A stretch of 36,022 nucleotides of DNA from the NCBI GenBank assembly GCA_030730365.1, contig JANQVJ010000004.1, positions 13,856-49,877 of the forward strand, given 5' to 3'. Made by a program: the position numbers and the translations under genes. Positions 1 through 36,022 of the stretch are shown here, piece after piece; position 1 is the first letter of the stretch; each line of letters begins with the position of its first letter. The stretch is from Verrucomicrobiales bacterium. Its GTDB lineage: Bacteria > Verrucomicrobiota > Verrucomicrobiia > Verrucomicrobiales > DEV007. The notes beneath the pieces are model-generated. The model was not told the DNA's origin, ran no database searches, and worked only from the letters and a program-made list of their open reading frames with translations.

Positions 1-82
1 GGCCGCGTCGCCTGGCGCGGCACCCCCGAGCGAGTGGCGTGGAAGAGTTGAGCGGCAGTCAACCTGTCATGGCGCGAAGCGC

Positions 83-175
83 GGTAGGGACGGTTCGCCG
101 AACCGCCCGTCGTTGAATCCTGGTCGCACAAGGCGGACGCCCCGGCGGAAGGTCGCCCCGCGGTGCGTCCCTACC
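83..175. repeat. Inverted-repeat element near the window edge
   Basis: GGTAGGGACG at 83-92 is the reverse complement of CGTCCCTACC at 166-175. An inner hairpin arm pair lies at about 91-105 (CGGTTCG/CGAACCG). The stretch 1-218 holds no coding region that I recognise. The layout resembles the GC-rich dispersed hairpin repeats common in intergenic DNA of this group, but there is no second copy in the window to prove that it is dispersed. Confidence 0.4.
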
Positions 176-218
176 AGGAAAATCAACCGACAGGGACGCC
201 GCACCGGCGCAACCTTCT

Positions 219-701
219 TCACTCCGGCTTTTTCCCGAACTCATCGAGGGCGCCCCAGATGTCGGGACCACCGGCTTCGAGGGGCTCTTCCTCATCTTCG
301 TCTTCCGCGAAAGAGACGAAGTGGGCTTTCGGACAAAGATGACCGTCATCCTGATCGTCGCAGCGCGGATTCGGCGGCAGCCCGAGGAGAAAGTCCTCTC
401 GGATGATCTCCTTCAGATCGATCGTGCGCTGGCCCGGTTCGAGGTCGACCTCAGAGGACCAGTCGGGGAAATCGGCATCAAAGTCGAAGAACTCGAGACA
501 GGTCCCGCACTGGAGCTGAAAGGGGGCGCGGAGCGAGCCGTTCAGGACGACGACTTCTTCAAAGGCGTAAAGGTCGGCACGGTAATGAACCGGGCCCATC
601 GGCTGAATCGAGTCGCCGGGCGGGAGATCGAAGATCGTGACGGGGAACTCTCCCTCGAGGTGGAGGCCCTCATCGGGGATATCGGAGATAAAAATTTCCA
701 T
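219..701 (-). CDS. DUF177 / YceD family protein
   Basis: This is a 160-residue soluble protein. It has the DUF177 pattern: an N-terminal beta-rich part, a central QCGTCLEFF cysteine pair, an acidic middle, and the closing motif DLKEIIREDFLLGLPPNP, followed by further cysteines in PRC and HLCP. Bacterial YceD is linked to 23S rRNA accumulation and is usually encoded just before rpmF (ribosomal protein L32). No rpmF is visible in the 218 bases left here. I chose the ATG at 701 because the family motif starts almost at once (MEIFISDIP); an upstream extension to 761 is open but unlike the family. The gene diverges from araB with 132 bp between the starts. The family call is fairly sure; the rRNA role is inferred from the family. 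Confidence 0.8.
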   Translation of the reverse strand: MEIFISDIPDEGLHLEGEFPVTIFDLPPGDSIQPMGPVHYRADLYAFEEVVVLNGSLRAPFQLQCGTCLEFFDFDADFPDWSSEVDLEPGQRTIDLKEIIREDFLLGLPPNPRCDDQDDGHLCPKAHFVSFAEDEDEEEPLEAGGPDIWGALDEFGKKPE

Positions 702-833
702 GAGACTGAGGAACTGAACGTGAAGGACCGTCGGCTTGCAACCGCTACTAGCGCATCTCACGAGGAAAAATATCCGCAGTGACGCCGCACTCAGGGGTTG
801 AAAGGCGGGTCGGCATCTCCTATAGCCTTTCGC

Positions 834-2528
834 ATGAGTCGCTACGCCATCGGTCTGGACTACGGCACCAATTCGTGCCGGTCCCTCCTCCTTGATCTCG
901 ACACCGGGGAAGAACTCGGGTCGGTCGTTTTCCCCTATCCTTCGGGCAAGCTAGGCATCCTTACCGATCCGTCAGACCCTCACGTGGCGCGGCAGCATCC
1001 GCAGGACTATCTCGATGGCATGGTCGCAATCATCACGGGAGCCCTCGCCCAGGCGAAGGAAAAACGGCCCGACTTTAACCCATCCGAGGTCATCGGCATC
1101 GGTGTCGATACGACCGGGAGCACGCCTATCCCTGTCAATGCCGACGGCACTCCGCTCGCGCTCACGCCGGAGTTCGCCGACAATCTTAATGCCCACGTCT
1201 GGCTCTGGAAAGACCACACCGCCTACGAGGAAGCCGCCGCGATCACCGCCCTCGCGGCCGAAAAGCGCCCCCAATACCTCGCCAAGTGCGGCGGCATTTA
1301 CTCGAGCGAGTGGTGGTGGAGCAAGATCTGGAGATGCCGCAAGGTCGATGCGCTTGTTTTCGCCGCCGCCGCCTCGTGGGTGGAGCATTGCGACTGGCTT
1401 CCCGCCGTCCTGACGGGGAACGAGCGCCCCGACCGCATCAAGCGCAGCGTCTGCGCCGCTGGGCACAAGGCCATGTTCGCCGAGGCCTGGGGCGGACTGC
1501 CCGATGCGGAGTTCCTTGCTGAGCTCGATCCGGCTCTCGCCGAGCTGCGCGAGCGGCTTTACTCGACCGCGTATTCCTCGGATACCAAAGCGGGGGATCT
1601 CACGCCCGAGTGGGCCGACAAACTCGGACTCCCCGCCGGCATCCCCGTCGCGGTCGGAGCCTTCGACGCCCACATGGGCGCGGTGGGATCCGGGGTAAAG
1701 GCGGGCACGTTGGTAAAGATTCTCGGGACGAGCACCTGTGACATCACCGTGCTGCCCGACGATGCTCCTCTCGGCGACGTGCCAGGCGTCTGTGGCGTTG
1801 TCGATGGCTCGGTCCTGCCCGGGCACTATGGAATCGAAGCCGGTCAGTCGGCCGTGGGGGACATCTTCCTCTGGTTCGTGAATCACCTCGTGCCCGATTC
1901 CTACGGCGCGACCGTGAATGAAAAATTCGTCGAGATGGAGCGACGCCTTTCTGTCATGAAGCCGGGCGAGACCGGCCTTCTCGCCCTCGATTGGAACAAC
2001 GGCAACCGCACCATCCTCGTCGACACGCGTCTCACCGGACTGATCCTGGGCCAGACTCTCCACACCGAGGCGCACGAGATCTATCGTGCCCTCATTGAGG
2101 CGACGGCGTTCGGAGCCTTGCGCATCATCGAGCGCATGGAAGAGCACGGCATCGCCATTCACGAAGTCGTCAACACCGGCGGCCTCGCGGTGAAGAATGC
2201 CACCCTCATGCAGATCTACGCCGACATCCTCGGACGCCCCCTCAAAGTCGCCGCAAGCGAACAGACCTGCGCCCTCGGCGCGGCCCTCTTCGGAGCCGTC
2301 AGCGGCGGGAGCGTGAGCCTCGAGGAGATCCAGCAAAACTGCTGCCGCATGCGGGATCAAATTTATCTACCGATAACTGATAATCAAGCGGTTTACGCAA
2401 AAATTTACGCTCTTTATAAAACGATCCACGACGCCTTTGGGGTGGCAACCTGGCAGGGGTCCCTGGCCGGAGTGATGAAAGAACTCATCGCGATTCGTCA
2501 GAGACAGCGGCAACACGGGGGCGGGTGA
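834..2528 (+). CDS. araB: Ribulokinase (FGGY carbohydrate kinase)
   Basis: This 564-residue protein is full length for ribulokinase, which phosphorylates L-ribulose with ATP in cytosolic L-arabinose catabolism. The N-terminal FGGY domain opens with GLDYGTNSCRSLLLD and has the substrate-side motif GIGVDTTGSTPIPV. The ribulokinase-type SSEWWWSKIW segment, the KILGTSTCD segment and the C-terminal ATP-binding pattern GGLAVKNATLMQIYADI followed by CALGAALFGA are all present. The ATG at 834 puts the kinase fold at residue 3; an in-frame TTG at 798 adds residues unlike the family. No araA, araD, transporter or regulator lies next to it, so it is an isolated catabolic gene in this window. The C-terminal 40 residues are less typical but remain in frame. 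Confidence 0.9.
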   Translation: MSRYAIGLDYGTNSCRSLLLDLDTGEELGSVVFPYPSGKLGILTDPSDPHVARQHPQDYLDGMVAIITGALAQAKEKRPDFNPSEVIGIGVDTTGSTPIPVNADGTPLALTPEFADNLNAHVWLWKDHTAYEEAAAITALAAEKRPQYLAKCGGIYSSEWWWSKIWRCRKVDALVFAAAASWVEHCDWLPAVLTGNERPDRIKRSVCAAGHKAMFAEAWGGLPDAEFLAELDPALAELRERLYSTAYSSDTKAGDLTPEWADKLGLPAGIPVAVGAFDAHMGAVGSGVKAGTLVKILGTSTCDITVLPDDAPLGDVPGVCGVVDGSVLPGHYGIEAGQSAVGDIFLWFVNHLVPDSYGATVNEKFVEMERRLSVMKPGETGLLALDWNNGNRTILVDTRLTGLILGQTLHTEAHEIYRALIEATAFGALRIIERMEEHGIAIHEVVNTGGLAVKNATLMQIYADILGRPLKVAASEQTCALGAALFGAVSGGSVSLEEIQQNCCRMRDQIYLPITDNQAVYAKIYALYKTIHDAFGVATWQGSLAGVMKELIAIRQRQRQHGGG

Positions 2529-2536
2529 TGGAAAGA

Positions 2537-2568
2537 GGGAGTGAGGGAGTGAGGGAGTGAGGGAGTGA
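2537..2568 (+). repeat. Four tandem copies of GGGAGTGA
   Basis: The 8-mer GGGAGTGA is repeated four times without change, starting 8 bp after the araB stop. It is followed by a G-rich tail. It looks like slipped-strand expansion of simple sequence. It is too short and too regular to be a CRISPR array, and it has no hairpin. Confidence 0.8.
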
Positions 2569-2607
2569 GGGGGAGGCGGGTCTCCAGTGGTGCAGTCGGA
2601 GATGCAG

Positions 2608-3500
2608 TCAATACATCGGTAACACTTTTGGGTCAGTACATCGGTAACACTTTTTGAGTTGGGGTTACACTTCTGGGTTGATTCTGAGGCTACATGACGA
2701 GCCGGAGACCTCCGGTTCGTCACTAGCTTTTCCCCGCGGGGGAACTTTTTCTTGTTTTTACGGTTTTTGCTTTTGCCGCTATACCTTTGCCGGAAACGAG
2801 AGGTTGAAAGCTCTAAGTAAGCGGTTCCAGGTGGCCGAGCAATAGATTGGCGAAACGGACTTCGACCAAGTTGTTCTCGATCGGGGCCAGCCCCACGTTC
2901 CAACCGCCCAGGCTCTCGGACAGGAAGATTCTATCGCAATGATAGCAGATCGTGCTTCTGGTTGACTCGTCGCGATTCCATCGATCCATAGTCAAGGCTG
3001 TCGGGCAACCCCTGATATGGTCTCGGCGAGGGCTCATAGACTTCGGCCGCCGCTTACGCGGCTGGGTAAGGCCGGCACGCTCAAGAACGCGTTTGAAGCT
3101 GCTCTCACACGGAGTGTCACTCGGATGTTTTCTTCGGAAGAGTTCCCGGATCTTCACCGGGCCCCAATGTGGATGAGCTTGTTTGAGACGGACGATTTCA
3201 CAAATGACTTCCTCGGACAAGGCCTCCGCATGTCCTTTCGGCTTCCGACTGAGCTCCTCAAGCCCTCCAGCGCCTCCTTTAAGAAATCGCTGCTGCCATT
3301 TGTAGCCGGTCTTTCGACTAATGCAGTACTCGCGGCAGAGCTCGCCGAAATGCTGGCAGGTGAGGGATTTCATCACAAATTCGATTCGTTGGTCCATTTT
3401 TTGGGTTTCTTTCCATGGCATCCGGAGCATTCGCAAAAGCGGAGGTCCTTCGCCAGTTTGTCACCCATGTTCTGAACTCTTTTTGTTACCGATGTATTGA
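2608..3500 (-). mobile_element. IS481-type insertion sequence remnant
   Basis: The element is 893 bp and is bounded by perfect 16-bp terminal inverted repeats: TCAATACATCGGTAAC at 2608-2623 and its reverse complement at 3485-3500. The left end carries a second, direct copy of the terminal motif (TACATCGGTAACACTTTT at 2612-2629 and again at 2637-2654), which may be a subterminal transposase-binding site. Inside is one transposase reading frame on the minus strand that lacks its catalytic middle. Full IS481-family elements are usually longer than 1 kb. I see no direct target-site duplication outside the repeats, which fits rearrangement after insertion. The right end lies in the 3' part of a glycosyltransferase gene. 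Confidence 0.75.
2813..3421 (-). pseudogene. IS481-family transposase with deleted DDE core
   Basis: This 202-residue reading frame starts like an IS481 transposase (MPWKETQKMDQRIEFV). It continues through the helix-turn-helix region (FGELCREYCISRKTGYKW) and the linker HPHWGPVKIRELF up to about RKRRPKSMSPRRD. It then jumps directly to the typical C-terminal tail (DRIFLSESLGG, VGLAPIENN, VEVRFANLLLGHL). The roughly 150-200 residues between, which hold the DDE integrase core, are missing, so it cannot be catalytically active. The frame is nevertheless uninterrupted, so a DNA-binding protein could still be made. The ATG at 3421 was chosen because it matches the family start. The 5' end overlaps the run-on reading frame of the neighbouring glycosyltransferase. 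Confidence 0.75.
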
Positions 3501-4440
3501 ACCTAGACCCGAATCGGAAAAAGGGGGAAGCCGAGGCGAGGGCGAGAGAGTCGGCGAGGCAGCCGGTCAGGTAAAGGGGGCCGCCGAGCCGCAGATACTT
3601 GTGCGAGATCAGCTGCCACCCGGAGCGGTTTTTCCACGGCAGGAGCCAGGCGGGATAGCGGAAGAGCATCTGGTAGTTCCCCGCGAGGGTGCGCACTTTG
3701 CGGCGCTTTTCGTGGAGAGGCTCGAACGTTTGCGGATCGTAGGCGATCGCACTGGGCTCGAAGAGCACGCGCCGACCCCGCACGAGTGCGCTCATGGGCA
3801 CAACCACGTCATCGATGAGGGTGTCTTTGGGGATAGGGTGATAGTCGTCCCGGCGTATCGCATAGATCGCCCCGGTGCAGCCGATCACCGAGTCGAGTTT
3901 GGATTTCTCGTGGCGAATCCATTTTTCGAGCCGCCAGTAGAGATCGATTCCCGCAGCGGGACGGTCCACGGACGGCTCGATCATGAGGCATCCGCTGACG
4001 GCCGCCGCCTCCGGAGTGCTTCGGAGCCTTTCCACCAGTTTATCCGCCGCTTCGGGAGCGAAGCGCTGCTGGCCATCGCCGAAAATGAGGATCTCTCCGG
4101 TGGCCAGCTCTGCCGCGAGGTTGAGAGCGGCGGCTTTGCCCCTTTGCTCTATTTGCTCCAGAATCCGGATCGGGAATCCGGGATCGATCGCGCGGGCCTT
4201 GGATGCGGTGTCGTCACTGCAACCGTCGCAGACGAGAACCAGTTCACATTCTCCCGCATAGTTGCTTTCGGCGAGGTTCAGGATGCGGCGGGAGATTCTG
4301 GACTCTTCGTTGTGGACGACGAGAATAAAAGAAATCGAGGGAAGCCGCCCGGCGGGAGACGAGTCGGGCACCTTGCGTGACGGTCGCACGAAATTGAGAA
4401 TCCGCAGGACGATGGGATACCCCGCGAAAGCATACAGCAA
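3373..4440 (-). CDS. Family 2 glycosyltransferase, 3' end replaced by IS
   Basis: This is a membrane-type GT2 of the cellulose-synthase-like group. The GT-A domain shows FILVVHNEES, LVLVCDGCSDDT (nucleotide side), ILIFGDGQQ (metal-binding acidic motif), VIGCTGAIYAIRRDD, LIDDVVVPM (acceptor acids) and RRKVRTLAGNYQ. True homology runs only to about base 3501 (residue 313). From there the frame enters the IS repeat and ends in IS sequence, so the normal C-terminal membrane helices are lost. At the 5' end the frame is open to 4536 and codes a first membrane helix (FWIPALVFWLGLALL), but it has no ATG or GTG; the TTG at 4440 would cut this helix. Both ends are therefore damaged and I think it is a pseudogene. 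It would have built exopolysaccharide. Confidence 0.7.
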   Translation of the reverse strand: MLYAFAGYPIVLRILNFVRPSRKVPDSSPAGRLPSISFILVVHNEESRISRRILNLAESNYAGECELVLVCDGCSDDTASKARAIDPGFPIRILEQIEQRGKAAALNLAAELATGEILIFGDGQQRFAPEAADKLVERLRSTPEAAAVSGCLMIEPSVDRPAAGIDLYWRLEKWIRHEKSKLDSVIGCTGAIYAIRRDDYHPIPKDTLIDDVVVPMSALVRGRRVLFEPSAIAYDPQTFEPLHEKRRKVRTLAGNYQMLFRYPAWLLPWKNRSGWQLISHKYLRLGGPLYLTGCLADSLALASASPFFRFGSRFNTSVTKRVQNMGDKLAKDLRFCECSGCHGKKPKKWTNESNL

Positions 4441-4467
4441 AAGGGCAAGTCCCAGCCAGAATACCAG

Positions 4468-4783
4468 TGCGGGGATCCAGAAAGCAGGTTCGTGGATTGG
4501 ACGGTTGGAGTGCGGAACAGTGACGGGTCCGAAGTGTTAAGAAACGCGGACAAAAAGGGGTTCGATACACCGCAGCGGGAGCAGGGCAAATCAATTGAGA
4601 AAAAATTTTCGTTTCCGATAGGTAGACGTTTGGCAGACAGTCTAGCCGACTTGAATTCGATTCCGATTCCGTCTTTGCGGTTTGATTTCCCCCCGTTCCA
4701 TCGGAAGCTCAGGCACCTTGGGGGGGACGACGTATTCCGAAAACCGCGAAGAAGTCACACTCTCACCTTCCGGAATTTGCCTC
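4468..4783. other. Intergenic region between divergent glycosyltransferases
   Basis: No gene was recognised here. The left part (to about 4536) is the in-frame leader of the damaged GT2 on the minus strand. The middle has an A-rich stretch (GAGAAAAAATTTTCG at about 4598-4612) and a G7 run at 4720-4726. It probably holds the promoter of the plus-strand glycosyltransferase, but I cannot define its boxes. Confidence 0.4.
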
Positions 4784-5917
4784 ATGGACCTCACCTTCGT
4801 ATTTCCTTGCCTGAACGAAGAAGCGACGATCGTTTCCTGCATCGAAGCGGTTAAGCAGTCTTTGGACGGGGGGGGGGCCGCCCTCCAGTATGGGATCGTC
4901 GTTGCCGATAACGGAAGCACGGATCGCTCTGCCGAACTGGCGAGGAATGCCGGCGCCCGTGTCGTTCCCGTAACGGAGCGGGGCTATGGCGCGGCTCTGC
5001 GGGGCGGCATCGCGGCGGCACAGGGAACCTATGTCATGTTCGCCGATGCGGACATGACCTATGTCTACGAGGACGCCCTCCCGCTCTATCAAAAGGCGGT
5101 CGAAGTGGATGCCGACATGGCGATTGCCTCGCGGATGCGAGGCACGATCGAGCCCGGGGCGATGCCTCCCTTGCACCGATGGCTCGGCACGCCCGTCCTT
5201 ACGGTCCTGATTAACGTGCTCTTCCATGGACGGCTCTCCGACTGCAATTCCGGCTTTCGCTGCATCCGTAAAACGGCCTACGAGACCTGGGGGATCCGCG
5301 CCAGCGGCATGGAGTTCGCCTCGGAGCTTCTCATCAAGGCTTTGAAACACAGGGCGAAAACCGTCGAGATCAAATCAGGCCTGCGGCGCGGACCTGAAGG
5401 CCGGGTGGCTCATTTGCGCACTTGGCGGGACGGGATGCGTCATCTCCTCTTCATCCTCTCGGAGCGCCCCCGGCTCTTTGAGCTGGGCGGGCTCGCGGTG
5501 GTGGTTCTCAGCTCGCTCCTGCAGGGGCTCGCGATTCTTCTCGGACCCACCCAGTTCGGTGAATTTAACTTTTTCGACATGCATTCGAAGGCTCTCCTCC
5601 TCCTCGCAGGGATCACCGGGATGCAGTTTTATGTCTTCGGGTGTATTCTTTTTCTTCGCGAGAGGGGAAAACCGATGGCGCTGACCGCTTTGCTGATTGG
5701 CATCGAAGAGGCCCCTTTGTTTTTCCTGCTTCTGAGCATCCTCGTCCTCGAATTCCTGCTTGTCGGCGGGGTGGTTCTTAACTGGGTTATGAACAACTTT
5801 GCAAATCTGGATCTGGCGAATGTGATTTTTGGCGGGATTCACTTCCTCGGGTTGCCCCTCATGCTTGCCATCGCCCTGTTGGGCCTGCATGTCTTTAAGA
5901 AGAGCGGGGAATCCTGA
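4784..5917 (+). CDS. Family 2 glycosyltransferase, polyprenol-phosphate type
   Basis: This 377-residue protein has an N-terminal GT-A domain and a C-terminal membrane region. Motifs are VFPCLNEE at residues 6-13, VADNGSTDRS, the metal-binding YVMFADADMTY, ASRMRG, and LSDCNSGFRC, which is typical of dolichol-phosphate-mannose-synthase-like enzymes. After about residue 215 come four or more hydrophobic segments. It probably moves a sugar from a nucleotide donor to a polyprenyl phosphate or lipid carrier at the inner membrane; the sugar is unknown. The ATG at 4784 starts just before the first motif. A TTG at 4682 would add residues unlike the family. A run of ten G at 4868-4877 lies early in the gene. 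The gene sits among damaged exopolysaccharide genes but looks intact. Confidence 0.8.
   Translation: MDLTFVFPCLNEEATIVSCIEAVKQSLDGGGAALQYGIVVADNGSTDRSAELARNAGARVVPVTERGYGAALRGGIAAAQGTYVMFADADMTYVYEDALPLYQKAVEVDADMAIASRMRGTIEPGAMPPLHRWLGTPVLTVLINVLFHGRLSDCNSGFRCIRKTAYETWGIRASGMEFASELLIKALKHRAKTVEIKSGLRRGPEGRVAHLRTWRDGMRHLLFILSERPRLFELGGLAVVVLSSLLQGLAILLGPTQFGEFNFFDMHSKALLLLAGITGMQFYVFGCILFLRERGKPMALTALLIGIEEAPLFFLLLSILVLEFLLVGGVVLNWVMNNFANLDLANVIFGGIHFLGLPLMLAIALLGLHVFKKSGES
4868..4877 (+). repeat. G10 homopolymer inside a glycosyltransferase gene
   Basis: Ten consecutive G encode Gly-Gly-Gly and the first base of Ala at residues 29-32, between the first two GT2 motifs. Loss or gain of one G would shift the frame and remove nearly all of the enzyme. 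Such tracts in surface-sugar genes are known phase-variation sites in other bacteria; here that role is inference only. Confidence 0.9.
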
Positions 5918-6171
5918 TTACTGATGATTCTGTGTTTTGGATGTTTTCAGGAGAGTGCCGGCATTTGGATTACCAACGAAGTGAACTGCCGCATCACCCC
6001 TGACCGATGAAGACCGCGCTCCTTTCGTGAGTTTGCTCATGGCCCTGCTCGCAGAGCGACGGAAAACTGGACGGGTCGCGGGTATTTGATGCGATCTTCA
6101 TTCGTCACGGGAAAACGGGTTCCTTTCAAACAGGATCTTTCCGCTTCGCCTTGATTGCCGATCGGCGTCGC
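5918..6171. other. Intergenic region, no gene recognised
   Basis: This 254-bp stretch lies between the plus-strand glycosyltransferase and the minus-strand SGNH-like fragment. I found no family-like protein in any frame and no strong hairpin with a T-run. It may be debris of the same decayed locus. Confidence 0.4.
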
Positions 6172-6900
6172 CTAATCATCGGGCTCTAAAGTTCCGGAAT
6201 TTAGATGGGCCTTCATCCAGACTTTCATGCGCGCGGTGATGACGTCGCGACCTTTGGTGTTCGGATGATACGGATCGGAAAACAACTCGTGTTGCGATGT
6301 CGCATCACCGAGGTCAAGGAACGAGAAGCCGTGCAATCGGCATGTGTCCCTGATCTCCTTTCGAATGGCAGCGTAGGGACTCTTCGGGTTGGTGAGATCG
6401 TGGAATTCAACATACCGGTCCGTGCACGGCAGGAGCACGACCGAGACCGCCTTGATTTTCAACTCCCGCTGCAAAACGTCAACATGTTGAAACGCTCCAA
6501 AGTCAAACGTGTAATCCCGCGCCAAAGAGCGCAGCAGCGTTTCGACCTCGGGGGGCATCTCCCCGTGGTAGATCAAACTCACGTCGTTCCTTTCCGAAAC
6601 CGACCCAACGACTTGGGCGAGACGTTTTTTAAAAATGCTCGACCATTGACTGGTGGTCGACCGCCCTGCGTGACTGAGAGCAGGAAAGTCCTCCAATTTC
6701 CGGACCACACCACTTCGGTAAGTGAGGTATCGTCTCGATTTCTCCGCCCGGTAACCACCCAAGTTCAGATCGTCTTTCCCGATGATCAGGACCACTTGCT
6801 CGGGAACCGACCCTGTTGCCCTCGAATAGTGCTTCAACATTGCGGCGGAAGCATCCAGAGTCGCCGAACCGTGCGAGAGCGAGACCATCGGAATCCGAGC
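6172..6900 (-). pseudogene. SGNH/GDSL-hydrolase-like fragment without N-terminus
   Basis: About 242 residues resemble the C-terminal two thirds of SGNH-fold esterase or acetyltransferase proteins of polysaccharide loci. VSLSHGSATLDASAAML and PEQVVLIIGKDDL fit the helix and strand after the catalytic block, and the closing DPYHPNTKGRDVI has the Asp-x-x-His pair typical of the C-terminal catalytic dyad. The N-terminal part with the GDS serine motif is absent. The frame stays open upstream to 7176, but that part is only the antisense of another gene fragment, so the break is near 6890-6900. The family call is moderate; loss of the serine block argues that the product is inactive. Confidence 0.5.
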
Positions 6901-7155
6901 CTCTCGGTCATCGGCGTCCTCGAGGCGGGGCAGTCCGTCGCCCCCGTCTCGGCGATGCTGGACGAAGGTTGTGAGGTCGTGGCGGTCGAGTCGTCCGAAC
7001 TTCTCAAGTACTCGTGCAACGCCTTCCAGGAGGCGGTGAATGGATCCGATATTTCTATCGTGTGTGTGGGGACCCCTTCGACTCTCTCGGGATCGCTCGA
7101 CCTTGCCTATGTCGAGACGGTCTCCCAACAGCTCGCCGGGGCGCTGAGACGCAAG
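6890..7155 (+). pseudogene. Rearranged nucleotide-sugar 6-dehydrogenase fragment
   Basis: One open frame codes two recognisable pieces of a UDP-glucose/GDP-mannose 6-dehydrogenase, in the wrong order. First comes a middle-domain piece, RNPSLSVIG to ESSELLKYSCNAFQ, matching the helix normally written AELVKYADNAF. Directly after it comes an N-domain piece, GSDISIVCVGTPS to GSLDLAYVETVSQQL, matching the NAD-domain VCVGTPS motif, which should precede the other piece by about 100 residues. There is no Rossmann start, no catalytic Cys block and no stop of its own; the frame runs on into the neighbouring repeat. It must be a nonfunctional relic, left by deletion and rearrangement at an exopolysaccharide locus. 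Confidence 0.6.
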
Positions 7156-7165
7156 GACGCCCCTC

Positions 7166-7256
7166 AGGCACGACATTCCTGTCGTGCTTTTGGGCAGGCG
7201 GTTGACTTAAGGTAGCCGACAGCGCAAGAGGTGGACAGGAATGTCCACCCTCCTTG
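7166..7256 (+). repeat. 91-bp double-hairpin dispersed repeat, copy 1
   Basis: The unit holds two hairpins: GCACGACA/TGTCGTGC with a TTCC loop at 7168-7187, and GTGGACA/TGTCCAC with a GGAA loop at 7231-7248, joined by a 43-bp spacer. A nearly identical copy lies in inverse orientation at 35923-36013. It resembles REP/BIME-type extragenic repeats. It ends two bases from the 3' end of the tRNA-Leu gene. Confidence 0.85.
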
Positions 7257-7258
7257 AA

Positions 7259-7339
7259 TACCGGCGGCGGGACTCGAACCCGCACTTCGTTGGAAACTCG
7301 ATTTTGAATCGAGCGCGTCTACCATTCCGCCACACCGGC
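7259..7339 (-). tRNA. tRNA-Leu (anticodon CAA)
   Basis: Read on the minus strand this is an 81-nt class II tRNA. The acceptor stem is GCCGGTG with CGCCGGT (two G-U pairs) and the D arm is GGCGGAATGGTAGACGCGC. The anticodon stem CTCGA/TCGAG encloses loop TTCAAAA, giving CAA. A longer variable arm and the T arm GCGGG-TTCGAGT-CCCGC follow. The discriminator is A and no CCA is encoded. The identity is clear from the anticodon together with the leucine-type long variable arm. The 3' end abuts a hairpin repeat. Confidence 0.93.
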
Positions 7340-7416
7340 TTTGAGTCATGGGGAGCTAGAGTTTAGCGGCGGGCGGCGGGAAATCAAGACGGGATGTGGG
7401 AGGGCAAAGGCGCTCT

Positions 7417-8238
7417 CTACTCCAGCCACCTCTGCCCGTCCAGTCTCGCCGAGACGTAGCCGAAGGTGAGGTGGGTCTGCATCTCGAGGGGGATGCGATA
7501 CTCGTCGTCGGTGAACCAAAGGGTGGTGCGCTTGATTTTCTCGTAGCTCTTAATCGTGAGGTCAGTATTTACTTTACCGACATCGGCGTCGAGGCGAATG
7601 GCCTCGTAGGTGGTGCCTTTGACTTTGTGTGACTCGCGTCCGACCACTTTAAAGGTAGCGAGGTAGGGACGGTTAAAAGGGGTCACAAGCATGGTGACAG
7701 AGTCGCCGTCCTTGAGCGGTTGGCTGCGCAGGTAAAAGGCGGAGGAGAGGACATCCTGCCCGAAGTCGAATTTAAAACGCGAGGTCGCGGAGAGGGTCTC
7801 GCTCTTCCGTTTTGAAGTCGTGGTGTAAATTTGCCGTTTGCTCTCGAAGATGATGTCGTAGCTGTTCTCTTCGTTCCGGTCCTTTTCGCTGAGTTGAAAG
7901 GTGAGCGGACGGAGGGACTTCTGGTCGACGATGGAGCGGGCGCGGAAGTCGTAGGGGAAGAGGAGTCTCGCAAAGCCGGTGCTGCTCCCGGAAGCGTCGC
8001 TGACAAATTTCCTTTTGCCGGCAGCGTCGCTTTTGATGGCGATGTCAACGCGTCCGGCATTGACGCGATTGTTCCAGTCTAGAGTATACTCCAGTGATAC
8101 GGGTCGCAGGTTGGCGTGTTTTCCGGGAGGAAGTCGGGTGATGTCCTTCATCCAGTCGGGCGGCCCGACTGTCTCGTCGGAAAAAGCAGCTCCCGGCAAA
8201 AAAAGATAGAGAAAGAAGCAGGATAGTCTCGCTTTCAT
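7417..8238 (-). CDS. DUF3108 family exported protein
   Basis: This 273-residue protein has a signal peptide (MKARLSCFFLYLFLPGAAFS) and a single beta-rich DUF3108-like domain. Typical features are the early strand LEYTLDWNNRVNAGRVDI, the long middle with FDFGQDVLSSAFYLRSQPL followed by DSVTML, and the end TLWFTDDEYRIPLEM followed by HLTFGYVSARL. DUF3108 proteins are periplasmic or envelope proteins of unknown exact function. The ATG at 8238 begins the signal peptide; an upstream open extension to 8340 lacks family likeness. It diverges from the PQQ-type lipoprotein gene, with 89 bp between the starts. The tRNA-Leu gene lies 77 bp downstream on the same strand. The family call is good; the role is unknown. 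Confidence 0.75.
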   Translation of the reverse strand: MKARLSCFFLYLFLPGAAFSDETVGPPDWMKDITRLPPGKHANLRPVSLEYTLDWNNRVNAGRVDIAIKSDAAGKRKFVSDASGSSTGFARLLFPYDFRARSIVDQKSLRPLTFQLSEKDRNEENSYDIIFESKRQIYTTTSKRKSETLSATSRFKFDFGQDVLSSAFYLRSQPLKDGDSVTMLVTPFNRPYLATFKVVGRESHKVKGTTYEAIRLDADVGKVNTDLTIKSYEKIKRTTLWFTDDEYRIPLEMQTHLTFGYVSARLDGQRWLE

Positions 8239-8327
8239 TGCTCGATAGGGTCGGAAGGTTGAGGGGCTCGCGGAATACCGCCGTAAGATACTTTGATATT
8301 CTGGAAATTCAAGATAATCATAAAACG

Positions 8328-9554
8328 ATGAACAATGCAATCCCCATGAAAACTCTTTCCGCTTTTTCGACCACTCGGGCGGCGCTGTTGTTCAGCGCGG
8401 GCCTGTTCTTGAGTGCGTGCGAGGGGGACAAGAGCGCCGTTTCGGACGCGCCTGTTGCCGAGGCGCCGGTGGAGCAGTTCGCGGACTGGCCGCTCTTCCG
8501 TGGCGATGCCCAGATGCAGGGGGTGACGGTGGAAAAGATCATGCCTCCGCTGCAGATGGCGTGGTCCTTCGAGCCGAAGGTGGAGGAGGGAAAGCGGCGG
8601 CCGCCGATCGAGGCGGGTCCGGTCGTGGCCGGTGGGCGGGTCTTTGTCGGCAGTCAGGACGGCCACTTTTACTGTGTGGACCTGAGCAATGGCGCCCTTT
8701 TCTGGAGTTTCAAGGCGGAGGGACCGATCACGGCTCCGGCGGCGGTGCTGGGGGAGAAGGTCTTTTTCGGGGACACCTACGGCTTTGTCTACGCCCTCGA
8801 GGTGACGACAGGCAAGGAACTCTGGCGTTTCGAGACGGAGGGGAAGATCGAGGGCGGGGTGAACACCCTGACTCCCGAGTCGGGTCCGGCGCGGGTATTT
8901 GTGGGGAGTCACGATTACTTCCTCTATGCGTTGAATGCTGACACGGGCGAAGTGTTGTGGAAGCACGAGACCGGGAACTATGTCGTCTCGACGCCCTCTT
9001 TGATTCTCACCGACGGGGTCCCGGCCCTCTCCTTCGGCGGGTGTGACGGTCTCCTCCACGTCGTCGCGGCTGACGGCGAAGGGGAAAAGCGCGAGATCGA
9101 GATCGGGGCCTACATCGCCAATACCTCGGCCGTTCGTGACGGGATCTGCTACATTGCGCACAATGGAGGTGAAGTCGTCGCGATCGACATCGCCTCGGGC
9201 GAGACGGTCTGGAAAACGAAGACGGGGATCGAATACACGGCCTCGCCGGCGGTGGACGAAAAGCGGCTCTACGTGGCCGGTCCGGATAAACGTCTCGTCG
9301 CCTATGACCGGGTCGACGGGTCGGAACAATGGGCCTTTCTCGCGACTCGGGCGCTCGCCAGTTCCCCGCTCGTCAGTGCCGAGGTCATCTGGCAGGGCGG
9401 CATGGACGGGCGCCTCTACGCGGTGAATCGTGCGGACGGGACCGAGGCCTGGAATTTCGAACTCGGCACCCAGATCAAGGCCTCTCCGGCGGCATCACGG
9501 GGGACCCTCGTGGTTTGCGGTGATGACGGGGTGGTGTATGGTTTCAGGAAGTGA
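8328..9554 (+). CDS. PQQ-like beta-propeller lipoprotein
   Basis: This 408-residue protein begins with a lipoprotein signal (hydrophobic stretch ending LFLSAC, cysteine 31) and then consists of PQQ-type propeller blades. The repeats read GRVFVGSQDGHFYCVDLSNG, TYGFVYALEVTTGKELWRF, HDYFLYALNADTGEVLWKHE, GGEVVAIDIASGETVWKTKTG, DKRLVAYDRVDGSEQWAF, DGRLYAVNRADGTEAWNFE and DGVVYGFRK. It is probably an outer-membrane or periplasmic BamB-like scaffold; no PQQ-dehydrogenase residues are evident, so binding of real PQQ is doubtful. ATG starts at 8328 and 8346 are both possible. Only 36 bp separate it from the radical SAM gene, so it may be the first gene of that operon, though its job there is unclear. 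Confidence 0.8.
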   Translation: MNNAIPMKTLSAFSTTRAALLFSAGLFLSACEGDKSAVSDAPVAEAPVEQFADWPLFRGDAQMQGVTVEKIMPPLQMAWSFEPKVEEGKRRPPIEAGPVVAGGRVFVGSQDGHFYCVDLSNGALFWSFKAEGPITAPAAVLGEKVFFGDTYGFVYALEVTTGKELWRFETEGKIEGGVNTLTPESGPARVFVGSHDYFLYALNADTGEVLWKHETGNYVVSTPSLILTDGVPALSFGGCDGLLHVVAADGEGEKREIEIGAYIANTSAVRDGICYIAHNGGEVVAIDIASGETVWKTKTGIEYTASPAVDEKRLYVAGPDKRLVAYDRVDGSEQWAFLATRALASSPLVSAEVIWQGGMDGRLYAVNRADGTEAWNFELGTQIKASPAASRGTLVVCGDDGVVYGFRK

Positions 9555-9590
9555 CCGCGCCAGTCTTCGCGCCTCAGACCCCATTTTATT

Positions 9591-10961
9591 ATGTCTTCTT
9601 CCAAATCCACTGAACCCGGCAGTGTCATCTCCAAGCTGACCGTCCCGCTCGACGCGGCTTCGGAGGAGCAGACCGAGGTGGGAAATTATTTCGTGGCGAA
9701 CTACCCGCCCTTTTCCTTCTGGAAGCCGGAATACAAGAGCGAGGTTCACGAGGTCCTCAACTCGCCGCGGCCGGTGGACACGAATCTGGGGGTCTATTTC
9801 CACATCCCGTTTTGCCGGAAACGTTGCCACTTTTGCTACTTCCGCGTTTACACGGACAAGAATGCCTCGGAAATCAATGCCTATCTCGATGCGGGGATCA
9901 AGGAGTTCGAGCGCTATTCGCGCACGTCCTACCTCGCGGGACGGAAGCCGCAATTTGTTTATTTCGGGGGCGGCACGCCGAGTTATCTCTCGATCGAACA
10001 GCTCACGAATCTCACGGACCGGATGAAGGATCTTTTCCCCTGGGACGAGACCGAGGAGGTCGCCTTCGAGGCCGAGCCGGGCACGCTCACGGAGAAGAAG
10101 CTGGAGGCGCTTCGCAACATCGGGGTGACGCGGCTCAGCCTCGGGATCGAGAGCTTCGACGATCATATTCTCGAGGTGAATGGCCGCGCCCACCGGTCCA
10201 AAGAGGCCTACCGCGCGCTCGAGTTCGCCAAGACGCTCGGGTTTGACCAGGTCAATATCGATCTCATCGCCGGGATGATGGATGAGACGCCGGAGAACTG
10301 GGAGCGCAGCGTCCGCACCGCGATCGAGCAGTCTCCCGACTGCGTCACGATCTATCAGATGGAGATCCCTTACAATACGACCATTTTCAAGGAGATGAAG
10401 GAGTCCGGTCGTATCTCCGCACCGGTCGCGGACTGGAAGACAAAGCGGAACTGGGTCGATTGGGCTTTCAACGAGTTCGAGGCGGCCGGCTACACCGTGA
10501 GCAGTGCCTACACCGTGGTGAAAAATCCCGAGACGACCAAGTTCGTCTACCGGGACAGCCTTTGGGAGGGGGCGGACCTGCTCTCGGCCGGGGTCGCGAG
10601 CTTCGGCCACTTCGGCGGCGTGCATTATCAGAATCAGGCCGACGTGGGGCCCTACATGACCGAGCTGGAAAAGGGGGACTTGCCGATCTTCCGTTCTTAC
10701 CGCACCAATCACGAGGAGCGTTTCATCCGCGAGTTTATCCTGCAACTGAAGCTCGGGCGCACGAGCCTGAACTACTTCCGCACTAAATACGGGGTCGATC
10801 CTCTGGTGCGTTTTGCGGCACAGTTCGCCGACCTGCAGAGTCGCGGGTATTTCAGCCTCGATGGCGACGATGTTGTCGTGAGCCGGGGAGGACTGCTCCA
10901 GATTGACCGCCTTCTTCATGACTTTTTCCTCGAGCAACACCGAGATGCACGCTACACCTGA
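9591..10961 (+). CDS. HemN/HemW-like radical SAM enzyme
   Basis: This 456-residue protein has the radical SAM cluster motif C75-x3-C79-x2-C82 in FHIPFCRKRCHFCYF, the SAM-binding YFGGGTPSYL at about 125-133, FEAEPGTLTEKKL, SLGIESFDDHIL and NIDLIAGM. These are hallmarks of the coproporphyrinogen-oxidase-like (HemN) superfamily, followed by a HemN-type C-terminal domain with a winged-helix-like end. HemN, the haem chaperone HemW and the class C methyltransferases or cyclopropanases all look like this. The long N-terminal extension and the neighbours argue against haem synthesis and for a biosynthetic modification. The ATG at 9591 is the first of the frame. The stop overlaps the start of the next gene, which implies translational coupling. 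Confidence 0.8.
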   Translation: MSSSKSTEPGSVISKLTVPLDAASEEQTEVGNYFVANYPPFSFWKPEYKSEVHEVLNSPRPVDTNLGVYFHIPFCRKRCHFCYFRVYTDKNASEINAYLDAGIKEFERYSRTSYLAGRKPQFVYFGGGTPSYLSIEQLTNLTDRMKDLFPWDETEEVAFEAEPGTLTEKKLEALRNIGVTRLSLGIESFDDHILEVNGRAHRSKEAYRALEFAKTLGFDQVNIDLIAGMMDETPENWERSVRTAIEQSPDCVTIYQMEIPYNTTIFKEMKESGRISAPVADWKTKRNWVDWAFNEFEAAGYTVSSAYTVVKNPETTKFVYRDSLWEGADLLSAGVASFGHFGGVHYQNQADVGPYMTELEKGDLPIFRSYRTNHEERFIREFILQLKLGRTSLNYFRTKYGVDPLVRFAAQFADLQSRGYFSLDGDDVVVSRGGLLQIDRLLHDFFLEQHRDARYT

Positions 10962-11577
10962 TCGCGAATCGACAAGAGAGCGGGAGGCGGGACGCGATCT
11001 CGCCGAGGCCCTCAACTGGTTGCTGCCAATCCACTTTTTTTATGAAAAGTCGGGTTTGCCGCTGCCGGATTTCCTTTTCATGCCGGGAGAGGAGATTCCC
11101 TACCCCTACCGGTCTCTCCTCGTCCATTCGAATGACATGACGCCGACGCTGGCGGCCTTCCATCATTCGAAGCTCTACCTCGAGGTGCACGAGCACGAAT
11201 CGAGCGAGGCCTTCGTCATGCGTCTCGTCACGCTGCACGCGGCGGCTTCGGATGTGCCGGTCGAGTATGGTGCTATCGCGATTCAGTTGAGCGGCCTCCC
11301 CGAGGAGATGCAGGCGCAGGTCATCGCGGGCAGTAAGCCGCTCGGTGCGTTGCTCGGTGAGTTCGGGGTGGAGCACTACGGCAGTCCCTCGGCGTATTTT
11401 GCGGTTCCGGCTGACGATAGAATCGCGAAGGCGCTCAATCAGCGTCCCGGTGAGATCCTCTATGGCCGTTGCAATCATTTGCTCGACCGCGAGGGCATCG
11501 TCTTTGCCGACATCGTCGAAATTTTGCCGCGGAGCAATGAATCCGAGAAATGGGTGCAGCACGTATCAAACCGTTGA
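10945..11577 (+). CDS. Chorismate-lyase (UbiC)-like protein
   Basis: This cytosolic protein has 210 residues from the ATG at 10945; further in-frame ATGs at 10903 and 10918 would lengthen the overlap with the upstream gene. The C-terminal two thirds fits the chorismate lyase fold by pattern: VMRLVTLHAAASDVPVEYG, then KPLGALLGEF, then ILYGRCNHLLDREG and VFADIVEILP. In UbiC the corresponding segments are the REILL strand, the PLG block, the GRRS strand and the final TELFLP with its catalytic Glu. UbiC converts chorismate to 4-hydroxybenzoate and pyruvate. Similarity is at fold level, so substrate and product are inferred. It lies between a radical SAM gene (17-bp overlap) and a halogenase-like gene (16-bp gap). 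Confidence 0.6.
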   Translation: MHATPDRESTREREAGRDLAEALNWLLPIHFFYEKSGLPLPDFLFMPGEEIPYPYRSLLVHSNDMTPTLAAFHHSKLYLEVHEHESSEAFVMRLVTLHAAASDVPVEYGAIAIQLSGLPEEMQAQVIAGSKPLGALLGEFGVEHYGSPSAYFAVPADDRIAKALNQRPGEILYGRCNHLLDREGIVFADIVEILPRSNESEKWVQHVSNR

Positions 11578-11593
11578 GAAGCTTTTTCTTTCC

Positions 11594-12874
11594 ATGAAAT
11601 CCACAGACTTTGACGTGATCGTGATTGGTGCGGGTCCTGCCGGCTCGACGACAGCCGCCCTGCTCGCCGAAAAAGGCCACCGGGTCCTCGTGCTGGAGAA
11701 GGAGAAGTTTCCCCGCTACCACGTGGGTGAGTCGATGATGCCCTTCTGCTGGCACACCCTTGACCGTCTCGGGCTGGTCGCGAAGATGGAGGAGATTGGT
11801 TTCCAGCAAAAGCACAGCGTTCAGTTTGTCACGACAGACGGGATCATTTCGAAGCCTTTCTATTTTTTCGAACACGACGAGCACCCCTCGGCGGTGACCT
11901 GGCAGGTCGAGCGCATGGAGTTCGACCAGATGATCGTGGAGAAGGCACGCGAGAGCGGGGCCGAGGTGCGCGAGCAGCATCGTGTTCTTGACCTTATCCG
12001 CGACGCGGAAGGCAAGGTTGTCGGGGTAACGGCGGAGGATCATGAAGGGGCTCGTCACGATCTCCGGGCCCGCGTCGTCGTCGATGCCTCGGGGCGCGAC
12101 TGCCTCGTTTCGTCGAAGAGCCGCTGGCGCAAGCGTGATCCCGAGCTCAACAAGATCGCGATCTGGACCTATTTCGAAGGGGCCATGCGCGACCCCGGAC
12201 TCGATGCCGGTTCGACGACCGTTGCTTATGTCCCTGAGAAGGGCTGGTTCTGGTATATCCCGATGCGGAACAACCGCATCAGTGTCGGCATCGTCGCCGA
12301 GCGCGACTACCTCTACCGCGATACCCGCGACCCGGCGGAGATCATGGCCCGCGAGATCGGGGAAAATGAGTGGATCAAAGAGCATCTCTCCGTCGGACAG
12401 CAGGTCGGCGAATACTGGGTGACGGGAGAATACAGCTACCGGTCGAATTACTGTGCCTCGGACGGGGTCCTCCTCGTGGGAGACGCTTTCGCCTTCCTCG
12501 ATCCGGTTTTTTCCTCGGGGGTTTTCCTCGCCTTGAAGTCGGGCGAGATCGCGGCCGACGCCATTCACGGGGCGCTTACGGTCGGGGATACCTCGGCGGA
12601 GCAGTTCCGGCAATACGGCGAAGACCTCTGCCTCGCGATCGAGCGGATGCGAAAGATCGTTTATGCCTTTTACCACCCCGAGTTCAGTTTCGGGAAGCTG
12701 GTGAAGAGGAATCCCGAGCTCAGACCCACCCTGACCGACCTTCTCGTCGGCAATATTTTCATCGATCAGTTCGACGAACTCTTCGACGCGGTGCGCGAGA
12801 TTTGTGAGTTGCCTGCCGAACTGCCCTACGGGCATCAGGTAGCGCCGGCCGGGGCGCTTGCAGCGATGGCGTGA
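11594..12874 (+). CDS. FAD-dependent halogenase-like oxidoreductase
   Basis: This 426-residue protein has an N-terminal FAD fold (VIVIGAGPAGSTTAALLAEKG, residues 8-28), a PRYHVGESMMP segment (40-50) typical of flavin halogenases and related reductases, a conserved lysine K73 in GFQQKHSV, and the WxWxIP halogenase signature as WFWYIP at 218-223. GDAFAFLDPVFSSG at 297-309 binds FAD and matches the FxxPxxSxG pattern of the phenol/pyrrole halogenase branch. Such enzymes use FADH2 and O2 to form hypohalous acid; some relatives only hydroxylate or reduce. The ATG at 11594 begins the FAD motif. Placement 16 bp after the chorismate-lyase-like gene suggests an aromatic substrate. It is the last gene before a strong terminator. 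Confidence 0.75.
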   Translation: MKSTDFDVIVIGAGPAGSTTAALLAEKGHRVLVLEKEKFPRYHVGESMMPFCWHTLDRLGLVAKMEEIGFQQKHSVQFVTTDGIISKPFYFFEHDEHPSAVTWQVERMEFDQMIVEKARESGAEVREQHRVLDLIRDAEGKVVGVTAEDHEGARHDLRARVVVDASGRDCLVSSKSRWRKRDPELNKIAIWTYFEGAMRDPGLDAGSTTVAYVPEKGWFWYIPMRNNRISVGIVAERDYLYRDTRDPAEIMAREIGENEWIKEHLSVGQQVGEYWVTGEYSYRSNYCASDGVLLVGDAFAFLDPVFSSGVFLALKSGEIAADAIHGALTVGDTSAEQFRQYGEDLCLAIERMRKIVYAFYHPEFSFGKLVKRNPELRPTLTDLLVGNIFIDQFDELFDAVREICELPAELPYGHQVAPAGALAAMA

Positions 12875-12946
12875 GGAGCGGTCCGCCCGGCGGATTCTCT
12901 CCTTGCAGTTATCGCGGCGGCTCGTTCATTGTCGCTTCACTGCCCG

Positions 12947-15900
12947 ATGACCAACGATATAGGAAAACCACTGCCGGGAATACTCGCCGCAGTGGTTTTT
13001 TTGTGGCCGGGAGGGTTGGGCGGTCAGGTGAAAAAACCCGCAGCGGAGCCGCCTCCGATCAAGGCGCTCCTCATCACAGGCGGCGCCTCGCACGACTACA
13101 CGAGTCGGAAAGCTATCCTCACCGAGGGGATTCGCGAGCGGATCAATCGACCGATCGAGTGGGTCGTTCGTCATGAGGGAGGCGGCGAGAGTGACCTGGA
13201 GATTCCCGTTTTTCAGAAGAGCGGCTGGGCTGAGGGCTACGACATCGTCGTCCATGACTACTGCTTCCCGCGGGTAACCGACCGCGCCTGCGTCGATCGT
13301 GTCCTCGCGCCTCACCGCGCGGGCCTGCCGGCGGTTCTTGTGCACGGGACGATGCATTCCTTCCGCACCGGCGATGATGCCTGGTTCGAGTTCTGCGGGG
13401 CGACCTCGCGGGGGCACGGGCGACCGCGGGACTTTTCTGTCGAGGCCGCTCCGGGAGAAAATGTGATCGTCGCGGGCATGGCCCCGTGGACGATCCCGCG
13501 GGGCGAGCTTTATCTGATCGAGCGACTTCACTCCGGCTCGACGCCACTGACATTTTCCCGGTTCACGGACGGGGAAGGGGAAGCGCAGGCGCAGGCGACG
13601 ACCTGGTCTCACCTCTACGGTCCGGCGCGGGCGCGGGTTTTTGCCAGCACTCTGGGGAACGAAACCCCGACCCTCCTGACGCCGGCGTTTCTCGACCTCA
13701 TCGCGAGGGGATTCCTCTGGGCGCTCGATGGTCTAGAGGAGGAAAGTTTCACGGTGATCCCGCGAGGCAAATCCCTCTCCACCCTGACGCTTGAGACGCC
13801 CGCCGTTCCGCTGCCCCGTCCCGGGCCGAGCCTCGTCACGCGGGGGCGTGCCTCTGCCCTGAGTGTCGCCGCTTCTCCAGTGTCCGGGGCGGAAAGAGCG
13901 GTCGACGGCGATCCGATGACCTACTGGGAAGCCGGGAGTCCGGGGCCATCTTCCTGGCAAGTGGAGATGCGCGGGGAACGCCCGGTCGGCGCACTCCTCG
14001 TGATATGGAAAGAGGGGGCGCCTCGCCGCTATGAGGTGGAGAGTTCCCCTGACGGTCTCACCTGGCGGACTCTGCACCGGGGCGTAGAAGAGGGTATGGA
14101 GCCCCTCTCGCTGGGGTTTGATCCCCGTCCGATGCGCTTCCTGAGGGTCTCCGTTTCGGCGACGGAACCCGGCTTTGTCCCCGGAATCCGCGAGTTCGCG
14201 GCCTATGCGCAAATGGATGATCTTCCTTCCGCCTTTCCCGATTTCGTGAGCATTAACGGGCTACCGCGAGTGACGCTGAACACGGCAGGCTCCGGCGAAT
14301 GGGAAAGGTCGATCCGCCTCGCGCCCGGCTGGAGTCTCGGCGGGCGTGGGGCTTTGCCCGCAGGGGAAGCGGTTATCCAGATTATCCCGACAGCATCGGG
14401 AGAAGTTTTTGTCCTCGGGCAAACGATGCCGGAGGGGGAGCGAACGGTCTATCTGGGGGCCCCGGACGAGGAGGGCGGGATCTTCTTTCGAAAATTCCTC
14501 GGAGGGTTACCGCGATCAGCGCTCATTACTTACGACGGCGAATGGGTCTACACTCTGCTCGGAGATTCGCTAAAAGCCTACCGCGATACCGACGGGGATG
14601 GTCTTGCCGATGACCACGCGCCCCCGAAGAAGATATTTTCCCTAAACAAGGGTACGGCTCCGGAGGCGGTGCGCTACACCCGTTTTCGCACCGGTCCTGA
14701 CGGATGGCTCTATGCCGTCGCCGTGACCTCAGGCGACGTTGCGGGGTTCAACTCCCGTCAGGATCGGGTCAGATTCCCGCGACATGGGTTGATTCGCTTT
14801 CGCGCAAGCGGGCACGATCTTCGTGTTCATGCGGCAAGTGATTCTGACTTCGACGACTTTCAGTTCGATGAGGCGGGGCAGATCTCAGTGCAGCAAAGTC
14901 CTCCCGAAAGCACGGGAAATCCTGAGATACGATTCCTGCCTCCGCTCCCCGGTGAAGCCTGGGATGACCTGCCGCAGCTGGCATGGCCGCCCTCGATCGC
15001 GGACGATCGCAGGTGGAGTCAACTGGACGCGGTTCGCGCCCGGGACCGAGTTTATGTGAGGGGAAGCGGGGAAATTTTCCCTCTGATTGCCGAGATCGCC
15101 GACCTTGGTCATTTCGCTGCTGTCGGGGAGCGCGTCTGGTTTAGCCGGGAGGGAAAGACTGGATCGGGTCTGGGGTTTTTCTTCCGCACGGGAGATCCCC
15201 CCGTCGCTCCGGTGAAGTGGGACACCATTCCAACGAAGGGGCTTTTTGCCTACCTGTCCTCCCCAAGCGGGGTAGTGAGAACGGAGTGCGTTTTTGAGAT
15301 CCTGCGGCGGAAGCGCCACCCGGTTCGCGAGCTCCAAGGTATCGTCCGGACAGACGGAGCGGCACCTGCCCATGCAGGAGCTATGGCTGCGCTATCGGCG
15401 ATCGGAGGCGATAGATCCATGGAGGCACTCACCGGCGCGGCCGGGATCGCTGACCCTGCGAGGCAGGCGCTCGCTTTTCGACATATCGGTGATCATCCGG
15501 ATTTGAGAAATCACCTTGTCTTCAGCGAGGTCAGTCGGAATACTACCCCGGCAGTGACCGCAGCGATCGTGTCAGCGATGGCGCGGACGGGGACGACGAC
15601 AAGCGGGCTCGACGCTGTGGTCTTGAGTTTCGTCAGCCATCCCGATGTAACCCTCGCGGCTACCGCTCGTGCTTTTTTGCAAACCCGCGGCGCGGCAGCA
15701 GTCTGTTTCGACGTTCTTGATGATGCCAAGGCGGAGTCATCCTGGCCGGCAGCCTTTTCCGTGCTTTCCGGGATCCGCCGGGTCAGCGTCGTCGAGGGGA
15801 TCGTGCTGCGTATCGAGCAAACCCGCTCGGCCCGTCTCCGTGCCCTCGGGATAGAGACGCTGTTGGATCTCTATTATGAGGACGAGACCCATCGCCTCGC

Positions 15901-17131
15901 CTGGGAGGGAACTCCCCTTGTCGATCTCTTCCTGCGCGCCGCCTTGCACGACCATCGTGTCGATCGGGCGGCCTTGCTCCGGGGCATGACCTTGATCGGG
16001 ATGCCTTACCCATCGCCAGCCACGCTTGTTGAACTCGCTTCGCGGGACATTTCGCTCGAGGCTTTCGCGGTTAATGCCTTGTCTTCGGATAGCTCGTTTT
16101 GGAAAAGTGAGTCTTCTCCCGGGACTGCCGCCTGGCTCGAGACACTGGTGAAAAGTCCGGAGCGGGATCGTGAGCTGCGAACCCGTGCTCTCGGGTTGCT
16201 CGTCGCGCGAGGGGGGGGATCGGACTACCGCAGGCTCTTCGGCGAAGTCTCGTACTTCATGGGGGGATCTGCGAGTGGGGGCGCGTCCGCGGACCTGATC
16301 CGCCGTTGGCTCTCCCGCAATGACCACCTCTCCCAGATCTCCTCGCTGAAGGAGGAGAGCGTCGGAAGCGAGGGAAACCGGGTGACGCTAGCCTGGTCGA
16401 CGATTTTGTCTCTGATGGGAAAAGAGGGCACCCCGCCGGCGGATCGCGAAATGCTGCGCTCCCATCTTGAGGGTATCATCAAGGCCGGAAACGCCGGGGA
16501 CGGGCTCGGACCACTCGTCGCGGCATTGCCTCAGGCCGCGGAGGAGGAGGCGGCGCTGATCATGGCCGCGCTCGACCGGCCGGCCGGCGAGCCTCTGCGC
16601 GCCGTGGCCCGTGAGCGCCTCCTCGATCGCTCGATTCAATCTTCCCCAGACGCGGCGGGACCGTCGGTCGGCGGGATCGACACGGACACCTTGGCGGGAT
16701 TGCTCTCCTCCGTTGACGGGGAGGCCGCACCCGGTCGAGCGCTCTTCCGGCAGCTGGCCTGTGATGCGTGTCATAATATTCACGGCGAAGGTCCTGCGAT
16801 CGGCCCCGATCTCGACACATCGCCGGGACTGGGATCCCTGAACGAACTCATCGATTCCGTCCTCGTCCGGGGCGGGGGATTCGCCTCCCCCGAAAATGCC
16901 GCCGTCTATGAACTCACCAGCGGACGTCGCCTCGCGGGCTTTGAAGCGGTAGCGCGGGCAGGGAAATTAGACCTGCGGGACCGCCTCGGGAACGCTTTTT
17001 CCCTCGATCGGGGAGACCTTCGCGCCACCCTTCCGCTGACCGGCCGCGCCATGATCTGCGACACCGCCGGCTTGCTCACGGTAGCCGAATTTGCCTCTCT
17101 CGTGCAGTATTTGAAATCGCTCGGAAACTAG
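12947..17131 (+). CDS. ThuA / discoidin / propeller / HEAT / cytochrome mosaic
   Basis: This 1394-residue secreted protein seems to have five parts. A short signal-like segment (LPGILAAVVFLWPGGLGG) precedes a ThuA-like glutamine-amidotransferase-fold domain (about 35-265; ALLITGGASHDY, VLVHGTMHSF). A discoidin (F5/8 type C) sugar-binding-like domain follows (about 300-415; AVDGDPMTYWEAG, RYEVESSPDGLTWRTL). Then come a propeller of the PVC membrane-bound-dehydrogenase type (about 425-770) and a HEAT-like helical region (about 800-1240). The C-terminal haem domain has CDACH at 1272-1276. Such mosaics are common in Verrucomicrobia and Planctomycetes and are thought to act on carbohydrates outside the cytoplasm. 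The first codons overlap an intrinsic terminator, so the start is uncertain; ATG 12947 is preferred for its signal peptide. Confidence 0.75.
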   Translation: MTNDIGKPLPGILAAVVFLWPGGLGGQVKKPAAEPPPIKALLITGGASHDYTSRKAILTEGIRERINRPIEWVVRHEGGGESDLEIPVFQKSGWAEGYDIVVHDYCFPRVTDRACVDRVLAPHRAGLPAVLVHGTMHSFRTGDDAWFEFCGATSRGHGRPRDFSVEAAPGENVIVAGMAPWTIPRGELYLIERLHSGSTPLTFSRFTDGEGEAQAQATTWSHLYGPARARVFASTLGNETPTLLTPAFLDLIARGFLWALDGLEEESFTVIPRGKSLSTLTLETPAVPLPRPGPSLVTRGRASALSVAASPVSGAERAVDGDPMTYWEAGSPGPSSWQVEMRGERPVGALLVIWKEGAPRRYEVESSPDGLTWRTLHRGVEEGMEPLSLGFDPRPMRFLRVSVSATEPGFVPGIREFAAYAQMDDLPSAFPDFVSINGLPRVTLNTAGSGEWERSIRLAPGWSLGGRGALPAGEAVIQIIPTASGEVFVLGQTMPEGERTVYLGAPDEEGGIFFRKFLGGLPRSALITYDGEWVYTLLGDSLKAYRDTDGDGLADDHAPPKKIFSLNKGTAPEAVRYTRFRTGPDGWLYAVAVTSGDVAGFNSRQDRVRFPRHGLIRFRASGHDLRVHAASDSDFDDFQFDEAGQISVQQSPPESTGNPEIRFLPPLPGEAWDDLPQLAWPPSIADDRRWSQLDAVRARDRVYVRGSGEIFPLIAEIADLGHFAAVGERVWFSREGKTGSGLGFFFRTGDPPVAPVKWDTIPTKGLFAYLSSPSGVVRTECVFEILRRKRHPVRELQGIVRTDGAAPAHAGAMAALSAIGGDRSMEALTGAAGIADPARQALAFRHIGDHPDLRNHLVFSEVSRNTTPAVTAAIVSAMARTGTTTSGLDAVVLSFVSHPDVTLAATARAFLQTRGAAAVCFDVLDDAKAESSWPAAFSVLSGIRRVSVVEGIVLRIEQTRSARLRALGIETLLDLYYEDETHRLAWEGTPLVDLFLRAALHDHRVDRAALLRGMTLIGMPYPSPATLVELASRDISLEAFAVNALSSDSSFWKSESSPGTAAWLETLVKSPERDRELRTRALGLLVARGGGSDYRRLFGEVSYFMGGSASGGASADLIRRWLSRNDHLSQISSLKEESVGSEGNRVTLAWSTILSLMGKEGTPPADREMLRSHLEGIIKAGNAGDGLGPLVAALPQAAEEEAALIMAALDRPAGEPLRAVARERLLDRSIQSSPDAAGPSVGGIDTDTLAGLLSSVDGEAAPGRALFRQLACDACHNIHGEGPAIGPDLDTSPGLGSLNELIDSVLVRGGGFASPENAAVYELTSGRRLAGFEAVARAGKLDLRDRLGNAFSLDRGDLRATLPLTGRAMICDTAGLLTVAEFASLVQYLKSLGN
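12964..13002 (+). terminator. Intrinsic terminator of the halogenase operon
   Basis: A perfect 11-bp stem (AAAACCACTGC at 12964-12974 with GCAGTGGTTTT at 12989-12999) has a 14-nt loop and seven T at 12996-13002. It lies 90 bp after the halogenase-like stop, an ordinary place for a terminator. It also lies inside the first codons of the next reading frame, where it codes PLPGILAAVVFLW, the hydrophobic core of the signal peptide. Confidence 0.8.
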
Positions 17132-17154
17132 CCCGCATTTCTCTCATCCGTTCG

Positions 17155-18471
17155 TCAAGCCCCCGCCGGCGTTGCCCAGTGCTCGCGGTAATCTCTCCGC
17201 AGCAGGGTGGCCGCCTCGTCGTCGCCGATGATAGTTTCGTGCTCCGGATCGAAGTGCAAAGTTCGACCTGTCCGCGTGGCGATGTTGCCGAGGTGGCAGA
17301 GGGACGAGGAAAGGTGATTGATCGCGATGTCCGCATAGAGTTCCCCTGTCTCCTCGCCCCGCACCCGCGCGAGGAAGTTTTCATGATGGGCCGCGAGGTC
17401 TACGCCGCCGGGGGTGATGGATTCGATGAGCTGATTTTTCGGCCCGTAAATTTGCCAACCGCCGGCCTTGCTCCCGACAATCATCCCTTCGGTCCCATAC
17501 CAGGCACAGCCGTTTTCGTGGCCTTCCTGACGGTAGGGGCTCCAGATCCGCTGCTCGTAGATGAGCTGCCTCGTCCGACCGCCGGGTAGATCGTAGGCAA
17601 AGGCACAATACTGGGTATCGGGCCATTCCTGATCATCCCCGAAGAAAAGCTTTCCGCCCATCCCGTTGATGCGGTTCGGGTGGGTCTCCACCCCGAGGCC
17701 CCAGCGGGCGATGTCGATGTCGTGGACTCCGTCATTGCCGAAATCACCGCCGCCAAAATGGTGGAACCAGCGCCAGTGAGCCGGATGATAGGTTTTCCGG
17801 AAAGGCACCGCTGGCACCGGCCCCAGCCAGAGCTCGTAGTCGAGGGCGGACGGCGGAGCCGTAACCGGCTCTTTTCCCTGATCGGCCCGCTTCTGACTGT
17901 TCCACGCCTTTGCCACCAGCACTTCACCAATGATGCCCGAGCGAATCTTTTCCACGACGGCCCGGATATGGGGCGTGCTGCGGCTCTGCGTTCCTACTTG
18001 GAGATGGATCCGATGCCGCGCCGCCGCCTCGATCATGAGCCGGCCCTCGCGGAGATTGTGCGAGCACGGCTTTTCGACATAGACGTGCTTGCCCGCCGCT
18101 GCCGCGAGAATCGCGCCTGGCGCGTGCCAGTGATCGGGCGTTGCCATGAAGCAGGCCTGCACCGCCTCGTCGTCGAGGGCGCGGCGCAGGTCCTGCCCCG
18201 TCTGCGGGGTCTCTCCGGTCAATTCCTGAATCGTCTTCGCGGCAGCGGCAGCGCGGGCGGCATCGGCATCGATGACCCAGAGGAATTCGACATCCTTTCG
18301 CTGACAGAGAGTCTTGACATGCTGCATTCCCATTCCTCCCGGACCAATCATCGCGAGGCGGATCTTCTTTCCGTCGTTCGCTGCCCGCGCGGTGGCGGAA
18401 AAGGCAAGGGCCGCCGCTGATCCGGTGGCGGATTTTAAAAAGCGACGACGCGGCGGGAGAGGGAGATTCAT
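17155..18471 (-). CDS. Tat-exported Gfo/Idh/MocA family oxidoreductase
   Basis: This 438-residue protein has a twin-arginine signal (PPRRRFLKSATGSAAALAF, about residues 6-24) and then the NAD(P)-binding fold (RLAMIGPGGMGMQHV, residues 38-52). The family catalytic motif is VEKPCSHN with EKP at 133-135, and the substrate domain contains NDGVHDIDIARWGL. These enzymes oxidise or reduce sugars and cyclitols with a tightly bound cofactor; export is usual for this Verrucomicrobia/Planctomycetes subgroup. The ATG at 18471 begins the Tat signal; the upstream in-frame extension to 18564 is not family-like. It converges on the ThuA mosaic gene, with 23 bp between the stops and no obvious terminator there. 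The substrate cannot be told. Confidence 0.88.
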   Translation of the reverse strand: MNLPLPPRRRFLKSATGSAAALAFSATARAANDGKKIRLAMIGPGGMGMQHVKTLCQRKDVEFLWVIDADAARAAAAAKTIQELTGETPQTGQDLRRALDDEAVQACFMATPDHWHAPGAILAAAAGKHVYVEKPCSHNLREGRLMIEAAARHRIHLQVGTQSRSTPHIRAVVEKIRSGIIGEVLVAKAWNSQKRADQGKEPVTAPPSALDYELWLGPVPAVPFRKTYHPAHWRWFHHFGGGDFGNDGVHDIDIARWGLGVETHPNRINGMGGKLFFGDDQEWPDTQYCAFAYDLPGGRTRQLIYEQRIWSPYRQEGHENGCAWYGTEGMIVGSKAGGWQIYGPKNQLIESITPGGVDLAAHHENFLARVRGEETGELYADIAINHLSSSLCHLGNIATRTGRTLHFDPEHETIIGDDEAATLLRRDYREHWATPAGA

Positions 18472-18667
18472 GGCAGGGTAGGGCAGGGCAGGGGAACCCC
18501 CATTCTGCCGCAGTCGCCGACCGCCAGTCAATGACCGCCTCAGCCGCAGGTGCGTGATTCGCACGCGTCGGAGAATCGCGGCCCGCTCCCGCTCTCCGCT
18601 TCCGCGCCCGAAATGCCCTCACATCGCGGTTGATCCCGCCACTTCCGACGCTAAACTCCCTCCTCTA

Positions 18668-18744
<77 letters not shown>

Positions 18745-18775
18745 GAAAATAAGGGAGTTGCGGGATTTTCATGCC

Positions 18776-18802
18776 GACCAAAATGGAGGCCTAGGGCAAT
18801 TA
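18776..18802 (+). other. Possible recombinase arm site next to attL
   Basis: GACCAAAATGG followed by GGGCAATTA lies 32-58 bp past the 45-bp repeat. A similar run, GGCCAAAAGGG joined to GGGCAATTA, lies at 35853-35872, 49-68 bp past the other copy. Shared short sequences at like distances from both att cores fit arm-type integrase sites, but this is inference. Confidence 0.35.
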
Positions 18803-18952
18803 TAGGTCAATCGAAAACCGGGGTCTCCACCAAAGTTTGGGGCTTGTTCAATTTTTAGCCGCCTTCCGCAAAGACTTTCCCGCCCCTGTTTCTTCTGCCT
18901 TCCCAAGATGGGCTGAATTTTTCGATGTAGGGAAATACGTTCAATGAAATTA

Positions 18953-18967
18953 CAATCATAATGATTG
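18953..18967. promoter_or_regulatory. Palindrome upstream of hipBA, possible HipB operator
   Basis: CAATCAT-A-ATGATTG is a perfect palindrome with a one-base centre, 46 bp before the HipB start. It sits in an AT-rich promoter-like stretch with two direct GCTATTT copies at 18967-18973 and 18986-18992. HipB proteins repress their own operon by binding such dyads; the assignment here rests on position and symmetry only. Confidence 0.45.
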
Positions 18968-19013
18968 CTATTTCTCTCAATATTAGCTATTTTTGGCTGC
19001 AATAGAACTCATT

Positions 19014-19343
19014 ATGGGGCGAAAAGCGACAACTCTGCTACCGAAGTACTCTCGAATGCTCACCGATGTGGGAGAGAATCTCCGTCTCGCGCGTCTTCGT
19101 CGGCGCCTGAGCGCCCAGCAGGTCGCGGACCGATCTGGCATTAGTCGCTCCACTCTCCAAAACGTGGAGAAAGGCTCGCCCAGTGTTTCGATGGGAAACC
19201 TGCTTCAGGTGTTGGTCGTTCTGGGGCTGGAAAAGGATTTCTCAAAACTGGGCGCTGCTGATCCTCTGGGGCGGAAGCTGGAAGACGCTCGCCTTACCGA
19301 CGTTCGCCAGCGGGCTCCGAAGCGCAAGATGGAGAAGTCATGA
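19014..19343 (+). CDS. hipB: HipB-like XRE antitoxin/repressor
   Basis: This 109-residue DNA-binding protein has a Cro/CI-type helix-turn-helix: VGENLRLARLRRRLSAQQVADRSG, then SRSTLQNVEKGSPSVSMGNLLQVLVVLG. This is the normal fold of HipB-type antitoxins, which bind the HipA kinase and repress the operon. The C-terminus is basic (RQRAPKRKMEKS). The ATG at 19014 was chosen; a TTG at 18993 and an ATG at 19056 are alternatives. The stop overlaps the hipA ATG by four bases, which is typical for translationally coupled toxin-antitoxin pairs. The pair is the only plus-strand operon in the island and stands next to attL, as expected for an island-stabilising module. Confidence 0.85.
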   Translation: MGRKATTLLPKYSRMLTDVGENLRLARLRRRLSAQQVADRSGISRSTLQNVEKGSPSVSMGNLLQVLVVLGLEKDFSKLGAADPLGRKLEDARLTDVRQRAPKRKMEKS

Positions 19344-20608
19344 GCAGGGAGATCGAGGTGTGGGCAGACTGGCGGGAACTCGGTGGGGCTGCCTGCATGG
19401 GGATTCTTCGGGCATCTGAAGCCCGGGGCAAGGAAGTGTTCGCTTTTGAGTATGACCGAAATTGGTTAAAGGGAGAATCTTTCCGTGATCTGGACCCGGA
19501 TCTGCAGCTTTACGAAGGGCCGCAGTATCTAGATGCAGAAGAGCGTCCCAACTTCGGATTGTTTCTCGACTCTTCCCCCGACCGGTGGGGGCGACTGCTG
19601 ATGAAGCGGAGAGAGGCGGTCAGGGCTCGGTCAGAGAAGCGAGCCGAAAAACGGCTGCAGGAGATCGATTTCCTGCTGGGAGTCCACGATGAGCAGAGGG
19701 TGGGGGGCTTGCGCTTTCGCGACCCGGCAGCCGGGAATGAATGGCAATGCGACGATCCAACCATGGTCACTCCGCCCTGGACGTCTCTCCGCGAATTGGA
19801 AAACGCGAGTTGGCAACTGCAGAGGGATGACGTCGAGCAGGATCCCGAATACCGGCAGTGGTTGAGCCTACTGATGGCTCCGGGTTCCTCGCTGGGAGGT
19901 GCCCGCCCCAAGGCTGGAGTCAGGGATGAGCGTGGCGAACTCTGGATCGCAAAGTTTCCCGGGCGCAACGATGAGCGGGACATGGGTGCCTGGGAGATGG
20001 TGGCCCACGAACTGGCGATGCAGGCGGGGCTAGAGATGGCCGAGGCACGGATGGAGCACTTCGGGGGACGGCAATACACCTACCTGGTTCGTCGCTTCGA
20101 TCGCACTCCCGGCACGCAGGGCAAGGAGCGGATTCATTTCGCATCGGCGATGACATTGCTCGGGTATAACGACGGGGCCGATCATACCGAAAGAGTCAGC
20201 TATCTCGAACTGGTGGAATTGCTCATCCGGCAGGGAGCGGAACCGGACCGTGACTTACACGAATTGTGGCGTCGCATCGTGTTTTCGATCGCGATTCGGA
20301 ATACCGACGACCACTTGCGAAACCATGGCTTCTTGCTCACCCCGGACGGATGGAGGCTATCACCAGCCTTTGATCTCAACCCGGATCCGGACGGCTTGGG
20401 GTTGAATCTGAACATTTCCGAGACCGACAACTCGCTCAGTTTCGATCTGGCTCTCGAGGTGGCTCATCATTTCCGTCTTGAGCCGGACCAGTCGAACCAG
20501 ATCCTGAAGGCAATCAAAGATGCCGTGGCGGGATGGCGCGTTGAAGCAAGTAAGCGAAACATTTCCCGATCCGAACAGGATGCAATGGAATTGGCGTTTC
20601 AGCAGTGA
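19340..20608 (+). CDS. hipA: HipA-like serine/threonine kinase toxin
   Basis: This 422-residue protein is near the normal length for HipA. The N-terminal domain (WADWRELGGAACMG, then PDLQLYEGPQYL and FLDSSPDRWGR) is followed by the kinase core. It shows the Gly-rich loop GSSLGGARPKAG (about 181-192), the strand LWIAKFPGRND with the ATP lysine, the catalytic loop NTDDHLRNHGF (N321, D323) and the metal site LSPAFDLNP (D345). E. coli HipA phosphorylates glutamyl-tRNA synthetase and causes persistence; relatives use other targets. The motifs look intact, so it is probably active and held in check by the upstream HipB-like protein. The overlapping start fits strict co-translation. Confidence 0.88.
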   Translation: MSREIEVWADWRELGGAACMGILRASEARGKEVFAFEYDRNWLKGESFRDLDPDLQLYEGPQYLDAEERPNFGLFLDSSPDRWGRLLMKRREAVRARSEKRAEKRLQEIDFLLGVHDEQRVGGLRFRDPAAGNEWQCDDPTMVTPPWTSLRELENASWQLQRDDVEQDPEYRQWLSLLMAPGSSLGGARPKAGVRDERGELWIAKFPGRNDERDMGAWEMVAHELAMQAGLEMAEARMEHFGGRQYTYLVRRFDRTPGTQGKERIHFASAMTLLGYNDGADHTERVSYLELVELLIRQGAEPDRDLHELWRRIVFSIAIRNTDDHLRNHGFLLTPDGWRLSPAFDLNPDPDGLGLNLNISETDNSLSFDLALEVAHHFRLEPDQSNQILKAIKDAVAGWRVEASKRNISRSEQDAMELAFQQ

Positions 20609-20865
20609 ATTTCGAGGATCTCGCGTCCGACCTGGAAAATTATAGGATGTTTGTAATCTCTTTAAAATCAAACTGTCGAGAGGTCCAGCTTCTCCGAATT
20701 CATGAGTGTAAAATCCTTGCCGCAAAAGGGGGATGTGATTCCTCCGTTGCGGCGGAAATTGTGCAAACCAGGCAAAAAAATTTCACACTCGTGAGGCAAA
20801 GCGGCTGAGAACTTGGGAGGAAATCTGCAAAACTTACCTTACTTACCTCAATCGCACCAATCGCC
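20609..20865. other. Intergenic region between convergent operons
   Basis: These 257 bp separate the hipA stop from the DUF1552 stop. No gene was recognised. Inverted GAGTGTAAAAT (about 20703) and ATTTCACACTC (about 20783) flank an 80-bp centre, and an A7 run lies beside the second arm. This could form a long-range hairpin or a weak terminator for the minus-strand block. Confidence 0.35.
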
Positions 20866-22110
20866 CTACCAATCCAGAACCCCTGAACTGGTGGCGAACG
20901 AGTCCGTCTCGATCCCGATCTCCTGCAGCGTCCGGACGTAAAGATTGCCAAGGGGGGTGTTGTCGCCGGTGTCGTAGGTTCGGTAGCTTCCGTGATCGAG
21001 CCCGCCCCCTGCCAGCAGGATCGGATTGTTCCGGGGATCGTGCGCGGCGGCGTTGCCGAGATTGCTTCCGAACAGGGTCATGGTCTGATCGAGAAGTGAG
21101 GTTCCGGCTTCTCCCTGGGCTTTCATTCGAGTGAGCAGATCCGCAAAGCAGCCGAGGATGGCCCGCTCGATTTTCATGAGCTGGTCGATCTTTTCCGGGT
21201 CCCGACCGTGGTGCGAAAGATTGTGGTGCTCGGCTTCAACTCCATTGACCAGGGGAACGCCGTGATTGTTCTGGATCACAATGCTGATCACCCTGGTGGA
21301 GTCGGTCTGAATGGCCAGGGGAACGAGTCCGAACAGCAATTCGATGCGTCCGACGAGGTCGGCCTTGTCGGGAATGTCCCGCGGCGCCTCAGCGTCGACC
21401 GCCGGTCTTGGACGATCGAACCAGGCCTCGGCTTCGGTGATGTCGCGTTCAGCCTGACGGACGGCTTCAAAGTAAGCATCGAGGCGGTTGCTGTCGGTGG
21501 GCGACGAGGTTTTGAGAAGCCGATTCCGCTGGTCGCCAAGCGAGTCGAGAATGCTGCGGCCGTCGCTCAGCTTTCGCTTCTCTCTCTCAACCTCGTCTGC
21601 CTTTCCCTGGAGGAAGAGCTTGGCAAACACTTCCGAGGGGCGATCCATCGCCGGTATCATGACCCCGCTGCCGGTGTAGGACTGGCTCATCGGCCCATCG
21701 CTGCTGAGAGAAAGGGAGGGGAATCGGGTCACGGAGCCGAGTTTTTCCGCGGCGAATTGATCGACCGAGATCGAGTTCTCGAATCCGTCCCGCCCCGGAT
21801 TGCGGGCAGCGGTGAGCCAGGTCATTTCGCAGGCGTGTTCGCCGCCCTGGTCGGGATGGGAAAGCCCGGAGAAAACGGTGAAATCGTTTCGGTTTCGCGC
21901 GAGAAGAGCCAGGTAGTCGGAAGGCTCGTAGTCCGGTCCCGGTGCCTTCGGGTAGAAGGCGGGCGGATAGAAACCGAGCGTGTTGCAGATGAACAGTGCC
22001 CGCTTCGGGGGTGTTTCGGCCACTTTTCCGAAGGCTTCGAGCATCGGCAGGGCGAGGGAAATACCGGACGCCTTGAGAAAGGTTCTTCGATCGAGGATGG
22101 GGGAGGGCAT
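20866..22110 (-). CDS. DUF1552 protein, Tat-exported
   Basis: This 414-residue protein begins with a Tat-like signal (DRRTFLKASGISLALPML). It then follows the DUF1552 pattern: FICNTLGFYPPAFYPK, DFTVFSGLSHPDQGGEHACE, WLTAARNP, SISVDQFAAEKLG, NNHGVPLVNGVEAEHHNLSHHG and NPILLAGGGLDHG. DUF1552 proteins are abundant in Planctomycetes, Verrucomicrobia and Myxococcota and are nearly always paired with a DUF1592-type cytochrome protein, as here (17 bp apart). The fold is thought to be alkaline-phosphatase/sulfatase-like (DUF1501 relatives); the reaction is unknown. It is the last gene of the minus-strand block. The ATG at 22110 gives the signal. Confidence 0.88.
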   Translation of the reverse strand: MPSPILDRRTFLKASGISLALPMLEAFGKVAETPPKRALFICNTLGFYPPAFYPKAPGPDYEPSDYLALLARNRNDFTVFSGLSHPDQGGEHACEMTWLTAARNPGRDGFENSISVDQFAAEKLGSVTRFPSLSLSSDGPMSQSYTGSGVMIPAMDRPSEVFAKLFLQGKADEVEREKRKLSDGRSILDSLGDQRNRLLKTSSPTDSNRLDAYFEAVRQAERDITEAEAWFDRPRPAVDAEAPRDIPDKADLVGRIELLFGLVPLAIQTDSTRVISIVIQNNHGVPLVNGVEAEHHNLSHHGRDPEKIDQLMKIERAILGCFADLLTRMKAQGEAGTSLLDQTMTLFGSNLGNAAAHDPRNNPILLAGGGLDHGSYRTYDTGDNTPLGNLYVRTLQEIGIETDSFATSSGVLDW

Positions 22111-22127
22111 GGAGGATCGTGGATTGG

Positions 22128-24548
22128 TTACTTGTTCCGAAAGAGTTCGCTCAGGACCACCGCGTGTATCATCCCGCGCAGCCCGTAGTCATCGGTCCGA
22201 GCCTTCTGAAGCATTCGATCCAGTTCTTCTCGATCGGCAAACTGGATCTCGGCTCCGGTGGCGTAGGCGACGAGTTGCCGGAGGAAGTTCCGCGCGACCT
22301 GTTCCTCCTGCTTCAGGAGGAACTGTTTGAATTCGCGAATACCCCCGAAGGAATCGCCGTCCCGAGTCGTCCCGGAAGGGTCAACCGGTTGGCCGAGTCG
22401 ATACTCATTGATTCGGCGACCGAAGAGGTCCCCGTCGGGCCGGTCGCCCTCTCCGGTGGACCGGTAGCGGGTCCGGAACCCGCCGATCGGGTCGAAACTC
22501 TCCAGCGCGAATCCCGGGGGATCGATCTCCCGGTGACAGCGGTTGCAACTTTCGCTGCTGCGGTGTGCCGCCAGCAGTTCCCGGATCGTGGTGGCGCCAC
22601 GGGTGTCCGGTTCGACGGCCCCCACCCCGGGCGGAGGTGGACTCGGAGGTGTTCCCAGCAGGTTGCCGAGGACAAAGTTCCCCCGCGGCACCGGCGAGGT
22701 GTTGGTGCCGTTGGCCGTCACCTTGAGGATGCTGGCCTGGGTCAGGATACCCCCGCGCACACTGTTGCCGGGCAGGGATACCTTGCGGATTTCCAGTCCC
22801 TCGATACCGGGAATCCCGTAGTGTTCGGCCAGCCTTCGGTTTAGAAAGGTGAAGTTCGAATCGAGCAGGTGGCGCACGCTCCGATTGTTCCAGATCAGTT
22901 CGGTGAAGAAGGCATGGGTTTCTTCGATCATCGCCTGGCGAAGGACGTCGTCATACTCTGGGTAGAGCTTTTCGTCGGGGCTCGTCGCATCGATGTCCTC
23001 GAGTTCGAGCCATTGATCGAGGAAATCCTCCACGAAGCGCTGCGACTTTTCGTCGTCGAGCATTCGATCAATTTCGGAGGAGAGGATGTCGGGATTGTCC
23101 AACTTTCCCTCGGCGGCGAGATGAAAAAGCTGGTCGTCCGGCAGGCTCTTCCAGAGGAAATACGAGAGCCTGGTGGCCAGGGCATGGTTGTCGAGCATGC
23201 CGGGCTCCGCCTGAAGATAGAGAAACTCCGGCGAGGCGAACATCGCCCGCAGCACGACGCGAAGGGCATCCTCAAATCCGCGTCCTTCCGCAAGCGCGGG
23301 CCGAGCAAGGTCAGTCCAGGTTTCCGCCTCATCGTCGCCGAGGGGGCGGCGGAAGGTGCGTGGGCCGATCCGGCTGACGACGTCGACGATTCGGGAAAGC
23401 GGCTTCCCTTGGAGAACGATTTCATGATGGCCGCCTGGGCCGACCCGATACTCCACGTCGCCCAGCAGATCGCGGGTCCGTTCCGGAGGCCACTGTTTCT
23501 CGAGCGGTCCTTCAATCGTCATGCGGCGGATGGCCAGTCCTTCGCCGGGGTAGTCTTTCGCACCGAAAGAGAAGACGTTTTTCCCGTCCGGCAATTCATC
23601 CAGATCGGCGGGAGCGAGAAAGAAATAGTCTTCCGGGGTGAAAAAATGCTCCAGTTCGACTTGGCATGGTTGGTCCGGATCGAGCTGCCAGCTTCCGATC
23701 AACTCGGTGTTCCCGGCCTGGTCGTTGCCCCGGTAGAGGCAGAAGGTCACCGGCGTTTTTGCCTGGTAGGTGAAGGCTTCCGCTTCGATTCGATAGTTGC
23801 CCGCAACGGGAAAGCGGATTCCCATGTTGTCGGTTCGAGTCGTGTGGGGACGTTCGTCAAAGGTGACGAAGGCGTCGGGTGTTCGCAGGACGGTGTTGCC
23901 GCCCTGCAGCAGTTCGCGTTCGAACCACATCCGCGTGTAGGAATGATTTCGATAGTCGATTTCCCGGGGTTCGCTCCGGGGTTTCGGGCCCAGTTCGATC
24001 GCCTCTTCCAGCGCCGCATCCGCTGCCGCGAGGTAGCTGCGGATGTGGACGGCCGAGATTCCCTGGTCGGTGGCGATGGTGTCGAAGGTGGAAGAAGCCG
24101 ATTCCGGGGGCAGCTTCGAGGCGAGATCTCCGCCAATCCCGAGGAGGTCGTGCAGGGTGTATTCGTATTCGGTCCGCGTCAGCCTCCTCACCGGGACGCG
24201 ACCGTTTTCCCTCTGTTGAGCCAGGCTGGTTTTCCTGAGATGCCGAGACAAGGCATCAAGAGCCGCCTGTTTCGCGTTGGGTTCTGGGCGGGGTCTCTTT
24301 TCCGGCGGCATTTCTCCGGAATCGATCTGATTGAACACCTTTTCCCACATTCGGAAGGCTTCCGGATCGGCCAGATCGAAGCTCAGTTCGTCGAAGTTCA
24401 ACGCGGTCTTGGTATCGGAGTCATGACAGTCGAAGCACGAGGCCTCGACGAGTGCCTCGACGGTTTGCCGGGGCAAGGTTGCTTCGTCCTTGGCAGAGCC
24501 GGAGCAAACCAGCAGCAGGGAGGAAGCAACTGCGAGGGCGGGTTTCAT
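22128..24548 (-). CDS. DUF1592/DUF1588-type cytochrome c protein
   Basis: This 806-residue secreted protein has a signal peptide (ALAVASSLLLVCSGSA). It then has an N-terminal cytochrome-like domain with CFDCH at 38-42 and GEMPPEKRPRP, and a DUF1587 segment (LTRTEYEYTLHDLLGI). A carbohydrate-binding-like part comes next, followed by DUF1595 and DUF1592 helices (RRPLGDDEAETW, ATRLSYFLWKSLPDD). The DUF1588 motif RGGILTQASIL, then TSPVPRGNFVL, precedes a second CxxCH (CNRCH, 668-672), and a DUF1585-type end finishes it. This is the standard architecture of the PVC family always found beside DUF1552. It is probably a periplasmic haem protein passing electrons; the substrate is unknown. Gaps of 20 bp to the sulfatase and 17 bp to the DUF1552 gene imply one transcript. 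Confidence 0.9.
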   Translation of the reverse strand: MKPALAVASSLLLVCSGSAKDEATLPRQTVEALVEASCFDCHDSDTKTALNFDELSFDLADPEAFRMWEKVFNQIDSGEMPPEKRPRPEPNAKQAALDALSRHLRKTSLAQQRENGRVPVRRLTRTEYEYTLHDLLGIGGDLASKLPPESASSTFDTIATDQGISAVHIRSYLAAADAALEEAIELGPKPRSEPREIDYRNHSYTRMWFERELLQGGNTVLRTPDAFVTFDERPHTTRTDNMGIRFPVAGNYRIEAEAFTYQAKTPVTFCLYRGNDQAGNTELIGSWQLDPDQPCQVELEHFFTPEDYFFLAPADLDELPDGKNVFSFGAKDYPGEGLAIRRMTIEGPLEKQWPPERTRDLLGDVEYRVGPGGHHEIVLQGKPLSRIVDVVSRIGPRTFRRPLGDDEAETWTDLARPALAEGRGFEDALRVVLRAMFASPEFLYLQAEPGMLDNHALATRLSYFLWKSLPDDQLFHLAAEGKLDNPDILSSEIDRMLDDEKSQRFVEDFLDQWLELEDIDATSPDEKLYPEYDDVLRQAMIEETHAFFTELIWNNRSVRHLLDSNFTFLNRRLAEHYGIPGIEGLEIRKVSLPGNSVRGGILTQASILKVTANGTNTSPVPRGNFVLGNLLGTPPSPPPPGVGAVEPDTRGATTIRELLAAHRSSESCNRCHREIDPPGFALESFDPIGGFRTRYRSTGEGDRPDGDLFGRRINEYRLGQPVDPSGTTRDGDSFGGIREFKQFLLKQEEQVARNFLRQLVAYATGAEIQFADREELDRMLQKARTDDYGLRGMIHAVVLSELFRNK

Positions 24549-24568
24549 GTTGGTTGTTGAGTCACTGT

Positions 24569-26716
24569 TTACTCTTTGGAAGCTCCGACTCCCTTGCCTG
24601 GCTGTAGCGGCTGGGGTTTGATCCGCCGGGTCATGTTCTCGACCACGGACTTACGAAACCCTGCCTCTGAAATCGAGTGGGCCCATTTCAATGCCGCCTC
24701 CGGATCTTTCGAAACCAGCCCATGGGCCAAACCATTGATCGCGAAGTCCTTGTCCCGCGCATCGGTCAGCGACTCCAAGCGCTCCGCGACAGCTTCGAGT
24801 TTCACTCCCCCGACTCCTCCTCCCAGTCGACCGAAGGCAGCTGAGAGAGCGGCCCCACGGGTCTTGGGATTGTCCTGCTTCAGGGCCAGGTCAACCGCCT
24901 CGAAAGGAGCCGGATCGAACTTCCCGGATTGGATCAACTTGACGGTTTCCTCTCCCGGCCTCATCTGTTCGGCCTGCTGACGGGTTTCGGCGCCTTTTGC
25001 CTTCTCCGCTCGCATCCTCTTCAGCTTCTCTTCTTCCTCTGGAAACGCGGCCAGATAGAGTTCAATGGATTCCTTTTCGGTGAACTTCCCGGCTTCGACC
25101 ATGGACTTCAATTTCGCGTCCATCGCCTTTTTCGGATCGGCAGGAGTCCCGGTATCGGTTGCCGCGGGCTGACGTGGTGAATTCACCGCGGACGACACTT
25201 TTTCAGGTGAGGGCCACTCGGGAGCATCCGCCATGACATTCCGGTAGATCGCAGCGGCTTGTTCTTTCAATCGGGCAACGAGTTTGGGCTGCTGGTTCGC
25301 AATGTTGTTTTGCTGACCGGGATCATTGGAGAGGTCATACAGTTGAACGCGGTCGATCCCGCTCTTTTTGAGCTCGGGAATCCAGGACTCCTGGAAGTAG
25401 TACAACTTTCGGTGTTGCTCCTTCAGTTGATTGGCTTCGGGATTGGCGAAGTTCCCGTTGAACATGCGGGAGCCAAGATCCATTCCGCCCAGCTCTTTCT
25501 CAAGATCATCGCCGAGGACTTCTTTGACTTGCTCCATGAGGCGATCGGCGGTTTTAACGTCGATTGGTGATTTCGCAGTGGAGGAGGCGAAAAGTGTATG
25601 GTTACCGACTCTCATGACCATGTTTGCCTCGCTCATCCAAAAGAGGGGCTGATGTCGCTCGAAGGTTCCCGTCCCAGTGAGCAAGGGGGCGAGGTCGGAG
25701 CCGTCGAGATAGACGCCTTCGGGTTTGTCGATGCCGATCAATCCGCAAAGGGTGGGGAGGAGGTCGACCGCTCCGGCCGGTTCGTCCTCGACGCGACCAC
25801 CGGGGATCCCGCCTTTCCAGTAGAAGATGCCCGGGACGCGATGTCCGCCTTCGAAGAGCGCCCCCTTCTTTCCGCGCAGTTCACCGTTTCGCTCCTGCAG
25901 GTAGCTGCCGTTGTCCGAGGAGTAAATGATGATGGTGTTGTCCAGCTCGCCGAGTGTTTCCAGCCTGGCAACGAGTCGCCCGATGGCCCGATCCGTGTTG
26001 TCGATGGTGCCACTGTAGATTGCTGCCTGATCGTCGAGCGCACCATACTGGGAAACGATCTCATCGGGCGCCGCGATCGGGTCGTGGGGTTCGTTGAACC
26101 AGAGATTGAGAAAGAAGGGTTCGTCGCCGTCGCGCTTTTGATCGAGCCAGGTGAGGGCCTCATCGACGACGATCTGGCAGGAATAGCCTTTCATTGTACC
26201 AACCCGCTGTCCATTGCGCAGAAAGCCGGTCGGGTCTTTGTGGCTGGGGCCCGGGCCGTTGACGAGGCCGAACCAGTAGTCGAAGCCATGGTCGGCGGGG
26301 GTGGGATTCTCGCGATTGTGGACGGGCATGCCGAGGTGCCACTTGCCGAAGTGGGCGGTGGCGTAACCGTTTTCCTTGAGGATTTCGGCGATGGTCGTTT
26401 CGCTCTCTAAAAGGTGCATACGGTGAAAGCGCTCGTCGAGGACGGAGTAGACTCCGGCGCGGGGGTTCTGGCGACCGGTCAGGAAGGTGGCACGCGACGG
26501 TGAGCAACTCGGAGCTCCCGAGTGGAAGTCGGTGAAGCGCACGCCACCGGCGGCCAACTTGTCGAGGACGGGAGTCCTGACCGGACCGCCGTAGCAGCCA
26601 ATGTCGCGGTAGCCGAGATCATCGACGAGCAGGGTGATGACGTTCGGCTGGTTGTCTTTGGCTAGACCGGTGCCAACCAGCAGCAGGGAGAAGGAGAATG
26701 TCAGGATGAGTTTCAT
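24569..26716 (-). CDS. Secreted type I sulfatase with C-terminal helical module
   Basis: This is a 715-residue arylsulfatase-like protein with a signal peptide (ILTFSFSLLLVGTGLA). The core to about residue 500 has the metal-binding LLVDDLGYRDIGCYGG (Asp32, Asp33), the formylglycine motif CSPSR at 71-75 in SCSPSRATFLTGR, HFGKWHLG, and IIYSSDNG with ELRGKKG. A formylglycine-generating enzyme elsewhere would be needed for activity. It probably removes sulfate from polysaccharides outside the cytoplasm. About 200 residues are added at the C-terminus: module A (526-568, ESIELYLAAFP) is shared with the large fusion protein, and module B (600-699, AAFGRLGGGVGGV, DFAINGLAHGLV) is shared with the 298-residue protein, both further upstream in the same block. 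It lies 74 bp after the second sigma gene. Confidence 0.9.
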   Translation of the reverse strand: MKLILTFSFSLLLVGTGLAKDNQPNVITLLVDDLGYRDIGCYGGPVRTPVLDKLAAGGVRFTDFHSGAPSCSPSRATFLTGRQNPRAGVYSVLDERFHRMHLLESETTIAEILKENGYATAHFGKWHLGMPVHNRENPTPADHGFDYWFGLVNGPGPSHKDPTGFLRNGQRVGTMKGYSCQIVVDEALTWLDQKRDGDEPFFLNLWFNEPHDPIAAPDEIVSQYGALDDQAAIYSGTIDNTDRAIGRLVARLETLGELDNTIIIYSSDNGSYLQERNGELRGKKGALFEGGHRVPGIFYWKGGIPGGRVEDEPAGAVDLLPTLCGLIGIDKPEGVYLDGSDLAPLLTGTGTFERHQPLFWMSEANMVMRVGNHTLFASSTAKSPIDVKTADRLMEQVKEVLGDDLEKELGGMDLGSRMFNGNFANPEANQLKEQHRKLYYFQESWIPELKKSGIDRVQLYDLSNDPGQQNNIANQQPKLVARLKEQAAAIYRNVMADAPEWPSPEKVSSAVNSPRQPAATDTGTPADPKKAMDAKLKSMVEAGKFTEKESIELYLAAFPEEEEKLKRMRAEKAKGAETRQQAEQMRPGEETVKLIQSGKFDPAPFEAVDLALKQDNPKTRGAALSAAFGRLGGGVGGVKLEAVAERLESLTDARDKDFAINGLAHGLVSKDPEAALKWAHSISEAGFRKSVVENMTRRIKPQPLQPGKGVGASKE

Positions 26717-26790
26717 ACCAGTGATCTGTTACCGTTGGTTTCTTTCGCCCGGGCTTCTTGAATTGTGGGATGGACAGGGCAGTTCAGGTG

Positions 26791-27411
26791 CTAGCTGTTG
26801 AGGTGGTGTCGCAATGAAGATTTGAGATTGGTGCGCGCCCGAAAGAGAAGTTTCTTTACGGCCGGCTCGGTGGTGGAGAGGCGTCTCCCAATTTCGAGGT
26901 AGGGCATTTCCTCATTTCGACGCAGCAGCAGTGCCGTCCGTTGTCGGTCGGGCAGTGCCTCGATGGCTGTCTCGACGGCTGCTTCGAATTCGGAATGCTG
27001 CGCGTAGGAAGCCGGGCATACCGCGTGGCTATCGGTCACGACGTGGTAGTTGTACAGTTCGCGAGCTTCAACCGAGACGGTGGGTTTTCGCTGACGTCGT
27101 CGTGTTTCGTTGTAAACGAGATTGCGGGTGATCGTGAAGAGCCAGGTGTTGAACTGCGCTGTCGGCTGGTAGCGGGGAGCCGCCTTCCAGACTCTGAGGA
27201 ACACTCGCTGGGCGATGTCCTCTGCTTCGAATGCGGACCCTAACATTTTGGTGACGGTTCCAATCACGGCGAATTGGTGGGTCTCAACGAGAACTTGAAA
27301 GGCCCCGACATCGCCCTGGCTGACCTTGGTCATCAGTTCGATGTCCCGCTGGTTCGCCTGGCGTTTTTCTTCTTCATCTTTGGACTCGGGGGGATGGGCA
27401 ATGGAATTCAT
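26791..27411 (-). CDS. ECF-type RNA polymerase sigma factor
   Basis: This 206-residue protein has a sigma region 2 (AFQVLVETHQFAVIG, SAFEAEDIAQRVFLRVWK, FNTWLFTITRNLVYNETRRR) and a region 4 helix-turn-helix (ALPDRQRTALLLRRNEEM, YLEIGRRLSTTEPAVKKLLFRAR). These are diagnostic for small sigma-70 factors of the extracytoplasmic-function class. No anti-sigma gene lies beside it; the nearest FecR-like regulator is about 6 kb upstream in the same block. It is 31 bp after the large fusion gene and 74 bp before the sulfatase, so it may be both a product of the long operon and the driver of a promoter in front of the sulfatase. The ATG at 27411 gives an N-terminus of normal length. Confidence 0.9.
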   Translation of the reverse strand: MNSIAHPPESKDEEEKRQANQRDIELMTKVSQGDVGAFQVLVETHQFAVIGTVTKMLGSAFEAEDIAQRVFLRVWKAAPRYQPTAQFNTWLFTITRNLVYNETRRRQRKPTVSVEARELYNYHVVTDSHAVCPASYAQHSEFEAAVETAIEALPDRQRTALLLRRNEEMPYLEIGRRLSTTEPAVKKLLFRARTNLKSSLRHHLNS

Positions 27412-27442
27412 GGAAGGGGAAGGGCGCCTGTCGCGATCAGGG

Positions 27443-30400
27443 CTATTCCTTGGGTTGGAAGGAGAGAGTGGTCACCGGAGTGGAGGAATCGTTCACCTGA
27501 ATGGTGGTTTCCCGAGTGCCAAGGAGTTCATGCCAGGCGGCGAGCGTGTATTCGCCGAGAGGAAGACCCGGGATGGTGAATTTTCCTTCGCTATCCGTCA
27601 CCGCAAAGAAGGGATGCTCCATCACCCAGAAGTGGGCCGTCATCCACGGGTGAAAATCGCACTTGATGGTGATGGGGCCTTCCGCCGTCTCGAAGGTTTT
27701 CTCGCGTTCGGGAGAACCGGCAGGCTGGGCGATATTGAAGGGGCGGTTCTTTTGGGAAAGGGAACGGATGTTGTGAATGAAAGGATCGCCGTTCTTCATC
27801 AGCACCTCCTGGCCGACTCTGAGGCCTTGGACGCGGGGACGGAAGATGGATCCCTCCTGATCGATGACGGCGGCTTCGCCTGGCGTCGGATAATCGCCCT
27901 CGGGCGGATTCTTGAGATAGACGAAGACGTTGGCGAGACCGCCGGATTCGCCGATGAGGATGGCTTCATCGAGCGGTGCCGCTCCGTCATGGAGCTTCCG
28001 GCTTGCTTCATCGAGGGGAAGTTGTCTGGGCTTGGGACGAGGCCCCTCGAAACGGACCGTGCCAGTGAGAGCCGACGAAGGTCCCTCTTTCCCGGGCTTC
28101 TCTTTTGGCGTCGCTGTCACGTCGACAACCTCGGCGCTGAGAATGAGATCGCGGAAGGAGTCGTCGCCGACTTCCTTCAAAGTCCGCTGGAAGGCGATCA
28201 GGTTTGGGAGATCCGCTTCGGTGATCTGAAGGGCGGCATAGTCGGGGTTTCCACTTTCCGCCTTCGCCATCTTTCCGCGAAGAATCGATTCGAGATCGGC
28301 TGTCGCCCACTCGCGATTTCGCAGGGTGCCGCCGGATGAGATCGCAAAGTCCGCCGGTGCATGGCATGCGGCGCAGTTGCTGATCTTCGGATCGCCCTCG
28401 ACCCCGAGGAAGGTCTTGAAGCCATCATAAGCGGCGCGGTCCATCCCCGGCGATAGCTTGAGCAGGACACGACCCTCCTGGTTGTCGAGCCGGCCGTGGA
28501 TGCGCCCGGCGAAATCAAAGGCGGATTCGCCTTCGAGCGGTTTGTCGGGAATACGGTTCACATAGACAAACGCGTCGAAGAGCGAGCGGCGTGGATTGTC
28601 GAGCCGATGAATGCCGGTCTTTTGCTCCATGTTCTCAGACTCCTTCTTCGGTCCGCCGGCAGAAGCCGGCGCTACGGGTTTCGGCTTCGCTGTAGTGTCG
28701 GCTTTCGCCGACGGATACGAGTCTCCCCAGGCGACGAAATCGAGGATCTTGATATACACGTTGCCGGGCTTCTCCATCGGTATATCCAACTTGCGCCGCT
28801 GGTTGAAGAGCTGACCGACTCGATCGCGTTGATCTTCGGGTATGGTTTGCATGATGCGTTCGACGTAGGCCTGATGCTTGGGGCCGCCGCCCGGATAGTC
28901 CTTCGGCAACTCGCGGGCCTCGATTTTTACGAACAATTCGCCGAGCTTCTCCGCCTGCTTCGCGAGCTCCGCTTCGGTGAGGATGCCCTGTTCATCGAGG
29001 CTGAGTTCGATCGGGATCAGCTTCACGCCGCCCATTTCCTTTTCCTCCTTGTCGAGAATCTCCAATTTGATGATTTCGCCGCAGGCATTTTCGATGTGCC
29101 GAACCGGCGCGTTGCTGGTGCTGGTCCAGACATTGCCTTCGGCGTCGAACTCGATCTCGCGCGTGTAGCTGACCTGCGTGGGCAGGCGAAACTCGACCAG
29201 ATACTCGGTTTCCGGGTTGAAACGATACAGCGTGTCGTTGCCCGTCCCGCAGATCCAGACCATGCCGTCCGGCGCGACATTGAGCGCGTAGGGGATCTGG
29301 TTTTGGTAGTTGGGAAGCGGATAAACCGTCCACTCCTCGGTGTTGGGATCGAACTTGCCGAACACGCCGGAACCGAAGCCCGGAACCCAGACCATGCCAT
29401 CCGGTGCGACGTGCAGGCGGCGAGGTCCGCGGAAAGGCGGGTTCCATTCGGTGATGTCGCCGTCGGGCGCCTTTGGATCGATCCGGCCGATGCGGTTGCC
29501 GTTGAGTTTCGAATACCAGATCTTCCCGTCGACCGGTGAGTAGTCGAGACCGTAGGGAGTGACGCCGTTCGACTCGCCTTTGCCGCCGGCCTTGACCTGT
29601 CCGGCGTCGAGGAGGTGGAATTCCTTTCGCTCCAGCGTCTTCGGGTGGAGGCGGAAGACGGAGTTTCGGCCCGCGTCGGTGTACCAGATGAAACTTTCGG
29701 GGTCCTTGGGATCGACGCGCAAGGTGTGCGGCCACGATCCGCGTTCGGCCGGAGGTTCGGCGCTGGAAACAATGGTGTATTCCTTGGTCTTGAGATCGAA
29801 TTTCGCCATCTCGCCGGAGACGCAGAGAGTGAGCCACATCTGTCCCTCGTTGTCGGGCTCGATCGAATGCGGGCCTTGCGAGCCACGTGGAAGTTTGTAA
29901 TAGATCCGCTCGGTCGTCTCAGGGTCCAGCGTCGCCGTGTACTGCTTGCCAATGTGGACGACGTAAGCCAGGCCGTCGTCGGGACCGATGTCCAGATCAT
30001 GGAATGAGGCCTCATACTGCTCGCCCATTTCCCATGCCGTGATTTTCGCATTGGCGGCCATCCCGCTAGGCGCTGGAGAGGGTTGGTAAGGCGGCCATTT
30101 TTTCACCGCTTCATCGCTATAAGCGTCGAGAATGCGCTGGACGATTGTTTCCTGCGTGTGCGGGTAGAGCCCGCCGAATCCATCCATCCGCCGAATCATC
30201 GTTTCCCAGTCGACCGGTTTTTCCGGCGTGCGGAAGCCCCGTGTTCCGATCTGATGGCAGTAGGCGCACATCATCTTGAAGTTGAGGCGGTCCCTGACAT
30301 TGTCAAAATGCAGCATCGACAAAGCATCGTCCCCCGGACGCTGATATTCGAGGTCCATGCCCGTCGCCGGCTCCATCGAAAACGCCAGATCGTTCGCGCC

Positions 30401-32506
30401 AGTCTTCACGTCTTCGATCCAACGATCGAGCTGTCCGAGCAAGCGCGCGCGGATCCGGAAATTCCCCTCGGCCAGTTCGTCGATCCGGAAAGAGCCGTCC
30501 GGCTGGGAAAAAACCGAGGTGCTCATCCGACGCTCGGTGTCGAAGGCCGACACCATCACGCCGCCCATCGGCTTGCCGCCCTGGTCGCTGACCAGGCCGG
30601 AAACCGACCCGCGTCCGCCCGCCGGTCTCCCGGGTTCGCTCCAGATTTCGGCCTTCTCGAGTTTCTTGATGTGGGGATTGGCCTTCTTCGCCGCGACGTC
30701 TTTCGCCGACGACTGGTGCGCTGGCGGTTGGGTTCCGCCGGCTGTGGCGGGTGCTACGGAGCGCACGTAGTCGAGGATTCGGATGAAAGATTCCCCCTTA
30801 TTCTCCATGTCGGGAAAAAGCCGCCGGTGTTCTTTCCAGAGCCGGCCGACTTCAGCGGCTTTCTCCGGCGGAGCGTTTTCGAACCACTTGTCGACAAAGG
30901 GCTGGTGCCCTTCGCCTCCGGGATAGTCCTTCGGGATTTCCCGCTTGGCGACTTGCTCGAGCAGTTTCCGGGTTTCCTCCTCGCCCTGCAGATCGGCGAG
31001 CCATCGCTTCACGTTTTCCTTCTCCCCGGGAAAGGCGCTGAGGTAGAGCTCGATGGATTCTTCACCGGTGATTTTTCCGGACTCGACCATTTTGCGCAGT
31101 TGGTCGCTGAGGGCTTTCTTCGGGTCGGCCGGAGGTGATTCTTTTTCAGGGGCGGGTGCCGTGGTCATCGGCGTTCCGCTCACCTTGCCGCCTTCCTCCA
31201 GACAGTAGAGAAAGCGCATCCCGCGGAGAAAGAGCTGCTTCCCGGAGAGGGCGGGAGAAGCGTGGAAGTTGTCATCGAGTTGGTTGGTGGCGAGGACTTT
31301 GAAATCCTTTCCGTGCTCAATCACCACGGTCGTTCCTTTGCGACCGGTGAAGTAGATTCGTCCGTCGGCCCCCACCGGTGAAGCGTAGATGTCGCCAAGG
31401 TCGGAAATCCTCGTCCGTTCGAACACTTCACCGCCGTCGGTTGCCTTCAGCGAGGAGAGAATGCCCTGGTTGGATTGGGTGAAATAGAGCTGGTCGTCGT
31501 AGAGAAGGGGCGACGGGACGTAGGGCGTGCCGCTGTCGGCCTTCCAGCGGATCTGGTCCGTCACATCGCCTTTGCCCGTGATCGGAATCGCGAGCAAGGC
31601 ATGGCCCTCATAGCCGCTCATGCAGTAAACTGTGTCACCCTGGACAATGGGACAGGGCGTGCAGTTTCCCGTCAGCCCGGTCGCCCACCAGAGGATTTCA
31701 CCGGTCTCGAGATCGTAGCTGCGGATCTGTTTCGAGGCGCAGGTGATCACCTGGGTGACCCCATCATGTACAGCGATGGCGGGGGTGGCCCAGGCGTTGC
31801 CCTCGTCGCGGTCCATCTTCCAGAGTGTCTTGCCGTTCGTTGCATCGAGACACTCGATGGTCGACTGTCCTGCATGATCGCGAACGAGGACGAGTTTCCC
31901 ATCATGCACCACGGGAGAGCTTCCCTCCCCGAGGCTGGCGCCGATTTTGGCAGGGCCGAGATCTCGCTCCCAGAGCTTCTTCCCCTCGAGAGAGTAGGCA
32001 AATAGGCCAGCCGAGCCAAACCAGCAGTAGAGTCGTTCTCCATCACAGAAGGGCGAAGCCGAGGCAAAACTGGCGTCCTTGTGATGGCCCTCGTGGGGAA
32101 CCAGAGTTCTCGCGACCTCCCGCCAGAGTGGCTTCCCAGTCCTGCGGTCGAAGCAAAGCACGACCATTTCAAAGCTGGTGTTGGGATACTTGATTCCAAA
32201 AACCCGTTCCGGCTGATCCTCCGGCTTCGGCAAGTTCGGATCAATCGTGCCGGTATCGATGGAGGTGGTAACGAACACCTTGTCTCCCCAGACGATGGGG
32301 CTGCCAGTGCCATTGCCTTGGATCTCGGCCTTCCAGCGGAGGTTTCGTTCCTCGCTCCACTCGACCGGCGGCTTCGCCGTGGGCGAGATGCCGTTGTTCT
32401 CGGGACCGCGCCACTGGTGCCAGCTTTCCGCAGGAGCTTGGGCGTGGCCAGCCGGGGCTATCAGGATCGAAAGAGTAAAGAGGAGAAGTGTGGGGCGGAT
32501 CTTCAT
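27443..32506 (-). CDS. Giant propeller / dihaem / blue-copper fusion protein
   Basis: This 1687-residue secreted protein has a signal peptide (LLLFTLSILIAPAGHA). In order come a PQQ-type propeller (about 25-440; WHQWRGPENNGIS); module A (460-502); module C (about 515-590; IPKDYPGG, FIRILDYV); a carboxypeptidase-regulatory-like beta domain (about 640-705); haem site 1, CAYCH (747-751); a virginiamycin-B-lyase-like propeller (about 870-1170; GLDYSPVDGKIWYSKLNGN, APDGMVW); a second module C (about 1195-1262); a cytochrome with CAACH (1378-1382); and a C-terminal cupredoxin-like domain (about 1460-1687) with H1578, C1616, H1619 and M1622 as likely type 1 copper ligands. These domains usually occur as separate proteins. 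It is probably an extracytoplasmic electron conduit. ATG 32506 starts the signal peptide. I see no frameshift. Confidence 0.82.
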   Translation of the reverse strand: MKIRPTLLLFTLSILIAPAGHAQAPAESWHQWRGPENNGISPTAKPPVEWSEERNLRWKAEIQGNGTGSPIVWGDKVFVTTSIDTGTIDPNLPKPEDQPERVFGIKYPNTSFEMVVLCFDRRTGKPLWREVARTLVPHEGHHKDASFASASPFCDGERLYCWFGSAGLFAYSLEGKKLWERDLGPAKIGASLGEGSSPVVHDGKLVLVRDHAGQSTIECLDATNGKTLWKMDRDEGNAWATPAIAVHDGVTQVITCASKQIRSYDLETGEILWWATGLTGNCTPCPIVQGDTVYCMSGYEGHALLAIPITGKGDVTDQIRWKADSGTPYVPSPLLYDDQLYFTQSNQGILSSLKATDGGEVFERTRISDLGDIYASPVGADGRIYFTGRKGTTVVIEHGKDFKVLATNQLDDNFHASPALSGKQLFLRGMRFLYCLEEGGKVSGTPMTTAPAPEKESPPADPKKALSDQLRKMVESGKITGEESIELYLSAFPGEKENVKRWLADLQGEEETRKLLEQVAKREIPKDYPGGEGHQPFVDKWFENAPPEKAAEVGRLWKEHRRLFPDMENKGESFIRILDYVRSVAPATAGGTQPPAHQSSAKDVAAKKANPHIKKLEKAEIWSEPGRPAGGRGSVSGLVSDQGGKPMGGVMVSAFDTERRMSTSVFSQPDGSFRIDELAEGNFRIRARLLGQLDRWIEDVKTGANDLAFSMEPATGMDLEYQRPGDDALSMLHFDNVRDRLNFKMMCAYCHQIGTRGFRTPEKPVDWETMIRRMDGFGGLYPHTQETIVQRILDAYSDEAVKKWPPYQPSPAPSGMAANAKITAWEMGEQYEASFHDLDIGPDDGLAYVVHIGKQYTATLDPETTERIYYKLPRGSQGPHSIEPDNEGQMWLTLCVSGEMAKFDLKTKEYTIVSSAEPPAERGSWPHTLRVDPKDPESFIWYTDAGRNSVFRLHPKTLERKEFHLLDAGQVKAGGKGESNGVTPYGLDYSPVDGKIWYSKLNGNRIGRIDPKAPDGDITEWNPPFRGPRRLHVAPDGMVWVPGFGSGVFGKFDPNTEEWTVYPLPNYQNQIPYALNVAPDGMVWICGTGNDTLYRFNPETEYLVEFRLPTQVSYTREIEFDAEGNVWTSTSNAPVRHIENACGEIIKLEILDKEEKEMGGVKLIPIELSLDEQGILTEAELAKQAEKLGELFVKIEARELPKDYPGGGPKHQAYVERIMQTIPEDQRDRVGQLFNQRRKLDIPMEKPGNVYIKILDFVAWGDSYPSAKADTTAKPKPVAPASAGGPKKESENMEQKTGIHRLDNPRRSLFDAFVYVNRIPDKPLEGESAFDFAGRIHGRLDNQEGRVLLKLSPGMDRAAYDGFKTFLGVEGDPKISNCAACHAPADFAISSGGTLRNREWATADLESILRGKMAKAESGNPDYAALQITEADLPNLIAFQRTLKEVGDDSFRDLILSAEVVDVTATPKEKPGKEGPSSALTGTVRFEGPRPKPRQLPLDEASRKLHDGAAPLDEAILIGESGGLANVFVYLKNPPEGDYPTPGEAAVIDQEGSIFRPRVQGLRVGQEVLMKNGDPFIHNIRSLSQKNRPFNIAQPAGSPEREKTFETAEGPITIKCDFHPWMTAHFWVMEHPFFAVTDSEGKFTIPGLPLGEYTLAAWHELLGTRETTIQVNDSSTPVTTLSFQPKE
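28655..28712. repeat. Paired GC-rich hairpins inside a linker of the fusion gene
   Basis: GCCGGC-AGAA-GCCGGC at 28655-28670 is followed by GTCGGC-TTTC-GCCGAC at 28697-28712. They form part of an in-frame Lys/Pro/Ala-rich linker (AKPKPVAPASAGG) after the second module C. A related sequence codes SVAPATAGG after the first module C (about 30738-30765). They look like dispersed palindromic repeats tolerated as linker codons. Confidence 0.6.
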
Positions 32507-32586
32507 GGTGTCGTCATATCTCCGCGCCGGGGCGGTAAATTCGGAAGAAAAACTGAAAAACATGACTCTTCGGTGAGACGATCGGG

Positions 32587-33483
32587 TCACCTTTTGCCGG
32601 TCCGGGAAGACTGCCCTTCGATCCGACGGGTCACGTTCCCCACCACGACCTTGCGAAAATCTTCCTGGGAGATGGAATTGGCCCATTTCAGGGCGGCCTG
32701 AGGGTCTGACCCAACAAGGCCGTGGGCCAATCCGTTGATCGCGAAATCCCGATCCCGCCCCGTCGGCAGGGTATTCAGTCGGGCCACGGCGGCTGTCCTG
32801 TCGACCCCGCCGACTCCTCCTCCCAGTCTGCCGAACGCGGCTGACATCACCGTCCCCCTGGCACTCGGATCGGTTTGCGAAAGCGCCACATTCACCGCCC
32901 CGAAGGGGGATTTGTCAAAGGCTCCTCCCTCGATCATTTTCGCAATGGCTTGCCCTCTTTGAACGGGATCCTCGATCTGGTTCACCCAATCAGGCAGAAT
33001 GTCCTCTGCACCAAGCGCGGCGAGTTGCTGAGCCTGGGACCCACCTCCGAAACGCAGCCGCTGACTCGCGTTTTTGATCAAATCCTCGTCATGATAGGCT
33101 CGGAACGTCTCGCCGCCTCCCCTTGCAATGATCGCGACCGCCGCTTCCAGATCGTCCATCCTTCGGACTTCGACCAAGCTCCACCCCAGATCGTTCGGAG
33201 AGTCCGAAATCAACATCGAGCGCCCGTCTTCGGTGTCGATGAAGGTGGCCATGGGACTCCCATCCAGGACGGCGACTCCGGTCAGGACGATCGTGCCGGG
33301 CAGGTCTAGCGAGCGGATGAAAGGCGAGCGCTCAAGAAGTCCCTGGAAGTCCTCGCGGGTAAGAGCTTGCGGAAGTGCGGTCTCGGCTTTGCCGGCCTCA
33401 CCGGCCCACGCCTCTGTCACGCAGGGAAGGAGGGAAGACGCCGCAGCAAGCGCCAAAGTACAAGCGAAATGGAAAGACTTCAT
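32587..33483 (-). CDS. Exported protein of unknown function with module B
   Basis: This 298-residue protein has a signal peptide (FACTLALAAASSLLPCVTEAWA). Residues 40-130 form a region I do not recognise (beta-rich to the eye: SLDLPGTIVLTGVAVLDG, FIDTEDGRSMLISD). A linker follows, and residues 189-288 are module B. Module B matches the C-terminal end of the sulfatase downstream over 100 residues without gaps, about 65 identical by my hand count (AAFGRLGGGVGGV, DFAINGLAHGLV, AALKWA). The ATG at 33483 overlaps the FecR-like stop by four bases (ATGA), so the two are translationally coupled. It may be the extracytoplasmic partner or sensor of that FecR-like protein, but this is inference from position. 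Confidence 0.75.
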   Translation of the reverse strand: MKSFHFACTLALAAASSLLPCVTEAWAGEAGKAETALPQALTREDFQGLLERSPFIRSLDLPGTIVLTGVAVLDGSPMATFIDTEDGRSMLISDSPNDLGWSLVEVRRMDDLEAAVAIIARGGGETFRAYHDEDLIKNASQRLRFGGGSQAQQLAALGAEDILPDWVNQIEDPVQRGQAIAKMIEGGAFDKSPFGAVNVALSQTDPSARGTVMSAAFGRLGGGVGGVDRTAAVARLNTLPTGRDRDFAINGLAHGLVGSDPQAALKWANSISQEDFRKVVVGNVTRRIEGQSSRTGKR

Positions 33484-34775
33484 TCGCTCAATTCGATGCC
33501 TTCGATCACCAGTCCTGCGTCCACCTTCGCCGTTTGAATCCAAAGCCAATCAATTTCGTGACCGGTCGGCGAATCGGGGAAATGGCTTCTCATCGGTTTG
33601 AAATCCTCGAGAGCGAGCGTGAACTCGAACCGACCGTTCCCATTCGGACGGACATGAACGCCATGGGGAATGGTATACTTTCCCACGGTACCTCCTCGGG
33701 CACGGTTGGTCCCGAAGCCCACATCGACCCGCAGTTCCCGATTGATCCGTCCCCGAACCAAGAACCGTGTTCCTGCTGCCAGTTGAACCGGAGGCAGTCT
33801 CCCCGCCGAAGGATCAAAGACCGCCGAGAAGAGCAGGATGGGCTCTCTCGGGTCGCCGGATTCCCCCCTCCAGAGATGCGGCATCGCGCGCAGACCATCG
33901 GGAACGTCTTCGCTGCCAGGCTCCCATTGACCCTGAAGCCGATCCCGGGGCAGTTCACTTTTCCAACTTTCGACGAAAGCCCGGCGAGGGCTTGCGGTGA
34001 ATTCCGTGCCCTGCTCGAGCGCCGCGACAACCACCTCCTCGGCGGCCACGTCTTCGACCTTGCCGTCGGCCAAGCGGGTGACACGGACCAATCCCTCATT
34101 GACCACGAAGCGGGCGGAAAACTCATCTGCCGTCACATTGAACCTGGTACCGAGAACGTCGGCTTGCGCGGATGGCGTGATGATCTGCATCGGCGAACCG
34201 ATCGGTTGCTTTGCGGCATCTATCGATAGATCGCCATCCCGAAGTCGGAGGACTTTCCGTCCTTCGATCAGGGAAATCGCGACGGAAGTCTGGCCCGACA
34301 GCGAAACGTTAGTGCCATCCGGGAACACCACTTCCGCCCAGGAATCGGGCGCCAGCGTTTCCAGGGTGCCGCTCGGCAGGGCGTCGCCGACCTTGATTCG
34401 AGAGATTGCTTCACCGCCGACGATCCACTTCACCGGACCATTCAGGTCGACCACGCGAACCACCGGCATCGGCGAGGGCGTATCATCGCGAAATAAGAAC
34501 AACGATGCGAGCGTGATTGCTGCCGCCGCAGCCAAGCCGGCGGCGATCCAGTGGCGCCGCCGGAGACGCCGGACGAGGGCCTCACCCTGTTCGCCGCCGT
34601 CCACTTGGACGAGGTCCGCGTGTAGGTCGAGGTAGTGCAGGTAGCGCCGCTGCTCTTCCGGATTGCCATCGAGCCGCCGTTCCAGCTTAAGCATCTCATC
34701 CGGCGTGATCGTTTCATCGACCAGTCGAGCCAGCAGGGGATCGAGATCTCGGTGTTTCGAATCTGAATCACGCAT
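33480..34775 (-). CDS. FecR-domain transmembrane regulator (anti-sigma type)
   Basis: This 431-residue protein has a cytoplasmic N-terminal helical part (LLARLVDETITPDEMLKLE, then NPEEQRRYLHYLDLHADL). One membrane helix lies at about 74-95 (WIAAGLAAAAAITLASLFLF). Then comes a FecR domain (about 105-255; ALPSGTLETLAPDSWAEVVF, DGTNVSLSGQTSV, LRDGDLSIDAA, VLGTRFNVTADE) and a C-terminal extension of about 170 residues that I do not recognise. FecR proteins carry an envelope signal to a cognate ECF sigma factor; the gene start overlaps the sigma gene by 8 bp, so the pairing is clear. The ATG at 34775 is preferred because the FecR-type N-terminus begins there. Its stop overlaps the next start. Confidence 0.88.
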   Translation of the reverse strand: MRDSDSKHRDLDPLLARLVDETITPDEMLKLERRLDGNPEEQRRYLHYLDLHADLVQVDGGEQGEALVRRLRRRHWIAAGLAAAAAITLASLFLFRDDTPSPMPVVRVVDLNGPVKWIVGGEAISRIKVGDALPSGTLETLAPDSWAEVVFPDGTNVSLSGQTSVAISLIEGRKVLRLRDGDLSIDAAKQPIGSPMQIITPSAQADVLGTRFNVTADEFSARFVVNEGLVRVTRLADGKVEDVAAEEVVVAALEQGTEFTASPRRAFVESWKSELPRDRLQGQWEPGSEDVPDGLRAMPHLWRGESGDPREPILLFSAVFDPSAGRLPPVQLAAGTRFLVRGRINRELRVDVGFGTNRARGGTVGKYTIPHGVHVRPNGNGRFEFTLALEDFKPMRSHFPDSPTGHEIDWLWIQTAKVDAGLVIEGIELSE

Positions 34776-35292
34776 CGCTCCAGCCCTCCTTTTGCAGAAA
34801 CTGCGCCACGCAATCGAGCAGCTGGCTCCGGATCTTCTCCAAAGCGTAGTAGAGCTTGTGCATGCTAACACCAGTCTTCTCGGCTTCCTCCTTGACGGCG
34901 CCGTGACGACCGTAGCGGAGGTAGACCCACTTTCGCTGCTGTTCGCTCAGTTTGCTGAGACAGTTGTCGAGCGCCTTGCGCCGAACCTCCATGAGGGGTG
35001 CTTCCTCGTCGTGGCGGTGGTGCAGCTGTTCCAGTAAAGAGTCGGAAAACACGAGTTTCTCCCGTGCCTGGCGCTGCCGCCACTTCAGAACTTCGAGATA
35101 AGCGAAGCGGATCGCCCATGGGACGAAGGGTCGCTCCGGGTCATACTGGTCCCACTTCTTCCAGAGGAGCACCGAGACATCCTGCAAGACTTCCGCGGCG
35201 TCCACCTGCCGGGGTATCATCATGAAAAGATACCGCTCCACCTCCGCCTGGTGGCAGGTCCAGAGTCTGACGAAATCGGAGGCGGGATCCAT
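34768..35292 (-). CDS. ECF-type sigma factor paired with FecR
   Basis: This 174-residue protein has sigma region 2 (FVRLWTCHQAEVERYLFMMI, AAEVLQDVSVLLWKKWDQYD, FVPWAIRFAYLEVLKWRQR) and region 4 (LSKLSEQQRKWVYLRYGRHG, then VKEEAEKTGVSMHKLYYALEKIRSQL). This is the small ECF subgroup with the AEVLQDV signature common in Planctomycetes and Verrucomicrobia. The 8-bp overlap with the FecR-like gene shows coupling. It is the first gene of the eight-gene minus-strand block and the gene nearest to attR. A 5-bp inverted repeat (CGCTA/TAGCG, 35306-35319) lies just before the start; its meaning is unknown. The ATG at 35292 is the start. Confidence 0.88.
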   Translation of the reverse strand: MDPASDFVRLWTCHQAEVERYLFMMIPRQVDAAEVLQDVSVLLWKKWDQYDPERPFVPWAIRFAYLEVLKWRQRQAREKLVFSDSLLEQLHHRHDEEAPLMEVRRKALDNCLSKLSEQQRKWVYLRYGRHGAVKEEAEKTGVSMHKLYYALEKIRSQLLDCVAQFLQKEGWSDA

Positions 35293-35759
35293 GGGTGGTG
35301 TTAAGCGCTACTGTTAGCGGTTTCGGGAAAAATCCGGGGTCTTCAATAGTCTCCTCACACCATCGGGAAATTCGGAAATAAATCTACCATTCTGCGATGG
35401 TCGTTGACACGAAAGGAGGACATCGAAGCCCGAAATGTCGACAGATTCCCCATCTTCAGTTCGCAAAACAGTGAGCCGTTCAAGGATCTACCACCTTTTC
35501 AAGGGAGTCCCGATTCTCTGCGTTCAGAAATATTTGACCGGAATACCCCCCAATGAGAAGCGTCAGAAGAGTTCCTATTCTGTACATGGTGGCGAAGCGT
35601 GAGTGACTCGAAACTGCATTTGAGAATTGGATGGCCAGCGAACAGCGCAAGCGTCATTTTTGCGGAAGGGGCAGGTGCTCTATTCTGACCAAGGGATTCG
35701 GAGAATCTCGTAACTTAAATACCGTCAGGGAGTTGTGTGAATTTTAGTTCAAGCCGCTC
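35293..35759. other. Leader and gene-poor region at the right end of the island
   Basis: These 467 bp look more AT-rich than their surroundings and hold no recognised gene. They must contain the promoter of the sigma/FecR operon on the minus strand. I see a 7-bp inverted repeat ACCATCG/CGATGGT (35359-35365 and 35395-35401). A 55-codon plus-strand frame at 35435-35602 has AAGGAGG ahead of it, but the spacing of 15 nt is too long and the product resembles nothing I know. Confidence 0.4.
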
Positions 35760-35804
<45 letters not shown>

Positions 35805-35881
35805 TACAATCAACGAGTTACGAATAATCTGAAAGGGTGCTGGAATTCAGGGGGCCAAAAGGGGGGCAATTAGAATTTCAA

Positions 35882-35913
35882 GGGACAGGTTATCTGTTGG
35901 GGTAACCTGTCCC
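35882..35913. repeat. Long hairpin to the right of attR
   Basis: GGGACAGGTTA (35882-35892) pairs perfectly with TAACCTGTCCC (35903-35913) around a 10-nt loop. No T-run follows on either strand, so a terminator is not supported. It may be an extragenic palindromic repeat. Confidence 0.6.
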
Positions 35914-35922
35914 CTGGAATTA

Positions 35923-36013
35923 CAAGGAGGGTGGACATTCCTGTCCACCTCTTGCGCTGACGGCTACCTTAAGTTAACCGCCTGCCAAAAAGCACGACAG
36001 GAATGTCGTGCCT
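35923..36013 (-). repeat. 91-bp double-hairpin dispersed repeat, copy 2
   Basis: This is the inverse-orientation copy of 7166-7256. It has the same two hairpins and spacer with only a few substitutions, for example GTTAAC for GTTGAC in the spacer. The high identity over 28.7 kb of distance suggests a recently active or conserved repeat family. Confidence 0.85.
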
Positions 36014-36022
36014 CCTTGGGGC

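Follow-up and report, generated by a model that had tools for sequence, protein, structure and literature searches.

The 36,022-nucleotide stretch of Verrucomicrobiales DNA that was analysed here (the window) contains a long reading frame in which two propellers, two haem-binding motifs and a copper domain follow one another, and this raises the question of whether the frame encodes one genuine protein and what such a protein could do. The minus-strand open frame 27443-32686 comprises 1747 codons when counted from the furthest ATG. The start at 32506 corresponds to M61 of the 1747-aa frame, and the aligned residue is the first residue of the ORFs in four related loci (L030, L031, L033 and L045). 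Since L030 and L033 are nearly identical, these loci provide three independent cases for a start at M61. Thus, 27443-32506 can be regarded as the right gene limits because the ORFs of the relatives begin at the equivalent position and the residues from M61 onwards resemble a signal peptide, as judged by eye. Residue numbers refer to the 1747-aa frame, and subtraction of 60 gives the numbering from the start at 32506. The gene and its parts, in order from the N- to the C-terminus, are:

27443-32506, minus strand: fusion gene, 1687 aa plus stop (start 32506, stop 27443; frame open to the ATG at 32686)
32435-32506, minus strand: signal peptide MKIRPTLLLFTLSILIAPAGHAQA, assigned by eye, without a lipobox cysteine
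31187-32425, minus strand: PQQ_2/BamB-like propeller 1 (Pfam, 1.1e-37; BamB chains are the top profile matches; limits approximate)
30953-31162, minus strand: linker module lnkB, also present in the C-terminus of the window's sulfatase
30722-30973, minus strand: rep1, a module of about 80 aa without a Pfam match, at the seam after propeller 1
30383-30625, minus strand: carboxypeptidase-regulatory-like beta domain 1 (Pfam)
30071-30349, minus strand: cyt1 domain, CAYCH at 30254-30268, without a Pfam match
29042-30034, minus strand: virginiamycin-B-lyase-like propeller 2 (Pfam; seven blades by eye)
28691-28945, minus strand: rep2, the module's second copy, located at the seam that follows propeller 2
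28142-28534, minus strand: cyt2 domain, CAACH at 28361-28375 (Pfam, profile; haem motif lost in some relatives)
27641-28099, minus strand: amicyanin-like cupredoxin (ligand H1638 at 27773-27775; C1676, H1679 and M1682 within 27641-27661)
27461-27640, minus strand: carboxypeptidase-regulatory-like beta domain 2 (Pfam)

A Pfam search returned five families along the chain, in the order PQQ_2, CarboxypepD_reg, Vgb_lyase, Cytochrome_CBB3 and CarbopepD_reg_2. The regulatory-like beta domain of the preliminary description of this locus is borne out by the CarboxypepD_reg match of beta domain 1 (1.9e-17), and beta domain 2 matches CarbopepD_reg_2 at 1.2e-7 with 32.1 bits, just below the cut-off of 32.2. 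The protein is apparently exported. The extracytoplasmic location proposed earlier agrees with the signal peptide, as judged by eye only.

The fusion is not confined to the genome from which the window derives. Examination of 60 sources (the window and the loci L030-L088, several of which represent one genome taken twice) revealed a PQQ propeller, cyt1, a Vgb propeller and a cupredoxin in one ORF in 11 distinct assemblies: the window, L030 (=L047), L031, L032 (=L067), L034 (=L056), L035 (=L048), L036 (=L051), L046, L049, L050 and L055. Nine of the ten relatives with a complete fusion are metagenome-assembled genomes (MAGs) of Verrucomicrobiota, and the closer names are Verrucomicrobiales, Akkermansiaceae and Roseibacillus. 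Pairwise comparison of the window with four relatives yielded pN values of 0.17-0.21 versus pS values of 0.71-0.73 across the frame, and pN was lower than pS in every segment tested; the synonymous sites are near saturation, which makes the dS values rough. This conservation, with pN below pS in all four comparisons, excludes a chance open frame, and every domain of the fusion is under purifying selection. The single unbroken frame of 1687 residues that had been reported is therefore confirmed as a real polypeptide. The cyt1-propeller-2 unit occurs in 15 of the 74 genomes of the window's family; in a sample of the phylum (387 genomes from 198 genera) it matched the window's own genome only, among the matches listed, and a plasmid search gave 12 records, all with less than 60% identity. 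The preliminary description knew of no protein with this domain order, and no published account of such a fusion was found among the literature matches listed (titles and beginnings of abstracts, with thin coverage of subscription journals). Likewise, the portions consulted of PMC5615132, PMC12758564, PMC10654088 and PMC8857213 do not describe it. One related contig deserves a separate remark: L033 (genome G004) and L030 (genome G041) share 9.1 kb with 99.9% identity, although the genomes have been placed in different genera, and the fusion copy of L033 ends abruptly at cyt1. Probably one of the two MAGs includes a contig that is stray or chimeric.

Which part of the chain is likely to be the working part? 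The best-conserved unit is formed by cyt1 and propeller 2, and it stands alone in Acidobacteria as proteins of 578-739 aa. In an alignment of 40 rows, each with at least 350 aligned positions and 12 of them closely similar acidobacterial rows, 127 of the 436 positions of the unit are invariant. The CXXCH motif of cyt1 (C807, C810, H811) is kept in 39 of the 39 rows that have letters there, so the CAYCH motif described before has proved to be constant. Moreover, M830, M834 and H843 of cyt1 are invariant (40/40 rows), and these residues are possible candidates for the sixth haem ligand. A profile search of the PDB with cyt1 gave no convincing solved relative, the best match being ScyA with an E value of 0.28. 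The virginiamycin-B-lyase-like nature of propeller 2 was corroborated by the Pfam family Vgb_lyase (4e-21; 75.5 bits versus a gathering score of 50), and the PDB alignments of this propeller cover parts only, in several registers. Propeller 2 has the invariant residues H896, H940, H987, Y1045, R1089, Y1133 and R1176, each of which opens one blade as assigned by eye. Blade-start positions line the funnel of propellers, and the residue set looks like a putative binding or catalytic site. Because the unit stands alone in Acidobacteria and has so many invariant positions, it is predicted to be an enzyme or a binding site and not solely a wire.

The second haem domain is a less constant feature. 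In the whole protein, cyt2 matches Cytochrome_CBB3 at 2e-6 (28.5 bits versus a cut-off of 27; 24.8 bits for the piece alone), and its profile matches cytochrome c6 at 7e-4 and, faintly, MauG. It shares 33-44% identity with parts of the MauG-type proteins encoded in L082 and L068; a Pfam search of the fusion up to an E value of 1 gave no match to CCP_MauG, and the stretch has one CXXCH only. This motif is present in 12 of 19 rows and missing from the other seven (rows keeping the NQEGR block), with at least three changes on the tree described below. The loss speaks against a fixed haem-haem-copper wire, and the two-haem wire was rejected as a fixed feature. Of the two haem sites of the preliminary description, the CAYCH motif has thus stood as constant, and the CAACH motif is optional.

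The copper motif, like the first haem motif, is constant. The ligands H1638, C1676, H1679 and M1682 (H1578, C1616, H1619 and M1622 when counted from the start at 32506) are invariant in all 19 rows of alignment A5, which were chosen from 27 rows. The eight rows outside A5 comprise six rows and one L053 piece with the same motifs, as well as another L053 piece that precedes the break. In profile alignments, the ligands coincide with those of the type-1 copper protein 5fc9 (2.6e-7) and of the amicyanin 1sfd (1.7e-5). Hence, the cupredoxin with its four named ligands was recovered in full, and the ligands match those of amicyanin. As for the expectation that the motifs lie in proper folds, sequence profiles place the copper motif in a cupredoxin and the CAACH motif weakly in a cytochrome, and the best value for CAYCH is the E of 0.28 mentioned above. 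Cytochrome c assembly genes and haem-copper oxidase genes were each found in 7 of the 7 fusion genomes searched.

The relatives also indicate how the chain may have been assembled. In a quick tree of the 40 cyt1-propeller-2 rows, which was calculated without bootstrap and rooted on Acidobacteria by choice, the PQQ-fused rows form one clade of 18 (SH-aLRT 99). This clade comprises 11 complete single ORFs, five rows that run into contig ends (L042, L052, L054, L057 and L059) and two interrupted rows (L053 and L058); L033 and L041 are truncated and were left out of the tree as too short. Outside the clade are forms with a cupredoxin but without propeller 1 (L039, L060, L061 and L062), planctomycete forms (L063-L066), a second L038 copy on a long branch and the acidobacterial outgroup. 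A count of four fused/unfused changes on the tree was set aside because some contig-cut and interrupted rows had been scored as unfused. In the planctomycete loci L064 and L065, one gene encodes a sulfatase joined to propeller 1 and cyt2, and it is followed by a gene for a cyt1-propeller-2 protein. Similarly, L038 from the window's family encodes a sulfatase joined to propeller 1, and this gene overlaps by 4 bp with the next one, again coding for a cyt1-propeller-2 protein. The earlier statement that the parts normally occur as separate proteins is consistent with the relatives, where they are encoded by separate and often neighbouring genes. A survey of the domain order across PVC loci and Acidobacteria revealed the parts separate, paired or whole, and the complete order is not unique to the window's genome.

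The seams of the chain carry the rep modules, which are helical-looking and have no relative in the PDB (best E 0.47). In related loci, rep modules form the C-termini of sulfatases, propeller-1-only proteins, propeller-2 proteins and small proteins. In eight distinct separate proteins (L035, L036, L038 twice, L041 twice, L043 and L045), the module and the protein share their final residue; in L061-L066 the module is followed by further sequence. In the fusion, rep1 and rep2 sit where the propeller-1 and propeller-2 proteins would have ended, and the modules can therefore be read as former C-terminal tags. Seven of the 11 complete fusions have a second rep copy, and no other copy was found in the window's genome (93.5% complete). 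As a part of our best reading as a whole, which we hold with moderate confidence, the fusion would have arisen stepwise from functionally linked genes. Two further arrangements were observed. In L041 (genome G025), at 13300-13750, the middle of propeller 2 is joined to the end of an HXXSHH gene, giving a hybrid frame of 1072 aa, which reflects either a deletion or a misassembly and fits the same gene order. Relatives at L043:9375-14388 and L037:8635-13617 have ankyrin repeats linked either to a sulfatase or to propeller 1 plus a CCP/MauG stretch.

The genes that surround the fusion point to a possible substrate class. In the window, they lie on the same strand as the fusion, in the following order around it:

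34768-35292, minus strand: small sigma-70-type factor (region 2 above cut-off; 77% identical to one upstream of the L035 fusion)
33480-34871, minus strand: FecR-domain protein, upstream of the fusion, start codon uncertain
32587-33549, minus strand: small protein of 320 aa, without a Pfam match, start uncertain
27443-32506, minus strand: the fusion gene
26791-27411, minus strand: second factor of the sigma-70 type, 31 bp downstream
24569-26716, minus strand: sulfatase with a CSPSR motif
22128-24548, minus strand: PSCyt1/PSD multi-domain protein (DUF1592, DUF1588, DUF1585, DUF1587, DUF1595)
20866-22110, minus strand: HXXSHH (DUF1552) protein

The successive gaps after the fusion measure 31, 74, 20 and 17 bp. 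The C-terminal module of the small protein is also present in the sulfatase and inside the fusions of L055, L057 and L049; this third common module suggests that C-terminal modules have been shuffled among the proteins of the operon. Downstream of the fusion, the sulfatase-PSCyt-HXXSHH set was found in 6 of the 18 rows of the fused clade (window, L046, L049, L052, L053 and L067), with a sigma factor gene in between in the window and L052. Four rows (L031, L050, L056 and L058) have a sulfatase gene only, and in three of these a contig end is close by. Six rows (L042, L047, L054, L055, L057 and L059) break off where the contig ends or shortly before. No such set lies just downstream of the fusion in L048 and L051. 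Seven of nine junctions in L067, L046 and L049 overlap by 1-4 bp, with start codons chosen mechanically. PSCyt genes also lie beside unfused forms (L038, L039, L060, L061, L063, L064, L065 and L066), and L062 has an HXXSHH gene only. The same partners were not found at the 14 acidobacterial loci (L068-L081): within the flanking DNA examined, sulfatase, PSCyt, HXXSHH, propeller 1 and cupredoxin genes occur in 0/14, and a dihaem gene lies beside the core in L068 only. Thus, the core does not depend on these partners everywhere. A CCP/MauG-type dihaem gene adjoins the cupredoxin gene in L082 and the cyt1-propeller gene in L068. In the planctomycete locus L084, a pair of free cupredoxin genes is flanked by an 8-CXXCH gene on one side and by a cytochrome gene on the other, and the cytochrome gene is followed by COX2-COX1-COX3. 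Oxidase genes beside free cupredoxins, which are about 33% identical, were found in one of five planctomycete loci (L084 of L084-L088); L085-L088 have no such genes in the flanking DNA examined, which is short on one side in L085-L087. Elsewhere in the window, a 1400-aa frame (12929-17131, plus strand) that combines ThuA and F5/F8 type C with a weak match to cytochrome c represents another multi-domain redox/carbohydrate fusion. A tryptophan-halogenase/FAD-type protein (11345-12874, plus strand) and a HipA_C protein (19340-20608, plus strand) had no visible link to the fusion.

Taken together, the sequences suggest, with moderate confidence, that the fusion is a periplasmic redox enzyme that contains its own wire and is partnered with the sulfatase, PSCyt/DUF1592 and DUF1552 proteins. 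Its probable role in some uncultured Verrucomicrobiales is electron transfer for a sulfatase-linked pathway. As cyt1, propeller 2 and the copper site are the steady parts, and haem 2, the linkers and the fusion to propeller 1 are variable, the core is interpreted as the working site and the copper domain as the exit. In the core, a c-type haem would lie beside the propeller, whose His-His-His-Tyr-Arg-Tyr-Arg set at the seven blade starts would bind a substrate or a metal. Electrons taken up at the core would be relayed, in some lineages via the second haem, to the copper domain, which would hand them over to the respiratory chain, most likely to a cytochrome oxidase; for this acceptor the indication comes from one locus, L084. 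The haem and copper sites would be loaded accordingly. Propeller 1 and the rep modules may hold the chain to its partners, which would act on a sulfated organic substrate. Such a substrate is suggested by the sulfatase partner, in line with the PSCyt-sulfatase neighbourhood described in part of PMC5615132. Our confidence was lowered by the 14 acidobacterial loci without partners and by the link to an oxidase in one of five loci. The single-chain electron conduit of the preliminary description thus survives as far as one polypeptide, a constant haem motif and a full set of copper ligands are concerned; it is weakened by the optional second haem and by the core that stands alone in Acidobacteria. 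A bolder proposal, which we regard as unlikely but worth stating, is that the cyt1-propeller-2 unit represents a new class of periplasmic haem enzymes with an active site of three His, two Tyr and two Arg residues in the funnel. It would be the oxidoreductase that is missing from the PSCyt/DUF1592-DUF1552-sulfatase systems of PVC bacteria, fused here to its own wire that ends in a natural high-potential amicyanin-like domain.

Among the alternatives, the best survivor is a scaffold, in which the propellers and rep modules would mainly hold the enzymes of the operon and the haem and copper would tune or sense redox conditions with little electron flux. The BamB-like character of propeller 1, the sharing of rep modules among the C-termini of the other proteins and the dispensable second haem fit this idea, but the invariance of cyt1 and of the copper ligands in the rows compared, and that of 127 of 436 positions in a unit that occurs alone in Acidobacteria, make it rather improbable.

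Clearly less probable is a PQQ dehydrogenase, in which propeller 1 with bound PQQ would oxidise an alcohol or a sugar and feed the haems and the copper. Propeller 1 indeed belongs to the PQQ_2 family (130.4 bits versus a gathering score of 27.6), its profile matches the PQQ-dependent dehydrogenases 7wmd (1.3e-7) and 9m2c (1.4e-7), and the model TIGR03075 for such dehydrogenases gives an E value of 0.013. However, the TIGR03075 score is 14.1 bits versus a cut-off of 480, and the profile ranks BamB first, ahead of tetrathionate hydrolase and the PQQ-dependent dehydrogenases. The score against the curated BamB model TIGR03300 is also low (36.1 bits versus 285.2). An adjacent-Cys pair and a WDxD motif are marks of quinoproteins, and the whole fusion protein contains neither. 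Furthermore, pqqE was found above the cut-off in none of the seven fusion genomes, a comparison without a positive control since the controls also gave 0/14. Imported PQQ may occupy propeller 1, but as an explanation of the fusion a PQQ dehydrogenase was rejected or is weak at best. The PQQ-type propeller described earlier is therefore retained as a member of the PQQ_2 family that resembles BamB, and PQQ binding by it is unsupported.

That propeller 2 is a streptogramin lyase conferring antibiotic resistance was rejected, as its match to the Pfam family is outweighed by scores of 39 and 41.2 bits against the NCBIfam models VgbA and VgbB (cut-off 600), by the haem domain ahead of it and by the lack of a recognised resistance gene among the scanned neighbours. 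Equally negligible is an artefact in which an assembly error or a frameshift has joined separate genes: the relatives' genomes of known type are MAGs, and two fusions are interrupted (L053 and L058) and two truncated (L033 and L041), but the identical domain order in 11 distinct, independent assemblies speaks strongly against it, as does the purifying selection throughout the frame.

The fusion connects one PSCyt-sulfatase gene set with both a haem-propeller unit and an electron-carrier-type copper domain. It leads to the prediction that the oxidation of a sulfated organic compound is coupled to respiration. In addition, the stages of a gene fusion can be seen side by side, from separate genes through pairs to the whole chain.

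Among the closest known systems are the PSCyt/PSD proteins of Verrucomicrobia. According to the part of the study that was consulted, PSCyt genes are numerous in some Verrucomicrobia, often lie beside sulfatase genes and were called intriguing, with functions unknown as of 2017 (PMC5615132). The sulfatase neighbourhood and the occurrence in PVC bacteria are shared with the fusion, which itself has no PSCyt or PSD domain; PSCyt is found in the neighbouring gene, and PQQ, beta-propellers and the fusion protein are not mentioned in that part of the study. Hydrazine synthase and its homologues, which occur in Planctomycetota and other bacteria, are also propeller-plus-haem proteins and also occur fused, as stated in the portion consulted of PMC12758564. 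No hydrazine synthase chain was among the PDB matches of the fusion. The CCP/MauG dihaem proteins include the relatives of cyt2 in L068 and L082, whereas the fusion has a single haem-domain remnant, at times without the haem motif. BamB and other PQQ_2 propellers are the closest profile relatives of propeller 1, which is here one module of a redox fusion and scores far below the TIGR03300 cut-off. With the virginiamycin B lyase family (PF24684), propeller 2 has the propeller sequence pattern in common, above the Pfam cut-off; it differs by its scores far below the VgbA/VgbB cut-offs, its own invariant residue set and the haem domain ahead of it. Finally, amicyanin works in methylamine oxidation, and the copper domain shares with it (1sfd, 1aac) the His...Cys-X2-His-X2-Met ligand set and the loop, as the profile match indicates. 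Even the Phe in the loop (CDFH) matches the best-scoring amicyanin sequence 1sfd (CTFH), which we take to be an engineered variant. However, amicyanin is a free protein of 105 aa, whereas the domain described here lies near the end of a chain of 1687 aa, with a beta domain behind it.
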